Below, in pieces: positions 1-64,000 of a stretch of 64,000 bases of DNA (its first letter is position 1; every line of letters begins with the position of its first letter). Under the pieces are notes generated by a model. It was not told where the DNA came from. It saw only the letters and a program-made list of their open reading frames with translations, and searched no databases. Source of the DNA: Verrucomicrobiia bacterium. Lineage in GTDB: Bacteria; Verrucomicrobiota; Verrucomicrobiia; Verrucomicrobiales; Akkermansiaceae. The DNA is taken from assembly GCA_030432565.1 (NCBI GenBank), contig JAUIGV010000026.1, positions 1 to 64,000 on the forward strand. Direction: 5' to 3'. The translations under genes were made by a program, and so were the position numbers.

Positions 1-103
1 AATTTTTTCACCGTAATGGCGGAGTACGACCAATCTTGATTTCAATAAGAACTTGTGACGCCTTTAGGGTTTCCCTGTCACGGTTTGTGCCTAAACTTTG
101 ACC

Positions 104-628
104 ATGCCAACCGCAGCCGATCTTGATTCCGCCATCCGCGATGTTCCTGATTTTCCGAAGCCCGGAATCCTTTTTAAAGATATCACTCCGATTCTGGGAG
201 ATCCGGAACTTTTCAAATCCTCGCTCGAATTGTTGGCCAAAACCGCCGGAAATACCAAAATTGACAAAGTCGTTGGGATTGACGCACGGGGATTTATTTT
301 TGCCGCCGGAGTGGCTCAGATTCTCGGAGCCGGCTTTGTCCCCGTTCGAAAGAAGGGCAAGCTTCCCTGGACGACCCACCAAATGGCTTACAGCCTGGAA
401 TACGGGGAGGACGTTGTTGAAATTCATGCCGATGCCGTGAAGCCGGGCGAAAAAATCCTTCTGGTCGATGATCTTCTTGCGACCGGCGGCACTGCCGCGG
501 CCGCCATCAAACTCCTCAAAGCCCTCGATTCCGACATTGTCGGCGTGTCCTTCCTGATCGAGCTGACCGCCCTGAAAGGACGCGATGTTCTTGGCCATTC
601 CCAAATCCACTCAATACTTTCCTACTAA
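104..628 (+). CDS. apt: Adenine phosphoribosyltransferase
   Basis: Salvage enzyme joining adenine and PRPP to give AMP, cytoplasmic. The 174-residue protein has the usual Apt length. It carries the PRPP-binding signature VDDLLATGGTA at about residues 121-131, the N-terminal FPKPGILFKDITPIL segment and the family's C-terminal FLIEL...GRD region. The ATG at 104 is preferred; a TTG two codons upstream is possible. The stop lies 4 bp before the pgi start, so the two are probably co-transcribed. Assignment is firm from the motifs. Confidence 0.95.
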   Translation: MPTAADLDSAIRDVPDFPKPGILFKDITPILGDPELFKSSLELLAKTAGNTKIDKVVGIDARGFIFAAGVAQILGAGFVPVRKKGKLPWTTHQMAYSLEYGEDVVEIHADAVKPGEKILLVDDLLATGGTAAAAIKLLKALDSDIVGVSFLIELTALKGRDVLGHSQIHSILSY

Positions 629-632
629 ACCC

Positions 633-2183
633 ATGACCTTCAAAAAATACGCCGAAACCCTTCTTCGCTACCCTGATCTTGGATTCAGTCTCGACCTCTC
701 CCGCATGGATATTCCGGATGACTTTGAGAGCCAAATGCAGTCGCAAATCAATAAAGCGTTTGCTGATCTCAAAGCCCTCGAAGCCGGTGAAATTGCGAAC
801 CCGGATGAAGGCCGCATGGTAGGGCACTACTGGCTCCGAAATCCCGAACTCGCTCCAAACGATGAAATTCGACGTCAAATCACCGGACCAATCAAAGCGA
901 TTAAGGAATTTGCCTCGATGATCCCGACCGGCGAAATTGCCCCACCTTCCGGCGGAGTTTTCAAAAACCTCCTCATCATCGGAATCGGCGGGTCGGCTCT
1001 GGGGCCCCAACTCATCAACGATGCCCTGGGTCAGCTCGATGAAATCCGTCCCTTCTTTTTCGACAATACCGACCCCGATGGCATGGACCGCGACCTTCGG
1101 AAAATCGGCCACGATCTGGACAAGACCCTGGCTGTTGTGATCTCAAAATCCGGAGGCACACCCGAAACCCGCAACGGGATGCTCGAAGCCAAACACGCCT
1201 ACGAAGAGGCCGGACTTAACTTTGCCAGACACGCCATCGCGGTCACCGGAGAAGGATCCAAACTGGATCAATTCGCGCGCGAAGAAGGATTCATCACCAC
1301 CTTCCCCATGGAAGACTGGGTCGGTGGTCGCACCTCGGTCCTCTCGACCGTGGGCCTGGTTCCCATGGCAATTCAAGACATCGACTTCGAGGAGATGCTC
1401 GCCGGAGCCAGGGAAATGGACGAAATCACCCGCCAGACCAACGTGAAAAAAAATCCTGCAATGCGGCTCGCATTGGCATGGCATCATGAAGGAAACGGCA
1501 GGGGCGAACGCGATATGGTGGTACTCCCCTACAAGGATTCGCTCGTTCTATTCTCCAAATACCTGCAGCAGTTGATCATGGAATCCCTCGGAAAGGCGGA
1601 GGACCTTGATGGCAAGCTCGTGAACCAGGGAATCGCTGTTTACGGAAACAAAGGCTCGACCGACCAACACGCCTATGTGCAGCAACTGCGCGACGGGCTC
1701 CACAACTTCTTTGCCACCTTCATTGAGGTTCGCAAGGGACGCTCGGGAGACTCCATCACAATCGAAGGCGAGAACACCTCGGCCGACTACCTCCAGGGAT
1801 TTCTCCGTGGAACCCGGCGGGCCCTTTACGAAAACGGCCGCCATTCGGTTCTCATCTCAATCGAAGAGGTCACGCCAAGAACCCTCGGCCACCTTATCGC
1901 ACTGTTTGAGCGCACGGTGACCTTTTACGCATCCCTGGTGAACATCAACGCCTACCACCAACCGGGCGTCGAAGCAGGAAAGGCTGCTGCGACGGAATTC
2001 CTGGACATGCTCAATGAAGTGCGGGGTCACCTGACCGCCGATCGAAGAAGCGCGGAAGATGTGGCCACCGCCATCAGCTGCGATCCGGAAGAGGTCTTCC
2101 ACGCTTTGGTGCACCTGGCAGCCAACGGAGAGGCCACTCACTCCAGGGGAGACCACCCCATGGACGACCGCTTTTTCCTCTAG
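633..2183 (+). CDS. pgi: Glucose-6-phosphate isomerase
   Basis: Interconverts glucose 6-phosphate and fructose 6-phosphate in glycolysis/gluconeogenesis and supplies hexose phosphate for glycogen and LPS sugars. The 516-residue product has the phosphosugar-binding GIGGSALGPQ segment, the first PGI signature GGRTSVLSTVGL and the catalytic stretch YGNKGSTDQHAYVQQLRDG. Reading is open upstream to 585, but the ATG at 633, 4 bp after apt, is the natural start. The last four bases (CTAG) are shared with the stop of the convergent gene at 2180. Confidence 0.96.
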   Translation: MTFKKYAETLLRYPDLGFSLDLSRMDIPDDFESQMQSQINKAFADLKALEAGEIANPDEGRMVGHYWLRNPELAPNDEIRRQITGPIKAIKEFASMIPTGEIAPPSGGVFKNLLIIGIGGSALGPQLINDALGQLDEIRPFFFDNTDPDGMDRDLRKIGHDLDKTLAVVISKSGGTPETRNGMLEAKHAYEEAGLNFARHAIAVTGEGSKLDQFAREEGFITTFPMEDWVGGRTSVLSTVGLVPMAIQDIDFEEMLAGAREMDEITRQTNVKKNPAMRLALAWHHEGNGRGERDMVVLPYKDSLVLFSKYLQQLIMESLGKAEDLDGKLVNQGIAVYGNKGSTDQHAYVQQLRDGLHNFFATFIEVRKGRSGDSITIEGENTSADYLQGFLRGTRRALYENGRHSVLISIEEVTPRTLGHLIALFERTVTFYASLVNINAYHQPGVEAGKAAATEFLDMLNEVRGHLTADRRSAEDVATAISCDPEEVFHALVHLAANGEATHSRGDHPMDDRFFL

Positions 2184-2842
2184 ACGGGAAGAAGATCATA
2201 CTTCTCCAGCCGCCTTAGAAACTCACGAACAATATCGGGACCATAATCATCCTGATACTGGTTCAGAGTTTCAAGGTGCTCGCGGCGGCTCACCAGATCA
2301 GGAACGAGAAGCCGGCGACCCACTTCGTATCGGATTTCATAAAGAGGCCGATTCACCTCAAAGAGGACGGCATACCCGGACAAGTCGTAACGTCGGAGAA
2401 CTTCCACCAGGACGGTGTCATGGATCTGCTCCAGAAGCTCAATGCTCGCCTCAATTAACGAGTCTTCAAAATCGGGACCGTTATCACTTTCCTCAAAAAT
2501 CCAAGCAAGCTCCCGCAATCGACCTTTGCCGGTTGCCACGGCACAAGACATCTCCGCAACTTCGTGGGCAGTTTGTGTCGAGGAAAACAAAACCAAGTCC
2601 GCGGGCAGTCGGGAAGACTTGAACATTTGCGAGGCGATCAGAAGTCGCCGGTGTATCGAGTCGACCAAAATCCCAAGGCTCACCTTGTTCCGACTGCGGA
2701 CGGAGCGCTCCTCGACACGAAGCAAGGACACCCTTCCTTCCGTCAAAGCCAGGTCCTTTCTGATTTGATCTTCATCAATATCAAAAAGCCCGCTCAACAC
2801 ATCAGATGTATCGATTAATTGGCTATTTGTGATCTGACTCAT
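2180..2842 (-). CDS. Conserved hypothetical protein, acidic, soluble
   Basis: A 220-residue protein without signal peptide or obvious membrane segment, rich in Leu, Glu, Asp and Arg and probably mostly helical. It opens MSQITNSQLIDTSDVLSG. No catalytic motif or family is recognised. Its stop codon overlaps the pgi stop in a CTAG palindrome. The ATG start at 2842 faces the 280-bp region upstream of the NRAMP-type gene, so the two are divergently transcribed and might share control sequences. Coding nature is supported by length and fit between neighbours. Confidence 0.7.
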   Translation of the reverse strand: MSQITNSQLIDTSDVLSGLFDIDEDQIRKDLALTEGRVSLLRVEERSVRSRNKVSLGILVDSIHRRLLIASQMFKSSRLPADLVLFSSTQTAHEVAEMSCAVATGKGRLRELAWIFEESDNGPDFEDSLIEASIELLEQIHDTVLVEVLRRYDLSGYAVLFEVNRPLYEIRYEVGRRLLVPDLVSRREHLETLNQYQDDYGPDIVREFLRRLEKYDLLPV

Positions 2843-2923
2843 CGTCTAATTTCATCATCCGCGTGATACCCGGAATTGTTCATCCCCCCAACATCCTTAT
2901 TCATGATGAACCCACTGGGAAAG

Positions 2924-2949
2924 CTCATAAAACAAACTTTGTTCATGAG
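2924..2949. promoter_or_regulatory. Inverted repeat between divergent genes (possible operator)
   Basis: CTCAT and ATGAG arms flank AACAAA/TTTGTT arms around one central base, giving an 11-bp inverted repeat with a small internal mismatch. A second perfect palindrome, TTCATGATGAA, lies at 2900-2910, and further GTTCAT copies sit nearby. The position, between the start at 2842 (reverse) and the NRAMP-type start at 3123, suits a repressor site. A regulator is not identified and the role is inferred from position and symmetry only. Confidence 0.3.
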
Positions 2950-3122
2950 GGCGGCTTGTAAGCTAAAAAAATTCCGGATGAGAGGATCAAAGTGAAACAT
3001 TCTCGTGACTTTGGCTCTGTGAGCGATTTCGCCTGCCTCCCGACGACGAATCTTGGTTCAAAGCTCCAATCTCATCAATTTGGAGATTTTCGAGGTCTCT
3101 CAACCTGTCCATAGTCCCCGCC

Positions 3123-4499
3123 ATGGCCAATCCCTATGAAAGAACTCCGGAGAAAATCGTGGCTCCTCCGACCGGTTGGCTGGCCACCGCCAAGAGGCTT
3201 GGACCGGGGTTTGTTCTGTCAGCGTCCATTGTCGGATCGGGAGAGCTGATCGCCACCACCATCTTTGGCGCGCAGGTCGGGTTCATCTGCCTCTGGCTCA
3301 TTCTCTTTTCCTGCCTCGTTAAGGTTGCCATTCAAATCGAATTCGGACGCTACACCATTTACTCCGGAAAAACCTCGATGGAGGCCCTCGACGATCTTCC
3401 CGGGCCACGATTCGGCAAGGCCGGCTGGGCCGTTTGGAGCTGGTTCGTGACCCACAGCCTGAAAAACCTGCAAGTCGGAGGAATTATCGGCGGCGTGGCT
3501 CTGGCTCTTTCCGCACTGTATAGCTTTGGCCTATCCGGCGAAGCCAGCAATTTGATTTGGACCATCGTGGCGGCAACCTTCACCATTCTGGTCGTCTCAA
3601 GGGGCATCTACGGCCCCATCGAAAAGTGGTCCATCATCATGATTGGGCTCTTCACCATTTTCACCGTGGTCTCTCTGGTTTCGCTGCAATGGACCCCCTT
3701 CGCGATTTCCGGTAGCGAACTCGCTTCAGGTCTCAATTTCGAACTTCCTCCTTCCACCTTGCTCCTCGTCGCTCTGGGGACGTTTAGTATCACTGGCGTC
3801 GGCGGCGATGAGGTCCTGGCCTACAACTATTGGCTGATCGAGAAGGGCTACGCTTCCTTCACCGGTCCCGAACCCGAGAAAAACTCGACGGAATGGCTGG
3901 CACGCGCGAAAGGCTGGATTCGTGTCATGCAGCTGGATGCCGCTCTCTCGATGGTTTGCTACACCCTTGTCACCGCTCTGTTTTACCTCCTTGGAGCCGC
4001 CATTCTTCATAGCCAAAAAATCGTCCCCGAAGGAAACCAGCTGATCACGGTTCTCTCGAAAATGTATACTCAAAGCCTGGGCCCCTGGGCTGAAACCGCC
4101 TTCCTTATCGGAGCAGTTGTTGTCCTCTTATCCACCCTGCTCGCCGCCCTCGCAGCTTGGACCCGCTTATTCTCCGATGCCTTCGGTCGTTTTGGTTGGA
4201 TCGATTTTCACAACGAGAGGCAACGCCGGAAATCAATCGCAATTCTCTCGGTCATCTTCCCCGTCATCTGGAGCCTCCTCTACTTCACGATCGGCAAACC
4301 CGGCTTCATGGTCATCATCGGCGGGGCTCTCACCATGATCATCTTGCTGATCGTGGTCTTCGCCGCCATCGTCATGAGATACCGCTGGCTGCCACAAGAG
4401 CTTAGACCATCACCCGCCTTTGACCTCGCGCTTTGGCTCAGCATCCTGGCCATCGTGGCCGCCGGCGTCTTCTCAGCAATCAAATTCGCCATCGCCTGA
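3123..4499 (+). CDS. NRAMP-superfamily transporter, divergent subfamily
   Basis: Integral membrane protein of 458 residues with about 11 hydrophobic segments and the NRAMP opening RLGPGFVLSASIVGSGE. In classical Mn2+/Fe2+ NRAMPs the first helix has DPGN and the sixth MPH; here the equivalents read IVGSGE and SITGVGGDE, so the known metal ligands are missing. The fold assignment is good, but the substrate cannot be read off. The ATG at 3123 follows a region of palindromes at 2900-2949. It ends 10 bp from the convergent moxR stop. Confidence 0.82.
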   Translation: MANPYERTPEKIVAPPTGWLATAKRLGPGFVLSASIVGSGELIATTIFGAQVGFICLWLILFSCLVKVAIQIEFGRYTIYSGKTSMEALDDLPGPRFGKAGWAVWSWFVTHSLKNLQVGGIIGGVALALSALYSFGLSGEASNLIWTIVAATFTILVVSRGIYGPIEKWSIIMIGLFTIFTVVSLVSLQWTPFAISGSELASGLNFELPPSTLLLVALGTFSITGVGGDEVLAYNYWLIEKGYASFTGPEPEKNSTEWLARAKGWIRVMQLDAALSMVCYTLVTALFYLLGAAILHSQKIVPEGNQLITVLSKMYTQSLGPWAETAFLIGAVVVLLSTLLAALAAWTRLFSDAFGRFGWIDFHNERQRRKSIAILSVIFPVIWSLLYFTIGKPGFMVIIGGALTMIILLIVVFAAIVMRYRWLPQELRPSPAFDLALWLSILAIVAAGVFSAIKFAIA

Positions 4500-4509
4500 C
4501 CTGCAGCGG

Positions 4510-5448
4510 TCACACGGGAACTGCAAGTTCCTCAACAATTTCCGACACCACCGATTGACCGGTTCTTCCGGCGTATTGAGCATCAGCTTCCAATACCAGA
4601 CGATGCCCGATCACGCCGGGAGCAAGTGATTGAATGGTCTCAGGGAGGACAAAATCACGCCCCTCAAGCAAACTAAGTGCCTGGGAAATTCTCAACAAAT
4701 TGAGTGAGGCCCTGGGACTGGCCGCCAACTTTACCCCCGGGCGCCCGCGGGTCCCGGCAACCAATCGAACAAGATATTCCTGCAAGGCCGGGGTAATGGA
4801 AACCGCCGCCACCGCTTTCCTCACCCGCAGCAAATCCCCGCGGGTGACCACCTGCTCAACGCGGGTCAGGGGATGCGCCTGCTCCTGGGCATTCAGGATT
4901 GCCATCTCCTGATCCACCGAAACATAGCCCAGCGAACATTGATAAGCGAAGCGGTCCATCTGGGCTTCGGGGAGCGGGTAGGTCCCCCGTAGCTCAACCG
5001 GATTCTGGGTCGCGATGACAAAAAACAAATCTCCCAAATCGTAGCGATTCCCTTCCACCGTCACCTGCTTCTCCGCCATGGCTTCAAGAAGAGCACTTTG
5101 CGTCCTGGGCGAGGCCCGGTTCACCTCATCAGCGAGGAGAATATCACTGAAGATCGGTCCCCGATGAAACTCAAAACTGGCGTTCCGGGCATCAAGCACA
5201 CTGACTCCGAGGATATCGGACGGCAGCAAATCCGGCGTAAACTGGATTCGCTGGAAATCCCCGCCGCCGATCGAAGCCGCGATGGCCTTCGCCAGGGTGG
5301 TTTTTCCGGTCCCGGGAACATCCTCCAGCAAAACGTGCCCGCCGGCAATCATCGTCGCGATGACACGGCGCACCGTGTTCTCCTGCCCCAGCATGACCGC
5401 CTTCACCGAGGCTTCCAACCGGCTGACTATCTCCGCCGCTCCGCTCAT
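4510..5448 (-). CDS. MoxR-family AAA+ ATPase
   Basis: A 312-residue ATPase with Walker A (EDVPGTGKTTLA, about residue 40), Walker B (ILLADEVNR, about residue 105), sensor 1 (ATQNP) and the C-terminal helical lid typical of MoxR. These ATPases act as chaperone-like motors for partner proteins, often with VWA-domain proteins. No VWA partner is visible here. Instead the ATG overlaps by 4 bp the stop of a large secreted protein gene, so that protein and the Wzz-like protein upstream are candidate partners. Confidence 0.92.
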   Translation of the reverse strand: MSGAAEIVSRLEASVKAVMLGQENTVRRVIATMIAGGHVLLEDVPGTGKTTLAKAIAASIGGGDFQRIQFTPDLLPSDILGVSVLDARNASFEFHRGPIFSDILLADEVNRASPRTQSALLEAMAEKQVTVEGNRYDLGDLFFVIATQNPVELRGTYPLPEAQMDRFAYQCSLGYVSVDQEMAILNAQEQAHPLTRVEQVVTRGDLLRVRKAVAAVSITPALQEYLVRLVAGTRGRPGVKLAASPRASLNLLRISQALSLLEGRDFVLPETIQSLAPGVIGHRLVLEADAQYAGRTGQSVVSEIVEELAVPV

Positions 5449-7538
5449 TCCTTATCGGCCTGCTCGCTGTTCCACTTCTCCCAAACCGGACGCGACACCT
5501 TCTGATGCCACTCCCTCAACTCCTCAATGGACGCGAGATCCTCTTTTGACATTTCCTTGGCGAGACCATCCAGGCGGTCATCGTTCAAAAGCCTGATTCC
5601 CTTATTTGTTTCCAAAGGAAGTTCGATATCAACCAGAACACGGTGGTCGGTCTCAGTCGGAACGACCAGAACCAACGGGCACGCCCGCTCCAACCCGCCG
5701 CCCTGATCAATCATCATGGATACACCCCGGAAACGACCCACTGCTTTGGAGTCGATGATTTGGTCCGGCACCGATGCGATCGCAGCGCCTTTGCGAACAA
5801 ATCCGAGATCGCGGAGCAAAGCAGTCGGCTTGGCCGGCAATTTCCGCACAGCCGATACCTTCAGAAGTGCCATCATATCCTCCTCTTTCGCAATGCGGCG
5901 CCATTCCTGCACCAGCTTTTTGGCGTCAGCTTCAGAGGCCGCTTCCCCCTTGGGGTTCTCCTGACCGACAATCTCCAAAACACCAGCGAGGAATTCTTCC
6001 TCCATCTTCGCCTCATCTTTAGCGAACTGTGCGGATAAACCACGGACGGCCTCCTCCCTCTCTTCAGGATAAGTCCCCACCATGGGGCTGACATCACCGG
6101 GCAAAATCATCCATCCCGATTCGTCCTGTCTCATCCAAACCTGTTGATACCTCGGCTTCCAGCCTTCACCGGAACCAGAAAGTGAAAGAACTCCCAGCGC
6201 GATTTTTTCGTCGCGGTAAATCTTGGCAACCCGGGCAGAAACAGTATCGGTGGACTTCAACACAGACCCCCACCATTTGACAGACTCCATGTAACGACCC
6301 GAGCGCCGATCATCGAACGGATTGTTCCCGCGGCGACCAAATCTGCGGCGCTGAAGCAATAACTGGCCTTCAAGGTCATCTGCCTTCTTCTCAGCTTCAA
6401 CGGCCTCCTCTTCCTCACGATAGTGACGTTGCAGGAATGGATCCAGCCCCTCTGTCTTCAGGTCTCCGATAATGGCGTCGAGCAAGTCCTCGGGGCTCTC
6501 TGATCTGATCGCCTCGTTCATCTCCTCAAAAACATGGAACATTTGCTTCACCCCTTCGCGGTCCTCCCAGTCAAACTCATCGTTTCTCGCCGCCCGAAAC
6601 GCGCGGCTCTCCTGGTCGGCATGCGAGAAAAAGGCCGGCAGAGAGACACGCCATCCTCTGTCCGTCTTATTGAGTCGGAATCGAACAGGATTCAAACGTG
6701 AATCCATCGGAGGAGTTTCGTAACTCGAAAGGAACCCCACCAAAAACTCCGCATCCTCCTGGTCGCCGGTGCCTGAAACGATCACTTTCATGACATTTTT
6801 CGACGTGAGAAGTCGCCAGACCCGCTGCTTGTCCTGATTTGCCATGCCCTTCCGGGTCGCTCTCAGATGCATCTCCCATTCCCTCTCCGGAAGAGACTCC
6901 CGCTCCAGGAAACCCTGCCAAACAATGATGGCGTCGGTTTTTCCCGCTTCCGCGGCAGCCAAAAAATCCTGCATCACCTCCTCGGGATCGTTTCCGGAGA
7001 GAGCCTCGGACGAAACCGCTCCTTCCATCTCCTTCCTGAATTTATCCATCTCCGACCGAATTAATGCCGTCATCGCCGAAGTCCGTTCAACGGCCATCCA
7101 CATTTCCAGATCCCTTACCCGGTTCTTGAGATCCATCCCGAAGCCCAGACCGGTGTTATCAAAACCTCCCTCTACTGGCGCAACTTTCCACTTGCCGTTT
7201 TTTTGCACAACGCCGAGCGAAATCACCATGCTCACATCGGGACCATTTGGAGAGGTGGCCCCGATTAAAACAGCCGCGAGGTCACCGTCCACCTTTTCGC
7301 CGAGTGGCTCGAACGAGTAATTCCCGCCCTTTGCCCACGACCCGCGGAATTCCCAACGCTCAACAATCCGATCCTTCTTTTCGGGACCACAAAAAGGAGA
7401 GATTGCGAAGTTCGAGGAAATCCCGTCCTCCGAAAACTTACCATCAAGGCCACGCAACAATTTAAGAGCGGCTTCAGAAGGTTCTCCGGAAAAAACCCTC
7501 AATGAGGCCGCGAGGAAGCATACAACGATCCAACGCAT
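5445..7538 (-). CDS. Large secreted protein of unknown function
   Basis: The 697-residue product starts MRWIVVCFLAASLRVFSGEP, a signal peptide that fixes the start at 7538 rather than at an upstream codon. The rest is hydrophilic, with many acidic and Trp residues, an Arg/Glu-rich central helical region (about residues 370-410) and no recognised enzyme motif. Repeated segments of the kind NGKWKVAP and GWRVSLP suggest beta domains that measure or bind something. It lies between the Wzz-like gene (67 bp upstream) and moxR (ATGA overlap), almost certainly in one operon. Confidence 0.75.
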   Translation of the reverse strand: MRWIVVCFLAASLRVFSGEPSEAALKLLRGLDGKFSEDGISSNFAISPFCGPEKKDRIVERWEFRGSWAKGGNYSFEPLGEKVDGDLAAVLIGATSPNGPDVSMVISLGVVQKNGKWKVAPVEGGFDNTGLGFGMDLKNRVRDLEMWMAVERTSAMTALIRSEMDKFRKEMEGAVSSEALSGNDPEEVMQDFLAAAEAGKTDAIIVWQGFLERESLPEREWEMHLRATRKGMANQDKQRVWRLLTSKNVMKVIVSGTGDQEDAEFLVGFLSSYETPPMDSRLNPVRFRLNKTDRGWRVSLPAFFSHADQESRAFRAARNDEFDWEDREGVKQMFHVFEEMNEAIRSESPEDLLDAIIGDLKTEGLDPFLQRHYREEEEAVEAEKKADDLEGQLLLQRRRFGRRGNNPFDDRRSGRYMESVKWWGSVLKSTDTVSARVAKIYRDEKIALGVLSLSGSGEGWKPRYQQVWMRQDESGWMILPGDVSPMVGTYPEEREEAVRGLSAQFAKDEAKMEEEFLAGVLEIVGQENPKGEAASEADAKKLVQEWRRIAKEEDMMALLKVSAVRKLPAKPTALLRDLGFVRKGAAIASVPDQIIDSKAVGRFRGVSMMIDQGGGLERACPLVLVVPTETDHRVLVDIELPLETNKGIRLLNDDRLDGLAKEMSKEDLASIEELREWHQKVSRPVWEKWNSEQADKE

Positions 7539-7605
7539 CTCCGAAACTCTCGCATCGCAAGACCGCCGATACAAGCCTCGGTCTTCCGGAATCGCCTCCG
7601 CCACT

Positions 7606-8505
7606 TCAGGGGAACAATTTCCAGCAAACCAGCATCAAAAGGGAACCTGCGACCATTCCCGCCGTCAAACCGTAAACAGACCATCTGACCTGAAAGGGCT
7701 GCAAATCCGGTCCCACGAAACTCGGCGGAGCGACAGCCTTGGCCATCACAAAAGATGGCTTCACCGTCTTTGCCCAATAATTGCGATATTCCGCCTGGCT
7801 GTCGTAAATCGCCTTTAGCGCTTCACCGGTCGAGTCCCACTCCAGTTTGGCATCAAGAACCTCGGGGATATAAAGGTAGTCTCCGAGGTCAACTCCCGGC
7901 CCCGGGTCGATGTTAACGCCCTTGGCCGCCAGAGCCTGTTTCAACTTCGCTTTCGCTGCAGCCTCCTCATCCAGAAGGGGTTGTGAATCACGACCCAACT
8001 GCTCGAGCCCCTCCTCCTTTTTCTTCTCGTCAATCCGTTTGATCAAATCCGGCAGCTCGGTCGCCACCGCATTGGCAAAATCAGCGGCTTCCTGGGGATC
8101 GTTCAAGCGCGCGGCCACCGTCAACTGATCGCTGGTCTGATCAAGATCCAGGTCGAGCCCTGTCCGCAATTGCAAAACAACTTCAGTTGGGCTCACTCCC
8201 CAATTGTCGACGAAGTCCAGATCGAGGGCAAGGCCCTCCAGAAATTCTTCCGACTTTACCTGGCGGAGCACCTCGGATTCATTGGCATCCGCCACCCCGG
8301 TGGATCCCGCCTGAATGCCATTTTTGGACGACACAAAAACATCACGCACATGAAATGACAGAGTCGCATAGGCCAAATATTCCTTGGGAGTCTCATTCCA
8401 CTTCTGCTTCCCGTAGAAAAACCCGCCCACGACCCCTCCGATCGTCAGAAGGACCAAAAGCCAAGACCACCACCAAAATCCCCTGCGTCCACGACGTTTT
8501 TTCAT
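7606..8505 (-). CDS. Wzz/polysaccharide co-polymerase-like membrane protein
   Basis: A 299-residue protein with a basic N-terminus, a first membrane helix (WWWSWLLVLLTIGGVVGGFF, about residues 11-30), a long periplasmic region with a coiled-coil stretch (about 145-195) and a second helix near the C-terminus (about 273-297) preceded by a Pro-containing segment. This two-helix layout with a TGL...DPQEAADFAN region resembles polysaccharide chain-length regulators. No tyrosine kinase domain is attached. It probably starts the operon leading to moxR. The family link is by architecture, not by a diagnostic residue. Confidence 0.6.
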   Translation of the reverse strand: MKKRRGRRGFWWWSWLLVLLTIGGVVGGFFYGKQKWNETPKEYLAYATLSFHVRDVFVSSKNGIQAGSTGVADANESEVLRQVKSEEFLEGLALDLDFVDNWGVSPTEVVLQLRTGLDLDLDQTSDQLTVAARLNDPQEAADFANAVATELPDLIKRIDEKKKEEGLEQLGRDSQPLLDEEAAAKAKLKQALAAKGVNIDPGPGVDLGDYLYIPEVLDAKLEWDSTGEALKAIYDSQAEYRNYWAKTVKPSFVMAKAVAPPSFVGPDLQPFQVRWSVYGLTAGMVAGSLLMLVCWKLFP

Positions 8506-8554
8506 TGCGCTAATTAGAGCAGTTGGAGCTGATCAGTCACCCGAAAAAATCGAT

Positions 8555-9634
8555 TCACTTCAAGGTTTGATGAAAGCTCTCCCCTTTTTTAAGACTTTCC
8601 ACGAAACCCGCCATCAAATTGGTCGTCGCGTCCACATCCGAATAAGCGGCCATTTCAATCACCGAGTGCATGCAGCGCAGCGGCAGCGAAACCAAGGCGC
8701 TCGGAACACCATCCCGGGACTGGAAAATCGTATCGGTGTCCGTTCCCGTAAACCGGCTCGCAGCCTCGTGTTGAATTTCGACCTTCTTTTTCCTGGCGAC
8801 CTCCAACAAGCGCTTCACCACCAGCGGATGACTCGCGGAACCATGGGTCAGGGTGGGCCCCCCTCCCAAGTTCACCTTCCCATACATCGGAGCACTGAGG
8901 CCCGGAGTATCCGTCGCATGCGTGACATCCGTGCAGAGACAGACGTCCGGCTGGATCCGGTGGGTCGCCATCGCCGCACCAAAGCCTCCGATTTCCTCCT
9001 GCACTGCATTCAAGCAAACCACCGTGAAAGCCGGCTTCTTCTTGGACGAGGCCAACTTTTTCATCACCTGCGCGATCATAAAACCACCAATGCGATTATC
9101 GACCGCCCGACCCACCACGCGGTCCCCGCCCAATTCCGTGGGCCCATCGGCATAGACCGCCGGATGCCCGACCCGCAATCCCAACTTCGCCACTTCTTCC
9201 GGCGAGGACGCCCCCACATCCACCCAGAGTTCGTGAACCTTGGGAGCCTTTTCGCTCCCCAGTGAATCCCGGCGCAGATGAATCGCGGTATTCCCGATAA
9301 TTCCCGGCACGATGCCCTTGTCGCCCATGATTTGGATCCGCCTCCCCCGCCCGGTCGCCGAGTCACTTCCACCCACCCGATCCAGATAGAGAAAACCTTC
9401 ATCAGTAATGTATTTGATCATGTAACCAATCTCATCGGCATGAGCTTCCAACATCACCACTTTGCTGGAAGTTCCCTTTAAGGTCGCCCAGGTCGAGCCA
9501 TAGGCATCGCACTCCACCGAATCGGCAAACTTCCCGACATACTTCGCCCAAACCCTCTGGCCGGGCATTTCAAATCCCGTCGGGCTTGGAGTTTCGAGGA
9601 GATCAAACAAGAAGGATTTTTCCGCTTTCGTCAT
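8555..9634 (-). CDS. M42 family metallo-aminopeptidase
   Basis: Cytoplasmic zinc/cobalt aminopeptidase of the glutamyl aminopeptidase/endoglucanase-like M42 family, 359 residues. Metal and catalytic positions are visible in order: AHADEIGY (about 68-75), VDNRIGG (about 178-184), QEEIGGFG (about 213-220), CTDVTH (about 236-241) and MHSVIE (about 320-325). Members trim peptides, usually as dodecamers. It stands alone on the reverse strand, 49 bp downstream of the Wzz-like start, and may belong to a separate transcript. Confidence 0.93.
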   Translation of the reverse strand: MTKAEKSFLFDLLETPSPTGFEMPGQRVWAKYVGKFADSVECDAYGSTWATLKGTSSKVVMLEAHADEIGYMIKYITDEGFLYLDRVGGSDSATGRGRRIQIMGDKGIVPGIIGNTAIHLRRDSLGSEKAPKVHELWVDVGASSPEEVAKLGLRVGHPAVYADGPTELGGDRVVGRAVDNRIGGFMIAQVMKKLASSKKKPAFTVVCLNAVQEEIGGFGAAMATHRIQPDVCLCTDVTHATDTPGLSAPMYGKVNLGGGPTLTHGSASHPLVVKRLLEVARKKKVEIQHEAASRFTGTDTDTIFQSRDGVPSALVSLPLRCMHSVIEMAAYSDVDATTNLMAGFVESLKKGESFHQTLK

Positions 9635-9793
9635 GCCCCAAGAATGCCCGCGTCACTCGCCCAAGTGAAGTGCCAACTGAAACGATTCGCCTGCCCGCCG
9701 GGTTATTGACCTGAACAGGATTGCCCGATATTGTCCGACGAAAACAACACTTGGTCATGCTGAACAAAAGGTGACCTTCGGAACCTCCGGAAA

Positions 9794-10315
9794 ATGAAAC
9801 TTCTTCTCAGCATTATTATTTTATTCATCGGGTCCATTTCGAGCCACGGAGACGAAGTCAAAAGACCGAACATTGGAGACGTAGTCGTGATTCCCGGGCA
9901 CCCGTCGTGTTCGCTAAAGGTCATCAAAATCTCAGCACCGATTGACTCTGAAGCGGTTTCGGAGGAGCCGGTTTTCCACCGTGAGGTCGAGCTCCTGCTG
10001 AAGAACAATTCGAAACAGCCGATCGTGGTTTCCGGATATGGATCCGACAAGCATCCCCTCATCATTGATCGATTCCAAGTGTGGGATCCGGCCGCTAAGA
10101 AATGGCCTCCTTTGAAGGTGAGAGGAATATGCGGAACCGGCTTGCAAAAGTTTACGATCGCTCCAAAGGGACAGCTTGAATTCACCACAACAATGTCGGC
10201 AAAGCCTGAGGGCAGGAAATTTAGATTCGAGGTCGTAATCACCGACAAGTTCCATCCACAAGGAGCGATTGCCTTTAGCGCAGCCACCGAGCTTCCAAAC
10301 GTCAGGAAAGAATGA
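9794..10315 (+). CDS. Small secreted protein, unknown
   Basis: A 173-residue protein with signal peptide MKLLLSIIILFIGSISSHG. The mature part is beta-rich with a pattern (VEILL...N.S.QPIVVSGYG...FQVWDP) that looks like an immunoglobulin-like fold, but no family is recognised. Its stop overlaps the ATG of the next gene by 4 bp, so the two are translated together. Divergent from the M42 gene, with 159 bp between the starts. Confidence 0.7.
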   Translation: MKLLLSIIILFIGSISSHGDEVKRPNIGDVVVIPGHPSCSLKVIKISAPIDSEAVSEEPVFHREVELLLKNNSKQPIVVSGYGSDKHPLIIDRFQVWDPAAKKWPPLKVRGICGTGLQKFTIAPKGQLEFTTTMSAKPEGRKFRFEVVITDKFHPQGAIAFSAATELPNVRKE

Positions 10316-10692
10316 TCAAAGTCATCACTTCAATCTTTCTGGTTTTTATCTTCTCAACGAGCTGTGGACGGCTCTCGATAAACAAGGGGACCGCCATAAA
10401 ACAACTGGAGTATTCGCTATCGAAATTGAACCTTAAAGAGCCCGGGAGAGACGCAAACCGCAACGTCAAGAATGGCGACATTCGGTTCGCGGCATGCCTG
10501 GGTGAAGCACCGGGCCCATATTTTCCGGCAGTACCGCAAACAAGGTGGCAGGTCATCAGGGACGAGGACGACTACTGGATGATTAAAGGCACGAGCGATG
10601 CGATCGAGTCCAATTACCATGAGGCGCTCATCGAACGGTCTGTGTTATATGCATCCAACTACAACCGACGTCTCCTCAAGTTACGAAAGTAA
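10312..10692 (+). CDS. Small lipoprotein, unknown
   Basis: A 126-residue protein starting MIKVITSIFLVFIFSTSCGR; the STSC lipobox predicts lipidation at Cys18. The mature part contains VPQTRWQVIRDEDDYWMIKG, resembling a small domain that packs around aromatic residues. It is coupled through an ATGA overlap to the secreted protein at 9794. Function unknown. Confidence 0.7.
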   Translation: MIKVITSIFLVFIFSTSCGRLSINKGTAIKQLEYSLSKLNLKEPGRDANRNVKNGDIRFAACLGEAPGPYFPAVPQTRWQVIRDEDDYWMIKGTSDAIESNYHEALIERSVLYASNYNRRLLKLRK

Positions 10693-10815
10693 GAAAGCCA
10701 TCCGTCCCGGCACGACACACCTCCATGCTTGTTTGACCCCGATCGGATTTTCATTTTTGAAAGAATGGGTCTGCCTCCGGGCGGGCCACCCTTTTTGCTG
10801 ACTCTTGGGAGAGAG

Positions 10816-11574
10816 TCACTCCGTCACCGAAGCAGGACCGAAACGGGTGCAGCGCCCCCCGCCCTCAACCAACTCCAAAAGCTGCTCGGGACGACGTCCA
10901 TTGGCGACCAAAACTCCGACTCCGGCCTGGGTGGCATACTTTACCGCCTTTAATTTCGATGCCATCCCGCCGATGGAGAACTTGCCGCTTTCTTTTCGCA
11001 CCAAGCCATCGACCTCGGAGAGGTCTTCGACCTTTCCAATGAGCTGGTTTCCGGCATCCAGAACCCCATCAACTGTGGTGAAGAGAATGAGCTGTTTTGC
11101 CTCCAAAAACTCGGCCACGCGAGCCGAGAGCATATCGTTATCTCCCACCCTGAGTTCTTCGATGGCCACCGAGTCGTTCTCATTGACGATGGGAATAATG
11201 TCTCCCTCTGCGAGAAGCCGGCGCATCGTTGCGGAGATCCGATCGTGGTTTTCCTTCAAATCGGCACCCGTCAAAAGGAGCTGGGCCACATCCAGATCAA
11301 ATTGCTCGAAAAGAGTTTGATATCGCTGCATCAGGCGGGCCTGCCCGATCGCCGCGGCCGCCTGGCGGGTCTCCACGTCATCCGGATAGGAGGTCAGATC
11401 GAGCGAACTCACGCCCGCACCGACCGCCCCGGACGACACCATGACACAAGGGTAGCCCCGCGCCTTGAGACCTGCGACGGCCGTCACCAGACGGACCAGC
11501 GAAGCGCCGTCCAGCGTCCCATTTTCGCGGGTCAAAACTCCCGTGCCGACCTTGATAACAATCAAATCTTTCAT
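10816..11574 (-). CDS. proB: Glutamate 5-kinase, short form without PUA domain
   Basis: First step of proline synthesis, phosphorylating glutamate. The 252-residue protein is an amino-acid kinase fold with the N-terminal VIKVGTGVLT, the glycine-rich MVSSGAVGAG and the IVNENDSVA segment characteristic of ProB. It stops after the kinase domain, whereas the E. coli enzyme (367 residues) carries an added PUA domain. It starts 3 bp after argS, at the end of a ptsN-like/argS/proB group. Other amino-acid kinases are possible but the NENDSVA segment favours ProB. Confidence 0.88.
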   Translation of the reverse strand: MKDLIVIKVGTGVLTRENGTLDGASLVRLVTAVAGLKARGYPCVMVSSGAVGAGVSSLDLTSYPDDVETRQAAAAIGQARLMQRYQTLFEQFDLDVAQLLLTGADLKENHDRISATMRRLLAEGDIIPIVNENDSVAIEELRVGDNDMLSARVAEFLEAKQLILFTTVDGVLDAGNQLIGKVEDLSEVDGLVRKESGKFSIGGMASKLKAVKYATQAGVGVLVANGRRPEQLLELVEGGGRCTRFGPASVTE

Positions 11575-11577
11575 CGT

Positions 11578-13335
11578 TTACATCCTCTCGGGAACCGGAA
11601 TTGCCAACAGGTTTAAACCGTCCTTGAGAACCCTCGAAGTGAGATCGCAGAGTATCAGACGACTCTCACGCGTCTGCCCTTCCGACTTCAGCACCGGACA
11701 GGCTTCAAAAAACGAATGAAAGGCACGGGCCAATTCCAGAAGGTAGGTTGCGAGAAGGTTCGGGCGATAATCCTCAAGAACCTGGTGCACCTGATCGCTG
11801 TAACGGGTCAACATCCGCACGAGATGAATCTCGGCCTTTTCAGTGAGTTGAAGATTGGCCCCCTGCAACTCTACTTCTTCGTCGAGCTTTCTGAAAATCG
11901 AACGGGAACGAACATAGCTGTAGAGCAGGTATGGTGCGGTATCACCTTCAAGTGCCACCATCTTGTCGAGATCGAAGACATAGTCCGACATGCGATGGTG
12001 GGAAAGCTCGGTAAACTTCACGGAATTTACTCCGATCAACTCGGCGAGCGCAGCTTTCTCCTCGGCGGTATCGAGATGGCTCTTTTCGTCCACCACGATC
12101 TGCGCGGCCTTGACAGCATCATTCAGAACATCCTCGAGCTGCGGCAAGTCACCGGCCCGGGTTTTCAACGGCTTCCCGTCTTTGCCAAGGATGGTTCCAA
12201 AGGCAACGTGCACAAGGTTCACCTGGTCATGACCGAGGCGTTTCGAGGCCTCAAAAAGCTGCGCAAAATGCCCCCCTTGCCGGAAATCCACAACATACCA
12301 AATGTGATCGGCTTTCCACTCGTTCACGCGATGTTCCACGGTGGCAAGATCCGTAGTGGCATAATTAAAGGCACCATCACTTTTCCTGATCATCATCGGA
12401 TAATCCTGCCACTCACCGTCACGGTTGATCTTGAACGGATCATTCTTTGGCTTACCCGATTCATTGGAAAAAATACAGATCGCTCCGTCGCTTTCGCGCG
12501 CCAAGCCATCTGCCACCAACTGATCGACCAAGGGAGCCAGAGCATCATTGTAGGCGCTCTCACCCATCCAGTAATCGAAGCTCACATCAAGCCGCTCGTA
12601 AATCTGATCGAGGCCTTTCCGCGAAAGCGCAAGACAACGCTCCCAAATGGCCTTGTTTTCGGCGTCCCCTTGCTGAAGCTTCACCAACTCGGCGCGACAG
12701 GCTTCCTTGACTTCTTCATCCTCCTTCGAAGCATCCGAAGCAGTCCGATAAAGCCTGAGTAATTCCTGAAGCGGCTCGGTCTCAAGCCTGTCTTCATCAA
12801 CACCTTTCTTCCAAGCCCAGGTCACCATCCCAAACTGGGTTCCCCAGTCGCCGATGTGGTTATCTTTAATCACCTTGTGGCCCACTTTTGTAGCAACCCG
12901 GGAAAGACATTCGCCGATAATGGTCGAGCGAATGTGACCAACGTGCATCGGCTTGGCGACATTGGGCGCCGAGAAATCGACCACGATGGTTTTCGGCGAG
13001 TTCACCTGTGAGACGGACAAATCATCCGACTCCCACTGCGCCCGCGCCAGACCGGACCACGCTCCGGGGGTCAAAGTAAAGTTCAAGAAGCCCGGCCCCG
13101 CGATCGAAACCTCGCACAGATCCTCCGCCACGATCCTGCCCGCCAGGTCTTCCGCAAACTCACGCGGATTCTTCCCCAACCCCTTCGCCAACATCATGGC
13201 GACATTGCTCTGAAAATCACCAAAACGAAGATCGGCAGCCTTGGTCACCTGAATCCGGGCAGGATCAGGAATCGCAACTTCAAGCGACTCGAGGGCGGTG
13301 AGAACTTTCTCACGAAGAATTTCGGGAATGGTCAT
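11578..13335 (-). CDS. argS: Arginyl-tRNA synthetase
   Basis: Class I aminoacyl-tRNA synthetase charging tRNA-Arg, 585 residues. It has the ArgS N-terminal domain, the HIGH-type motif in AKPMHVGHIRST (about residues 132-143), a relaxed KMSKS loop (GKPLKTRAGD) and a C-terminal anticodon-binding region ending in the typical LNLLAIPVPERM. It lies between the ptsN-like gene (12 bp upstream) and proB (3 bp downstream), so all three are likely one transcript. Confidence 0.97.
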   Translation of the reverse strand: MTIPEILREKVLTALESLEVAIPDPARIQVTKAADLRFGDFQSNVAMMLAKGLGKNPREFAEDLAGRIVAEDLCEVSIAGPGFLNFTLTPGAWSGLARAQWESDDLSVSQVNSPKTIVVDFSAPNVAKPMHVGHIRSTIIGECLSRVATKVGHKVIKDNHIGDWGTQFGMVTWAWKKGVDEDRLETEPLQELLRLYRTASDASKEDEEVKEACRAELVKLQQGDAENKAIWERCLALSRKGLDQIYERLDVSFDYWMGESAYNDALAPLVDQLVADGLARESDGAICIFSNESGKPKNDPFKINRDGEWQDYPMMIRKSDGAFNYATTDLATVEHRVNEWKADHIWYVVDFRQGGHFAQLFEASKRLGHDQVNLVHVAFGTILGKDGKPLKTRAGDLPQLEDVLNDAVKAAQIVVDEKSHLDTAEEKAALAELIGVNSVKFTELSHHRMSDYVFDLDKMVALEGDTAPYLLYSYVRSRSIFRKLDEEVELQGANLQLTEKAEIHLVRMLTRYSDQVHQVLEDYRPNLLATYLLELARAFHSFFEACPVLKSEGQTRESRLILCDLTSRVLKDGLNLLAIPVPERM

Positions 13336-13347
13336 AACTAAAAAAAT

Positions 13348-13815
13348 TTAGGCGGGAACGGGCGAGTTAAAGATGCGGCAGACTTCATCGGCGGTCGTTG
13401 CTTTTTCGAGCGCACAACGACGGTCCGATTGATTGAACAAGCGAGCCAACTCGGAGAGCAACTGGAGATGCTTCGCGCCCTGCTCCTCGGGAACCAGCAT
13501 CAAGAAGATGAGATGCGAGGGGGCATTGTCCGGGCAATCAAAATCGACTCCCTCGCGGGACCGGCCAAAAACGGCCAATGTCTCCTTCAACCCCTTCACT
13601 CTGGCATGGGGAATGGCCACTCCGGAACCCAGACCGGTGCCAATGTGCGACTCACGCTCGAGAACAGCATTCCCCACACAATAGCAATCGCCGGAGGAAA
13701 CTTTCCCGATTTTGCAAAGGTGCCCGACCATTTCGAGAACGACTTCCTCGTGATCAGTCTCGGTAAGTTCGAGAATGACCGACTCGGGAGTGACCAATTT
13801 TTGAAGAGCTGACAT
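13348..13815 (-). CDS. PTS EIIA domain protein, fructose/nitrogen type
   Basis: A single EIIA domain of 155 residues. The phosphorylatable His sits in VAIPHARVKG (about residue 75), and the family's HLIFLMLVPEEQGAKHLQLLSELARLF segment follows. Such stand-alone EIIA proteins (PtsN type) usually regulate rather than carry sugar. No HPr or EI gene is in the window. First gene of the argS/proB group. Divergent from truA across about 200 bp. Confidence 0.88.
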   Translation of the reverse strand: MSALQKLVTPESVILELTETDHEEVVLEMVGHLCKIGKVSSGDCYCVGNAVLERESHIGTGLGSGVAIPHARVKGLKETLAVFGRSREGVDFDCPDNAPSHLIFLMLVPEEQGAKHLQLLSELARLFNQSDRRCALEKATTADEVCRIFNSPVPA

Positions 13816-14017
13816 AATGAGAATTCCCGCAAGGACGACTCCCGCAAGGCGAACTTGCTAATGGAGCCGCCCTAAAGAAACAAGGGCAAATCCGGTTGAG
13901 CCCACTCCGGGGTTATGGCTTGCGGATCGCCGGGACTTCACATCGTGCCAGACCTCGGCTAAGTTGCCTTCACAGTTCATTTCGCAAGGGCGTATTGAGC
14001 AAAAATCGCACACCGCC

Positions 14018-14764
14018 ATGCATCTCAAACTCACCATCGCATACGACGGCACCCGCTTCGGCGGTTGGCAGATCCAGCCCAATGCCGACACCGTCCAGGA
14101 GCGCATCGAAGGGGCTCTGGCAGAAATAGCCAAAGAGAAAATCCGTCTTCATGGCTCCGGGCGGACCGATGCCGGCGTTCACGCGCTCGGACAAGTCGCA
14201 CATTTCGATGCTCCGGACCACCTAACCATGAATCCTTTTAATTGGGTTCCCGCGCTCAATAGCAAGCTCCCTCCGGAAATCCGGATCATGGAATGCGAGG
14301 AAGTTCCTGATGAATTCCATGCCCGCTTTTCGGCACGCTCAAAAACCTACACCTATCGCCTTTGCCTATCCCCCATCCTTCCTCCCTTTCTGGCAAAACG
14401 CGCCTGGCATCTCCCCAGGCAGCTCAACCCGGTCGACCTTGGGGAAGCGCTTTCATTTTACCAGGGCAGCCACGACTTCCGGGCTTTCGCCGCAAATCGC
14501 GGAAATGAAACGGAAGAGACCGACTACGTCCGCGAGATTACCCGCGCGGATTTCGAACAAATCGATGAAGGCTACCTGATCACGTTCACCGGCAATGGCT
14601 TCCTTTACAAAATGGTCCGCCTCCTTACCGGAGGAGCTGTTCAAGCTGCGCAAGGTTACCTGCGCCAGGATGATCTTTACGATCTCGTCAACTCGCCCAC
14701 CGGTAAAAAATCACCCCTCTGCGCTCCGCCCGACGGGCTCACCCTGCTCTCGGTTGAATACTAA
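14018..14764 (+). CDS. truA: tRNA pseudouridine synthase A
   Basis: Converts uridines 38-40 in tRNA anticodon stems to pseudouridine. The 248-residue protein opens MHLKLTIAYDGTRFGGWQIQ, which sets the start at 14018. The catalytic Asp lies in GSGRTDAGVHALGQV (about residue 51), and FLYKMVRLLTG (about residue 203) matches the C-terminal TruA block. Usual family length. It stands alone between a divergent ptsN-like gene and a downstream membrane protein gene. Confidence 0.96.
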   Translation: MHLKLTIAYDGTRFGGWQIQPNADTVQERIEGALAEIAKEKIRLHGSGRTDAGVHALGQVAHFDAPDHLTMNPFNWVPALNSKLPPEIRIMECEEVPDEFHARFSARSKTYTYRLCLSPILPPFLAKRAWHLPRQLNPVDLGEALSFYQGSHDFRAFAANRGNETEETDYVREITRADFEQIDEGYLITFTGNGFLYKMVRLLTGGAVQAAQGYLRQDDLYDLVNSPTGKKSPLCAPPDGLTLLSVEY

Positions 14765-14822
14765 CTTGCGACTGAAACGATTACCTTGCCAGCACTCCCG
14801 CCATCAGCAAAATTAAACCTAC

Positions 14823-15446
14823 GTGAACGAGCCTCCTGAAAAACCCTGGAAACAAGCTCTCGTGTCGACGGCTCTTGTTCTGGCTGGATCTTTCGCGATC
14901 TTCTTCCCGGCATGGCTCCCCGATAAGCCCAATCTCCCGACCGAAGAGGGTATCGTCGAAGGCCTGCAATTGGTTCTGCTTCTGACAACCTCCGCCTTTT
15001 GGTTTGGAGCTGCTCACCCGGCCGGGAAGGTCGGGCCTTTCTACCAAATCATGGGCGCCATCACACTCGCCTCGGCGCTTGGAGAAGGAGATGGACTGAT
15101 TGAAAAAACCACCCACTTCGCAGTCGAGTGGTTCTTCATTCCGCTCGGAATTTACGCATTCTTCAAATTCAAGAACCACAGGAAACACCTCGGGGCGTTT
15201 ATCGGCGAATTCGTTTCCCGACCGGCTGCGGGATTCTTTGCTTCCGCCTTCATGCTCATCTTTGTGCTGGCCCGCTTTCTTGGCACCTCACTGCTCTGGA
15301 AAGCATCGCTCGGCGACAACTATCACCCGGACGTCCCTCAAACCGTTGAGGCCTACCTTGAGCTCCTTGCCTGTTACCTGCTTCTTATCGGCACCATCGG
15401 ATTGTGTCTCGCTCCGCGATCGCACGACCCCACCGAACTTGATTAG
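14823..15446 (+). CDS. Multi-pass membrane protein, unknown
   Basis: A 207-residue protein starting with GTG, with about six hydrophobic segments (around residues 12-32, 48-64, 72-88, 100-114, 138-160 and 178-198). No known transporter or enzyme motif is seen. The stop TAG directly abuts the ATG of the glycosyltransferase at 15447, so a shared transcript and an envelope role are likely. Confidence 0.7.
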   Translation: MNEPPEKPWKQALVSTALVLAGSFAIFFPAWLPDKPNLPTEEGIVEGLQLVLLLTTSAFWFGAAHPAGKVGPFYQIMGAITLASALGEGDGLIEKTTHFAVEWFFIPLGIYAFFKFKNHRKHLGAFIGEFVSRPAAGFFASAFMLIFVLARFLGTSLLWKASLGDNYHPDVPQTVEAYLELLACYLLLIGTIGLCLAPRSHDPTELD

Positions 15447-16484
15447 ATGGAAGTCCCCCGGCTCATTCTTGGAAATTCGAACAAACGCTTCTCGGGCGTC
15501 ACCTCGACCATGCTCCAGACGCTTCCGGAGGTGCGAAAACTCATGCCGCTGGTCGTCATGGGAAGCCATCACCTTCCATCCGGAACTCCGACCATTCGCT
15601 TCCGGGACCTTGCTTCGCTCAATGACAAGACCCGGATTTTTCACGCTCGCCGAAACGATGAGATGATTCAGGCCCTGGCTGCCCGCAAGCTCGGCGCAAA
15701 GATCAAAATCATCTTCACATCGACCGCCCAGCGCCATCACACCCGCTTCACCCGCTGGCTGATGTCGCAAATGGACGGCATCATCACGACTTGCTCGGCC
15801 GCCAATTCCTACCTCGAAACTCCCGCGGATGTAATCATCCCGCACGGAATCGACCTGGAACGCTACCACCCGCCCAAGGACAAAAAAGAAGCATGGCAAA
15901 CCCTCGGGTTCCCCGGGGAATTTGGGATTGGCATCTTCGGCCGCGTCCGCCCCTCAAAAGGCATCGATGTTCTGGTCGACGCAGTGATTCCTGTTCTGAA
16001 GGAAAACTCCGCACCCACCGTCGTTATCGTGGGCGAAACGACCCCAAAATTTCGCGACTACCAAAAGCAAATCCAGGCCAAGATCGACAAGGCCGGACTT
16101 TCCAGACGGATAATTTTCCACGGAAAACAGCCGGGCAGGGCGCTACCCGGTCTATTTCGAGGGATGTCGATTGTGGCCGCTCTGTCTCGAAACGAAGGCT
16201 TTGGCCTCACCATCCCGGAAGCCATGGCGAGCGGATGTGCGGTGCTGGCATCACACGCCGGAGCCTGGCAGGACATCATCGACGAAGGGCACCATGGTTT
16301 CACCGTTCCGGTCGGATACCCCGAAGCAACACAAGCAGCTCTCAAAAAGCTCCTCGATTCAAACCTTGGGCAAATGGGGAGCGCCGGACGGAAACACGTG
16401 GAGAAAGACTACACGATCCAGCGCGAAGCCAACTCATTGGTGGACTTCTATCAATCGATTCTCCACAAGGGGAGTAATAACTAG
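15447..16484 (+). CDS. Glycosyltransferase family 4, LpcC-like (LPS core)
   Basis: A 345-residue GT-B glycosyltransferase. The N-half has FHARRNDEMIQAL, FTSTAQRHHTRFTRWL and the HGID motif, a pattern I associate with LpcC, the core mannosyltransferase described in rhizobia. The C-half has the retaining GT4 signature NEGFGLTIPEAMASG (E-x7-E type). It probably adds a core sugar to Kdo-lipid A, on the cytoplasmic face. Donor sugar is not determinable. Its last four bases overlap the stop of the reverse entericidin-like gene. Confidence 0.85.
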   Translation: MEVPRLILGNSNKRFSGVTSTMLQTLPEVRKLMPLVVMGSHHLPSGTPTIRFRDLASLNDKTRIFHARRNDEMIQALAARKLGAKIKIIFTSTAQRHHTRFTRWLMSQMDGIITTCSAANSYLETPADVIIPHGIDLERYHPPKDKKEAWQTLGFPGEFGIGIFGRVRPSKGIDVLVDAVIPVLKENSAPTVVIVGETTPKFRDYQKQIQAKIDKAGLSRRIIFHGKQPGRALPGLFRGMSIVAALSRNEGFGLTIPEAMASGCAVLASHAGAWQDIIDEGHHGFTVPVGYPEATQAALKKLLDSNLGQMGSAGRKHVEKDYTIQREANSLVDFYQSILHKGSNN

Positions 16485-16618
16485 CGATTGCCTACCTTTT
16501 GCAGACCGTTTCCGGCTCCCTCAAGATCACGACCAAGACCCTGAACGGTCTGACAGCTGGTGAGGGCGCTGAGGGCAGAGATTGCGAAGCCAAGGGCGAG
16601 GAATTTGAATACTTTCAT
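16481..16618 (-). CDS. Entericidin A/B-family small lipoprotein
   Basis: A 45-residue gene: signal peptide MKVFKFLALGFAISALSAL, lipobox LTSC with Cys22, then CQTVQGLGRDLEGAGNGLQK, closely matching the short mature part of EcnA/EcnB (Thr-Val-Gln-Gly-x-Gly-x-Asp then a Gly-rich helix). EcnA/B form a small membrane lipoprotein pair in enterobacteria; here only one copy is seen. The stop codon shares CTAG with the glycosyltransferase stop. It would be missed by length cut-offs. Confidence 0.82.
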   Translation of the reverse strand: MKVFKFLALGFAISALSALTSCQTVQGLGRDLEGAGNGLQKVGNR

Positions 16619-16784
16619 TATCTTTATTATTAAGATCATCAAACGTTGACAGATTCCGCACCGGATTCAAGTGACCATTTTACCAAATGCACCGGATCCG
16701 CCTTTAACCCTTGAAATAATCAGTGCTTATGAACAATCACCTGACCCGCAGGGATCCCTGCACGACGCGCACTCCAAAAGACTT

Positions 16785-19700
16785 ATGAAGCTTTTCAAGC
16801 AGCTCCTCCCCAGCCTTGTCCTCTTAAATCCTCTCGTCCACGCCGAACAAATCGTTTTCAGCGAAGTCATGTATCATCCACCGGCAGGAGGTCATGAATT
16901 CATCGAGGTGCAGAACCTGACCGCCACCCCGTTCGACATCGCGCAGTGGCAACTGACCGAAGGTGCCTCATTCACCTTTCCGGATTTCGATTCAGGCCCC
17001 GCACTGGATTCCTTTTTGAAGGCCTTCGAACGCATCATTCTCTGCGACACCGATCCCGCAACCTTCCGGGCCACTTACAATGTGCCCGATTCGATCCGGG
17101 TCTTTGGCCCCTGGACCGGTCAACTCAGCAACGGAGGGGAACGCATCACCCTTGCTGATAAGAACGGCACCATCCGCTGCAGCTTCCGGTATGAAGACCG
17201 CGATCCCTGGCCCGTGGCGGCCGACGGCGCCGGCCACAGCCTCCTTCTTGCAGACGACAGTTTCGCGATCGACGACTACCGCATCTGGACATCCGCACCA
17301 CCGACTCCGGGATTCTCGACTCCCTTGAGCGCAGAGGAGCCTTTTCCCAATCCAGAAGTCAACCTCAGCATTGGAATCCCCTTCGTGAACTATGGAGATT
17401 CCTGGGATTTCAATGATCAAAATCTCGACCTCGGCACCGATTGGGACCTCCCCGGGTACACCTTTTCGCACGCCGGATGGACCCGGGAAAATGACGCGGG
17501 CAACAACGGTGGACTTTACGGCTTTGAAAATTCCGCGCTCCCCTCTCCTGGGATTCAAACCCCCCTCCTCGACAGTAGCAACGAGGCAAATCACATCACC
17601 TACTACTTCCGAAAGGAATTTGACTACAGCGGGCCCACAACCGGAGCCAATGTCACCCTTGATGCCATCACAGATGACGGCGTCTTTTTCTATTTAAACG
17701 GAACGCCTATTGGCGGAGTCGGCACCTCCGCAGATGCGGGTTGGAAAACCACCGCTACCCGAACCGTCGGAAATGCCACCGAAGAACTCGCCGTGGCCAC
17801 CAACAACGGCTCCGCACTCGTTCAGGGAGTCAACATCATCAGCGCCGAAGTTCATCAAACCAACTCGGGGAGCTCGGATTGTGTCTTCGGAGCAAGACTC
17901 AGTATTTCCGCCCCCTCAAATCCCAGCCTGCTCATTAATGAGGTCCTCCCTGCCACCGACGGCTTCGTCGAAATCTATAACCCCGGTTCTTCCGCCGTTG
18001 ATCTCAGCGGATGGTATCTCAGCGATTCTCCCGGGAATCTCACCCGGTATCAGATTCCGGCCGGACAAATAGTTCCTCCTTCGGGATTGGTTACAATCAG
18101 TTACGCTACCGCAGGACTCGCGGTTGGTGGGGACGCTGTGGTCTATCTCACCGAGCCTGATGGCACCACCATCGCAAACGCCATCGACGCCACCATCCCG
18201 CTCGACGGACGCTCGCTCGGACGCAAGGGCGACGGATCGTCATCTTGGTTCCTCTTTTCACAACCCAGCAGGAATGCGCCCAATGCCAGCAACTCATCCG
18301 ACTTCAGCTTGAAGATCAATGAAGCCGCCTTTGATCAAAGTGGAACAACAACCTGGATCGAGATTTACAATCCAGCTTCCGCCGCGCTGGGCACGGCAGG
18401 CCTCTTCCTCGCCAGCTTACCTGACTTCACTGACAAGGTGCCCCTATCCGGTGGAATTGCCGCAAACGGATTTCTTTCAGTCACCGAGCCCTTCGCCGCC
18501 GATGGCGATGAACTCACCTTGTTCCTGATCAGCGGGACCGACACCATCATCGATGCGGTCGCCATCCCATTCAAATCGCCGCGCAACTTCGCCGCAGCCT
18601 ACCCCGATGGCTCGGGAGAATTTTATGCCAGCTCAACCGGAACCGAGGGCTCCGCCAACGATCCCGACCGGGTCACTTCGGTCGTCTTCAACGAATTAAT
18701 GGTCGATCCACCCAGTGAGTCCCGCGATGGCGAATTCATTGAGCTCTACAACAAATCGGAATCCGCAGTCGACCTTTCCGGGTGGCGTTTCACCGACGGC
18801 GTCGACTTCACCTTTCCCGTCGGCACGTCGTTACCCGCCGGAGGCTACCTCGTCATCCCGGCCAACGATGACTACACCAACTACCCGAACAGTATCGGGC
18901 AATTCTCCGGATCACTCTCCAACAGTGGGGAGCTTCTTCGACTTGTTGATTCCTGGGATAATCTCATTGATGAAGTCCACTATCACACCGGAGGCGATTG
19001 GCCCGAATTGGCCGGAGGCCAGGGAAGCAGTCTCGAGTTGCGCCACCCCGATATGGACAATTCGAAAGCGAGCGCCTGGACCGCCTCGGACGAATCCAAC
19101 AAATCCACTTTTGAGGAATTCACCATTGCCGAGCAATACCAACAAATCACCACCCGTGGAGGGGTCACCGATTACAAGGAGCTTCACCTGCAAGCGGTTG
19201 GCGATGCCCACATCGCCATGAAGAACCTTTCCCTTTCCCGCAACGGGAGTGGCAACATCCTTCCCGGAGCAGGCGTAACCCTCGCCACCGGCGGATCCGC
19301 CAATGACGGCTGGCTCTGTCAGGGGACCCACCATGCCAGCAATATTACCGATGGCGAGTTCCACCTCATTTCGAGTGGACACGGCGACGTCAAAGCCAAC
19401 CGCTGCGAAATCGACGTCATCAACATTCAGGATAATGACAACCTGAATTTCACCTTTGAGGCCCGCTGGATATCCGGGAAACCTACTCTGAACGTACAGA
19501 CCTGGGACCGTTCCTTCGGCGGCACCATTCACCTGAAAGTCCCAAGAGATCTCGGAACCCCCGGCTCCGCAAACCCCGGAGCACTAGGCAACCCCGCTCC
19601 CTCGATTTCAGGACTCATTCACAGCCCGCCGGTTCCAAGTACGAACGACCCCGTACGAATCACCATCGAGGCACAAAATGCCGACTCCGTCACCCTGCGT

Positions 19701-22700
19701 CACCGTCTCGATACCACTGCCGGGAACGGGACCTGGAACAGCAGCCCCATGTTTGATGACGGCATTAGCGGGGGTGATGAAACGGCCAACGACGGGACAT
19801 ACTCGACAACCCTGACAAACTACCAGAGCGATAATTCCATCGTCCAATTCTACGTGGAAGCCGTATCATCCGGCGGCACCTCCATTCAACCTTCCCTCGC
19901 GCCGGAAAAGCCCGCGATGTGGGTTGTCGACAATTCCGCCCATCCGACCGACCTCCGGACCCAGCGCTTCGTCATTTCAGCCCGCGACCGCTCAGCCTCC
20001 TCGGGAACAGGTGATTCCGCCACTTTCGATTACAACTTCCCGAGGCTCTCCAACCAATACTTTAATGCAACCTTCATCAGCAATGAAAGGGACATCATTT
20101 ACAACTGCGAGATGCGCAAAAGCGGAAGTCCCTGGACACGGTCTGGCGGGGACGATTTTGCCCGGATGAAGTGGAAGCCCCCTGGCGATCGCAAGTTTCG
20201 CGGATACACCAAACGGGCCGTCGACAACGATGCCGGGGGCGGACGTGCCTACCACAACCGCATCATCCGCTATTGGCTCTACCTTCTCGGTCATGCCGCC
20301 AATGAAAACGAATTTGTCCGCGTCATCGTCAATGGCGGCAATGCCTCGCTCCGTGAAGACGTCGAACCAAATGCCAACGATTTCCTGAAGCGAAATTGGG
20401 AGGACGGGCATAAAGGAGAACTCTATCGCATCGATGACGAATGGTGGTTTGACGATGCCTGGGGCCGCCAAAATCGTAACGCCACCTGGGAATACAAGGA
20501 CACCACAGAACCGGAACGCTACTCCTCGGAATGGATCAAACGATCCCGTGAAGCCGAACACGATTACTCGTCCTTCATCAACTGGACCCAGATGGTTGGT
20601 GAAAATCGCTTTACCCGGGAAGAGATCGAACGAACCGCTGATATCGACATGATGGCAGCCAATGCTGTCGTCCGAGGTTGGTGTGACGACTGGGACACCC
20701 TTACCCGCAACCGTGGCAAAAACGGCTACTTCCTCCGCCGCGTCACCGATGGAAAATGGATGCTGGTGCAGTGGGACTCCGACCTCACCTTCGGCAATGC
20801 CAATGCCGCCTTCATTGGCAACCTGCCCGGGGTTCGTAATTTTTATGAAAAACCCTACATCAAGCAGCGGGTGAACCACTACCTCAACGAGATGGTCCAG
20901 AAATACACCGCGAATTCCTCCCGCCTGGCAGCCTGGTTCCAGTGTGAGGAAGAGGCCTCCACATCATACCCCAGTAATGAATCCACCTATAATAGCTGGA
21001 ATCAAAACCGCCTCGCCACCGCCAACTCAACAATCGGCAGCGCGCTGAACACCAACTTTAATATCACCTCCGGAAATGGATCATCCCTCTCCACCTCCGC
21101 TGACACCGTATCCTTGCAAGGGACGAGTGGAGCGGATGTTTTCGCAATCCGCGTCCCCGGCCAACCCTGGGTGGATTATCAGTTTAGCAGCACGACAGCG
21201 TGGACACTCAATGCGATTCAACTACGTGAGGGAGTCAACAATTTCGAAATTGAAGCAATTGACCAGGAAGGTAATGTGACCGGAACAGAATCCTTCACGG
21301 TAAACAAAACTGGCAATGCAGCACCGGTTCTCGTGCTCGATGCCGATCCCGGTTCCTACCGCATCCCGATCAATACCACATTCGAGGTCGATGCCAGCGC
21401 TAGTTATGACCCAGAAGGAACCAGCCTCGAATTTTCCTTCCAGCTCCCTGCGGGTTTAAATACCACCACTCCCACCCCGTCCAGCGCGACCATGATTTTT
21501 CAGGAACCCGGGCATTATCCCTTAACGATTTCCGCAACCGATCAAGACGGTGAAATAACCCGGGTGGTTCGAGAGGTTGTCGCTTACGCCAACGGAGGAT
21601 GGGATCCATTCAACCAGGGCACTTTGCAAGATCTCTGGACCGCAGAGGATCTTATCTTGAAGGATGGCACCACACCTCCTGCCTCTTATAGCTTTGATGA
21701 GACCCCAAACCGCCTTGCCGTAAAACTCGAAGCGGAACCTGCCAAACCGCTCACCCTGAACTCGCCGGTCCATCCCCGACTGTGGCGCAACACACCGGCG
21801 GGAGTTTGGTCGTTTGCCTCTGAAGTCACTTTAACATCCGTGCAACAGGGCGATTTTTACACCGGCGTCATCGTCGATGGAGAGGAAAACGGCTCACCTG
21901 TTCGCTTCACAATCGGTATGGAAGACGGTGATTTCCTCCGCGCCAAGAAAATCACCACATCGAACACGATCACTCTGGGTTCGCTGAGTTGGACCAGCAA
22001 GGACGCAGTGGTCCGTGCCTTTAAAACGACGACTGGAATTGACCTTCAATATCGCACAGAACCTGGCGTTTGGCAGACTCTTGCAAGCTCTACCGGAAGC
22101 ATTACCACCTCGCAGGCCGGAATATTTGCCGCTACCGATACCCCGCAGGCCCTGCGCGTGGAGTTCGACGACACACTTCTCGTTGACCCGAGCATCAGCA
22201 GCCCAACCCTCGAACACCTTCGCATCACCGAGGTCATGTATCACCCTGTGGGAGGACTGCCTGACGAATATATCGAAATTCTAAATACCGGCCCGGCACC
22301 TCTCGTTTTGGACGGAGTCTCCTTTGACGACACCCAACCATTCGCCGCTTTCACCTTTGCAAATATCACCCTGGCTCCAGGGCAATATGCCGTCATTGTC
22401 GCCGACGAATCCGCATTCCGGACCCGCTACGGCAATGACATCACTGTCGCCGGCACCTGGGCTTCCGGAGCCCTCTCGAACGGAGGGGAAAACATCGAAC
22501 TGCGCGATCCATTCGGAAACACCATCCACGATTTTTCATACGACGACAACGCCCCCTGGCCAATTGCAGCCGATGGCACCGGACCTTCCCTCGAGGTCAT
22601 CGATACGGAAGGAGACTACAACGACCCCTTAAACTGGCGGGCTTCTGCCTACTCCGGTGGGAGCCCTGGATTTGCCGCCGCCACCGATGAGGATGGCGAT

Positions 22701-23045
22701 GGACTCAGCAACATACGGGAGAGTGCCCTGGGCACAGACCCCAACCTTTCCGACACTGATGGCGACGGGACCTCCGACGGAGCAGAAATCGTAGCCGGGA
22801 CAAATCCGCTGGATGCGTCGGACTACTTCCGGATTCTATCGGTCGGCCCCACCGAATCTCCCGACGAAATTGAAATCATCTGGGCTTCGGTCACCGGAAA
22901 AACCTACGTCGTTGAATCGAGCACCGACCTCGTTGGCGTTTGGAATCTGCACGATGCTGTCACCGCAAGCGGACCAACGAGCAGTTCCACCGATCAGACC
23001 TCTGCCGACGCAAAATTCTACCGCATTCGAGTTACCGGCCCCTAG
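16785..23045 (+). CDS. Giant secreted lamin-tail/CotH-domain protein
   Basis: A 2086-residue extracellular protein. The start MKLFKQLLPSLVLLNPLVHA is a signal peptide. Domains by sequence: lamin-tail domains (about 20-170), a beta domain with VTLDAITDDGVFFYLNG (about 200-375), more lamin-tail domains (about 382-490, 507-620 and 632-770), an Ig-like segment (about 950-1050), a CotH-type kinase domain (about 1060-1365, with KWMLVQWDSDLTFGN), a PKD-like domain (about 1511-1600), a LamG-like region (about 1620-1800), a last lamin-tail domain (about 1811-1955), two TSP3-type Asp-rich repeats (about 1966-2005) and a terminal module shared with two other proteins here. CotH-type domains can phosphorylate proteins; activity here is inferred. 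Confidence 0.9.
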   Translation: MKLFKQLLPSLVLLNPLVHAEQIVFSEVMYHPPAGGHEFIEVQNLTATPFDIAQWQLTEGASFTFPDFDSGPALDSFLKAFERIILCDTDPATFRATYNVPDSIRVFGPWTGQLSNGGERITLADKNGTIRCSFRYEDRDPWPVAADGAGHSLLLADDSFAIDDYRIWTSAPPTPGFSTPLSAEEPFPNPEVNLSIGIPFVNYGDSWDFNDQNLDLGTDWDLPGYTFSHAGWTRENDAGNNGGLYGFENSALPSPGIQTPLLDSSNEANHITYYFRKEFDYSGPTTGANVTLDAITDDGVFFYLNGTPIGGVGTSADAGWKTTATRTVGNATEELAVATNNGSALVQGVNIISAEVHQTNSGSSDCVFGARLSISAPSNPSLLINEVLPATDGFVEIYNPGSSAVDLSGWYLSDSPGNLTRYQIPAGQIVPPSGLVTISYATAGLAVGGDAVVYLTEPDGTTIANAIDATIPLDGRSLGRKGDGSSSWFLFSQPSRNAPNASNSSDFSLKINEAAFDQSGTTTWIEIYNPASAALGTAGLFLASLPDFTDKVPLSGGIAANGFLSVTEPFAADGDELTLFLISGTDTIIDAVAIPFKSPRNFAAAYPDGSGEFYASSTGTEGSANDPDRVTSVVFNELMVDPPSESRDGEFIELYNKSESAVDLSGWRFTDGVDFTFPVGTSLPAGGYLVIPANDDYTNYPNSIGQFSGSLSNSGELLRLVDSWDNLIDEVHYHTGGDWPELAGGQGSSLELRHPDMDNSKASAWTASDESNKSTFEEFTIAEQYQQITTRGGVTDYKELHLQAVGDAHIAMKNLSLSRNGSGNILPGAGVTLATGGSANDGWLCQGTHHASNITDGEFHLISSGHGDVKANRCEIDVINIQDNDNLNFTFEARWISGKPTLNVQTWDRSFGGTIHLKVPRDLGTPGSANPGALGNPAPSISGLIHSPPVPSTNDPVRITIEAQNADSVTLRHRLDTTAGNGTWNSSPMFDDGISGGDETANDGTYSTTLTNYQSDNSIVQFYVEAVSSGGTSIQPSLAPEKPAMWVVDNSAHPTDLRTQRFVISARDRSASSGTGDSATFDYNFPRLSNQYFNATFISNERDIIYNCEMRKSGSPWTRSGGDDFARMKWKPPGDRKFRGYTKRAVDNDAGGGRAYHNRIIRYWLYLLGHAANENEFVRVIVNGGNASLREDVEPNANDFLKRNWEDGHKGELYRIDDEWWFDDAWGRQNRNATWEYKDTTEPERYSSEWIKRSREAEHDYSSFINWTQMVGENRFTREEIERTADIDMMAANAVVRGWCDDWDTLTRNRGKNGYFLRRVTDGKWMLVQWDSDLTFGNANAAFIGNLPGVRNFYEKPYIKQRVNHYLNEMVQKYTANSSRLAAWFQCEEEASTSYPSNESTYNSWNQNRLATANSTIGSALNTNFNITSGNGSSLSTSADTVSLQGTSGADVFAIRVPGQPWVDYQFSSTTAWTLNAIQLREGVNNFEIEAIDQEGNVTGTESFTVNKTGNAAPVLVLDADPGSYRIPINTTFEVDASASYDPEGTSLEFSFQLPAGLNTTTPTPSSATMIFQEPGHYPLTISATDQDGEITRVVREVVAYANGGWDPFNQGTLQDLWTAEDLILKDGTTPPASYSFDETPNRLAVKLEAEPAKPLTLNSPVHPRLWRNTPAGVWSFASEVTLTSVQQGDFYTGVIVDGEENGSPVRFTIGMEDGDFLRAKKITTSNTITLGSLSWTSKDAVVRAFKTTTGIDLQYRTEPGVWQTLASSTGSITTSQAGIFAATDTPQALRVEFDDTLLVDPSISSPTLEHLRITEVMYHPVGGLPDEYIEILNTGPAPLVLDGVSFDDTQPFAAFTFANITLAPGQYAVIVADESAFRTRYGNDITVAGTWASGALSNGGENIELRDPFGNTIHDFSYDDNAPWPIAADGTGPSLEVIDTEGDYNDPLNWRASAYSGGSPGFAAATDEDGDGLSNIRESALGTDPNLSDTDGDGTSDGAEIVAGTNPLDASDYFRILSVGPTESPDEIEIIWASVTGKTYVVESSTDLVGVWNLHDAVTASGPTSSSTDQTSADAKFYRIRVTGP

Positions 23046-23139
23046 TATCCCGGATCAATCGTGACACCCGTCTTGTCTGTGTCGATTCTCCATCTTAGAT
23101 TCAGCCGGGTGTTCATGACCCCCAATCCCGCAGAGAATT

Positions 23140-25515
23140 ATGAAACTCAAACTTCTCCTCTATCCGCTCTTTTGCTTCACCGTCGGCACGGCTTCAGCCG
23201 ACCTGATTGGTTACTGGGATTTTGAAAATGACTTCAACGACCGGTCCGGCAACTCCAACGATGGGTCACCGGTCGGCATGACATCGATTGACACAACCAC
23301 CCCGGCTGCTGCGGGCGAGGGCTCGCTAAACTTGGTCAATTCCGATGATAGCTACCTCGACATCAACCCCGGGAGCGGAATGCAGGTCGAGGAAAACACA
23401 AACTTCTCCATCTCCATCTGGTTTCGGTCTTCCACGCTCCAAAGAGACAAGCGGATTTTTTCGGAAGGCTCGACCACCAATGGCAGCGTCCTTTACAACA
23501 TTGGAACCGGCGCACCGGGCAGCGGAACCAACCAGATTGATTTCTTCCGCCGCACCCCCGCCACCACCACCAATAATCACGAGCTTACGACTTCCGAGCC
23601 ATTCGGTGACAACAACTGGCACAACGTCGTCCTCGTAGATAGAAATGGAGAAGTGAATATCTATGTTGATGGCTCCCTGGATCTCACCACCACTTACCCA
23701 AAAACCCTGCTCTCGACCAATACCACGACCTTCGGTGGGATCAAGCGGACAGGTCCGTGTTGCGGATTCTCCGGAAGTCTGGACGATATTGGCATCTGGG
23801 ATACCGCTCTCAACTTCTTGCAAATCGAAGCAATCACCCGGGGTGTCAAGCCCACTTTGATCGACGAGGACATCGACACAGACAACGACGGACTCCCCGA
23901 TTACTGGGAACTTGTTTATGGCCTCGACCCAACCGATGACGGCTCGATTAATATTAACAATGGGCCAGACGGCAATACGGACGGCGACAACCTTACCCAG
24001 CTTCAGGAATACCAAATTCTCAGCAATCCCAATGACGAAGATTCAGATGATGACACCGTGAACGACGACATTGAGTCAGGCGATGGCAGCGATCCAAACC
24101 TGGTCGACAGTGACGCAGATGGACTTAATGATGGCGCTGAGAAAGCAATTGGCTCCTCCCCCGTTTTAGGAGACACCGACGCAGACGGACTCGGTGATGC
24201 TTTCGAGGTGTCCAATGGACTCGATCCGAACGACGCCGGAATAATTGACGTGAACAACGGACCTGACGGAGACCCTGACTCCGACTCCTTATCAAATCTC
24301 GAGGAACAACACCGCGGCACAAACCCGCAAGATAATGATTCCGACGATGATGGCTTGGAGGACGGAGATGAAGTAAACACTTTTAAAACCGACCCCGCCA
24401 ACAACGACTCGGATGGAGACACCATTCTCGATGGTGAAGAAACCGTGCCCGGCACTGATGGATATATTACCGATCCGCTCCGCGCAGATACCGACCGTGA
24501 CTCCATCACTGATTCAAATGAGATTCTTAATGGATCCGATCCTACCGATCAAAATAGCCCCAACTCCCTTGAGCCAATCAACAAAGAAGGACTGATCCAC
24601 GTTTGGAGCTTTGATGAGACCGAAGGCACCACTGCGGTAGATTCTGTTGGCGGCGTCCATGGATCATGGATTGGAGACTCTTCCAATCTCAATTGGATCG
24701 CTCAAGGGTTCCTCGGAGGAGCCGCCGACCTCGCCGGTCGAAATGGCGACGGAAATCACTTCACTCTTGAAATGCTCGGAATTGAAAATGAGAAGGAAAT
24801 GACGATCTCGGTTTGGTTCCAGAACGATGGCAATACCGACACGGGCTACAACGCGCTCTTTATGTCACGCCCCGAGAACTGGGGAATCGCACTCGAGAAT
24901 GTCGACCAACAGGCTGATTTCCGTTTCGACAACGCAGGCGCAGGCTCACAGGGATTTGACTCGGCAGCCGTTCTGACCAGGGACGGGACTGTCTGGCATC
25001 ACGCCGCCATGAGCGTGAACACCATCACAGGCGAAATCATTTACTCCCTTGATGGAGAAACCACGACCACCACCAAATTCGGCGGAGCTGCAAGCATCTC
25101 GGGTGTCGGCTGGGCCATAGGCAACGACGGCTCGACCGGAACCAACCGCGACTTCGATGGTCGCCTGGATGATCTCGCAGTTTGGAGCAATGCCCTAACC
25201 GCAGAGGATCTGACCAACATCTATCGAAACGGTCTTCGCGGAAACGCGATCGTAACAATCCAACCCGCCCCGCTTGCTATTTTCGATATCGAAATCGAAG
25301 GAGACGGCTCGGGCTCACTGACGTGGAATTCAATACCCGGCAAGACTTACCGAATCTCAGCAACCACTGACATCAGCCTTCCTTTTGAAGACTGGCCAAT
25401 TGTAGTTGGTGACCAACTCTCCGCCGCCGGGGAAACGACCTCCATCGTGCTTCCAAAAGGTTTTGTCTCATCTTCGGGACCAAAAGTATTCTTCGCAGTT
25501 CGAGAACTAGAATAA
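23140..25515 (+). CDS. Secreted LamG/thrombospondin-3 repeat protein
   Basis: A 791-residue protein with signal peptide MKLKLLLYPLFCFTVGTASA. Two concanavalin A-like (LamG) domains (about 21-235, opening LIGYWDFENDFNDRSGN, and about 480-707, opening LIHVWSFDETEGTTAVDS) flank an Asp-rich stretch of TSP3/calcium-binding repeats (about 244-473, of the type DxDxDGLxDGxE). The end carries a module with SIPGKTYRISATTD that resembles the C-terminus of the preceding giant protein. Probably binds surface or environmental glycans, with calcium stiffening the linker; this is inference. 94 bp after the previous stop. Confidence 0.88.
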   Translation: MKLKLLLYPLFCFTVGTASADLIGYWDFENDFNDRSGNSNDGSPVGMTSIDTTTPAAAGEGSLNLVNSDDSYLDINPGSGMQVEENTNFSISIWFRSSTLQRDKRIFSEGSTTNGSVLYNIGTGAPGSGTNQIDFFRRTPATTTNNHELTTSEPFGDNNWHNVVLVDRNGEVNIYVDGSLDLTTTYPKTLLSTNTTTFGGIKRTGPCCGFSGSLDDIGIWDTALNFLQIEAITRGVKPTLIDEDIDTDNDGLPDYWELVYGLDPTDDGSININNGPDGNTDGDNLTQLQEYQILSNPNDEDSDDDTVNDDIESGDGSDPNLVDSDADGLNDGAEKAIGSSPVLGDTDADGLGDAFEVSNGLDPNDAGIIDVNNGPDGDPDSDSLSNLEEQHRGTNPQDNDSDDDGLEDGDEVNTFKTDPANNDSDGDTILDGEETVPGTDGYITDPLRADTDRDSITDSNEILNGSDPTDQNSPNSLEPINKEGLIHVWSFDETEGTTAVDSVGGVHGSWIGDSSNLNWIAQGFLGGAADLAGRNGDGNHFTLEMLGIENEKEMTISVWFQNDGNTDTGYNALFMSRPENWGIALENVDQQADFRFDNAGAGSQGFDSAAVLTRDGTVWHHAAMSVNTITGEIIYSLDGETTTTTKFGGAASISGVGWAIGNDGSTGTNRDFDGRLDDLAVWSNALTAEDLTNIYRNGLRGNAIVTIQPAPLAIFDIEIEGDGSGSLTWNSIPGKTYRISATTDISLPFEDWPIVVGDQLSAAGETTSIVLPKGFVSSSGPKVFFAVRELE

Positions 25516-25598
25516 CGAATCCGCCGGTCCCCTCGCCTTTAAAATGACTGGTGCAATCCAGCAGCCTTTCCATGCTTCGACTCTTAACAAAAAATACG

Positions 25599-26420
25599 AT
25601 GCGCCTACTCACGCTTGCTTTTATTGCGACGATCCAGCTTTCAATTGCTGCCGGGGAATACCAAATCAAGAAAGACGTTTTGTATCGGGATGGCTCGCCA
25701 CAACTCGACGACTATCAACGGGAAAGATGCCTTCTCGACATTTACCACCCTCCAACAAGGGGCTTCGCGACCATCGTTTGGTTTCACGGAGGCGGATTAA
25801 CTTCGGGCGAAAAAAGTTTTCCAAAAGGCCTCCAAAACAGGGGACATGCCATCGTCGCCGTCAACTATCGCCTGAGCCCAAAAGTCAAAGTCACGGAATC
25901 TCTCGACGACGCTGCTGCCTCCGTCGCCTGGGTCATGGCTCACATTGAAGAATTTGGGGGGGACCGCAAACGCATCTTCGTTAGCGGGCATTCCGCCGGA
26001 GGATATCTCACCAGCATGATCGGACTCGACCCCTCCTGGCTTGGACGTCATCAGGCGGACGCCAATGACATCGCCGGATTGATTCCATACAGCGGGCACG
26101 CCATCACACATTTCACCGCTCGCAAGGAACGCGGTATTGATGCAAATCGCCCCATCATCGATGAACTCGCGCCTCTTTTCCACGTGAGGAAGAATGCGCC
26201 GCCGATTCTCCTGATTACGGGCGATCGCGAAAAAGAACTTCTTGGTCGCTATGAAGAAAATGCCTATCTTTTCAGAATGCTCAAAGTGTCAGGGCATAAG
26301 GACGTCACCTTGTTCGAACTCGACGGTTATGGACATGGCATGACAGATCCGGCACACCCCCTGCTATTGGACTTCGTGAAACGGATTGAACGCAGGAATC
26401 CCCTAATCAAGCCCAAATAA
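25599..26420 (+). CDS. Secreted alpha/beta-hydrolase (esterase/lipase type)
   Basis: A 273-residue hydrolase. Start at 25599 gives the signal peptide MRLLTLAFIATIQLSIAAG; an upstream ATG at 25572 is possible. It has the oxyanion-hole HGGG (about residue 56), the nucleophile elbow SGHSAGGY (Ser about 131), an acid in ITGDREKE and the catalytic His in GYGHGM. This is the hormone-sensitive-lipase/feruloyl-esterase-like branch. Its place behind two glycan-type secreted proteins suits a carbohydrate esterase, but the substrate is not shown. Confidence 0.87.
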   Translation: MRLLTLAFIATIQLSIAAGEYQIKKDVLYRDGSPQLDDYQRERCLLDIYHPPTRGFATIVWFHGGGLTSGEKSFPKGLQNRGHAIVAVNYRLSPKVKVTESLDDAAASVAWVMAHIEEFGGDRKRIFVSGHSAGGYLTSMIGLDPSWLGRHQADANDIAGLIPYSGHAITHFTARKERGIDANRPIIDELAPLFHVRKNAPPILLITGDREKELLGRYEENAYLFRMLKVSGHKDVTLFELDGYGHGMTDPAHPLLLDFVKRIERRNPLIKPK

Positions 26421-26526
26421 AAAACCAAAAACAGTTGCTAAAACTACAAAGTCTATCAAAGACCGCTCCGGCAGCTGAATCACGAACCGTCCAACCCACT
26501 CCCCCAAGAGGACCACCCCGAACTCC

Positions 26527-28035
26527 ATGGCCAAAAAAGCGACCAAAAAGACCTCCCCGGATTCCGGACCACGCATTCTTTTTATCACTCCGGAGATTTC
26601 CTACGTTTCCAGAAAACTCTCGGACGACGCCGAAAGATTGCGGGCGAAAGCGGGAGGGCTCGCCGATGTTTCCGCCCTCCTTGTTCACGGTCTTAGCTCT
26701 GCCGAAAAGGACATCCACCTGGCCATTCCGCACTACCGCAACCTTTTCCAAAGTGGCGAGCAAGCCACTCACCCGGGCAAGCGCACCCGCATCTCGGTGG
26801 GAGACCGCATCCACCTTGCCGAAGACTGCAAATTCTATCGTCGTGGCGGCGTCTATCAGGCCTGCAAGGAGGATCTCCTCATGTCAGCTCTGGCCTTTCA
26901 ACGCGACCTGATCAACCACATCATACCCAGGGTCAAACCCGACATCATCCATTGCAACGACTGGATGACCGGTCTCATTCCGGCCGAAGCCAAGAAGCTC
27001 GGAATCCCGACTCTTTTCACCATTCACAATATCCACACCCAGGAGGCCACCCTGGCCCAACTGGAAAATACCGGTATTCCAGCCGGAGATTTCTGGGATG
27101 AACTCTATTTCGGGAACTATCCCCAGAGCTTCGACGAATCCTACTGGACCAACCCCATCGACCTTCTCGCCAGCGGAATCTCCGCCGCGACCCACGTCAA
27201 TGTCGTCAGCCCAACCTTCCTCGACGAAGTCGCCATGGGCCATCACTCGACCATCCCTCCCCATCTCAGCCACCTGCTTTACCACAAGCGCGAAGCCGGA
27301 GCGGCCTCGGGAATCGTCAACGCTCCCGACCGCTCGTTCAACCCACAGGTCGATTCCTATCTTCCCCAGGAATACGGCCCTCGGAGACACCACACAATCA
27401 AGCCCGAACTCAAAAAAGACCTTCAGCGTCGCCTCCTTCTCAAAGAGGATCCCTCGGCTCCGATCCTTTTTTGGCCGTCGCGTCTCGACCCAATTCAGAA
27501 AGGCTGCTCCCTCCTTGCCGACATTCTTTTTCAACTAATCGACGATTACAGTCACCTTGGCTTGCAAATCGTCATGATCGCAGACGGACCATACCAGCAA
27601 CATTTCCAGGGGATCGTCGCCTATCACGGCATCTCAGACCGGGTCGCGGTGCATCCATTTTCCGAGTCCCTTTCACACCTTGGCTATGGAGGCTCCGACT
27701 TCGTTCTCATGCCCTCATCGTTCGAACCTTGTGGCCTCCCGCAGATGATCGGTTGTCGCTATGGTTCGCTCCCAATCGCACACGCCACCGGCGGCCTCAA
27801 GGACACGGTCCGGCATCTCAACATTCACGAAAATACCGGCAACGGATTCCTCTTCGAACACTTCACCTCTGATGGCTTCCGCTGGGCCATCGACCAAGCC
27901 ATGGAGTTTTATCAACTCCCGCCTGATCACAAAAACCCTCAGATTAAGCGAATCATGGAACAATCAAAGGAGGACTTCTCCGATGAGCGGGTTGTGAACG
28001 AGTACCAGAAGATCTACGACGACCTCCTCAAATAA
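26527..28035 (+). CDS. glgA: Glycogen/starch synthase (GT5)
   Basis: Transfers glucose from an ADP- or UDP-glucose donor to alpha-1,4-glucan, cytoplasmic. The 502-residue protein has the donor-binding KAGGLADV near residue 39, the DWMTGLIP segment, and the C-terminal SSFEPCGLPQMIGCRYGSLP with TGGLKDTV, all GT5 marks. The N-terminus carries a short Lys/Thr-rich extension before RILFITPE. No other glycogen gene is adjacent. Its 3' end overlaps the convergent Kdo transferase gene by 8 bp. Confidence 0.92.
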   Translation: MAKKATKKTSPDSGPRILFITPEISYVSRKLSDDAERLRAKAGGLADVSALLVHGLSSAEKDIHLAIPHYRNLFQSGEQATHPGKRTRISVGDRIHLAEDCKFYRRGGVYQACKEDLLMSALAFQRDLINHIIPRVKPDIIHCNDWMTGLIPAEAKKLGIPTLFTIHNIHTQEATLAQLENTGIPAGDFWDELYFGNYPQSFDESYWTNPIDLLASGISAATHVNVVSPTFLDEVAMGHHSTIPPHLSHLLYHKREAGAASGIVNAPDRSFNPQVDSYLPQEYGPRRHHTIKPELKKDLQRRLLLKEDPSAPILFWPSRLDPIQKGCSLLADILFQLIDDYSHLGLQIVMIADGPYQQHFQGIVAYHGISDRVAVHPFSESLSHLGYGGSDFVLMPSSFEPCGLPQMIGCRYGSLPIAHATGGLKDTVRHLNIHENTGNGFLFEHFTSDGFRWAIDQAMEFYQLPPDHKNPQIKRIMEQSKEDFSDERVVNEYQKIYDDLLK

Positions 28036-29278
28036 CCACTGCCCCGCATTTTTCGCTGAAAAGAGCAATCGTCCGTACCATCGCCCCGCTGTGTTTTTCC
28101 AGTACGGCTCGCGCTCTTGCAATTTGCTCTGTCGGCAGATTGCGAAGTGCAACCACCAGTTCTTCACGGGAAGACACCATGCAAATTCCACCCGCTTCTT
28201 TGAGCTCCGTTACAAGGGGTTCGAAGTTTGCCATCTGGGGTCCGCAGATCACTGGCACGCCGGCGAGAATCGCTTCGGAGGGATTCTGTCCCCCTTCCTC
28301 AAAGAAGCTTTTTCCAATGACCGCGACATCAGCATGAGCGGTCCAGTCCCGCAACTCCCCCGTGCTATCAATCACGAATGACTCACTGCCGGTAGGCTTT
28401 CTAAATTGGCTTCTCAAAATCACGGCACCTTTTAAGGCTTCAGCAACCTCGGTCCGGCGCTCGGCGTGCCGGGGCACGATCACCGGCTGATAGCCCGCTT
28501 CCCGGAAAGCGCCATCGAGATACTCCTCCTCACCCGCAAAAGTTGAGACCGCCATGGCCACCGGCCTCTTTGGAAATTGATCCAGCAGCTCCGAGAATTC
28601 AGGACGCCTCTTCGGCAAAGCAGCACCCGAAGGATCAAACTTCACATTTCCGGTAAGCACTGTCGCTTTCTCACAAACTCCAATTTCCTGCCAGCGAATG
28701 AGATCCTCCCTTTCGGGCACCCCAACATGGCTCAACAACTTCAGGAAAGGCTCCACAAAGCTTCGAAATTTCTTCAAACGCCGACCGGATCGTGGTGAAA
28801 GCCGTGCATTGATCAATCCAATTGGGATCCCCAACCGGTGGGTTTGATAAATCAGATTGGGCCAAAGCTCCGACTCCACCATCACTACCACCCGTGGCTC
28901 CAGGCGCTTCATCACACGACGAATCAAAAAACCAAAATCAAGAGGTGCGTAAATCACCCGAACATCTTTCGGTGCCTTTTCCCGCGCAACCGCCATTCCG
29001 GTCGCAGTCGTCGGCACCAAGACAAAATGATCGCCCGTTTCCTCCCGCCACTTCGTGATCAACTTCAAAGCCAAAAGAACCTCCCCCACGCTCACCGCGT
29101 GAATATAAACCGCTCCCGTTCGTTCGAACTCCGCCTCCCTTGCATAGATTCCAATTCGCTCCAGCAGCCCGCTCCCCCAGCCGTCCCGCCGAAACATCTT
29201 CAACATCCAAAACGGAGCGGCAGCCAGCGCCACCAGAGGGTAAAGAATACTCCAAACACTTAGCACCAAGGTTCTCAT
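28028..29278 (-). CDS. waaA: 3-deoxy-D-manno-octulosonic acid transferase
   Basis: Adds Kdo to lipid IVA at the inner membrane. The 416-residue protein starts MRTLVLSVWSILYPLVALAA (membrane anchor), which fixes the start at 29278. It has PTTATGMAVA, VVVMVESELWPNLI (catalytic Glu region), the LINARLS segment and the C-terminal GGQNPSEAILAGVPVICGP, all typical of WaaA/KdtA. The ATG begins 1 bp after the rsmD stop, so the two are co-transcribed. Confidence 0.94.
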   Translation of the reverse strand: MRTLVLSVWSILYPLVALAAAPFWMLKMFRRDGWGSGLLERIGIYAREAEFERTGAVYIHAVSVGEVLLALKLITKWREETGDHFVLVPTTATGMAVAREKAPKDVRVIYAPLDFGFLIRRVMKRLEPRVVVMVESELWPNLIYQTHRLGIPIGLINARLSPRSGRRLKKFRSFVEPFLKLLSHVGVPEREDLIRWQEIGVCEKATVLTGNVKFDPSGAALPKRRPEFSELLDQFPKRPVAMAVSTFAGEEEYLDGAFREAGYQPVIVPRHAERRTEVAEALKGAVILRSQFRKPTGSESFVIDSTGELRDWTAHADVAVIGKSFFEEGGQNPSEAILAGVPVICGPQMANFEPLVTELKEAGGICMVSSREELVVALRNLPTEQIARARAVLEKHSGAMVRTIALFSEKCGAVVI

Positions 29279-29279
29279 C

Positions 29280-29825
29280 TCAAGATTCCAACTGATAGAT
29301 CGCAATTCGGCTCCGCCCGTAATCCCTGCTTTGCAACAACGAAAGCCCCGCAGGCTCCGGAAGTTCACCCACCGCTTCACGCTCCAAAATCAAAAATCCA
29401 CCTTGCTCCAACCACTGCTCCCACCCTTCCATGGCAATCAAATCACGCGCAGGATCATTCAATCCATCCGCATAGGGAGGGTCTGCAAAAATCAAGTCAT
29501 AGCTCGTCTTTTCGCTTCGAAGAAAGGCTCCCACTTCGCGCTGGATCACCCGTCCGTTTCCGTTACCCGTCTTCTTCAAATTCTCCTCGATAACCCGGCA
29601 CGCTCCACGGTTCTGCTCAACGAAAGTGCATGAAACCGCACCACGACTCAACGCCTCAATCCCCAGAGCCCCCGACCCTGCATAGAGGTCAAGCACTCTC
29701 GCGTCGGGAATCACAGCGGCTAGAATCCCAAAAACCGACTCCCGCACCCGATCAGTGGTCGGACGCGAAACTTCTCGAGGGACCTTTAAAGGATGCCCCT
29801 TGGATGAACCGGCAATAATTCTCAT
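29280..29825 (-). CDS. rsmD: 16S rRNA (guanine-N2-966) methyltransferase
   Basis: SAM-dependent methyltransferase, 181 residues, opening MRIIAGSSKGHPLKVP (the RIIAG...KGR-type start of RsmD), with the SAM site LDLYAGSGALGIEALSRG (about residues 45-62) and the catalytic DPPY in LIFADPPYADG (about 115-118). Acts on 16S rRNA during 30S assembly. Its ATG overlaps the stop of the AsmA-like gene by 4 bp, and it leads into waaA. Confidence 0.94.
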   Translation of the reverse strand: MRIIAGSSKGHPLKVPREVSRPTTDRVRESVFGILAAVIPDARVLDLYAGSGALGIEALSRGAVSCTFVEQNRGACRVIEENLKKTGNGNGRVIQREVGAFLRSEKTSYDLIFADPPYADGLNDPARDLIAMEGWEQWLEQGGFLILEREAVGELPEPAGLSLLQSRDYGRSRIAIYQLES

Positions 29826-31288
29826 GGCAGATTGGGAAGCTCGGTGTTCTGTTGTCCCAGAATGGCCTTGGCAGCCGCGAAAAAGGAGACCCAGGAACGA
29901 TCCTCACCGAGGTCCATCATCAATGTCCCGTCACGGGCTTCAATCCGAATGTCCCTGAATTCACGATCCGGAGTAATCAGCGGCTGGAAGTCCATGAGTA
30001 AATTCCCATCGGCCATTCTCACTCTCTTCGCGTGGGATTCCGCTCTATCAGGGCTCGAAACAATTCGCACTGTTGCCGCGGCTTCTCCCGTGGCCGAGGC
30101 AAATCCGTTCGCCAGCACAGCGTCCTGTTCTCCGACGGCCCGAATATCCCGGGCCACAACACCTGCGGCACTTACCACAAACATGGCCACTCCCCGGTCG
30201 AACCTCATGTCACCTTCGTCACGTGGGTCCTCAATAACCAGGTCTTCAAAACGTGTCACACTGCTGCCCTTGAAACTCGCCGGGAATGAAAGGAAGCCCT
30301 GCAGTCGACTCCTCGAAGTCAGACTCCCCACCGATAACGGCGATTTTCTTTCCCGAACAACCGAGCTCAAATCAATCTGCTGCTCTGGAAGCTTGATTTG
30401 AAAACCGGCGGGGAAACCAGCAGTAACCTTCACCGCCGCAGACAGCTCCAGGTCCAAGCCAAAGACTTCGAGCGAATGCTCGATCACCGAGACCGCGTCA
30501 TTTCTCCACACCAAGGGGATCGAAAATCCCACCTCCGAAATCCCCTCTGAAATCTCGATCTTTTCGCAGGAAACCTCTCCCTCTCTGGAGCTCCCCCAGA
30601 GAGGAATTTCACCCTCAATCTTTTCTAAAGTCAGGGAAAGAGCGGGCGCTCGTTCCGAATAAATTTTCACCCTCGCATTGGACAGAATGACCACGCCTTC
30701 AAAATCCTCCGCGGGCGTCGAAGATGGATTCTCGTGATCCCCCCCGGCAGGCGCGTCCTCCCGGGCAACTGGCGGGACAGGGACATTGACACTTTGATCC
30801 TCCGCTTGTTCTGAGGGATCCGGGGCCGACAACTCCTCTTCATCAATCGGGCGGGCCGCGAGTTCCTGGCGGGAAGGCGCCTCCATCGAGCGACCCAGAA
30901 TCCCGTGAAGGACTTCAAGCGAGACATTAAGTTCGAGTTGATCAGCTTCCAGTCGCTCCCAACGTTTCTTCCCCTTCAGCAGGGAGCTCCATGCCACATC
31001 GACCCGGGTCTCACCAACCACCAGAATTGCCTCTTCCTTCTCCAACTGATCAGGAGCAAACACCCTGAATTCACTCACCGTCACCCCCGACCAAGGTGAC
31101 CAGGTCACACTTTTCAACCGACAGGGCAAACCTATCCTCTCCTCAATCTTATCGCAGAGAATCACCGTCCCCAGCGAAGTGGAAAACAAGAGATTCAAGC
31201 ACCCCCACGCCAGGAGCGGCATGGTCAACATCACGAGTCCCCAGCTACGTAGTCGCAGTCTTAAAACCCGTTTTTGCAGAAGACTCAC
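29822..31288 (-). CDS. AsmA-like envelope protein, putative
   Basis: A 488-residue protein with one N-terminal membrane helix (about residues 11-33) followed by a large beta-rich periplasmic part (CRLKSVTWSPWSGVTVSEFRV), with a Pro/Glu-rich linker near 135-190. The pattern of an N-terminal helix plus a long amphipathic beta region resembles AsmA/DUF748 proteins involved in outer-membrane lipid homeostasis. I chose the GTG at 31288 because AGAAGG lies 9 bp before it; a TTG at 31306 is possible. Family placement is tentative. Confidence 0.6.
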   Translation of the reverse strand: MSLLQKRVLRLRLRSWGLVMLTMPLLAWGCLNLLFSTSLGTVILCDKIEERIGLPCRLKSVTWSPWSGVTVSEFRVFAPDQLEKEEAILVVGETRVDVAWSSLLKGKKRWERLEADQLELNVSLEVLHGILGRSMEAPSRQELAARPIDEEELSAPDPSEQAEDQSVNVPVPPVAREDAPAGGDHENPSSTPAEDFEGVVILSNARVKIYSERAPALSLTLEKIEGEIPLWGSSREGEVSCEKIEISEGISEVGFSIPLVWRNDAVSVIEHSLEVFGLDLELSAAVKVTAGFPAGFQIKLPEQQIDLSSVVRERKSPLSVGSLTSRSRLQGFLSFPASFKGSSVTRFEDLVIEDPRDEGDMRFDRGVAMFVVSAAGVVARDIRAVGEQDAVLANGFASATGEAAATVRIVSSPDRAESHAKRVRMADGNLLMDFQPLITPDREFRDIRIEARDGTLMMDLGEDRSWVSFFAAAKAILGQQNTELPNLP

Positions 31289-31309
31289 ACGACAGGACCT
31301 TCTCAATTC

Positions 31310-32023
31310 CTAGTTAAGCGGAAAACGAATCACTCTGCTCACATCTTCCAGCACCGTATTGTTTGCGGTGATATCCTGGAGACGGTAGACGAGGAAACCA
31401 AACTTCCCGTCGGCAGACTTTCCGAGAGCCAGGTTCTCCTTGGTTTTTCCAAGGGGCGTTTCCTCCTCAAACCTCCACTCGACCCCCTTCCATTCACCAA
31501 GAATGGTTTCCGCGGCAGCATCGATATCCTCAATCCGCTTCATCACGCCATTGGTCGAGCGAAAAACATCCTCTTTCTCGTCATATCTCAACAACGAAAT
31601 CATTGCCCCTGTTCCCGACAATCTGAAACTCCACTTGCCCCTCCGCTGCTCAAGAAGGACTGCGACTTTCTCAAGAACCTTAAACTCCCGCTTACCCCAA
31701 AGAGCCAAATACTCCTGATACTGTTCGTCGGTCAGATTGAGATTTTTGTGAAACGGAAGCGGAACCCCCGGCTTGGCATTCTTGGAATACTCCTCATACC
31801 ACTCCGGGTTTTTCTTCGCGCCATCCTTTACCAAATCAATGTATTTTTGGATCTCCTCCGGGGGAGTCACCACCACCCTTTCGCCTTCGTACAGCTTGTT
31901 CGGCTCAATAAATCCGGTAAAGACCTTCGGAGCTACGGTCTGCGCAAACGCCCCTACCGGGGACAGCATCAAAAAGGAGAGGGCGAGAAAAGAAGTCACC
32001 CGGGTCATGTGTCGTTTCATCAT
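31310..32023 (-). CDS. Secreted protein of unknown function
   Basis: A 237-residue protein with a signal peptide (RVTSFLALSFLMLSPVGAFA). The mature part contains a helical segment (KYIDLVKDGAKKNPEWYEEY), a Trp-rich beta segment (KWSFRLSGTGAMISLLRYD) and no recognised motif. Two adjacent ATGs (32023, 32020) and a third at 32008 are possible starts. It overlaps the upstream membrane protein gene by 4 bp and belongs to the reverse-strand run from 33597 to 28028. Confidence 0.68.
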   Translation of the reverse strand: MMKRHMTRVTSFLALSFLMLSPVGAFAQTVAPKVFTGFIEPNKLYEGERVVVTPPEEIQKYIDLVKDGAKKNPEWYEEYSKNAKPGVPLPFHKNLNLTDEQYQEYLALWGKREFKVLEKVAVLLEQRRGKWSFRLSGTGAMISLLRYDEKEDVFRSTNGVMKRIEDIDAAAETILGEWKGVEWRFEEETPLGKTKENLALGKSADGKFGFLVYRLQDITANNTVLEDVSRVIRFPLN

Positions 32024-32475
32024 TCTGAATTGTTGTCTTCTTTAGGTTCCTCGGCCCTCTTGGCCTGCCTGGAACCAACCATATAACTGCGTGCAAGTAA
32101 ACCCGCACCTGCCGCCACCATTCCCAGAACCAAAAGAAGCGAGGTCGTCTTCATGTTTAGGACAAAGCGGACGCGACTGAGGATCTCAACGCAAATGACT
32201 GCCAGTCCCAGCCCTCCCAGCCACCACCCCCAGCGCTTTGAGGCATCATAGAACAAAACCAGAACCCCGGCCAAAAACGGGACAAAGATGATTCCCATTG
32301 AAGTGGTCTCCCACATGCCACCACCACCACGCCCCATTCCCCGGGAAACCATCCCAAATGGAGCCGAGGTCACCTGCACGGAATCGAGAAAGAGATACAG
32401 ACCAAGCGCGAAAAGCACCAGCCCGGCACCGGCCACAAACGTTTGTTCTCCTCCTTCGGATCCTCCAGGCTTCAT
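32020..32475 (-). CDS. Small membrane protein, four predicted helices
   Basis: A 151-residue protein with hydrophobic segments near residues 12-31, 60-76, 84-99 and 110-128, a Gly-rich loop (GRGGGGMW) and a charged C-terminal tail ending EEPKEDNNSE. Function not recognised. It lies 12 bp after the gene at 32488 and overlaps the next by 4 bp, so it is in a tight operon of envelope proteins. Confidence 0.65.
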   Translation of the reverse strand: MKPGGSEGGEQTFVAGAGLVLFALGLYLFLDSVQVTSAPFGMVSRGMGRGGGGMWETTSMGIIFVPFLAGVLVLFYDASKRWGWWLGGLGLAVICVEILSRVRFVLNMKTTSLLLVLGMVAAGAGLLARSYMVGSRQAKRAEEPKEDNNSE

Positions 32476-32487
32476 AAGTTCAAAAGT

Positions 32488-33597
32488 CTAATCCACCGAA
32501 TCCTTTTGATCAACGTTCGTTGGGTCCTCGGCAAATGCCCACATTGTCGACTCCAGATCCTCGATCAATATCGAACTAGTGGCTTCACCTGCCTCAAGAA
32601 ACCTGGCCCTGACGATCAGCGGCTTCGTAAATTTGTTATCTCCTATTGGGAAAATCTTGAGAAATTCCCGTTCCAAAGACGTCCCTTTCTTCACAAATCC
32701 GTATAGAGTGATCTCTGATCCACGGAAATGCAGCCGGAAACAATCATACTCGTCCTCGTCCGAAAATTCATAAGTATAAAAAGCATCCCTTTGGGCATAA
32801 ACTCTCAATCTTACCGCTTCCGTTGGTCGGGATTCAACCAGATCCTCGGGACTAATCGGCAAATAACACACAAATGACTCCCAATCCACGAGCATCCCGT
32901 CCGGCCGGTCTTCAAGAAGAATGGGAACGCCCTCCTCCTGCTCCCTGACCCTGACCTTCAGAGCGAGGAAAGGCTTGGTCTCCAGTGAAGCGATATGATA
33001 CTCGTCCGTACTCTTAAACGTGAGTGGTCTGAAGGGATTCCGTCCGTAGTAGGATTTCATCAACGGCTTCACTCTCTCCGGATGCCTGACCCACTTGACC
33101 ATCTCCTCCACCGTCTCCGCCCTCAGAAATCCGGTCACAACTTTCTCCATCTTTTCAAAATGAATCTCTGCTTCCCGAATCTCCGCCTTGTCGGCCTCCA
33201 CACTTTTAGGGCGATCTTCATTGCCTCCGGACGATTGCGGGGGCGTACTAAAATTTACCGAACCATTTTCATGATCACTCGTCATGGTTTGGAAAACCAC
33301 CCAACCCAAGATCCCCAGCAATCCGACCGCCAACAAAACGAACCAGCCCATCGGAACCGTCTCGTTCCCGGATTCATTCTGGTCCTCCAACCATTCCTTC
33401 TCCGGATCAAATGACTTTTTTTCAGAAGGCTGCTCTTCAGCATCAGATCCCGACACCGGAGCCAGAACGACATTCGCGATTTTGCCCTTTTTCTCCAAAG
33501 GGCTGACTTTCCCGGCATCCAATCGAACAACCTCCGCAGGCTCTTCATCAACCACCCGGATTTGATCTTCCTTACTATCGTTCGACTTGTCTGCCAT
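32488..33597 (-). CDS. Single-pass membrane protein, unknown
   Basis: A 369-residue protein. The first 85 residues are charged and lack a signal peptide; a membrane helix WFVLLAVGLLGILGWVVF lies near residues 84-101, so the long C-terminal part (about 102-369) is probably periplasmic. That part is mixed alpha/beta with no known catalytic motif. It is the first gene of the reverse operon to waaA and is divergent from the MGDG-type transferase gene. It also contains many Glu/Lys runs but no repeat. Confidence 0.68.
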   Translation of the reverse strand: MADKSNDSKEDQIRVVDEEPAEVVRLDAGKVSPLEKKGKIANVVLAPVSGSDAEEQPSEKKSFDPEKEWLEDQNESGNETVPMGWFVLLAVGLLGILGWVVFQTMTSDHENGSVNFSTPPQSSGGNEDRPKSVEADKAEIREAEIHFEKMEKVVTGFLRAETVEEMVKWVRHPERVKPLMKSYYGRNPFRPLTFKSTDEYHIASLETKPFLALKVRVREQEEGVPILLEDRPDGMLVDWESFVCYLPISPEDLVESRPTEAVRLRVYAQRDAFYTYEFSDEDEYDCFRLHFRGSEITLYGFVKKGTSLEREFLKIFPIGDNKFTKPLIVRARFLEAGEATSSILIEDLESTMWAFAEDPTNVDQKDSVD

Positions 33598-33677
33598 CTG
33601 TCCGAAGCCAAAGTGACCTCAAATGAGTGTCGACGCAACTCCGGATCCCCTCTAGATCTCATTCAACAATTGAACGC

Positions 33678-34769
33678 GTGAAGCCCAAAATTCTAATTCT
33701 CTCTGCCAGCTTTGGCGACGGGCACAACAGCGCGGCCCGCCACCTCGCCGAGGCCATGGAAGAACAGGCTGAAGTTTTGGTCGCCGACCCCTGCCACCTC
33801 GGCAACCCCCGCATCAATGCCTTCCTCTGCAAAGCATACCGGGAAATCACCACCTACACCCCCATCATCTGGGCTTGGATGTACCGCTCGACGGACCGGC
33901 AGGACTTCTCCCAACCCCTCCCCTTCATCGCCAAAACCGAGGACGCCGTCGCCGACCTACTCGACCAATTCCAGCCCGATCTGGTCGTCAACACCTACCC
34001 GCTCTACCCTTACATGGTCGACCGCCAGTTCGCGAACAGACGGCGCGTCCCCATCGTCACCGTCGTCACCGACTCCATCGAAATCAACGCGGCCTGGACC
34101 CGCTCGCCCACCGACTATTTCCTCATCACCGACAAACACACGCACGAAGGCCTGGTCACCAGCAACATTCCTGCCGACAAAATCAAAATCACCGGATTTC
34201 CCGTCAGCCCGCGCTTCGAAAGCCTCCGGAAAATCTCCCCGGAGGATCCCCTGGCCCCCTTCCGCATCCTTTTCTTCCCCACCGCCCGCTCCCCTCACGT
34301 CAACGATATCATCAGGGCCGCTCTCGTTCACGAAAGCCAGATCACCGTCGTTCTCGGGCGCAACTTTCGCCGACTTTATCACAAGGTCCGGGCACTCAAA
34401 AAAAATTTCCCCGGACGAATCCATATCAAAGGCTGGACCCGCAAAGTCCCCGAGCTCCTCTCGTCACACCACCTCGTCATCGGCAAGGCCGGAGGCGCCA
34501 CCGTCCATGAAGCCATTGCCGCGCAATGCCCCATGCTGGTCCACCACATCGTCCCGGGACAAGAGGAAGGAAACATCGAGCTCCTCGACCGATTCCAAAC
34601 CGGATCCCTCGCCACCTCCGCCAAGGCCATCCGCGAAGCCATCTCCTCTTTGCTCGCCGACGAGGCCACTCTCTGGCGCGCTCAGAAAAAACGACTCCTT
34701 CAACACGCACGCCCCGCCGCCGCGCGCGAGGCCGCAAGCTTCATTCTATCCAAAGCCAAATGCCCGTGA
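33678..34769 (+). CDS. Glycosyltransferase 28 family, MGDG/diglucosyl-diacylglycerol synthase type
   Basis: A 363-residue GT-B transferase opening KPKILILSASFGDGHNSAA, the MGDG-synthase N-terminal motif (GxGH..AA), with the C-terminal donor site VIGKAGGATVHEAIA. Such enzymes move a hexose to diacylglycerol at the membrane face. Start is uncertain: two GTG codons (33627 and 33678) are in frame; I chose the one next to the conserved motif. It overlaps the HAD phosphatase gene by 10 bp. Confidence 0.85.
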   Translation: MKPKILILSASFGDGHNSAARHLAEAMEEQAEVLVADPCHLGNPRINAFLCKAYREITTYTPIIWAWMYRSTDRQDFSQPLPFIAKTEDAVADLLDQFQPDLVVNTYPLYPYMVDRQFANRRRVPIVTVVTDSIEINAAWTRSPTDYFLITDKHTHEGLVTSNIPADKIKITGFPVSPRFESLRKISPEDPLAPFRILFFPTARSPHVNDIIRAALVHESQITVVLGRNFRRLYHKVRALKKNFPGRIHIKGWTRKVPELLSSHHLVIGKAGGATVHEAIAAQCPMLVHHIVPGQEEGNIELLDRFQTGSLATSAKAIREAISSLLADEATLWRAQKKRLLQHARPAAAREAASFILSKAKCP

Positions 34770-35368
34770 CCTTCCTTTACGATATCGGAAACGTTCTGCT
34801 CAAACTCCACTTCGAGCGATTCCACCTCGCCGTTCTTGGGTCTGAAAACAGCCCCCTTCCCGACGAACTCGCGACCCTTAAAGACCCCTACGAGACCGGC
34901 AAAATCTCGGATCACGAATTCGTGCGGCAATCACTCGATATTCTAGAAAACCCCCTGAGCGAGGACGAATTCACCGCGGCCTGGGAAGATATTTTCTCTC
35001 TCAATCTCCCCATGTGGAAAGTCGTTCACTCGCTCAAAGCACAGGGCCACCGCCTTATTCTCTTCTCGAACACCAACGGGATCCATGCCCGTTCATTCCT
35101 GAAAACCTACCCGGATTTTGATCTCTTTGATCACCACCACTTTTCGCAGGAAGTTGGCGCGATCAAACCGCACCCCGACTTCTATCAATCGGCCATTGAA
35201 AACTACAATCTCATCCCCGGCGAAACCCTCTACCTCGACGACCTTCCCGAGAACATCGCCACCGGGAAAGAGCTCGGCTTTCGCTCATGGCAATACGACC
35301 TAAACAATCACCAGGCCTGCCTTGCCTGGCTCTCCGATCAAGGCATCACTCTTGCGGGATCTTCGTAA
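34760..35368 (+). CDS. HAD-superfamily phosphatase, YihX-like
   Basis: A 202-residue HAD hydrolase. Motif I is FLYDIGNVLLKL (nucleophile Asp at about residue 8; the second Asp is replaced by Asn, as in the YihX branch), motif II LILFSNTN, motif III Lys in GAIKPHPDFY, and motif IV LYLDDLPENI. YihX acts on alpha-glucose 1-phosphate. Context after a glycosyltransferase suggests a sugar-phosphate substrate. The start at 34760 lies inside the end of the upstream gene; the end overlaps the convergent gene by 23 bp. Confidence 0.88.
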   Translation: MPVTFLYDIGNVLLKLHFERFHLAVLGSENSPLPDELATLKDPYETGKISDHEFVRQSLDILENPLSEDEFTAAWEDIFSLNLPMWKVVHSLKAQGHRLILFSNTNGIHARSFLKTYPDFDLFDHHHFSQEVGAIKPHPDFYQSAIENYNLIPGETLYLDDLPENIATGKELGFRSWQYDLNNHQACLAWLSDQGITLAGSS

Positions 35369-36389
35369 AACCCACCTCCTCGGTGTAGCCATTCAGATAA
35401 ACCGCCACCCCCTCCCAGGTGACCGGGTTTTCGCTCGTCTTCTTGAGAAACCACATCGCCTTCACGATCCCCCTCTCTGCGTCATCGCCAACCTCTTCCC
35501 AACGGTCCAGATAAAGCCGCCCTTCTGCGTAGTTCAGGCCCACAAATTCTCCCGGAACACCGGAACCCTTGTCCATCCACGATCCTGTCACCGTTCCAAC
35601 CTCGGCCCACTCCAGCCCCATTCGCAAATTCGTCTCTCCGCTCGAGCCATCATAAGCAGCAGGCCGCCCCTCCCTCCGTCCCTGCGCATCCCCCGCCTTG
35701 GCCATTTTCACCACCCCCAATGTCCCGGATCCTCCCGACCACATCAACTTGCCGTTCCCGGAAGACTTTCGGACCACCAATTCTTCTCCGGAATCGGCAC
35801 CCGTCCCGAGGCATAAAAACTTCACCACACCCCGCTCGGAATTGTCGCCAAAAAGCCGGAAGATCTTCTGCCCGTCATCGCTGACAAAAGCCCCGCGCAC
35901 CGCCTCATCCTCCGTCCACTGCAACGCAAAACATCCCTTCCTCCCCGCCATTTCACCCGGATAAATCGATGCCGGAATATCCAACGGTTCAAGGTTGATT
36001 CTCACGTCATCAATCACCACCGGAGAGAAATTGTCAGCCCCGCCAAGCGCCTTCTTCAATTCGCTTCCCTTCTGTTCATAAAGCGAGGCCCTCACCATCC
36101 AGAACAAGGCCTCCCGCTTCAACTCGGGTTCCGGCGCCACCTGGGCGCGAGCTTGTAATTCCGCCCACGCCATCCACGCCAAGTGAGCCTTTTCCAACTG
36201 ATCCCGATAAGCCTTTCCCTCACCCTCCGGCACCTTCTTCGAAAAGGCCTTCACCTTCGCCTGAAAGTACTCACCCGCGGCTTCTTCAAGCACCAACTTC
36301 TGCGCCCGAAACTCCTCCTTTGCCTCCTCGAGAGTCTGCCCTGTCAAGGTTCCCCACCCCAGACAGAACACCGATAGAAATTTTCTCAT
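35346..36389 (-). CDS. Secreted protein, unknown
   Basis: A 347-residue protein with signal peptide MRKFLSVFCLGWGTLTGQ. The first 100 mature residues are helical (QLEKAHLAWMAWAELQARAQ), vaguely LprI-like, and the rest is beta-rich with many Gly, Ser and Glu. No enzyme motif seen. Overlaps the HAD gene end by 23 bp. Its start faces a 575-bp stretch without a gene. Confidence 0.68.
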   Translation of the reverse strand: MRKFLSVFCLGWGTLTGQTLEEAKEEFRAQKLVLEEAAGEYFQAKVKAFSKKVPEGEGKAYRDQLEKAHLAWMAWAELQARAQVAPEPELKREALFWMVRASLYEQKGSELKKALGGADNFSPVVIDDVRINLEPLDIPASIYPGEMAGRKGCFALQWTEDEAVRGAFVSDDGQKIFRLFGDNSERGVVKFLCLGTGADSGEELVVRKSSGNGKLMWSGGSGTLGVVKMAKAGDAQGRREGRPAAYDGSSGETNLRMGLEWAEVGTVTGSWMDKGSGVPGEFVGLNYAEGRLYLDRWEEVGDDAERGIVKAMWFLKKTSENPVTWEGVAVYLNGYTEEVGFTKIPQE

Positions 36390-36964
36390 GAGATCTAACT
36401 AACGAATTTTACACCAACGACAAAACACAAAAGCTTCTGAGATTGAACCGCGAGGGACCTCTCACCGGGACTTCTCCTTTTGTTTCCCAGTGGATCGCCA
36501 AAGTGACCACCTATCAGTTTGTACCAATTCGCGGTTATTTTGAAACGCGGTCCCGGCAATTCCGACAACCCGAATCTCCGCGATCTGATCTCAAGAAAAA
36601 TCAGGGAACAGAAAGGAAAGCAACACGAGGCCACCTCGATAGAAAAACTGAATCACAACGGCCCGCAATTCCCCGGAACAAGGTGCCCGGACACAGCAAC
36701 AGGCGGACTCAAGTTGTGAAAAGTGGGCGGGAAGATCCCAATTCCCGGCGGTCTTTCCAAAGAAGGCCAATGGGATACGCGATCATGCCACCGACTCGAG
36801 AGGACTGTCGGTCGCCCAAGGCACATGTAAAGATAACAAGGTCTATCATTATCGATGACCCCAAAACCGGGCCAGACCAGTCACCGTCTCTGGCGAATTC
36901 ACCAAACGCAAACGAGGCGACTCCGCAAAGCCGCCTCGTAAAAAAACAGGTTCAGCGATTTCGC
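36390..36964. other. 575-bp stretch without a recognisable gene
   Basis: No reading frame here has a credible start, ribosome site or protein character. The long plus-strand frame 36443-36976 begins with TTG, is rich in Arg/Pro/Ser and runs into the reverse thioredoxin gene, so it is taken as chance. A hairpin near the right end may terminate the thioredoxin transcript. Part of the region must hold the promoter of the gene at 36389. No tRNA or known riboswitch shape was recognised. Confidence 0.5.
36912..36939 (-). terminator. Hairpin after the thioredoxin gene, possible terminator
   Basis: ACGAGGCG (36912-36919) pairs perfectly with CGCCTCGT (36932-36939), an 8-bp GC-rich stem with a 12-base loop, 25 bases beyond the stop of the reverse-strand thioredoxin gene. 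On that strand the stem is preceded by a T run and followed by a weakly T-rich TTTGCGTTTGG. A classic U tract is therefore only partly present, hence moderate confidence. Confidence 0.45.
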
Positions 36965-37660
36965 CTAGAACTTTGAAAGCTCGCCCTGAGCGGCCTTGAT
37001 CGCCTTTTGGAATGCCTCAAACTTTTTGGTGTTCTCTTCGTTGCGCTCGGGCCTCGTCTTGATCCAGTCAGAAAGTGCCTTTTTAGCATCATCGACCCCC
37101 TTGATGGCGGCTTTGAAAGCATCGGCCTTGTCAGGATTCTCTTTCACATAAGCTTCGACGTTGGCAGGACTCAGGCGGACGACCGCCTCAAATTCGGCAA
37201 TGAATGACTCGGGAGTCTTGTCACGCCCGGCACCAAGTTGGCCAATCTTGGTCTCACCATCACTGTCCAGGATGACGTAGGATGGATATCCCCTCACCGC
37301 AAATTTCGTCTTCAGATCGTTGTTCCGTTCGACATATTTTTTGGGGACAATGCTCTTGTCCTTCGGAAAGTCGAGAGTCACCAGAAGGACGTTTTCGCCC
37401 GCATATTTCTTCCACTCGTCCTTGGCGAAAACCCCCTTGTCCATAAGCTTGCACCATCCACACCAATCGGAACCGGTGAAATTGAGAAGAAGAGGGAGTT
37501 TCTTGTCTGCTGCGACCTTTTTGGCGGCATCGAAGTCCATGGTCCAGTGACCAACCTTGGCGCCTTCAGTTTGGACGGCCTCTTCAGCTTCCTTGTTCTG
37601 AGCGGCGAGTGAGAGGGCACCGGCGAAAAACACGCCGAGCGTTGAGTTCAGTAGTTTCAT
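36965..37660 (-). CDS. Secreted thioredoxin-like protein
   Basis: A 231-residue exported thiol protein. Start at 37660 gives the signal peptide MKLLNSTLGVFFAGALSLAA. The thioredoxin fold carries the active site FTGSDWCGWCKLMD (CxxC near residue 71) and a cis-Pro segment GYPSYVILDSDG. The last 70 residues form a charged helical tail absent from plain thioredoxins. Probably acts in periplasmic disulfide handling, in the thioredoxin_7/DUF255-like branch common in Verrucomicrobiota and Bacteroidota. A hairpin follows the stop. Confidence 0.86.
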   Translation of the reverse strand: MKLLNSTLGVFFAGALSLAAQNKEAEEAVQTEGAKVGHWTMDFDAAKKVAADKKLPLLLNFTGSDWCGWCKLMDKGVFAKDEWKKYAGENVLLVTLDFPKDKSIVPKKYVERNNDLKTKFAVRGYPSYVILDSDGETKIGQLGAGRDKTPESFIAEFEAVVRLSPANVEAYVKENPDKADAFKAAIKGVDDAKKALSDWIKTRPERNEENTKKFEAFQKAIKAAQGELSKF

Positions 37661-38098
37661 TGATTCTTGATATTGACGTTTTGGAGCGAGGGCGGAATCG
37701 AACGAAAAACCGTTGTCACGCATCGAGATGCCACGCTTTGCAACATCTGTAACGCAGCCGCTGGTGGTATTTGTGTCACAAAAGAGGAAGAAAGACTCAA
37801 AAAATGCCCCAGAGAGCCTCACAACAAGACGACAGGGCCATTATTTTCTACGAAAATAGCGTTCTCAATGAGGGGGTGGTTGGTTGGATCTCTTGGAGGC
37901 CCGTCTGGAATGTATCGGCTTGAGTCAGGCAAGGCGGGTTGCAGGACTATCAAACAGCTCCATCAGAACGCGGATCACAAATCGCTTCACTCTGGAACTC
38001 GGAATGGAATTATGGAAGGATAACTGGCCCACTCCGCAAAAAATTCGCCATTTTCGTAACGCTGTGGCGTGCCCGGCGTCTTCTCCTTTGCCAGCCTT
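37661..38098. other. 438-bp divergent intergenic region
   Basis: Lies between the starts of the reverse thioredoxin gene and the ECF sigma gene and must carry both promoters. A GGAAC element at 37994-37998, about 100 bp ahead of the sigma gene, is of the kind used as an ECF -35 box, so autoregulation is possible, but the -10 partner is not clear. No gene-like frame is convincing. Confidence 0.4.
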
Positions 38099-38707
38099 AT
38101 GGATTCACCTTCTGCCAACGTCACTCCGGCGCTCCTTCGAGCCGTCCGGCGAGGCGACCAGAGGGCGGCACGTCAACTCGTAGAAATGCTTTATCCCCTC
38201 GTGATCACCATCGTCCGGCGTCACCTACCCCGGAGTGAGGCCGAGGAGGATCTTTGCCAAGAGGTGTTCCTCAAGATGTTCACACGATTAAAGCAATACT
38301 CCGGCGAAAAGGCCTTCGACCACTGGGTCTCAAAAATTGCCCTCCACACCTGCTACGACAAGCTCCGCAAACTCAGCCGCCGTAAGGTGATGTCCTACGC
38401 CGAACTCGATGCGGACGAATCGACATTTCTGTTCCCGGCCGAATCCTTAACCACGCCCCAATCCCTGGAAGGCTCACCCGGCCTCGCGTGCGATCTTCTG
38501 GAACGCCTCCTCGCCCATCTCAATCCGCGCGAGACTATGATCATTCGCCTTCTCGATCTCGAGGAAAAGTCGGTCAACGAGATCTGTGACCTCATCGATT
38601 GGAAAGCCTCCCGTGTCCGCGTCACCGCCATGCGCGCCCGTCGCAAGCTCGGCGTCCTCCTCCAGGAACTCGAAAAACAATCCCAACCACCGTCCATCGC
38701 CTCATGA
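38099..38707 (+). CDS. RNA polymerase sigma factor, ECF subfamily
   Basis: A 202-residue sigma-70 family protein with region 2 (RRGDQRAARQLVEMLYP through EEDLCQEVFLKMFTRLKQY, about residues 17-65) and region 4 (about 140-190, with EEKSVNEICDLIDWKASRVRVTAMRARRKL forming the helix-turn-helix). Region 1.1 and 3 are missing, as in ECF factors. Start taken at ATG 38099; a GTG at 38069 is in frame. Its stop overlaps the start of a small membrane protein gene (ATGA), likely its anti-sigma partner. Confidence 0.93.
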   Translation: MDSPSANVTPALLRAVRRGDQRAARQLVEMLYPLVITIVRRHLPRSEAEEDLCQEVFLKMFTRLKQYSGEKAFDHWVSKIALHTCYDKLRKLSRRKVMSYAELDADESTFLFPAESLTTPQSLEGSPGLACDLLERLLAHLNPRETMIIRLLDLEEKSVNEICDLIDWKASRVRVTAMRARRKLGVLLQELEKQSQPPSIAS

Positions 38708-38982
38708 AGCCTGAAAAACACTGGCAAAAAGTCGCAGAGCGATTTCGCCACAGCGAAACTCCTGTCCCAACCGATTCCGCTCCACCCGGATTCACCACGC
38801 GAGTCGTCGCCCTCGCAGACCTCGAGCCAAAGCCTTCTTTGGTGACCCGCCTGCGCAATTGGTCGCTCGGCACCGCTGCAGCCACCGCTCTTGCCTTCGC
38901 GATCGTCTTTTCCCTGCACGAGCGCGAGACTCAATTCGTTCCCGTGCCTCAACTCGATCTCCCTACCCCGACAAAACCATGA
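38704..38982 (+). CDS. Small single-pass membrane protein, putative anti-sigma factor
   Basis: A 92-residue protein with a charged N-terminal cytoplasmic part, one helix (LGTAAATALAFAIVFSL, about residues 54-70) and a short Pro-rich outer tail. Size, position and ATGA coupling to the ECF gene match small anti-sigma proteins, though no anti-sigma (ZAS/RsgI) motif is visible. It is coupled by another 4-bp overlap to the next gene. Confidence 0.72.
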   Translation: MKPEKHWQKVAERFRHSETPVPTDSAPPGFTTRVVALADLEPKPSLVTRLRNWSLGTAAATALAFAIVFSLHERETQFVPVPQLDLPTPTKP

Positions 38983-39374
38983 CCCACTCTCTCAAAGACT
39001 CGCTCCTCATCGGAACCGCCCTTCTCACCATTCTGGGATGCGGGTTTGGCCTCGGACGCCTCTCCCCCGTCGCAACGCCCCCCGTGGCTCCAACTGTCCC
39101 CGCTGAAACGATCAGTGACGAAGTCCTGATTTCCTTGCGTAACTCCCTCGATCTCACCACCGGACAGGAAAAGGAAATCGCACCACACCTTGATTCCCTC
39201 GAAACGGAGATCCTTGACAGCAGACGGAAAGCTCTGCTTCGCTATTACCAGCAGCTTCTTAAGTTCCACACCGACATTGCCCCCAAGCTCAATCCCCGCC
39301 AACAAAGCCTGCTCGAGGCCAACCGCAAACTCCTTGAAAAGGAATTTCTGAACCGCTTCCCCAGCCAAAGTTAA
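38979..39374 (+). CDS. Periplasmic ZraP/LTxxQ-like helical protein
   Basis: A 131-residue membrane-anchored protein: N-terminal hydrophobic segment (LLIGTALLTILGCGFGLG), a Pro-rich linker, then helices with LDLTTGQEKEIAPHL and LNPRQQSLLEANRKLL. The LTxxQ-plus-LNPRQQ arrangement recalls CpxP/ZraP/CnrX stress sensors, which often accompany ECF systems. Placement between the putative anti-sigma gene and the next helical protein supports a sensing role. Family link is by pattern only. Confidence 0.68.
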   Translation: MTHSLKDSLLIGTALLTILGCGFGLGRLSPVATPPVAPTVPAETISDEVLISLRNSLDLTTGQEKEIAPHLDSLETEILDSRRKALLRYYQQLLKFHTDIAPKLNPRQQSLLEANRKLLEKEFLNRFPSQS

Positions 39375-39383
39375 TCCCAAACC

Positions 39384-39974
39384 ATGCGCTTCCTCCACCC
39401 ATCATTGGGACTCACGGCCCTTGTCGCTGCCTTTGCAGTTGGCCTGCGGACAGGGGAAGACGCACCCTCGCCTCTCTCATCTCAATCAGGAAGCACGCCC
39501 TCGCCCGGCTTTCAAATCAGGCAAAGTGGACAACCCCGGAAAATATCTGTTTCCAGAACACTCCAACCCAGGGAACACCTTCCCGATCCCCGTCTAGAGG
39601 AACTCACCCGCACCCTCTCACTGAGCAAAGATCAGCAGACGAAAATCCACCCCGCCGTGATACGGGCTACCTTCGGCTACGATCCAGAAAAGCCCTGCTT
39701 CAGCCTGGCCAACGACTCCCCTCTCCTGCTCGGGCCGCCCATGACCCGGGCTGATTTCGAAGACGCTCTTTTTGCCATCCTCGATGTCGAGCAACAACTC
39801 GACTACGCCGCATCCGTCACCCAAAAAGAGGCGTGGTGGCAATCGGTCATCTCCCGTCTCGAGGCAGATCTCGAGAAGCAAACATCTCCATCCGGTCATC
39901 TTTCCTCCGAATCCGAACCAGCCCCCTCGCAGGGTCGAAATCGACAACTACAACTTCCACCTGTCAGCGATTAA
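39384..39974 (+). CDS. Secreted helical protein of the ECF operon
   Basis: A 196-residue protein with an N-terminal hydrophobic segment (SLGLTALVAAFAVGLRTG), a Ser/Pro-rich stretch and a helical part with LSLSKDQQTKIHPAV and LDVEQQLDYAA, echoing the LTxxQ/LNPRQQ pattern of the preceding protein. It may be a diverged paralogue. Nine bp after the previous stop, so in the same operon. Function unknown. Confidence 0.66.
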   Translation: MRFLHPSLGLTALVAAFAVGLRTGEDAPSPLSSQSGSTPSPGFQIRQSGQPRKISVSRTLQPREHLPDPRLEELTRTLSLSKDQQTKIHPAVIRATFGYDPEKPCFSLANDSPLLLGPPMTRADFEDALFAILDVEQQLDYAASVTQKEAWWQSVISRLEADLEKQTSPSGHLSSESEPAPSQGRNRQLQLPPVSD

Positions 39975-39979
39975 ACGTC

Positions 39980-40585
39980 ATGAAAAATCTTCGTAACGCA
40001 ATGAAAGCCTCCAACGTCTTTTTAAACAAGACCATGCTCCGTATCCTGTTCTCGTTCGTCTTTCTTCCTGCTCTCACTTGGGCCGGTGAGCGTACCTTTG
40101 GGAACGGGACGCTACCCGAGCATCTCGCCATCTACGATGTCGATGGAAGCGGCGGACTCAACGAGGAGGAATTACAAGTTTTGCAAGAAGACCGGCTCAA
40201 TCGCCAGCGCAGGCTTCGGAACCGCTGGGATACCGACAAAGATGGTAAGATTTCCAACGCCGAACGCGAGGCCGCCAAGGCTGCGATCAGACGGACCATC
40301 GAGCAGCGCCGGGTAAAACGGTTTAATGAAGTCGATCTCGATCGCAACGGCCAACTCACCCTCACCGAATTCCGAAATATCACCGCAGTCTCGGACGCCG
40401 ACACCAACACTCCCGGGGTCGCTCTTCGTATTTTCAACAATCTCGACTCAGACAAAAACGAGATGGTCAGCACCCGCGAGTTTCTTCTCAAACTTGACAG
40501 TCTGCCGCCGGACGTCGTCGATATTCCGCCTACCAACGAGCACCCAAAGCGCCCCATCACGAACAGTCCCGCCCGGCCCCGCTAA
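39980..40585 (+). CDS. Secreted EF-hand protein, four calcium loops
   Basis: A 201-residue protein with a signal peptide (LRILFSFVFLPALTWAGE, preceded by an 18-residue extension; an internal ATG at 40034 may be the true start). Four EF-hand loops are visible: DVDGSGGLNEEE, DTDKDGKISNAE, DLDRNGQLTLTE and DSDKNEMVSTRE; the fourth has Asn-Glu in place of the Gly-containing centre and may bind weakly. Calcium binding in the periplasm or outside is inferred. It is 5 bp after the previous stop. Confidence 0.85.
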   Translation: MKNLRNAMKASNVFLNKTMLRILFSFVFLPALTWAGERTFGNGTLPEHLAIYDVDGSGGLNEEELQVLQEDRLNRQRRLRNRWDTDKDGKISNAEREAAKAAIRRTIEQRRVKRFNEVDLDRNGQLTLTEFRNITAVSDADTNTPGVALRIFNNLDSDKNEMVSTREFLLKLDSLPPDVVDIPPTNEHPKRPITNSPARPR

Positions 40586-40606
40586 CCTCCACAGCGTCGC
40601 ACGACC

Positions 40607-41566
40607 GTGATTTTGAGATTGCTTGCCGCCTTCTGGACGACCCTAGGGATGGTCTCCGCAACGACTGGTCTTCTTTACCAGACCCACTTTGAAAATTTCA
40701 CCGCCGGTCCGAATCAATGGACCGGAACTGACGGTTGGTTTGGAAATCCCGGAGCAGGCGCACTCAACATTCAGGGAATCGATCAGGACCAAATCACCGG
40801 AATCGGTAAATCCGCCTACCTCGGATTCAACACCCCCGCCTCGCGTTGGAACTACGTCGCCCGGGTTTTCAACCACAACCCGGTGACCGAGGGGTCCACA
40901 ACGATTGAGGTTGACTCCCTGCTTGGCATTCAAGACTCCACGAACGGGAATTTTGATTCCTTCTTCGTCTCGGTTTACAACCACCTCGGCCAATTCCTCG
41001 CCGCCATTCAGTTCACCAACGAGAATCAGTCCTACCGAATTTGGCGGGATGACGGCGTCTCGCTGACTGACACCACGATCAACTTCATTCCCGGAGAACT
41101 ACAACTCCTGGTTCTCCAAATTGACCTCATCAACAATCGCTGGTCGGCCGGGCATGACGGCATTCCGCTCTTCACGGATGCAACTTTCACCTTGTCAGAC
41201 AATCCTCGTACTTTTGGCTCACTCTCCTACGAATGGCAGATCACCGACCAGGATCCGGCAAATCACGGAGACAACTGGATGCTTGTTGCCGATTGCGAGG
41301 TTTGGGCCATTCCCCCGGCCTCAGATGAATTCACGATAAACCCGATCACCTTCTCCGACACGGGAGCTCCCGGATTTGAATTCGAAGGCGAACCCGGCTG
41401 GACTTACCAGATCGAATACACCGAATCATTTGCCGTCTGGAACGACGACCTTCCCGATTCAACCTTCGTCATCACCGAACCGGGCACCAAGGTCCAATTC
41501 ACGGACCCGGGCAACCGTCAACCGCAAGCCCGCTTCTATCGGGTCCTCCGCACCGTGACGCCGTAG
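40607..41566 (+). CDS. Secreted beta-rich protein, PEP-CTERM-lacking, unknown
   Basis: A 319-residue protein from GTG 40607, with signal peptide ILRLLAAFWTTLGMVSATTG. The body looks like a jelly-roll domain (YQTHFENFTAGPNQWTG...VARVFNHNPVTEGSTTIEVDSLLG). The C-terminus ends PGWTYQIEYTESFAVW...ARFYRVLRT, the same module as in the proteins ending at 23045 and 25515. No sorting signal of PEP-CTERM kind is seen. Probably co-transcribed with the EF-hand gene, 21 bp upstream. Confidence 0.75.
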   Translation: MILRLLAAFWTTLGMVSATTGLLYQTHFENFTAGPNQWTGTDGWFGNPGAGALNIQGIDQDQITGIGKSAYLGFNTPASRWNYVARVFNHNPVTEGSTTIEVDSLLGIQDSTNGNFDSFFVSVYNHLGQFLAAIQFTNENQSYRIWRDDGVSLTDTTINFIPGELQLLVLQIDLINNRWSAGHDGIPLFTDATFTLSDNPRTFGSLSYEWQITDQDPANHGDNWMLVADCEVWAIPPASDEFTINPITFSDTGAPGFEFEGEPGWTYQIEYTESFAVWNDDLPDSTFVITEPGTKVQFTDPGNRQPQARFYRVLRTVTP

Positions 41567-41576
41567 CGCAGGCGGC

Positions 41577-42554
41577 CTATTTCTTAAAAGCGGCCTCCCG
41601 TTTTTCGTCAATACGAGCCGGCTTCAATTTCTTCCAATCTTCGGGGTTGGGAAGTTTCAGTCGCTTTGTCTTATTGCCATAACGATCGAGATTGGCATTA
41701 AGATCGTCCTCCGTGAGCGGCTTGGATTTCACGCCACCCTCGGGAACCTCCATACCCGCCGACCAGACCAAAGCGTTAAGCACAACCGTCCGAAAACCAT
41801 CAAGCGCCCAGCCATGGTGGTAATGCCCACCGGTAAAGCCAACCCCACGCCCCCCGCCAGGACGCTCGTAGCCCCACATCAGGGCCTGCTCCTTGTTCAA
41901 ACCATCAACACCGTGCTGATTCCAGAGATTGATGTATTTATACATATTCTCACGCGTCGGTGTTGCCGTAACCAAATTGAGAACCTTGTCGCGATCATCG
42001 ATGAACCGCATGTTGTAATAAAACTCATCCAGACAAGTGACTGTTTCCGGCACCCCGTTTCCGACTTCGTGATCCTTTTTCACCTTCATATCGGCAACCC
42101 AATGCGGATTAACCGACCACTTGGACTCCATCGCCCCGCCTATCCAGGGCTGGTAATATTTTTTACCCATCTGAGGATTGGGGTGAACCGCATAGTGCAT
42201 AAACACCATGCCAACGCCTTTCTTTGCAAGCGAATCAAGATACTCCCACTCGCCTGCAATACCGCTCACATTATCAGCAAAGATGAAAATGGAGTCCGCA
42301 TCGTCGAGAACCGACTTGTCTTTCGGCCAGTCCCTGCCAACGACCACCGCTTCGACATTGAGTCCACTTTGCTCATTCAGCGCCTTCGCGAGAAGCATGC
42401 ATCCAGCCCTGAATTCGTGTTCCCCCGACCCGTGGCTTCGATTCCCAGCGATCAGAACGATCTTCTTTTTTTTCGCCTCCTCCTTCTTGGCTGACAAAAA
42501 GAACGGAGTGGTGAGTGCCAGCAAAAGAGGGACAATAAGAGCAAAACGTTTCAT
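41577..42554 (-). CDS. ThuA-like domain protein, secreted
   Basis: A 325-residue protein of the ThuA (trehalose-utilisation-like, glutamine amidotransferase-like) superfamily. Signal peptide KRFALIVPLLLALTTPFFLS. The fold is indicated by VLIAGNRSHGSGEHEFRAGC near residue 33, IFADNVSG and VFMHYAVHPNP. These proteins are abundant in Verrucomicrobiota and Planctomycetes and their reaction is poorly known. The gene lies 52 bp downstream of a sulfatase gene on the same strand. Confidence 0.87.
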   Translation of the reverse strand: MKRFALIVPLLLALTTPFFLSAKKEEAKKKKIVLIAGNRSHGSGEHEFRAGCMLLAKALNEQSGLNVEAVVVGRDWPKDKSVLDDADSIFIFADNVSGIAGEWEYLDSLAKKGVGMVFMHYAVHPNPQMGKKYYQPWIGGAMESKWSVNPHWVADMKVKKDHEVGNGVPETVTCLDEFYYNMRFIDDRDKVLNLVTATPTRENMYKYINLWNQHGVDGLNKEQALMWGYERPGGGRGVGFTGGHYHHGWALDGFRTVVLNALVWSAGMEVPEGGVKSKPLTEDDLNANLDRYGNKTKRLKLPNPEDWKKLKPARIDEKREAAFKK

Positions 42555-42606
42555 AATTTTCTACACGCAATTACGCAGTTTTTTGGCCGACCCTTCCAGA
42601 AAGAAC

Positions 42607-44001
42607 CTATTTAAGAGCCTTGTATTCCCCAAACACCAGCTCGTCACCATGAAGCTTTGCTTCCGACTTGAGCGCCGCGAAAAGTTTCCTGGCAACCTCC
42701 CTGCCCTTTCCTGTTCGAAGCAGATCCACCTTCTCAAACGGATCTTTTTCCAGGTGATAGAGGCGGGCAATTCCACCGCCGGGATACAGAATCAACTTGT
42801 AACCATCCTTGGTCAGGGCGCGCTGCGCATCCTTGAGATAAGCCGAGTAAATTTGATCACGACCTCTCGACTCGCCTCTTAGAACCGGGATGTAACTCTG
42901 ATACTGGATATGCTCCGGGACTTCCGCCCCGGCAACCTCAAGAGCAGTCGGGACCGAGTCTTGAATATAAATCGGCGCCGAGATTTTCCTACCGGCCTCA
43001 ACTTCCGGCCCCACGACAACGTAGGGAACCCGAATGCTGTGGTCATACATGTTCTGTTTTCCAAGAAGACCGTGACGACCGCAGCCCAGCCCATGGTCCG
43101 CCGTGAAAACGATGTAGGTATTTTCACGCTGACCATTTTTCTCCAGGGTCTCCAAAACCCGTCCAATTTGTGCGTCCAAATGCGTGATTAAAGCGAAGTA
43201 TTCACGACGGGCCACTTGGACCGAATGCTTGGTTCTCGGCATCGGGGCGAGTTTTTCATCGCGCAAACTATGGGGAGCCTTCATCACCTTGCGATAAGGA
43301 TAAGCATCGAGAAAATTCTCGGGCACCTTGATGTCGGAAACCGGATACATGTCGAGATACTCCTGTGGAGACTGTCTTGGATCGTGCGGAGCATTAAAGG
43401 CAAGATAGAAGAAGAACGGCTTCTCATCCTTCTTTGCCATGTTGAGATACCTGATCGCGGTATCGGCCTCGACTTCCGACCAGTGTTTTCCTCCCTTCCA
43501 AAAACCGTTGTTCGACTGATCCGTGGGATCCCAAACATCTTTTTTGCCCTCAAGAGGACGATTGTATCCCTCTTTCACCTGATTGGGCATTCCTGGGCGA
43601 ACATCCCCGACATGATCAAAAAGCGTCTCTGCCTTCATACGAACATGCCACTTTCCGGTCATGTAAGTGGTGTAACCCGCATCGCTCATCAACTGGGGCC
43701 AAAGGCGGCGCTCGCCCATCTTTGCCTCTTCCCTCTGGGCATACCAGAGATGGCGCCCCGTCATCATCATATTGCGGCTCGCCACACAAATCGCACCATT
43801 CCACCCGCCTGAATTGTAGGCGTGGGTGAATTGGGTCCCCGAAGCAAACAACTTGTCCAGATTCGGGGTCTTCACCTCCGTTAGTCCCAACGAGCCTATC
43901 GCCTCGTATGTCATATCGTCCGCGAAAATGAACAGGATATTTGGCTTCTCAGCCGCGGAAACAAGGGAGAGCAGAGCAAGAAATGGAGCGAAGATGCGCA
44001 T
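42607..44001 (-). CDS. Sulfatase, formylglycine type
   Basis: Hydrolyses sulfate esters, probably of polysaccharides, outside the cytoplasm. The 464-residue protein has a signal peptide (RIFAPFLALLSLVSAAE), metal-binding DD in IFADDMTYE (about 27-32) and the modification motif ICVASRNMMMTGRH, where Cys72 would become formylglycine (a Cys-x-Ala-Ser-Arg form of the motif). HGLGCGRHGLLGKQ carries further active-site residues. No formylglycine-generating enzyme gene is in the window. Confidence 0.93.
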   Translation of the reverse strand: MRIFAPFLALLSLVSAAEKPNILFIFADDMTYEAIGSLGLTEVKTPNLDKLFASGTQFTHAYNSGGWNGAICVASRNMMMTGRHLWYAQREEAKMGERRLWPQLMSDAGYTTYMTGKWHVRMKAETLFDHVGDVRPGMPNQVKEGYNRPLEGKKDVWDPTDQSNNGFWKGGKHWSEVEADTAIRYLNMAKKDEKPFFFYLAFNAPHDPRQSPQEYLDMYPVSDIKVPENFLDAYPYRKVMKAPHSLRDEKLAPMPRTKHSVQVARREYFALITHLDAQIGRVLETLEKNGQRENTYIVFTADHGLGCGRHGLLGKQNMYDHSIRVPYVVVGPEVEAGRKISAPIYIQDSVPTALEVAGAEVPEHIQYQSYIPVLRGESRGRDQIYSAYLKDAQRALTKDGYKLILYPGGGIARLYHLEKDPFEKVDLLRTGKGREVARKLFAALKSEAKLHGDELVFGEYKALK

Positions 44002-44095
44002 GGGGAAACCCTACGCAGAAAATCGGAGCATTTTGACACTTAACATTCACTTTTTTCGCTGCTAACACCTTCCCGCCGGCAGTCGCGGGCACACG

Positions 44096-45265
44096 ATGAG
44101 TCGCTCCAATTCTCCAACCCTCAGTCACCGGCTTGAGTATTGTGCCTATCGCGCCTTCGAGGGGATGTTCAGGATATTGTCGCTGGAAACCGTCTTCAGA
44201 CTCGGCGAATTTTCAGGATTGATTGTGCATCGCTTCAATCCCGGCCGGAGACAGCAAGTGATCCGAAACCTCCGCCTCGCATTTGGCGACGAAAAATCAC
44301 GACCGGAAATCGAACAACTCGCCGAAGAGGTTTTCGAGCGCACCGGAGCCAATTTCCTGACTTCACTTAAGATTCCTTTTCTCAGTGATGAGGAAATTCT
44401 AGGCAGGCTTGACTTTGAAGGATTGGACGAAGTCTTTGAGGCCACCGATAAAGGCGGCATTGTCATGGTCTCTCCGCACATGGGAAATTGGGAACTACTT
44501 GCCCAGGCCATCTTCCTGGCCGAGGGGAAATTTAAAGTTGGAACACACTACCGCCCTCTCAACAACGCCCTGATCAATGCCGTCGTCGAACGCCGGAGAA
44601 AGAGACGGGGCCTACAACTGTTCGCCAAAAAGTCCTCCACCCACCAAATCGCCAGCTTCGTTCGGGAAGGCGGCGCCATGGGCATCCTGGCCGACCAACG
44701 GGTTGGTGGGCGCGGAGCGGCCTGTCTCTTTTTTGGTCGACCCACCACCTGCTCGCCACTCCCTCACTTGATTGCCAAGCGGGGAAAAGGCCTCCTCGTC
44801 AGCCTCTCTTGTACAACGGTCGGAACGGCCCGCTGGCAGATTTCCTTCCGGCACATCCCGACAATCTCCGCCCAAGCATGTGCCGATAGCATCGAACAGG
44901 ACTGGCGCCGATCACCGGTCGACGTTTTTTGGTTTGAAGACCGCTGGCGAATCCAGGGAAAGCAACCGCTTGCTTTTCTCAACAAATATCAGGACGACCT
45001 TGAGATTCCCCGCCCCCTTCGGTCCGTGAACCTCGCCCCTGAAAATTGCGAGCTACCCTACCCCGGTCGCCTGATCACCCAAGAAGATCAGGAAGTGGAC
45101 TTCGATGAAAGCGACCAATTACTCCGCCGGAAGCTCAACGAAATCGCGGATTCCAGCACGACTCCGGTGGACGTCTTTCTTTGCCCAAGATCTCAAATGA
45201 AACGCATTAAAAAGCTCTCAGGAAAAATACTGGTCCTTCCGGCCGAAGAAGACTACCTATCGTGA
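44096..45265 (+). CDS. Lipid A secondary acyltransferase, LpxL/HtrB family
   Basis: A 389-residue membrane acyltransferase. The HX4E catalytic motif is in SPHMGNWE (His128, Glu133), preceded by a hydrophobic N-terminus, and [11 protein letters not shown] and VFWFEDRWR match later LpxL blocks. It adds an acyl chain to Kdo-lipid A. About 80 residues beyond the usual family end form a non-membrane tail of unknown role. It nearly touches the UDP-glucose dehydrogenase gene (4-bp GTGA overlap if the GTG start is used). Confidence 0.88.
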
Positions 45266-45291
45266 AGAATTCACCACTTTACAAAACACAA

Positions 45292-46650
45292 ATGAAAATC
45301 TGCTGCATCGGAGCCGGCTATGTTGGAGGTCCCACCATGGCAATGATCGCCACCAAATGTCCGGATATCGACGTCACCGTCGTGGACATCAATGCCGAAC
45401 GAATCGCAGCCTGGAACAGCAATGCGCTTCCAATCTACGAGAAAGGTTTGGACGAACTCGTCATCGCCGCCCGCGGAAAAAATCTCTTCTTCAGCACCGA
45501 CGTTGATCAAAGCATTGATGAGGCCGACATCATCTTTATTTCGGTCAATACTCCCACCAAAACATACGGAACCGGTGCCGGCAAAGCTTCCGACCTCAAG
45601 TTCATCGAACTCTGCGCCCGTAAGATCGCCGAAGTCTCAACCTCCGATAAGATTGTCGTCGAGAAATCCACCCTGCCCGTCCGCACCGCCGAGACCATTC
45701 GCACGATTCTCAACAACTGCCCCTCAAATGTAAATTTTGAGGTCCTCTCCAACCCTGAATTTCTTGCCGAGGGCACCGCAATCGAAGATCTCCTCGACCC
45801 GGACCGAGTCCTCATCGGGGGGGCTGAAACTCCCAAAGGACAAGCTGCCATACAGTCCTTGGTCGATGTCTATGCCCGCTGGGTTCCGCGAGAAAAAATC
45901 CTGACGACAAACGTCTGGTCATCCGAGCTGTCCAAGCTCACGGCCAACGCCTTCCTCGCGCAGCGGATCTCATCCATCAATGCCATCTCTGCTCTCTGTG
46001 AAGCCACCGAGGCAAATGTTGACGAGGTTGCCAGCGCCATCGGGACCGACTCCCGTATCGGCCCGAAGTTCCTCAAATCCTCAATCGGTTTCGGTGGTTC
46101 CTGCTTCCAAAAAGACGTCCTCAATCTGGTGTACCTTTGCGAACACTACGGTCTCAAAGAAGTTGCCGAGTATTGGGAGCAGGTTATTAAAATGAATGAC
46201 CACCAGCGCAGCCGCTTCGTCCAGCGCATCGTCAAAACCCTCTTCAACACCGTGTCCGGCAAGAAGATCGCCATGCTTGGGTTTGCCTTCAAAAAAGATA
46301 CCAATGACACCCGCGAATCTTCCGCGATTTACATCTGTCGGGACCTGATCGAGGAACAGGCTGAAGTTCATATTTATGATCCCAAGGTCACCCGCGAACA
46401 AATCTATCACGATCTGGAAATAGATGAAAATCATCCTTTGGTGCACATTGCCTCTTCCGCCGAAGAAGCCTGCGAAGGAGCCCACGCCCTCACGGTCGTG
46501 ACCGAGTGGGATGAATTCAAAACCCTCGATTATCAAAAGATTTTCGAACAGATGCTCAAGCCCGCCTTCGTCTTTGACGGTCGCAATATTCTCGACCTCG
46601 AAGCTCTTCGAGAGATCGGATTCAGCACCCACGGAGTCGGTAAAGCCTAG
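45292..46650 (+). CDS. ugd: UDP-glucose 6-dehydrogenase, animal-like type
   Basis: Oxidises UDP-glucose to UDP-glucuronate. The 452-residue protein opens [14 protein letters not shown], and blocks such as [57 protein letters not shown] and [12 protein letters not shown] match animal UGDH very closely, far more than the roughly 390-residue E. coli type. The catalytic Cys is about residue 271. An in-frame GTG at 45262 would add 10 residues; ATG 45292 matches the homologue start. The product can feed uronic acid into LPS. Ends sharing CTAG with the convergent stop. Confidence 0.95.
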
Positions 46651-48800
46651 TGGTAAAGATAGACCGGCGACTCGCCAACTTCGTTAAGCTCGATCCGTTT
46701 CCCGAAGACATCCAGAGCATGGTCAAAATCGACCGGCCACGGCCCTGCATATGTGCGGCGATTGCACCACATCAGAGTGACCTGACCACCGTCTTTTTTG
46801 AATCGCAGGGCGTAGACCTCCCGACCCAGTTCCAGCCGCTCCACAAAAGTGGCCTCACCCAACTCCTTGAGAAAAGTCCGCAACATCGCAAAAGCCGGAC
46901 GCTCACGCCACCCCTCCGGAGATCTCTCGTCCACCAACCCAAAGCCGTGGGCAACGAGTCGCCACCAATACACCTGATCCACAAATCCGGAACAAAGGGT
47001 GAGGACCAAATACCTTAGCATATAAAATCCATAATACTCTTCCGTCACATGGACCCTGCTTCCCCGGGCATGCTTTGGCTGATAGGTCGCCGAAACCGGT
47101 GACCATTCTCCGGTCCACTCCAAAGGCCAATTCACTTCAGAAACAACCACCCGTTCTTCACAGCGGCCCGACCACCGGGCAATCGCCTTCAACAGCCCCG
47201 CCTTCTCCACCGTCCCAAAAGCGCCCTGCTTGTTTTCAGGAGCACCCCGTCGATCAACATAGAGGTGATGAGACAAGGCATCATAGTGAAACCCCTTGGG
47301 AGTTGTTGCCAAAGCCCCCATCAAATAATGGTATTCGAAATCAATGCATGCCGGACCGGAAAACCGGATCTTGGGAAACTTCTCCCGCAGCGCTTTAAAA
47401 GGAGCCACCAGGTCAGAATGCTCCTTCAAACTGTGCACGCCCCATTTCACCCGATTTACGACATGGCAGATCTCCACCATGGCCACTTTTCCTGCCATCC
47501 GGCTGAGCACGAATTCCAAAAATTCCCTCCATGATTCGGGACTGAGTACTGCCTCTCGATCCTGAAGCAAGGCAACCATGATTTCCACGCCCTCGCCATG
47601 AAGACGGTCCAAAACCTCAAGCCCCTTCTCCCACTGTTCCCGGCCTTCATGGTGACCAAACCTCATTAAAACCGGCACCCTTCCCAATTCCTCCAAGAAC
47701 TTCAATTGCGGTTCGATTTCCAAATCCGCCATCTCCACCGACATCCCAATCCGCCCTCGCAAGTCAACCTTCCGCTGAAAGGCCCCTGCCATCTGTCGAC
47801 GATACTCCCGCCAAACACCTGGCAGTGCCCTCGCCGTCGCCCCCGCGATCCGGATATGATTCCACATCGACTGACATTTTTTGCGCTCGCGGCGTTCCAG
47901 AGTTATCGCAGCTTGGGCAGATTTCCGGTCCCAGACCCAGACATCCTTCATCTTCAATCCCTTCGACTTCCGCCCCCGCCGCCAGGTCTTAATGGGGTGC
48001 CGCCACTTCCGGCTTCGTGTCCACCATTCAAATCTTCGGCGGGCCTTCTTAAACTCCTTCCGAAATTCCAAAGGAACCTTCACCCCCCAATAAATACGAA
48101 CCAACACTTCAAGGAAGGCCGAAGGCATGAGCAACCGCCCGAAATCAAGGGCCCGCTCCCGCATCTCCAGCTTCTTTCGAATCCTCCCCCGATTTAGATC
48201 GATCACATTCACCTCACCCCACTCATCCCCAATCCGCGGAGTCAGCTCCATATTCTGATTCCCCAAATCCCGATGACAAAACCCGGCGTCGTGCATCTTC
48301 CTCATCGTCGCCGCCACTTTTTCCAGCAACCCCACCAAATGATCCGCCGGTCCCCGATCCTGATACACTCCCTTCAACTCGTCTCTCAGACTCTTCAAGC
48401 CCTTCAGGTATTCCGATAAGTAATAGCTCTCCACCAACCTGCCACCTTCCCAACGATCGAAGTAGGCAAAAGGCGACGGGGTCCCCACGCCATGCTCTTG
48501 CAAAAAACAGGCAGCGGCAAAAGAGCGCGCTGCCTTTGACCCCCTCTCCCGGTCGTAACGATCCTTCCAGCCACCTTGCTTCCCAAATGCCTTTACCGCG
48601 ACCTCCAACTTGCGACCATCGTGTTCAAAATTCAAAACCACCACCCGGTGCCGACCTTTGGCCAAAACTCCATCCGTAGCCGAAAAAATCTCCTCCCGCA
48701 GCCCCTCCATCCTAACCCCATCAAAGAACTGTGCCAAATCACGACGGACCTCACCCGTGAATCCATGATGATCATAGTCTTGAAAGCCCGCTTGCCCCAT
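46647..48800 (-). CDS. LPS-kinase/glycoside-hydrolase-like fusion protein
   Basis: A 717-residue cytoplasmic protein. The N-half (about 1-250) is a WaaP/InaA-type kinase: Lys in VAVKAFG (about 70), HRDLGNQN (about 176-183) and Asp in VIDLNRG (about 201). The C-half (about 360-717) looks like a TIM-barrel glycosidase, with candidate catalytic Glu in VEICHVVN (about 443) and SEVNWPLEW (about 555). No signal peptide is seen. Start ATG 48800; a TTG at 48848 is possible. Its stop overlaps ugd in CTAG. Role inferred: phosphorylating core sugar with a linked sugar-trimming or binding domain. Confidence 0.75.
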
Positions 48801-49002
48801 CCACCTTTCCTTACGCCCCGCGGTATTCAAAGGCAACGATTTTAGCAAAAACAGGGTGCCCGCCCCATCCCTGCCTCACTGCATTCTCCAGACTCCAGCC
48901 AATGGGATTCGCTCTCGACGAAGAACCGACTCCGCAACTACGCTTCCACAATCCAAATCACCAACAGTGGACCTTTGGAGCGAAACATAAAAGCAGCATC
49001 CC

Positions 49003-50070
49003 GTGAACCTCGGCATCTTCCTCCAGCACTATTTTCCCTACGGGGGACTGCAACGTGATGCCGTGAGATTCGCCCGGCATGCCGGCAACGCCACCCTCGT
49101 CGTCTCAACCTCCACTTGCCAACCTGCCGGAATCAAGCTCCTCCAGCTAAACTCCGGAGGCCACACGAACCACGGCAAACTCGCCCGATTCAGCCGCGAT
49201 TGCCAAAATCTCAATCAGTTCAGCGCAAACATCGCCTTCAGCCGTATCCCCGGTAGCAATTTCCACTTTTGCGGCGATCCCTGCTACCGCGAACGATTTC
49301 TAAAAAAGAAGCCCGCCATTGCCGGTCTTCTCCCCCGATACCGCTTTTACCTTGAAAACGAACGTCACATCTTCGGCCCTGACTCCCCGACTCACATCTT
49401 CTTCCTCTCCGAAGCATCCGTGGTCCCCTTTCAAGAGCACTATAACCTTCAATCTTCTCGCTACACCATCCTCCCTCCATGGCTCGACCGCCCGGCCACT
49501 CCTGCTCCTGAAAACCCGCCCATTCGCGCCGAACTTAACCTACCAAGAGACACCCCGATCCTCCTTTTCGTTGCCTCGAACTACCAACTCAAAGGGCTCG
49601 ATCTCGCCCTGCAATCCTTGGCCCTGCTGACCGGGGAAGGGAAAAAATGCCACCTCGTCATCTGCGGACAAGATGATCCAGCTCCCTTCAAAAAACTAGC
49701 CGACTCACTTCAGCTTACACCCCGGACTCACTTCATGGGACCCCGCGATGACATCCCGGCGATCATGATGCAGAGCACCCTTCTCATCCATCCGGCACGC
49801 ATGGAAGCAGCCGGCATGGTCCTAACCGAGGCCCTCACCCACCAACTCCCTACTCTCTGCACCTCCCACTGCGGCTACGCTCAACACACCATCGCAGCTG
49901 GATGTCTTCACCTATCCAACGCCCCGTCTGCTGAAGAAATCGCAGCCAAAACAGAGGAATCACTCGCCCAACGTCAGGCTATCATCCCTAAAATCCGAGA
50001 TTGGTGCTCACAACCCGGACGTTACGAAACCGCCGAACTCATGCTGGCAAAAATCGCTCAGGCTCGTTGA
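49003..50070 (+). CDS. Glycosyltransferase family 4, WaaG-like
   Basis: A 355-residue GT-B transferase starting at GTG 49003: MNLGIFLQHYFPYGGLQRDA, the FPFGGLQRDF-type opening of WaaG (LPS core glucosyltransferase I). The donor site is AAGMVLTEALTHQLPTL. It likely adds the first hexose to core heptose or its equivalent. It overlaps the convergent kinase gene by 32 bp and is divergent from the fusion gene at 48800. Confidence 0.87.
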   Translation: MNLGIFLQHYFPYGGLQRDAVRFARHAGNATLVVSTSTCQPAGIKLLQLNSGGHTNHGKLARFSRDCQNLNQFSANIAFSRIPGSNFHFCGDPCYRERFLKKKPAIAGLLPRYRFYLENERHIFGPDSPTHIFFLSEASVVPFQEHYNLQSSRYTILPPWLDRPATPAPENPPIRAELNLPRDTPILLFVASNYQLKGLDLALQSLALLTGEGKKCHLVICGQDDPAPFKKLADSLQLTPRTHFMGPRDDIPAIMMQSTLLIHPARMEAAGMVLTEALTHQLPTLCTSHCGYAQHTIAAGCLHLSNAPSAEEIAAKTEESLAQRQAIIPKIRDWCSQPGRYETAELMLAKIAQAR

Positions 50071-50668
50071 GCTGGGACCGGATCCCGTCCTGGAAAGATT
50101 GCCACTCGTCCGCGCTCAAAACACCGGGGTCACACTCTTCATTCATCCTGACAACGCGGGACCAAAATGACTTACGAACCACCGACATCCCCTCCTTAAC
50201 CTCCACATCGATCCAGTAAAGATTCCCCTCTCGATCAGACATCACGTTGCGAAAATGGAAATCAACGAAAAGAATTCCATGATTTGCCATCACCGCCAAC
50301 TCGCGCTCCAGGTTCTTTAAAATCGTGGCCCGCAGCGGCCCCTTGAGAGCCTCACTGACATCCTCAACATCGTGAACATATCGATAGAGCAAGGCCGCCT
50401 CGAAAGGGCCGGTTCCCGGATAAAAACTCAGCACTCCCAGCGGCTCCGGCGTCATCAGGCCCACCTTGATTAAACTCCTCATCGACCTGTCCTGCTTATG
50501 AGCTTTTGTCTTCTTGAACAAGATCCGCATCCACCCCAAAAGATATCCCTTCGAGGGAAACGCCTTGGCGACCTGATCGTCCTCCATCAAAACCATCAGC
50601 CCTCCGTTCGACTCATTGCGATGAAGGACCTTCCAGTCTTTAAGCCAACCAGATACTGAAACGGGCAC
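50039..50668 (-). CDS. LPS kinase-like protein (InaA/WaaP superfamily)
   Basis: A 209-residue protein from GTG 50668. The catalytic-loop analogue is GILFVDFHFRNVMSD (the usual His of HxD is Val-Asp-Phe-His here) followed by the Asp in LYWIDVEV, as in sugar kinases of the LPS core. It is shorter than WaaP and lacks a clear glycine loop. Function as active kinase is thus uncertain. The tail overlaps the end of the WaaG-like gene by 32 bp. Confidence 0.7.
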   Translation of the reverse strand: MPVSVSGWLKDWKVLHRNESNGGLMVLMEDDQVAKAFPSKGYLLGWMRILFKKTKAHKQDRSMRSLIKVGLMTPEPLGVLSFYPGTGPFEAALLYRYVHDVEDVSEALKGPLRATILKNLERELAVMANHGILFVDFHFRNVMSDREGNLYWIDVEVKEGMSVVRKSFWSRVVRMNEECDPGVLSADEWQSFQDGIRSQLNEPERFLPA

Positions 50669-50784
50669 TCGAAATTACAGAACTTGCACCACTACAAAGC
50701 AAGGGAATATCCTGTTCTTTCATCTTCCAGCGACACGACTTCCGGGATGAGATGACCCTTGAGCAAATGGAAAATCAATGAAAG

Positions 50785-51537
50785 ATGACCAAACAGACCA
50801 TGAGCCACGAATCCCGAACGCAACGATCGCTCACGCACCGGGAGTATCAACTTCGATCAACCCTTGACGAGCCCACGGCCAGACAACTTCTCGATGACAT
50901 CATCGAAAAATCATACTTGGTTCAGAAAATTTTCAGAGACAGCCGGGCTACCTATGCCGCCCATCTGCAAGTCGGAGATGAACAACTCATCCACAAAATC
51001 CCGAGAGCCAGATTGAAACGAACCTGGGAAAAACTGATCACTGTGATTCGCGATAGCGAGAGCTTCAGGACATTCGACAATTTGCAGTTGATGAACCAAC
51101 TCGGGTTCAAAGCCCCAGCGCCTCTATTGGCCGGAGAAAAACGACGGATGGGTTTTGTCGTCGACTCTTTCTGCTGCTATCGCTTCGAAGAAGGGAAAGA
51201 GGCCGGACCAAACGATGCGGAACAAGTCGTCAACGAACTGCTAAGACTCCACGAAAAAGGGTATTTGAGAACCGACGCAAAAGCCGCCAACTTCCTGATA
51301 ACCGACAAAGGCGTGACCTTCATCGACTTTAGATTGAAAAAGCCCGGCCTGTTTCCGAAACTCAAAAAACAAATGGAACTGGCGCGCCTCGCCCGAGTCT
51401 ACCCCGAGAGCCTCGCATACATTCCAGAGAACGTTCGGACCTCCCGCTCGTTTAAATTGGCGACTTGGCTGGAGCGAAAAAACATCGAGATCAAGGCGGC
51501 CAGACGCCGCGTTAAACGGGCATTCAAGTCGAGCTAG
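50785..51537 (+). CDS. LPS core heptose kinase, WaaY/RfaY-like
   Basis: A 250-residue kinase-fold protein. The catalytic region LRTDAKAANFLITDKGVTFIDFRLKKP fits the WaaY pattern (Asp in the catalytic loop, Asn, then IIDF/IDF metal Asp); the full stretch is at about residues 169-195. WaaY phosphorylates heptose II of the LPS core. Alternative start ATG 50800. It begins a run of four plus-strand genes that goes on to 54678, after a 116-bp divergent gap to the other kinase. Confidence 0.83.
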   Translation: MTKQTMSHESRTQRSLTHREYQLRSTLDEPTARQLLDDIIEKSYLVQKIFRDSRATYAAHLQVGDEQLIHKIPRARLKRTWEKLITVIRDSESFRTFDNLQLMNQLGFKAPAPLLAGEKRRMGFVVDSFCCYRFEEGKEAGPNDAEQVVNELLRLHEKGYLRTDAKAANFLITDKGVTFIDFRLKKPGLFPKLKKQMELARLARVYPESLAYIPENVRTSRSFKLATWLERKNIEIKAARRRVKRAFKSS

Positions 51538-51657
51538 TCTCAGAACAGCTTAAAATCCTCGAGACCAGTCGCCCCGGTTAATATCCATGCGTTCCAATTC
51601 GATTTGTGTATGGTTTCTGCGAGCCCCATACCACTCTTCACCCTCTCACAGTTCCTC

Positions 51658-52497
51658 ATGACTTCGAAGACATCATCCATTCGGAACCAGAAAAAGCACT
51701 TCGATAGAGGACTGGCTCTCTACTCGGACAAGGTCGCTCTCTTCCCCGCACTCACCGAGGTCCTCCAAAACCTCGATTCCATCGCGAAATCCGATACCTT
51801 GAAAATCTATAAAAGAGAGAGGCGCAAAGCTGTCCTTCTCATGCACCGACCGTCTATGGAAGGAGGATCCCTTGTAATCAAGGGCTTCCCTTTGAAGAAG
51901 CTCAGCAATCAAATCCGTCCCGGTCGATTTGGTCGAATGGAAGCTCACAACATGCTGGAGGCAGAGCGACTGAAGATTAAATCTCCCCGCTATCTGGGTT
52001 TCTTCGAGCTTCGAAGATTCGGCCTCACCAAAGCCAACGGTGTCATCATGGAACCACTCGAGTCCCATAAAACCCTGATGGAATTTGCCGAAGAGAATCC
52101 CGCCAACGCCAGGAAGGCCTTCACTCTCGCCATACCCACCATTGCCCAACTCTACCAACTTGGCGCCAACCACATTGATGTCAGCCCTCATAACATCATG
52201 GCGGAGAACCTCAGCGATACTCCCTACCTCATCGACTGGCAGGCCTGCCGGTTCATTTCGCCACGCAACAATCACCAGCTCATTCTTCAAGCCGCCCAAT
52301 TCCTCCGCTATCTCAATGGGATCTATTCGGCCGCCTCCCGGGAGGAATGGCTTTCCACTCTTTTTCAAACCGTCAATCCCGACCTCCCCAAGGAGACGTT
52401 CATCGAAAACGCCCTTCACTACGCCCAAGAACCCCGACCTAGCAACGAATTCCGCTACCGCCTCAACTTCGACCTCAATCAACCGCAAAAAAACTGA
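51658..52497 (+). CDS. LPS kinase-like protein, KdkA/InaA type
   Basis: A 279-residue protein with a kinase-type catalytic region GANHIDVSPHNIMAEN (HxD as HID, then Asn) and metal Asp in YLIDWQACRF, as in Kdo kinase and aminoglycoside-type folds. An extended N-terminus with an upstream TTG/ATG (51604/51610) is possible; the ATG at 51658 begins the charged, kinase-like region. Next gene starts 5 bp later. Substrate probably a core sugar such as Kdo or heptose. Confidence 0.75.
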   Translation: MTSKTSSIRNQKKHFDRGLALYSDKVALFPALTEVLQNLDSIAKSDTLKIYKRERRKAVLLMHRPSMEGGSLVIKGFPLKKLSNQIRPGRFGRMEAHNMLEAERLKIKSPRYLGFFELRRFGLTKANGVIMEPLESHKTLMEFAEENPANARKAFTLAIPTIAQLYQLGANHIDVSPHNIMAENLSDTPYLIDWQACRFISPRNNHQLILQAAQFLRYLNGIYSAASREEWLSTLFQTVNPDLPKETFIENALHYAQEPRPSNEFRYRLNFDLNQPQKN

Positions 52498-52501
52498 TCG
52501 T

Positions 52502-53725
52502 ATGCTTCGCCCCAGGCACCTCATCAACTTTCTTCGGATCGAGTCCCGCCGCCGCAAATCGAAAAAGCGGGGAGGGAAATTCAAGCTGAAGATTGGCAAC
52601 GTCGTTGATTTTTTCGGTGAACTTGATCGAGCGCGAATCGACTACGTCGTCCTCCGTTGGTTCGAAGAAGTGCCCCTCTCCCCCGAAGCAGAGAAAACAA
52701 CGACCAAGGACATCGATATTCTCTTTCGGCACACCGACCTCAAGAAGGTCATGTGGATCGGGGCCCGCTTTCCAGGAAACGTCGTTGCGGAATTTTACAG
52801 CGTCACCGGAAAAAGAGGAACCTCTGCCAGAGGGTATCCCTACTATCCACCGCGCCTCGCCGAGCAGATTATTTCAAACCGGGAGCGTTACGGGGATCAC
52901 TTCTACATCCCGTCGCCCCGTGTGCACTTTCAGTCGCTCTGCTACCACCTCGTTTTTCACAAGGGATTTGAATCAGGCCTTCCAATCAGCTCAACGGACC
53001 CACCCCGGGACACGGGCACCAGAGACTACCAGACCATCCTGTCACATCTCGCAGAGCAATTGGGCCTCAATCTGGAACAACCGATTACGCTCGAATCACT
53101 CTACAGGCATTTGGTCGCGACCGGGTGGACGATGCCTTACGATCTAAAACTTCGCTGGCGGTTTTGCCAAAAAGAATGGCTCACCCACCTCTGCCGATTG
53201 GAGGAAGCGGCGGACTTTACCTTTGCTGAAAAACTCCCCGGCCTGATCGTCTTCCTCATCAGAGACGATGGCTCCTCTTCTCCCGAAATCCTCAACGCCA
53301 CGGTCGGCAAAATTGAAGAGCAGTTTGAGGTGGCAGACACCATTCACCTCGATGAGACCCAACAAGAACGGGTCGTCCACAATGTTCGAGGAGGAAATTG
53401 GCTCGAATACCGGGACAAGATCATGGTCCCTCCCACCATCGCCTTAATCTGCTTTGATCCCTCTCCCCAACTCCTCACCGAAGATCACCCTTCCTTCAAA
53501 AAATACCCACTGATCACCAACTTAAACGTGTTGGTAAAGAATCAGATTCGCAGTCAAATCAACGAACAATTTCCGTTGCCGAAAAAGGTTAGAACAGTCC
53601 TTCACAGCAGCGACAATACCATGGAGGCTCACCACCATCTTTACTATATCGTGGGAAAAGAAGCCTACCCTGGTTTCTGCGAAGACCTCCTAAAAAAGCA
53701 CCTTCCTGAGAAAAGCGCATCGTGA
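52502..53725 (+). CDS. Nucleotidyltransferase-fold protein of the LPS cluster, unknown
   Basis: A 407-residue soluble protein. The first 140 residues carry YVVLRWFEE and TTKDIDILF, where the Asp-x-Asp recalls a nucleotidyltransferase metal site, followed by RVHFQSLCYHLVFHKG. The C-terminal part (about 280-400) has PTIALICFDPSP and VLHSSDNTMEAHH, with no family I can name. It lies between a kinase gene and a glycosyltransferase gene (GTGA overlap), which argues for a role in LPS or surface-polymer sugar modification. Confidence 0.68.
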   Translation: MLRPRHLINFLRIESRRRKSKKRGGKFKLKIGNVVDFFGELDRARIDYVVLRWFEEVPLSPEAEKTTTKDIDILFRHTDLKKVMWIGARFPGNVVAEFYSVTGKRGTSARGYPYYPPRLAEQIISNRERYGDHFYIPSPRVHFQSLCYHLVFHKGFESGLPISSTDPPRDTGTRDYQTILSHLAEQLGLNLEQPITLESLYRHLVATGWTMPYDLKLRWRFCQKEWLTHLCRLEEAADFTFAEKLPGLIVFLIRDDGSSSPEILNATVGKIEEQFEVADTIHLDETQQERVVHNVRGGNWLEYRDKIMVPPTIALICFDPSPQLLTEDHPSFKKYPLITNLNVLVKNQIRSQINEQFPLPKKVRTVLHSSDNTMEAHHHLYYIVGKEAYPGFCEDLLKKHLPEKSAS

Positions 53726-54678
53726 ATCAACTTCACCTGAACATCATCGCTCGAACTAACGGAGTGGGCTTGGATCGCGATGTCGACCTCATCCACGCGA
53801 CCGCAACCGGAGTCGGCTTCAAAGTCACGGTGAGTCACTGCCGGGAGATTCCCTTTTACTCGAATTGGCTCCCTACTAAACCGCGATTCGACGCGAACAT
53901 CTTCCTCGAGCGAATCTTCCCGCGTTGGCTTGGCTCCGCACGCCTCAACTTCCTGATCCCGAATCAAGAACGGTTCCCCCGCCGACATATCCCACGCCTC
54001 AGGAAGATCGACCACGTCCTCTGCAAGAGTCAACACGCACTTCAGGTCTTTGGAAAAAGACACCCTTCCTGCAAATTTCTCGGCTTCACCTCTACTGACC
54101 TCTGCGACACTACGGTCGTCAGGAAGAAAAACGCCATCCTTCACCTTGCGGGCCGCAGCACGTTGAAGGGGACGGAAACCGTCCTCGAGCTTTGGAAAAA
54201 ACACCCTGAGTGGCCCACTCTCACCCTTCTCCAGCACAAGGATAATGCTCCCGATGAAGTCCCAAAAAACGTAAATCTCATCTCTGACTACTTGAGCGAC
54301 GAGGACATCATCAAACTCGTTAATGAGCATCCCATCCATCTCTGCCCTTCCCTCTCCGAAGGCTGGGGACACTACATCGTCGAGGCGATGAGCTGCGGAG
54401 CCACCGTAATCACCACCGACGGACCTCCCATGAATGAACTCGTACAGGCTGATCGCGGAATTCTCGTCGATGCTCCCGAGACCGAACCTCGACACCTTGG
54501 CACAAACTTCAAAGTAGATCCGAAGGGCCTCGAAGCAGCCATCGAAAGAGCAACCACCATGTCTCAGGAGGATCTTGATTTACTTCAATTGAAAGCCCGA
54601 ACCTGGATGCTGAAAAATCATAAGGACTTTGAAGTTCGTTTCCCGGAACTCGTTTCGAGTCTCATTTCTTCCTCTTAA
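53722..54678 (+). CDS. Glycosyltransferase family 4
   Basis: A 318-residue GT-B transferase from GTG 53722, overlapping the previous stop by 4 bp. The donor site SEGWGHYIVEAMSCGATVITTDGPP matches GT4 enzymes (E-x7-E type); the segment is at about residues 212-236. It is somewhat short, lacking part of the N-terminal acceptor domain of WaaG. Acceptor is likely the LPS core. Shares TTAA with the convergent msbA stop. Confidence 0.84.
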   Translation: MNQLHLNIIARTNGVGLDRDVDLIHATATGVGFKVTVSHCREIPFYSNWLPTKPRFDANIFLERIFPRWLGSARLNFLIPNQERFPRRHIPRLRKIDHVLCKSQHALQVFGKRHPSCKFLGFTSTDLCDTTVVRKKNAILHLAGRSTLKGTETVLELWKKHPEWPTLTLLQHKDNAPDEVPKNVNLISDYLSDEDIIKLVNEHPIHLCPSLSEGWGHYIVEAMSCGATVITTDGPPMNELVQADRGILVDAPETEPRHLGTNFKVDPKGLEAAIERATTMSQEDLDLLQLKARTWMLKNHKDFEVRFPELVSSLISSS

Positions 54679-56420
54679 GCCTCGGCGCGCTCAGAAACAA
54701 TCACTCCCTGGTCCAATTCAATCACGCGGCTCGCAATCTTGGTCGTGGACAGACGATGGGCAATCAGCAAAGTCGTCCGTCCTTTCACCAAATCCACTAA
54801 TGCTGACTGGATAATCGCTTCGCTTTCATTATCGAGCGCACTCGTTGCCTCGTCCAAAAGAAGAATGGGCGCATCCTTCAAGAAGGCCCGGGCGATCGCG
54901 ATGCGCTGCCGCTGACCGCCCGACAAGCTTCTTCCCATTTCAGAGACTGCAGTGTCATAGCCATGCTTCTGCTTCAGGATAAAATCGTGGGCATTCGCCT
55001 TCTTTGCCGCACTGATGACCTCTTCCTCATTGGCATCAGGGCGCCCAAGTAGAATATTCTCTCGAATGGTTCCTTGAAACAAAACAGCAGTCTGCGACAC
55101 GACTGCAATTTGATCCCGGAGCTCCTTCTTGGCCCATTCCCGCACATCGATCCCACTGACCGTCACGCCTCCCGACTTCACATCATAGAATCGCGGAATC
55201 AAATTGAAGAGACTCGACTTTCCTCCTCCACTCGGCCCAATTAAAGCCACACACTGGCCGGGCTCAATCGTTAGGTTGATGCCGCGAAGGACGACTTCGT
55301 CACCATAGCCAAAAGAGACGTCTTTAAAAATAACCCGACTTTCAAAATTCTCCGGGCGCCTCGGATGCTCGGGATCATCCAAATGATCCACCGCGAGGGA
55401 AATTTCCTCCAACCGCTCGAGTGAGGCATCGGCCTGCTTCAGATTTGCCTGAATCGCACCCAACTTTTTCACAGGCTCGTAGCAGAGATAAAGCGCCATC
55501 GCGATGGCCATAAAACTCGAAAGTTTCATTCCCTGTTGCGCTCCCAGATAGATCGCCACCGTCAGGCCAACCACCGAAACAAACTCCACCGAAGGCGAAA
55601 TCAATTGCTTGTATTTCACCACCTTCATTGAGTAGCGAATGATCCCCTTGATCCGGCCACGGAATTTTTGAACAACCGCATGCTGGAGATTGTAAGCACG
55701 AATTTCGAGGGGGGCCTGAATCGACTCTGAAATTTGCCCGCTCAAATCACCGGCACTGGCTTGTAATTTTCGAGCCTTATCCCCCAAGCGCTTCGCGATC
55801 GCACGCAGAGGCAGAACACACAGTGGAATTGAGAAAATTGAAAAGAGCACGAGGGAGGCCCCTTGGTTCGAAACAGCCTCGGAGACCAAAAAGACCAGAG
55901 CTGCAATCAAAACCGCCGGTTGTTTAATGAGATCAACCGCCACTTTGCCTACCGTCGATCGAACCACCTCGGCATCCCCCACAAGGCGGGCAAGCAGATC
56001 TCCCGCCTGCCTCTTTTGAAAAAAGGCAACCGGTAAAGTCTGCAACTTTGTAAAGACCTCATCGCGGACCTGTTCCAAAAAACGAAACCCACAATAACTG
56101 ATGAGATAAGTATTCAAAAACCCTCCGACAGCGCGAAAGAGAAACATCAGAGGAAGCCACGCACAAGCAGCGGCCAGCACCCACTCGGAAGGCAGGCTCT
56201 CAAACCAATTCATGAGCCCTTCCACAAAGAAACTGTTTTCATTCTCGCCCCCCCCGGCATCAACCTGATCATCCTCAAAGATGAGAGGCAGCACCACCTT
56301 CGCGGCCAGGGGCAACCCGGCTCCAGTCGCCGCAGCGTAAACCAATCCGGCCAAGACACTTCCTGCAAGCTGCCACTTGACGGGCTTGAAGTATTTAAAA
56401 TAGGGCTGAAAGCGCTTCAT
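54675..56420 (-). CDS. msbA: ABC exporter, MsbA type (lipid A-core flippase)
   Basis: A 581-residue half-transporter with six membrane helices (about 20-320) and an ATPase domain with Walker A LIGPSGGGKSSLFNL, signature LSGGQRQRIAIARAF, Walker B ILLLDEATSAL and H-loop LIAHRLST. Length and architecture match MsbA, and the location among LPS genes supports the lipid A-core role over a drug exporter. The stop overlaps a glycosyltransferase stop in TTAA. Confidence 0.9.
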   Translation of the reverse strand: MKRFQPYFKYFKPVKWQLAGSVLAGLVYAAATGAGLPLAAKVVLPLIFEDDQVDAGGGENENSFFVEGLMNWFESLPSEWVLAAACAWLPLMFLFRAVGGFLNTYLISYCGFRFLEQVRDEVFTKLQTLPVAFFQKRQAGDLLARLVGDAEVVRSTVGKVAVDLIKQPAVLIAALVFLVSEAVSNQGASLVLFSIFSIPLCVLPLRAIAKRLGDKARKLQASAGDLSGQISESIQAPLEIRAYNLQHAVVQKFRGRIKGIIRYSMKVVKYKQLISPSVEFVSVVGLTVAIYLGAQQGMKLSSFMAIAMALYLCYEPVKKLGAIQANLKQADASLERLEEISLAVDHLDDPEHPRRPENFESRVIFKDVSFGYGDEVVLRGINLTIEPGQCVALIGPSGGGKSSLFNLIPRFYDVKSGGVTVSGIDVREWAKKELRDQIAVVSQTAVLFQGTIRENILLGRPDANEEEVISAAKKANAHDFILKQKHGYDTAVSEMGRSLSGGQRQRIAIARAFLKDAPILLLDEATSALDNESEAIIQSALVDLVKGRTTLLIAHRLSTTKIASRVIELDQGVIVSERAEA

Positions 56421-56488
56421 AGGCGGGGAAGATCCTAAACAACAACCCGCAGATCGCCAGACTTACTTGGATTGACCCGGTCGCAGCT

Positions 56489-57478
56489 GTGAGTAAAGAT
56501 CCGGCTGTGGATTTCATCGCCAAAGGCCGCAAAACCCTCGAAATAGAAGCAACCCAACTGCTCATGCTCGCGGGACGTCTCGACGACTGCTTCGTCCAAT
56601 CCGTCGAGACACTGGAAGAGACCCTGAACGCAGGGAAAAAGATCGTCGTGATCGGCGTTGGTAAATCCGAAAGCATCGGCAATAAATTTGTAGCTACGCT
56701 CAATAGTACCGGCGCCACTGCCGTCAATCTGAGTTGCCAAAATGCCATTCACGGAGACCTCGGACTCCTTTCGATCGGAGACCTTGTTGTCGCCCTGAGC
56801 TACTCGGGGGAAACCAGCGAGATGATCGCACTTCTTCCACACGTTAAAAAACGTGCCTCGCGGATCATCTCGATCACCGGAGCACCCGCCTCCACCCTCG
56901 CCAAACACAGTGATCTCGTTCTCGACACCTCTGTCGAGGAAGAGGCCTGCCCGCTGCAATTGGCGCCAACCTCCAGCACCACCAACATGCTTGGACTCTG
57001 CGATGCCCTCGCCATGGTCCTTCTTGAAAAACGGGGCTTTCGCACCGAAGACTTTGCCGAACTCCACCCTGGTGGAAACCTGGGCAAATACCTCCTCACC
57101 CGGGTCTCGGATATCATGAGGACAGGAGACGCGCTCGCGAAAACGCCCAGCGACTCCCTGGTCCAGGATGCCGTCTTAAAAATGCTGGAATGTCGCGCCG
57201 GCGCGGCTGTTGTCGTGAACTCCGACGACTCGCTCGCCGGGATATTCACTCATGGAGATTTCGTGCGAGGTTACCAATCAAACCGCGAAATCGGAGACTC
57301 TCCCGTCATCGAGCACATGACCCGGAATCCCATCTCCATTCACCACGATGACTTGGCCGTTGAAATCGTCCGAACCCTTCGCGAAAACCGCATCGATGAC
57401 CTTGTTGTCGTGAATGATCAAAACCAAGCCGTCGGCCTTGTGGATGTTCAGGACCTCTCGCGACATGGGTTGAGCTAG
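56489..57478 (+). CDS. kdsD: Arabinose-5-phosphate isomerase
   Basis: First step of Kdo synthesis, ribulose 5-P to arabinose 5-P. The 329-residue protein (GTG start) has a SIS domain (VVIGVGKSESIGNKF, ALSYSGETSEM, HGDLG) at about residues 35-165 and a pair of CBS domains at about 200-325. This matches KdsD/GutQ; context with LPS genes favours KdsD. Divergent from msbA, with 68 bp between the starts. Confidence 0.93.
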   Translation: MSKDPAVDFIAKGRKTLEIEATQLLMLAGRLDDCFVQSVETLEETLNAGKKIVVIGVGKSESIGNKFVATLNSTGATAVNLSCQNAIHGDLGLLSIGDLVVALSYSGETSEMIALLPHVKKRASRIISITGAPASTLAKHSDLVLDTSVEEEACPLQLAPTSSTTNMLGLCDALAMVLLEKRGFRTEDFAELHPGGNLGKYLLTRVSDIMRTGDALAKTPSDSLVQDAVLKMLECRAGAAVVVNSDDSLAGIFTHGDFVRGYQSNREIGDSPVIEHMTRNPISIHHDDLAVEIVRTLRENRIDDLVVVNDQNQAVGLVDVQDLSRHGLS

Positions 57479-57564
57479 ACTCCGGTGTATGGACTCTTGA
57501 CCACCTGCTGACATTAACTCTGGAACGCACGCGAATCCCGCCAACTTTCGGACCGGCAGGCTGC

Positions 57565-58890
57565 CTACCTGGCAGAGAGATCGACCTTAACCAGCTCCTT
57601 GTCGTTTCTCACAAAGATCGCCTTGTCCGCGAAAGCCGGACCGCTCCAGACCACAGGACGACCAAAGGCCTCATTCGTTGGCTTCAAGATCGGCTGACGC
57701 CCCAACTCCTGATAACCTTCTTTGGAGAGCTTCGCCAAAATCAAATCTCCGCTCTCGCTAAAGATCCAGTAGTTCCCGCTTTTCTCATGACGGGTCAAAT
57801 AGGCGGTGCCGTGACCTCCCCCTCCCTTGCGATGTTCTTCAGCCATCGTCGGTTCCATTGTTGACCAGAACCGCTCCCCGTTCTCGACCGAAGCCGCGAT
57901 CAACTGGCTCGACCGGATGTCACAACCATAGATCACACCATCATGAATCAAAGGAGTGCTGTTGCAACAATACATCGCCGTCTTGGGTTTTCCACGCCAC
58001 GCAAACTTGGCCTCGGGCTTGTCAGGGTCCAACTCGATCATCGCACCCACACGCCCGATCCCGCTGGCAAAAATCCTGTTTCCGACGAGCTGCGGGGTCA
58101 TCACCGACATCCCGTAGGTTGGTTTCAATGGCAAACTCCAGTAGAGTTCACCGGACTTGGGGTCGAGCGAATTCATCGCTTCCGGATGCCAGATGATCAA
58201 CTGCTCGGTTTTCCCAACTTTCACCATCGAAGGAGGACAATACCCCTGGCTTCTGGCATCAAGCGCCTTCCATCTCACCTCACCCGTCATGGCATTAAAA
58301 GCCACGGCCACACTTCCCTTACCGCCAACCAAACAATACAAGGTATCGCCAACCACAAGCGGGTGGGCGGAGAATCCCCAAATTGGAAGCTCTGCACCAA
58401 AGTCTTTCTGAAAATCCTTCTCCCACTTCATCTGCCCGGTTTTGGCATCAAGCGCGACGAGATTTCCCATGCCGCCCAGAAAATAGACCAGGCCATTCGC
58501 GATCGTGGGAGTGGCCCGTGGCCCGCCGGGATAGGAGAGCATGTAAGTCCGGTCCTTCTCGTACTTCCAAATTTCCTTCCCTGTCGCGACATCCAAACAA
58601 AGCAATCTTTCCTTCCCCTCCCAAGTCACCGCCTTTCCCGGATTATTCATCAACTCACCTTTTGAACGTTGGTAATCGGACACATAAACGCGCCCGTCAG
58701 CAACGGCAGGCCCGGAATAGCCCCAACCCACCGGGACCCGCCACGCCACAGGAGCACCGGCCTCCGGCAAATCCGCTCTGATTCCTGTTTCCCGCCAAAC
58801 CCCATCGGCCTTCCCGCCCATCCAACGGGGCCAATCATCGGCAGCTGCACTCAAAATTCCGGCAATACAAAACACGATAGGGATTTTCAT
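57565..58890 (-). CDS. PQQ-type beta-propeller protein, secreted
   Basis: A 441-residue protein with signal peptide MKIPIVFCIAGILSAAADD. Propeller blades are visible as repeated LCLDVATGKEIWKYE, VALDAKTGQMKWEKDF and VAFNAMTGEVRWKALD segments, the AxDxxTGxxxW pattern of quinoprotein-like repeats. There is no dehydrogenase domain or obvious PQQ-ligand set, so a scaffold or binding role is as likely as catalysis. Start moved to 58890 on the basis of the signal peptide. Abundant family in this phylum. Confidence 0.88.
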   Translation of the reverse strand: MKIPIVFCIAGILSAAADDWPRWMGGKADGVWRETGIRADLPEAGAPVAWRVPVGWGYSGPAVADGRVYVSDYQRSKGELMNNPGKAVTWEGKERLLCLDVATGKEIWKYEKDRTYMLSYPGGPRATPTIANGLVYFLGGMGNLVALDAKTGQMKWEKDFQKDFGAELPIWGFSAHPLVVGDTLYCLVGGKGSVAVAFNAMTGEVRWKALDARSQGYCPPSMVKVGKTEQLIIWHPEAMNSLDPKSGELYWSLPLKPTYGMSVMTPQLVGNRIFASGIGRVGAMIELDPDKPEAKFAWRGKPKTAMYCCNSTPLIHDGVIYGCDIRSSQLIAASVENGERFWSTMEPTMAEEHRKGGGGHGTAYLTRHEKSGNYWIFSESGDLILAKLSKEGYQELGRQPILKPTNEAFGRPVVWSGPAFADKAIFVRNDKELVKVDLSAR

Positions 58891-58931
58891 ATTGGGAGCT
58901 TCCCCAGATCCCGCCAAAAGTCAATCCAGCT

Positions 58932-59579
58932 TCAATGAAGGGGCTTCTTAAAATCAACCTCACCGTCTGTCAGATCCTCGAGGCGCGTCTGGATGATCCT
59001 CTCTGCCTCGTTCAAAATGTCACTATTCTGGACCGCATCGATACGAGCCTGCTGCATCAGCAAATTAACGACATGCTCACGATCTGCGTCCGTGATACGG
59101 TTTACAACCCCGCTACTCGAAAAAAAGGTGTCGTATTTCTGCAGATTCACCCCGAGCAACCGCGGCTCGGGCCATTCCCCCACTGCCTCATTTCCCTTTA
59201 ATTCAAATCCTTCAAATTCGCTTAAATCAAAGCCGGCCTTGATTTCAAACTCCCCCTTCACAATGTAGACCTTCTTTGATCCCAGCCAGCTGCTCTCAAA
59301 TTTGACCACTGACTGTGTTCGGCGCTTCACCACAATGAGTTCGCGAGTCTCCGTACTTGCAAGAGTTAAAGTGTAGCCATCAACCTTGACCTCGCCGTTG
59401 GTCACCGACCCCAGCGCCCGGGCCAACTTATCGACCGGCGAATTCATTGAGCTCATTGGCTTGCCAATGAAAAAGTGAAAGGCCGCCATTCCCGCGATCG
59501 CAAGAATCACCAGGCCCGCGAAATACTTGAAGTAACGATGGATCTGTCCGCCCCCTCCTCGTTGTCGTCGATAACTCAT
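58932..59579 (-). CDS. DUF4230-like membrane-anchored protein
   Basis: A 215-residue protein with a Gly/Arg-rich start, one helix (YFAGLVILAIAGMAAFHFF, about residues 14-32) and an exterior part with VVKRRTQSV, GEFEIKAGFDLSEFEGF and LLGVNLQKYDTFFS, matching the layout of DUF4230 proteins. No catalytic residues known. The ATG 59579 is used; a TTG at 59594 is in frame. It sits 41 bp upstream of the PQQ-propeller gene and may be co-transcribed. Confidence 0.72.
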   Translation of the reverse strand: MSYRRQRGGGGQIHRYFKYFAGLVILAIAGMAAFHFFIGKPMSSMNSPVDKLARALGSVTNGEVKVDGYTLTLASTETRELIVVKRRTQSVVKFESSWLGSKKVYIVKGEFEIKAGFDLSEFEGFELKGNEAVGEWPEPRLLGVNLQKYDTFFSSSGVVNRITDADREHVVNLLMQQARIDAVQNSDILNEAERIIQTRLEDLTDGEVDFKKPLH

Positions 59580-59665
59580 CAAAGTTGTTTTCAATTAAGC
59601 GAAGCCAGCCTTTGATCTTGCCTTCACCGTTGCGCGGTGTTGACTCCTCCCAAGCAAAGCAAACT

Positions 59666-60166
59666 GTGAAAGCATTCGAAATCTATCAGAAAATCGACCC
59701 TTCCCTCGTCAGCGACATGTTTCTCTGGATCCGGGAAAATGACCGTCAACTTTATAAATCGGCGATTGCCACTCTTACCGCAAACCGGAAGCTCCGCCCC
59801 GTTTTCGTCGAGAAAAAATCGATCGCAGATCAGATTGCCTGGCTTCACAAAACTCTGAAACTTAAGACCAGCGACACCATCGGCGAGCATCTCTTTCAGG
59901 TTTACTTCATGAAGGGGCAACAAGAACTCCTCATCGGGTTTTGTGACGGGATGGGCATCGAACACGATGGCAAAGGCTCTGTTGAAGGCTCTCTTCCGGA
60001 CACTCTTGATGATGAGAAACTCAAGGCCACCATCGATTCTCTCGTCGGAGCGCACGACCCCAAACTGGTCACACTCTATCTCCGGGTCTTCAACTTGCAG
60101 ACCCAGGATGGATGGGAGAATCTCGCCGGGGCCCTTGAAAGCGACGAAAGGCTCACCCTCGTTTAA
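59666..60166 (+). CDS. Hypothetical protein, soluble
   Basis: A 166-residue protein from GTG 59666 (an earlier TTG at 59585 is in frame but overlaps the upstream start). Sequence is helical: MKAFEIYQKIDPSLVSDMF, LIGFCDGMGIEHDGKG. Not recognised; the DGMGIEHDG segment is unusual and could be a metal or substrate loop. It shares TTAA with the convergent aminotransferase stop. Confidence 0.66.
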   Translation: MKAFEIYQKIDPSLVSDMFLWIRENDRQLYKSAIATLTANRKLRPVFVEKKSIADQIAWLHKTLKLKTSDTIGEHLFQVYFMKGQQELLIGFCDGMGIEHDGKGSVEGSLPDTLDDEKLKATIDSLVGAHDPKLVTLYLRVFNLQTQDGWENLAGALESDERLTLV

Positions 60167-61407
60167 GCCGCATCCAAAAGTCTGCGAATCACGGTGAGAG
60201 CATGGTCCAACTCCCCCTCCGAAATCAGGAAGGGCGGGGTAAATGAGAGGACGTTTCCCTGCGGTCCGTCAGCGAGAAAAAGAAGACCCTCAGCCAAAAG
60301 CGAGGCCAGCAACCCTCCCGCGGGACGGTCCAACTCCATTCCCCACATCATGCCGCGCCCACGGATTTCGTGAACCGCGGTGTGATCGAAGGACTGGAGC
60401 GCGCTTGAGAGGCTGGCTGATACAACTTCCACCAGCTCGATGGTTTCGTGCCTCTCGAGAATCTCCAGTGACTTCAAGGCCATGGCACAACCCACCGGGT
60501 GCCCCAGAAAGGTGCTGGTATGCAGAGCTTCCCCGGGACTCTCGGGCCATTTATCCATGACCTCTGATTTCCCCACGCAGGCAGAGATGGGAAACCCCCC
60601 GCTCATTGCTTTTCCGACGCAAATCAAATCGGGAATCACCCCTTCCCATTCACAGGCAAACCATTTTCCCGTGCGGTGAAAACCGGTATAAATTTCATCA
60701 AAGATCAATAGAGCCCCATGCGCGTCACACCAATCCCTGAGCGCAGACAGAAACCCTGCGGGGGGAAGCACTTTTCCGCCACGTCCCTGGATTGGCTCAA
60801 CTAAAACCGCGCCAATGGCGTCGTCATCAGGCAGCTCAAAGGAACCGTAATCCACGCGCGTTGTCACTCCGGCGAGTTGATCCACAAAGGGCCCCCGAAA
60901 TTTTTCCAGGTCAGTGCCGAGCAAGCTCCCGTAACCAAGTCCGTGGTAGCCATTGGCAAAGGCCATCACCCCCCGCTTGCCGGTCGCAAGCCGTGCCGTC
61001 TTGAGCGCTGTTTCCACCGCTTCGAATCCTGAATTTGAAAGCACCACCTTTCCCGGCCCCGCCCCCCATCTCTCGAAGGTTAGCCTCGAAAGCCGCGCGC
61101 ACATCTCCACCTTCAAGGCCGTTGGATGAACATCGCCCATGCCATGAAGCAGTTGATCACATTGCTCCTTCATGGCCGCCACGATCTCAGGATGTCGATG
61201 CCCGAGCCCGGCAACCCCAAAGGCACTGGTGAAATCCAGGAAGCGATTCCCATCGGCATCCCACACATTCACCCCTTGCGCTCTCTCCCAAAAAACCGGC
61301 CACGACTCATCCACATAAGTCACATTGCGACTCTCGTGCTTGCGAAGCCTCACCGCCAGGTCCTGCGAGCAGGGACCGGGAATGACCGTTTTAATTTCAG
61401 GAATCAT
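60163..61407 (-). CDS. Class III aminotransferase, PLP-dependent
   Basis: A 414-residue aminotransferase of the acetylornithine/GABA/diaminobutyrate group. It has the Gly/His region GLGHRHPEIV, the Asp in LLIFDEIYTGFHRTGK (Asp237) and the PLP Lys in LICVGKAMSGGFPISA (Lys266). Substrate cannot be decided; several class III subgroups share these motifs. Start overlaps the rhomboid gene stop by 4 bp, and the end overlaps the convergent gene. Confidence 0.9.
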   Translation of the reverse strand: MIPEIKTVIPGPCSQDLAVRLRKHESRNVTYVDESWPVFWERAQGVNVWDADGNRFLDFTSAFGVAGLGHRHPEIVAAMKEQCDQLLHGMGDVHPTALKVEMCARLSRLTFERWGAGPGKVVLSNSGFEAVETALKTARLATGKRGVMAFANGYHGLGYGSLLGTDLEKFRGPFVDQLAGVTTRVDYGSFELPDDDAIGAVLVEPIQGRGGKVLPPAGFLSALRDWCDAHGALLIFDEIYTGFHRTGKWFACEWEGVIPDLICVGKAMSGGFPISACVGKSEVMDKWPESPGEALHTSTFLGHPVGCAMALKSLEILERHETIELVEVVSASLSSALQSFDHTAVHEIRGRGMMWGMELDRPAGGLLASLLAEGLLFLADGPQGNVLSFTPPFLISEGELDHALTVIRRLLDAA

Positions 61408-62582
61408 GACGTGTGCATCAACATCGCAAGAATCGCCCCGATGGCGGAAGTCGCGATTAAAAAGATCCCCAGGCCTCCAATCGCATAATCCCGCTTTAAG
61501 ATCACCGGCCGATGAGGTGAGGACGATCTGGGGAACACCAGAAATGCGTAAGCAGCTCCAGTAATCAATCCCCCGAAATGAGCAGCATTATCGATAAACT
61601 TGAAACCCAGTGTTCCGATCACGATCAAGGAAACAAGAATACCAGCCAACCTCCGGCGCACCGGTCTCGGCACGAGCGGGCGGTGAAGCGTTTCGAATAC
61701 AAGGAGAAATCCAAGCAACCCGCAAACCGCACCGGAGATTCCCACTGAAGTCTGGGTCGGAAGCCAGGAAACAGTCGCCCACCCCGCTCCGATGATGCTG
61801 AGAAAAAAGGCGGCTGCGAGATGCGGCCAGCGAGCAAGAATTTCAACGCGTCGTCCCAAATACCAAAGCGCGCTCATATTCAGGATAAAGTGAATCAGAT
61901 TGCCGTGGAGAAACGCCGCGGTAAAAAGCCGCCATTTTTCTCCGGCGAAATAACGGGCCTTAACCAGACCGGCTTCGGCAATTCCGAGTTCCGGGGTTGC
62001 GAACTGAACCCCACCGACCAGCACCACAAACACAAGCAACAAGACTGAAAATGGCGTCCGCTGGTTTTCCATCCAAAGTTCGAACCGAGCTTCGGGGACC
62101 TGATCTCCAATGAGCTCTCTCGTTAAGAGCTTCGCAGAATTACGCCCCTTCCGGGCCTCCCACCACGGGCGGGCGGTGAAATAAAGGAACCCGAAAATAG
62201 TGAGGACAAGGAACTGAATTCCGGGAAAGCCGAATGGGGTAATCTCCTGAAAATGTGAGTAGCCGCCATAAAGGACCGCAAGACCGGTGAAGACCACAGA
62301 ACGCCGGGCGCTATCTTCATCTTCAGCGGCAAAAATGAGACGCCGTTTTTTTAAAGCGGGCGCTAAACTGGGAATCTCTTCGGGAGCGACCAGCCTTTCA
62401 CTTTCAGGGGTCCAAACCCAATCCAGCCTCCCTTTCCCTGTTTTGAGGTAGGCTTTGAGATCAGCAAGCGATTCAAACGAGCGACTCTGCGTCGAGCCAT
62501 CAATCGCCCCAAATGGGCCGGAATCCGGCTTGACCGGAAATGCATCGTCGCGGGCCCAAGCTGGTGAAGCTGGCTCGCTCAT
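61404..62582 (-). CDS. Rhomboid-family serine protease with N-terminal extension
   Basis: A 392-residue membrane protease. The last 300 residues hold seven or so helices with the catalytic Ser in SVGISGAVCG (about residue 283) and His in AAHFGGLITG (about residue 335), plus the L1-loop-like region. The first 95 residues are cytoplasmic, with WVWTPESERLVAPEEIPSLAP resembling a GYF-like adaptor. Substrate unknown; cleavage occurs in the membrane. It is translationally coupled to the aminotransferase. Confidence 0.86.
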   Translation of the reverse strand: MSEPASPAWARDDAFPVKPDSGPFGAIDGSTQSRSFESLADLKAYLKTGKGRLDWVWTPESERLVAPEEIPSLAPALKKRRLIFAAEDEDSARRSVVFTGLAVLYGGYSHFQEITPFGFPGIQFLVLTIFGFLYFTARPWWEARKGRNSAKLLTRELIGDQVPEARFELWMENQRTPFSVLLLVFVVLVGGVQFATPELGIAEAGLVKARYFAGEKWRLFTAAFLHGNLIHFILNMSALWYLGRRVEILARWPHLAAAFFLSIIGAGWATVSWLPTQTSVGISGAVCGLLGFLLVFETLHRPLVPRPVRRRLAGILVSLIVIGTLGFKFIDNAAHFGGLITGAAYAFLVFPRSSSPHRPVILKRDYAIGGLGIFLIATSAIGAILAMLMHTS

Positions 62583-62600
62583 CTCATCGGAGGCAATAAT

Positions 62601-63179
62601 TTACTCACCCACCGGCACACCACCTTCGGGGGTTTCGGTCCCTTCGGCGGGTGTCTCGGTCCCTTCGGCAGGTGTCTCGGTCCCTTCGGCAGGTGTCTCG
62701 GTCCCTTCAGCAGGTGCCCCGGTCCCTTCAGCAGGTGTCCCGGTCGCATCGGCAGGTGTCCCGGTCCCTTCAGCAGGTGCCCCGGTCCCTTCAGCAGGTG
62801 TCCCGGTCGCATCGGCAGGTGTATCGATTATTCCTTCACCGGAATTTTCGAGAAGAGAACTTCCTCCTTCGTTGCTTTCAACTGGAGCATTTGCAGCCGA
62901 ACCGCCATCGGATGCGTAGTTCTTACCCTCGATGGAGTTTCTCTTTCCCATCAGGATCGCGAGTACTAACGAGAAGATGAAGAAAAGGGTGCCGAGATAG
63001 ACAGTTCCTTTCTGGAGAACGTCAGTCGTTTTAGCACCGAAAGCCGCATCGGTCATACCGGCACCGAAAGCAGCGCCGAGGCCTTCCTGCTTCGGGCGTT
63101 GCATGAGGATCACGAGAATCAGCAAAAGACTCACGACGACGTGAGCGATAACCACAAGTGTGATGGAAATGTCTAGCAT
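62601..63179 (-). CDS. secG: Preprotein translocase subunit SecG with repetitive tail
   Basis: A 192-residue SecG. Two membrane helices (about 6-24 and 57-75) with the conserved VILMQRPKQEGLGAAFG loop form the Sec channel subunit. Normal SecG is 70-110 residues; here a tail begins about residue 82 and runs as a Pro/Ala/Glu/Gly/Thr repeat (PAEGTGAP, PAEGTETP, PADATGTP) from about 119 to 181. It would lie outside the membrane. It is 18 bp upstream of the rhomboid gene on the same strand. Confidence 0.9.
   Translation of the reverse strand: MLDISITLVVIAHVVVSLLLILVILMQRPKQEGLGAAFGAGMTDAAFGAKTTDVLQKGTVYLGTLFFIFSLVLAILMGKRNSIEGKNYASDGGSAANAPVESNEGGSSLLENSGEGIIDTPADATGTPAEGTGAPAEGTGTPADATGTPAEGTGAPAEGTETPAEGTETPAEGTETPAEGTETPEGGVPVGE
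62636..62824. repeat. 21-bp tandem repeat array in secG, nine units
   Basis: Nine contiguous 21-bp units, each coding seven residues of the SecG tail, start at 62636. Units 4-6 (62699-62761) and 7-9 (62762-62824) are a near-exact 63-bp higher-order duplication: 61 of 63 bases agree, with a two-base difference at the end. Low-drift units suggest recent expansion. Frame is kept because 21 is divisible by 3. Confidence 0.93.
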
Positions 63180-63289
63180 GGGAGGGCGGGACTCTATCGG
63201 CTCAACCCGAGTTGTAAAGAGGGAGTTTTCAGCAAATTCGCCAACTTTATCTAACCATTCCTAATGAATTTGGTCAGTCAATCCTCTCC

Positions 63290-63637
63290 CTAGTTTGTCG
63301 ATTTAATGATTTCGTTTTTCAGATTAAGCACGTGTCGGAGTGGAATAATCCGCTCATTCGAGATCCCGAAGGCCATAATCGTGACGCATTCATCCTTCTT
63401 GATCAGGTGGGCCGCGCCGCCATTCATGATGATGTGGCCGGTCCCGGGATCTCCCGCCTGAACGTAGGTTTCGAGACGATTCCCCGATGTCATGGAGGTC
63501 ACAAGAACCCGCTCACCCTCCCAGAGCCCGGCCGCCTCCATGAGATCAGAGGGGATTTCGATACTCCCTTCATAATCAATATCGGCCTGCTTGATGATAG
63601 CCCGGTGGAGCTTGGACTTTAGTTGGATGCGCTGCAT
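63290..63637 (-). CDS. panD: Aspartate 1-decarboxylase
   Basis: Makes beta-alanine for pantothenate. The 115-residue precursor starts MQRIQLKSKLHRAIIKQAD. The self-cleavage site is DYEGS, with Ser25 becoming the pyruvoyl group, as in E. coli PanD. TGHIIMNGGAAHL matches the later conserved block. Reading is open further upstream to 63751, but the conserved start at 63637 is clear. No other pantothenate gene is present nearby. Confidence 0.95.
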   Translation of the reverse strand: MQRIQLKSKLHRAIIKQADIDYEGSIEIPSDLMEAAGLWEGERVLVTSMTSGNRLETYVQAGDPGTGHIIMNGGAAHLIKKDECVTIMAFGISNERIIPLRHVLNLKNEIIKSTN

Positions 63638-63732
63638 GGCTAAGACGAAACGAGGAATGCCTGCCGCGGTCAAGCGGTGAAAAACTCCAAGATTGAAAAA
63701 ATACCACCTGTCTCTAAACTTTCCGTCACACC

Positions 63733-64000
63733 ATGAAGATCTTGATCCCAATCATTTTCGGCTTTGCCGGGAGTCTTTTGCCCGCTCAGGAAACCGAACC
63801 GGCTATTCCTCCGCTGGTGGCAAAAAAAGCGCTCCAATGGATGCAACATCCGGATGCCTCCAAACGAGCCGCCGCATACCGGACCTTCCAGCTGTACGGT
63901 GACGAGGGTGGCTCCATCTACCGGCGCACTCTCGAAAAAGCGCGGACCCTCCACGGCAAAAAATTAGCCGACATTCTCGGCAATGAACGCTCAAATCCCT
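63733..64000 (+). CDS. Secreted protein of unknown function (partial, cut by the window end)
   Basis: Reading from ATG 63733 is open to the last base. It starts with a signal peptide MKILIPIIFGFAGSLLPAQ, then AIPPLVAKKALQWMQHPDASKRAAAYRTF. The mature part is helical so far. It may be a HEAT-like or verrucomicrobial cytochrome-neighbour type protein, but nothing can be named from 89 residues. Divergent from panD. Confidence 0.6.
   Translation, partial: MKILIPIIFGFAGSLLPAQETEPAIPPLVAKKALQWMQHPDASKRAAAYRTFQLYGDEGGSIYRRTLEKARTLHGKKLADILGNERSNP

Follow-up and report, generated by a model that had tools for sequence, protein, structure and literature searches.

A Kdo/WaaP-type kinase joined to a PslG-like barrel lacking the glycosidase acid/base: a candidate partnership in lipopolysaccharide core assembly in Verrucomicrobiota

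The window analysed here is a stretch of 64,000 nucleotides (contig JAUIGV010000026.1, assembly GCA_030432565.1) from a marine bacterium of the Akkermansiaceae (Verrucomicrobiota). It carries a gene on the minus strand (46647..48800; ATG at 48800, stop at 46647-46649) that codes for a kinase and a barrel domain in one chain of 717 amino acids; all positions given below within this gene refer to the minus strand. The reading frame stays open from a TTG at 48848 to the stop at 46647, and a purine-rich AGGAAAGG, read off the sequence upstream of the ATG at 48800, indicates that the initial annotation had placed the gene correctly at 46647-48800. Residues are numbered as in P0001 (733 amino acids), in which Glu443 and Glu555 of the 717-residue numbering become E459 and E571. 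The peak 19-residue mean hydropathy of the fusion protein is 1.35 and lies within the barrel, with no clear membrane-spanning stretch in this profile. Full-length homologues with 53-79% identity come from independent assemblies, as does a homologue with 83% identity that is truncated where its contig stops. An assembly or frameshift artefact, a concern raised when the gene was annotated, has nothing in its favour except the draft status of the assemblies and is refuted by the recurrence of the same fusion in many independent genomes and in distinct clades, which leaves it a vanishingly small probability; the fusion is thus confirmed.

The fusion gene is flanked on one side by an LpxL-like lipid A acyltransferase gene (44096..45265, plus strand; Pfam Lip_A_acyltrans, E=3e-36) and a UDP-glucose/nucleotide-sugar dehydrogenase gene (45262..46650, plus strand; profile matches), the latter convergent with it. 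On the other side, a GT4 glycosyltransferase gene (49003..50070, plus strand; Pfam) is divergent from it and is followed by genes for a small LPS-kinase-like protein (50039..50668, minus strand; NCBIfam 3-deoxy-manno-octulosonic acid kinase, E=4.6e-9, 35.6 bits, below the cut-off of 142), a WaaY-like kinase (50785..51537, plus strand; Pfam E=2.6e-5, above cut-off), a Kdo/WaaP-like kinase (51604..52497, plus strand; Pfam E=2.9e-5, above cut-off), an MsbA-like ABC transporter (54675..56420, minus strand; TIGR02203, E=2e-120, 403 bits for a cut-off of 602) and a protein with SIS and CBS domain matches (56489..57478, plus strand), which we take to be KdsD, of the arabinose-5-phosphate isomerase type. 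The waaA gene, coding for the Kdo transferase, is located at 28028..29380 (minus strand) and was the only match found in a search of this genome. The neighbours LpxL, MsbA and KdsD, together with WaaA in one operon of split genes (see below), suggest a role in lipid A/Kdo-core assembly, and the LPS-type locus of the initial annotation is borne out for the window by these lipid A/Kdo genes.

A profile of the barrel matches 62 of 387 genomes of the phylum at E<=1.3e-54. The 72 distinct barrel domains (profile score of at least 190 and span of at least 280 positions, shorter or weaker matches being excluded) comprise 57 kinase-barrel fusions, seven barrel-kinase fusions and six separate genes located behind a kinase gene; the remaining two are L015, a fusion interrupted by a stop, and L073, a domain truncated at the end of its contig. 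L071 and L095 belong to the same genome. Gene arrangement tracks the tree, which has three groups, one each for kinase-barrel fusions, reverse fusions and separate genes lying side by side, although the split groups f5 and g9 are possibly joined by long-branch attraction and, therefore, a single origin of the split form is not claimed. In one split-gene genome (L076) the order is waaA-kinase-barrel, and the kinase and barrel genes overlap as ATGA. Split-gene barrels have a hydrophobic N-terminal segment that could put the barrel in the periplasm, apart from the kinase, which speaks against both domains being on the same cytoplasmic side. A Pfam scan for extra domains, covering those fused proteins whose frames were long or had been selected, gave three positives: one chain with a GT4-kinase-barrel organization (L080) and two proteins with a TsaE domain ahead of the kinase (L078 and L115, from two genomes of one family). 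Long N-terminal extensions in L079, L085, L086 and L119 were rejected as domains, because they look like untranslated high-GC frame. One scan of genome contigs used the fusion protein alone as query and reaches close relatives only. Plasmids gave only weak matches to the kinase half, in two of 72,556 records, and none of 56 pattern matches in viral contigs was confirmed. Among the literature matches listed (titles and beginnings of abstracts), no description of a kinase-barrel pairing was found.

Gene neighbourhood was compared at 55 loci, with neighbour clusters named from one representative each; at six of them no barrel ORF is present among the greedily chosen ORFs, the domain being found in another frame choice. 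Of the 55 loci, 14 have an LpxL-like gene and 13 encode an MsbA-like ABC protein of full length, and only three of these LpxL loci and one of these MsbA loci belong to classes other than the family of the window and f5. Kinase and barrel are paired in most of the 72 domains. The LPS neighbourhood stands out in the family of the window and in f5 but is sparse in the other classes, an observation that speaks against an LPS role. WaaA was found in 62 of 63 carrier genomes, a co-occurrence that counts for little because most genomes with LPS would be expected to encode this enzyme. HldA-like heptose kinases of full length were detected in only 46 of the 63; the family of the window, from which 13 genomes were tested, gave none. 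This patchy distribution, compared with the near-universal WaaA, favours Kdo over heptose.

The kinase half (P0001 17-300; 47949..48800) belongs to the Kdo/WaaP family by its profile, by its catalytic Lys, HRD Asp, Asn and metal-binding Asp, and by the WaaP-like fold of its model. It matches Pfam PF06293 (Kdo/WaaP) with 48.2 bits against a cut-off of 21.3 (E=1.2e-12), in agreement with the LPS kinase annotated for the N-terminal half, and the kinase-type residues on which that annotation was based (Lys70, HRDLGNQN with Asp178, and Asp201, in the 717-residue numbering) are all present. In distinct fused homologues K86 is found in 47/47, D194 in 45/47, and N199 and D217 in 46/47 each. The model aligns with WaaP (6dfl) with Z 17.1 and rmsd 4.0 over 228 residues. 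The fusion kinase shares with WaaP/RfaP and KdkA (PF06293) sequence family, fold, catalytic residues and a lipid A/core gene neighbourhood, but differs from them in bearing a C-terminal barrel and in falling under both NCBIfam equivalog cut-offs (38.7 versus 170 bits for RfaP and 31.4 versus 142 bits for the Kdo kinase KdkA). The best fold match of the model is human PRPK/Bud32 (Z 18.5), slightly above WaaP, which, like the TsaE domain in two genomes, leaves some probability to a non-sugar substrate. Both observations would be accommodated if the target of the kinase were not LPS but a protein, or if the kinase played a KEOPS-like part, with the barrel serving as its sugar sensor; this is improbable, since sequence favours Kdo/WaaP over Bud32, which was matched only at E=0.0075, and lipid A/Kdo genes are present in the neighbourhood.

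The barrel half (P0001 301-733; 46650..47948) was modelled with AlphaFold2 from seven sequences (mean pLDDT 76.9, pTM 0.81) and is predicted to form a PslG/GH39-like (beta/alpha)8 barrel followed by a C-terminal beta domain. The top fold match of this model is the GH39 endoglycosidase PslG from P. aeruginosa (9g17_A; Z 26.7, rmsd 3.1, 350 aligned, 16% identity), which is alike in barrel and beta domain (Z 26.4-26.7, rmsd 3.1 and about 350 aligned with 5bx9, 4zn2 and 9g17). The TIM barrel anticipated for the C-terminal half is therefore supported by the model, and the joining of a kinase to a predicted glycosidase fold in a single chain stands. Heparanases and beta-glucuronidases (presumably GH79), GH30 and GH51 gave Z scores of about 19-22, clearly below PslG, and for this reason the barrel was not assigned to them. 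Pfam gave nothing for the C-terminal half of the fusion protein at E<=10, and no Glyco_hydro family, hence no GH39 (PF01229), at E<=10 in 17 members. Comparison with PDB sequences gave no significant family: the lowest E values (0.022 and 0.0049) correspond to designed repeat proteins aligned on the linker helix, and the sole glycoside hydrolase (GH)-type match is to part of 5jvk, a GH39 protein (E=0.072). The barrel fold is, therefore, known from structure prediction alone.

Conservation in the barrel was counted in 56 rows, that is, 65 aligned domains minus eight shorter than 280 residues and one that was >90% identical, including one partial row (L003) and one broken-gene row (L015). The unit starts with a WDxxSxQ motif (306-312; 47913..47933) shared by fused and split forms (W306 in 51, D307 in 52, S310 in 49 and Q312 in 51 of the 56, with gaps in 3-4 rows). 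A linker helix (328-353; 47790..47867) appears in the AlphaFold2 barrel model as helix 28-53, and with low confidence in the other model; in split genes the hydrophobic segment takes its place.

The initial annotation had proposed Glu443 and Glu555 as a catalytic pair. Both are present, and Glu555 (E571; 47136..47138) is at the end of beta-7 in the GH nucleophile position, occupied by Glu276 in PslG (PMC11912335) and by Glu in 53/56 domains. Glu443 (E459; 47472..47474) is instead a beta-4 strand residue (E in 49, H in four and Q in three domains) located four residues N-terminal of the acid/base position. This position, whose register was set by true GHs with WNE motifs (hhalign probability 97.6-97.7), corresponds to V463 (47460..47462) and contains A in 45, V in six, T in four and G in one of the domains; Glu was found in 0/56, and in none of the 61 rows (of the 65 aligned) that span the site. 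The pair, as proposed, does not hold, and in the absence of the acid/base the coupled sugar trimming or editing attributed to the protein is unlikely to proceed by ordinary retaining hydrolysis.

Three further motifs are nearly invariant: NRVKW (465-469; 47442..47456; as NRxKW, with N, R and W in 56/56 and K in 55/56), DFE after beta-5 (503-505; 47334..47342; D in 56/56, F and E in 55/56) and YVDRR..PEN after beta-6 (530-539; 47232..47261; R533 and P537 in 56/56, E538 in 55/56). The C-terminal (cleft) ends of the strands are more conserved than the N-terminal ends (3.03 versus 2.15 bits; Mann-Whitney p=2.4e-6, adjacent positions not being independent). Such a strongly conserved cleft indicates that the barrel has a function, which is probably other than textbook hydrolysis. 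This cleft is not universal, as two divergent fused relatives among the eight short rows (L083 and L084) have no NRxKW and L083 also lacks DFE. The reverse-order fusions, five rows of which (L119-L123) were added later and lie outside the 56, contain His or Ser at 571 yet retain NRx[KR]W and DFE, pointing to a shared function independent of E571. The retention of E571 in 53 of the 56 goes beyond the need of a pure binding site and speaks against a purely binding role; in the reverse clade it is lost. PslG, described as mainly located at the inner membrane (PMC9075953), is also encoded with polysaccharide synthesis genes, but the fusion barrel differs from it in its low identity, in lacking the acid/base Glu (Glu165 in PslG), and in having the three motifs and a joined kinase.

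An ordinary active core-trimming endoglycosidase with a displaced acid/base (e.g., D503 or E505, both after beta-5 and almost invariant) would fit the PslG fold and the conserved nucleophile position; nevertheless, this seems rather improbable, because the canonical acid/base is missing in every domain, the nucleophile is missing in the reverse clade and the fusion barrel has no Pfam GH match. A retaining glycosyl-transfer or transglycosylation domain, with E571 as nucleophile and sharing its core glycan substrate with the neighbouring kinase, would need no acid if its donor were a sugar phosphate or nucleotide sugar, which has a good leaving group. It would explain why E571 is kept although the acid/base is lost, as well as the many near-invariant polar residues and the overall conservation of the cleft, and the GT4-kinase-barrel chain is in line with it. 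We consider it unlikely, given that the reverse-order homologues maintain the cleft motifs without E571, that the locus already has glycosyltransferases and that no precedent for transfer by such a barrel was found among the literature matches listed. A bolder and improbable extension is that these proteins are phylum-wide two-enzyme LPS-core machines, in which a PslG-derived barrel without acid/base transfers an activated (phosphorylated) sugar, coupled to a core kinase and once also to a GT4; if true, a glycosidase fold would have been turned into a biosynthetic core-assembly enzyme.

The reading that we prefer, to which we give about an even chance, is that of a cytoplasmic-side kinase of the inner core (probably of Kdo) with a barrel for binding and presenting the glycan. 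We infer what the substrate is, that the barrel has a binding role and that it lies in the cytoplasm. At the inner membrane, and ahead of the flipping of lipid A-core by MsbA, the WaaP/Kdo-type half would add phosphate to one of the sugars (most likely Kdo) of this growing molecule. The PslG/GH39-derived barrel would have lost the general acid/base required for hydrolysis, and its conserved cleft of Arg, Lys, Asp and Glu residues would grip the inner-core glycan, which is acidic, and either offer it to the kinase or act as a gate on the kinase. By analogy, it may be compared with the Klotho-type pseudoglycosidases, in which a glycosidase barrel likewise misses part of the catalytic pair and serves as a binding domain; these belong to another GH family, are animal receptors and have no kinase fusion.

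Phosphorylation of the core stabilises the outer membrane in well-studied Gram-negative bacteria. Core assembly in Verrucomicrobiota is little covered among the literature matches listed, which include one study on verrucomicrobial core structure. The kinase-barrel pair, conserved, unnamed, fused in both orders and located next to Kdo and lipid A genes, provides a concrete starting point for studying core synthesis and phosphorylation in these bacteria, and its family is a natural test case for the reuse of a glycosidase barrel after loss of the acid/base. That kinase and barrel keep occurring together in this phylum, with either one first, points to a new partnership in cell-surface construction and away from the ordinary trimming of sugars.

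The fusion gene (46647-48848, minus strand) is open for 733 codons, and its start is likely to be the ATG at 48800, which lies downstream of AGGAAAGG and gives a protein of 717 amino acids; residues are numbered here according to the 733-codon frame, P0001, and subtracting 16 gives the numbering of the 717-residue protein. The N-terminal half was identified in a Pfam search as a Kdo/WaaP-family kinase (PF06293, E=1.2e-12) and contains K86, D194, N199 and D217. A predicted model of residues 17-375 (pLDDT 71.0, with the kinase part mostly above 80 and the linker below 50) matches human PRPK at Z 18.5 and WaaP (6dfl) at Z 17.1 (rmsd 4.0, 228 aligned residues). The fusion is a member of PF06293, as are the WaaP and Kdo kinases, but it belongs to no named equivalog.

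For the C-terminal half the Pfam search of the window protein returned no family. Its model (pLDDT 76.9, pTM 0.81) is best matched by PslG (Foldseek E=2.5e-13, TM 0.63/0.66); VIA-align gives Z 26.7 for PslG 9g17_A (rmsd 3.1, 350 aligned residues, 16% identity) and Z 26.4 for the Bacteroides GH39 protein 5jvk, followed by heparanase/glucuronidase, GH30 and GH51 entries (Z about 19-22). The barrel has the fold of PslG and GH39 proteins but does not qualify as an active hydrolase of that group. The catalytic residues of PslG are Glu165 and Glu276, according to two reports (PMC9075953, PMC11912335), and true glycoside hydrolase relatives align a WNE motif (beta-4 acid/base) and a TE motif (beta-7 nucleophile) onto the barrel family, with hhalign probabilities of 97.7 for the protein L068 and 97.6 for L082. 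The nucleophile position is Glu in 53 of 56 barrel domains, whereas the acid/base position is occupied by Ala (45), Val (6), Thr (4) or Gly (1), and Glu was found there in none of the 61 rows, among 65 aligned, that cover the site. Glu443 (E459), one of the two Glu residues pointed out in the initial annotation, is Glu in 49 of 56 domains but precedes the acid/base position by four residues, so that it is not the acid/base. L082 (837-2891, plus strand), a glycoside hydrolase-like protein with a CBM9 domain, retains the WNE acid/base together with NRDKF, and may be near the ancestral form from which the barrel family arose. Because the aligner inserts its WNE segment ahead of NRDKF, which resembles the NRxKW motif of the family, the residue could have been lost through a small deletion instead of being substituted; under either alternative the acid/base Glu is absent. 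That the barrel is an ordinary glycosidase, as its fold and its nucleophile Glu would suggest, is thus hardly probable. The nucleophile Glu is itself missing from reverse-order (barrel-kinase) members, with His in five from other families and Ser in two from genus g12, and the truncated L073 has Tyr.

Three motifs, NRx[KR]W, DFE and L[YF].[DE]R...P[ER], are common to forward (kinase-barrel), split and reverse members. The information content of the barrel strands is higher at the cleft ends than at the opposite ends (3.03 versus 2.15 bits, p=2.4e-6), an effect that comes from strands 3-8; strands 1 and 2 do not show it. Since the acid/base Glu has been lost while the motifs and the cleft ends are conserved, the sequences argue that in most members the barrel is not a decaying pseudoenzyme and that its cleft is under selection, though not for textbook retaining hydrolysis. 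A non-canonical glycosyl transfer, which would employ a selected cleft of this kind, is a less likely alternative. In two divergent kinase-barrel fusions, L083 (1586-3490, minus strand) and L084 (2534-4639, minus strand), DEx[RA]W replaces NRxKW, and DFE too is missing from L083; these two fusions may be in decay or may have a different specialisation.

The joining of both halves in one chain, as originally annotated, proved real and widespread in genome and profile searches of the family and the phylum. In the window's family 35 of 145 genomes match the whole protein, some through the kinase alone; a larger profile of the barrel family, A3, has matches in 27 of 141 family genomes, with a single one in the window's own genome. 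The labels of named relatives read Verrucomicrobiales, Akkermansiaceae or Roseibacillus, from which we infer that the window's family (f1) is Akkermansiaceae. Genus g3, whose genomes listed in the phylum profile search have no barrel match, is presumably Akkermansia. Across the phylum, the barrel profile matched 90 of 387 genomes at E<=0.001, and 62 of these reached E<=1.3e-54. Eight weaker matches were scanned: five, L082 among them, have weak matches to GH39/42/10/5-type families, two are L083 and L084, and L070 (1199-2542, plus strand), a distant barrel relative of 448 amino acids lacking NRxKW, has no family, nor was a kinase detected beside it within the fetched 3.5 kb.

Arrangement was compared for 72 distinct barrel domains that scored >=190 and spanned >=280 positions. 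Kinase-barrel fusions account for 57 of them and barrel-kinase fusions for seven; a further six, four from genus g9 and two from family f5, are encoded on their own, immediately after a kinase gene. Of the last two, L015 belongs to a forward fusion that a stop codon interrupts, and L073 is truncated by the end of its contig. In the IQ-TREE tree the reverse set with L073 forms one starred group, the forward set with L015 another, and the split set a third, for which the program flags possible long-branch attraction; arrangement needs 4 changes for all groups together, versus a shuffled mean of 14.6. Fusions in opposite orders, together with adjacent genes, are strong evidence that kinase and barrel work together. 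Other configurations include a GT4-Kdo kinase-barrel triple fusion (L080, 6284-9676, minus strand, a frame of 1131 amino acids) from a single genome of family f45, and a TsaE domain (t6A biosynthesis ATPase) fused ahead of kinase and barrel in two genomes of family f42 (L078, 3611-6178, and L115, 6371-8965, both plus strand), with an AIRS-domain protein adjoining L078. Some relatives carry copies of the fusion or barrel gene with internal stop codons (L015, L016, L017), and genome G118 has a second copy on another contig, uninterrupted but at the contig edge.

In the window protein no segment exceeds a mean hydropathy of 1.35. Six split barrels carry a hydrophobic segment (1.7-2.5) close to their N-terminus, in the position that corresponds to the linker helix. 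In the simplest reading the barrel of the fusions is cytoplasmic and membrane-touching; that of the split lineages is possibly periplasmic.

In the window, the fusion is accompanied by an LpxL-like gene (44096), a nucleotide-sugar dehydrogenase (45262), a GT4 (49003), an MsbA-like gene (54675), a SIS+CBS protein (56489) and waaA (28028). Three small WaaP/WaaY/Kdo-type kinases stand side by side at 50039-52497 (50039, 50785 and 51604), and therefore the locus has four LPS-type kinases. An SGSH-like sulfatase (42607-44001) and a ThuA-domain protein (41577-42554) also lie beside the LPS genes and recur in three other loci (L033, L087, L090). Raw counts were made over 55 loci, the window and 54 fetched ones, each cluster taking its name from a single representative. 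One LpxL-like cluster and GT4 are each present at 14 loci and full-length MsbA-like ABC proteins at 13; a YrbL-like kinase is present at 7, SIS+CBS at 6 and the sugar dehydrogenase at 5. Most of these loci belong to the window's family; elsewhere, three loci have an LpxL-like gene nearby and four an MsbA-like gene, three of the four being f5 loci that come from two genomes. In a g9 genome (L076) the order is Cons_hypoth95 methyltransferase, waaA, kinase, barrel, with the stop codon of the kinase gene overlapping the start codon of the barrel gene in ATGA, and WaaA lies within about 30 kb on the fusion/barrel contig in at least 6 of 63 carrier genomes (G000, G044, G058, G094, G346, G425). Beside such neighbours, a kinase substrate other than LPS appears improbable.

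The window's genome has WaaA and lacks an HldE-type heptose kinase (best 21.4 bits, cut-off 345). WaaA exceeds its cut-off in 62 of 63 carrier genomes. Full-length HldA-like proteins, taken as matches of at least 266 bits because the score list has a gap there, occur in 46, of which only 5 exceed the curated threshold; the 13 genomes tested from the window's family have none. This near-general WaaA and the absence of HldA-like proteins in the family genomes tested point to Kdo, or to another common inner-core sugar, rather than to heptose, though not decisively, since a heptose, with three Kdo and phosphates, was assigned by mass spectrometry in Akkermansia muciniphila lipooligosaccharide, according to one report (PMC13135019).

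Among the papers listed, no title or opening of an abstract describes the kinase-barrel pairing. The reading that we favour, at about an even chance, is that the fusion is an inner-core kinase with a glycan-reading barrel, in which the kinase half would phosphorylate the inner core while the barrel would read the glycan.
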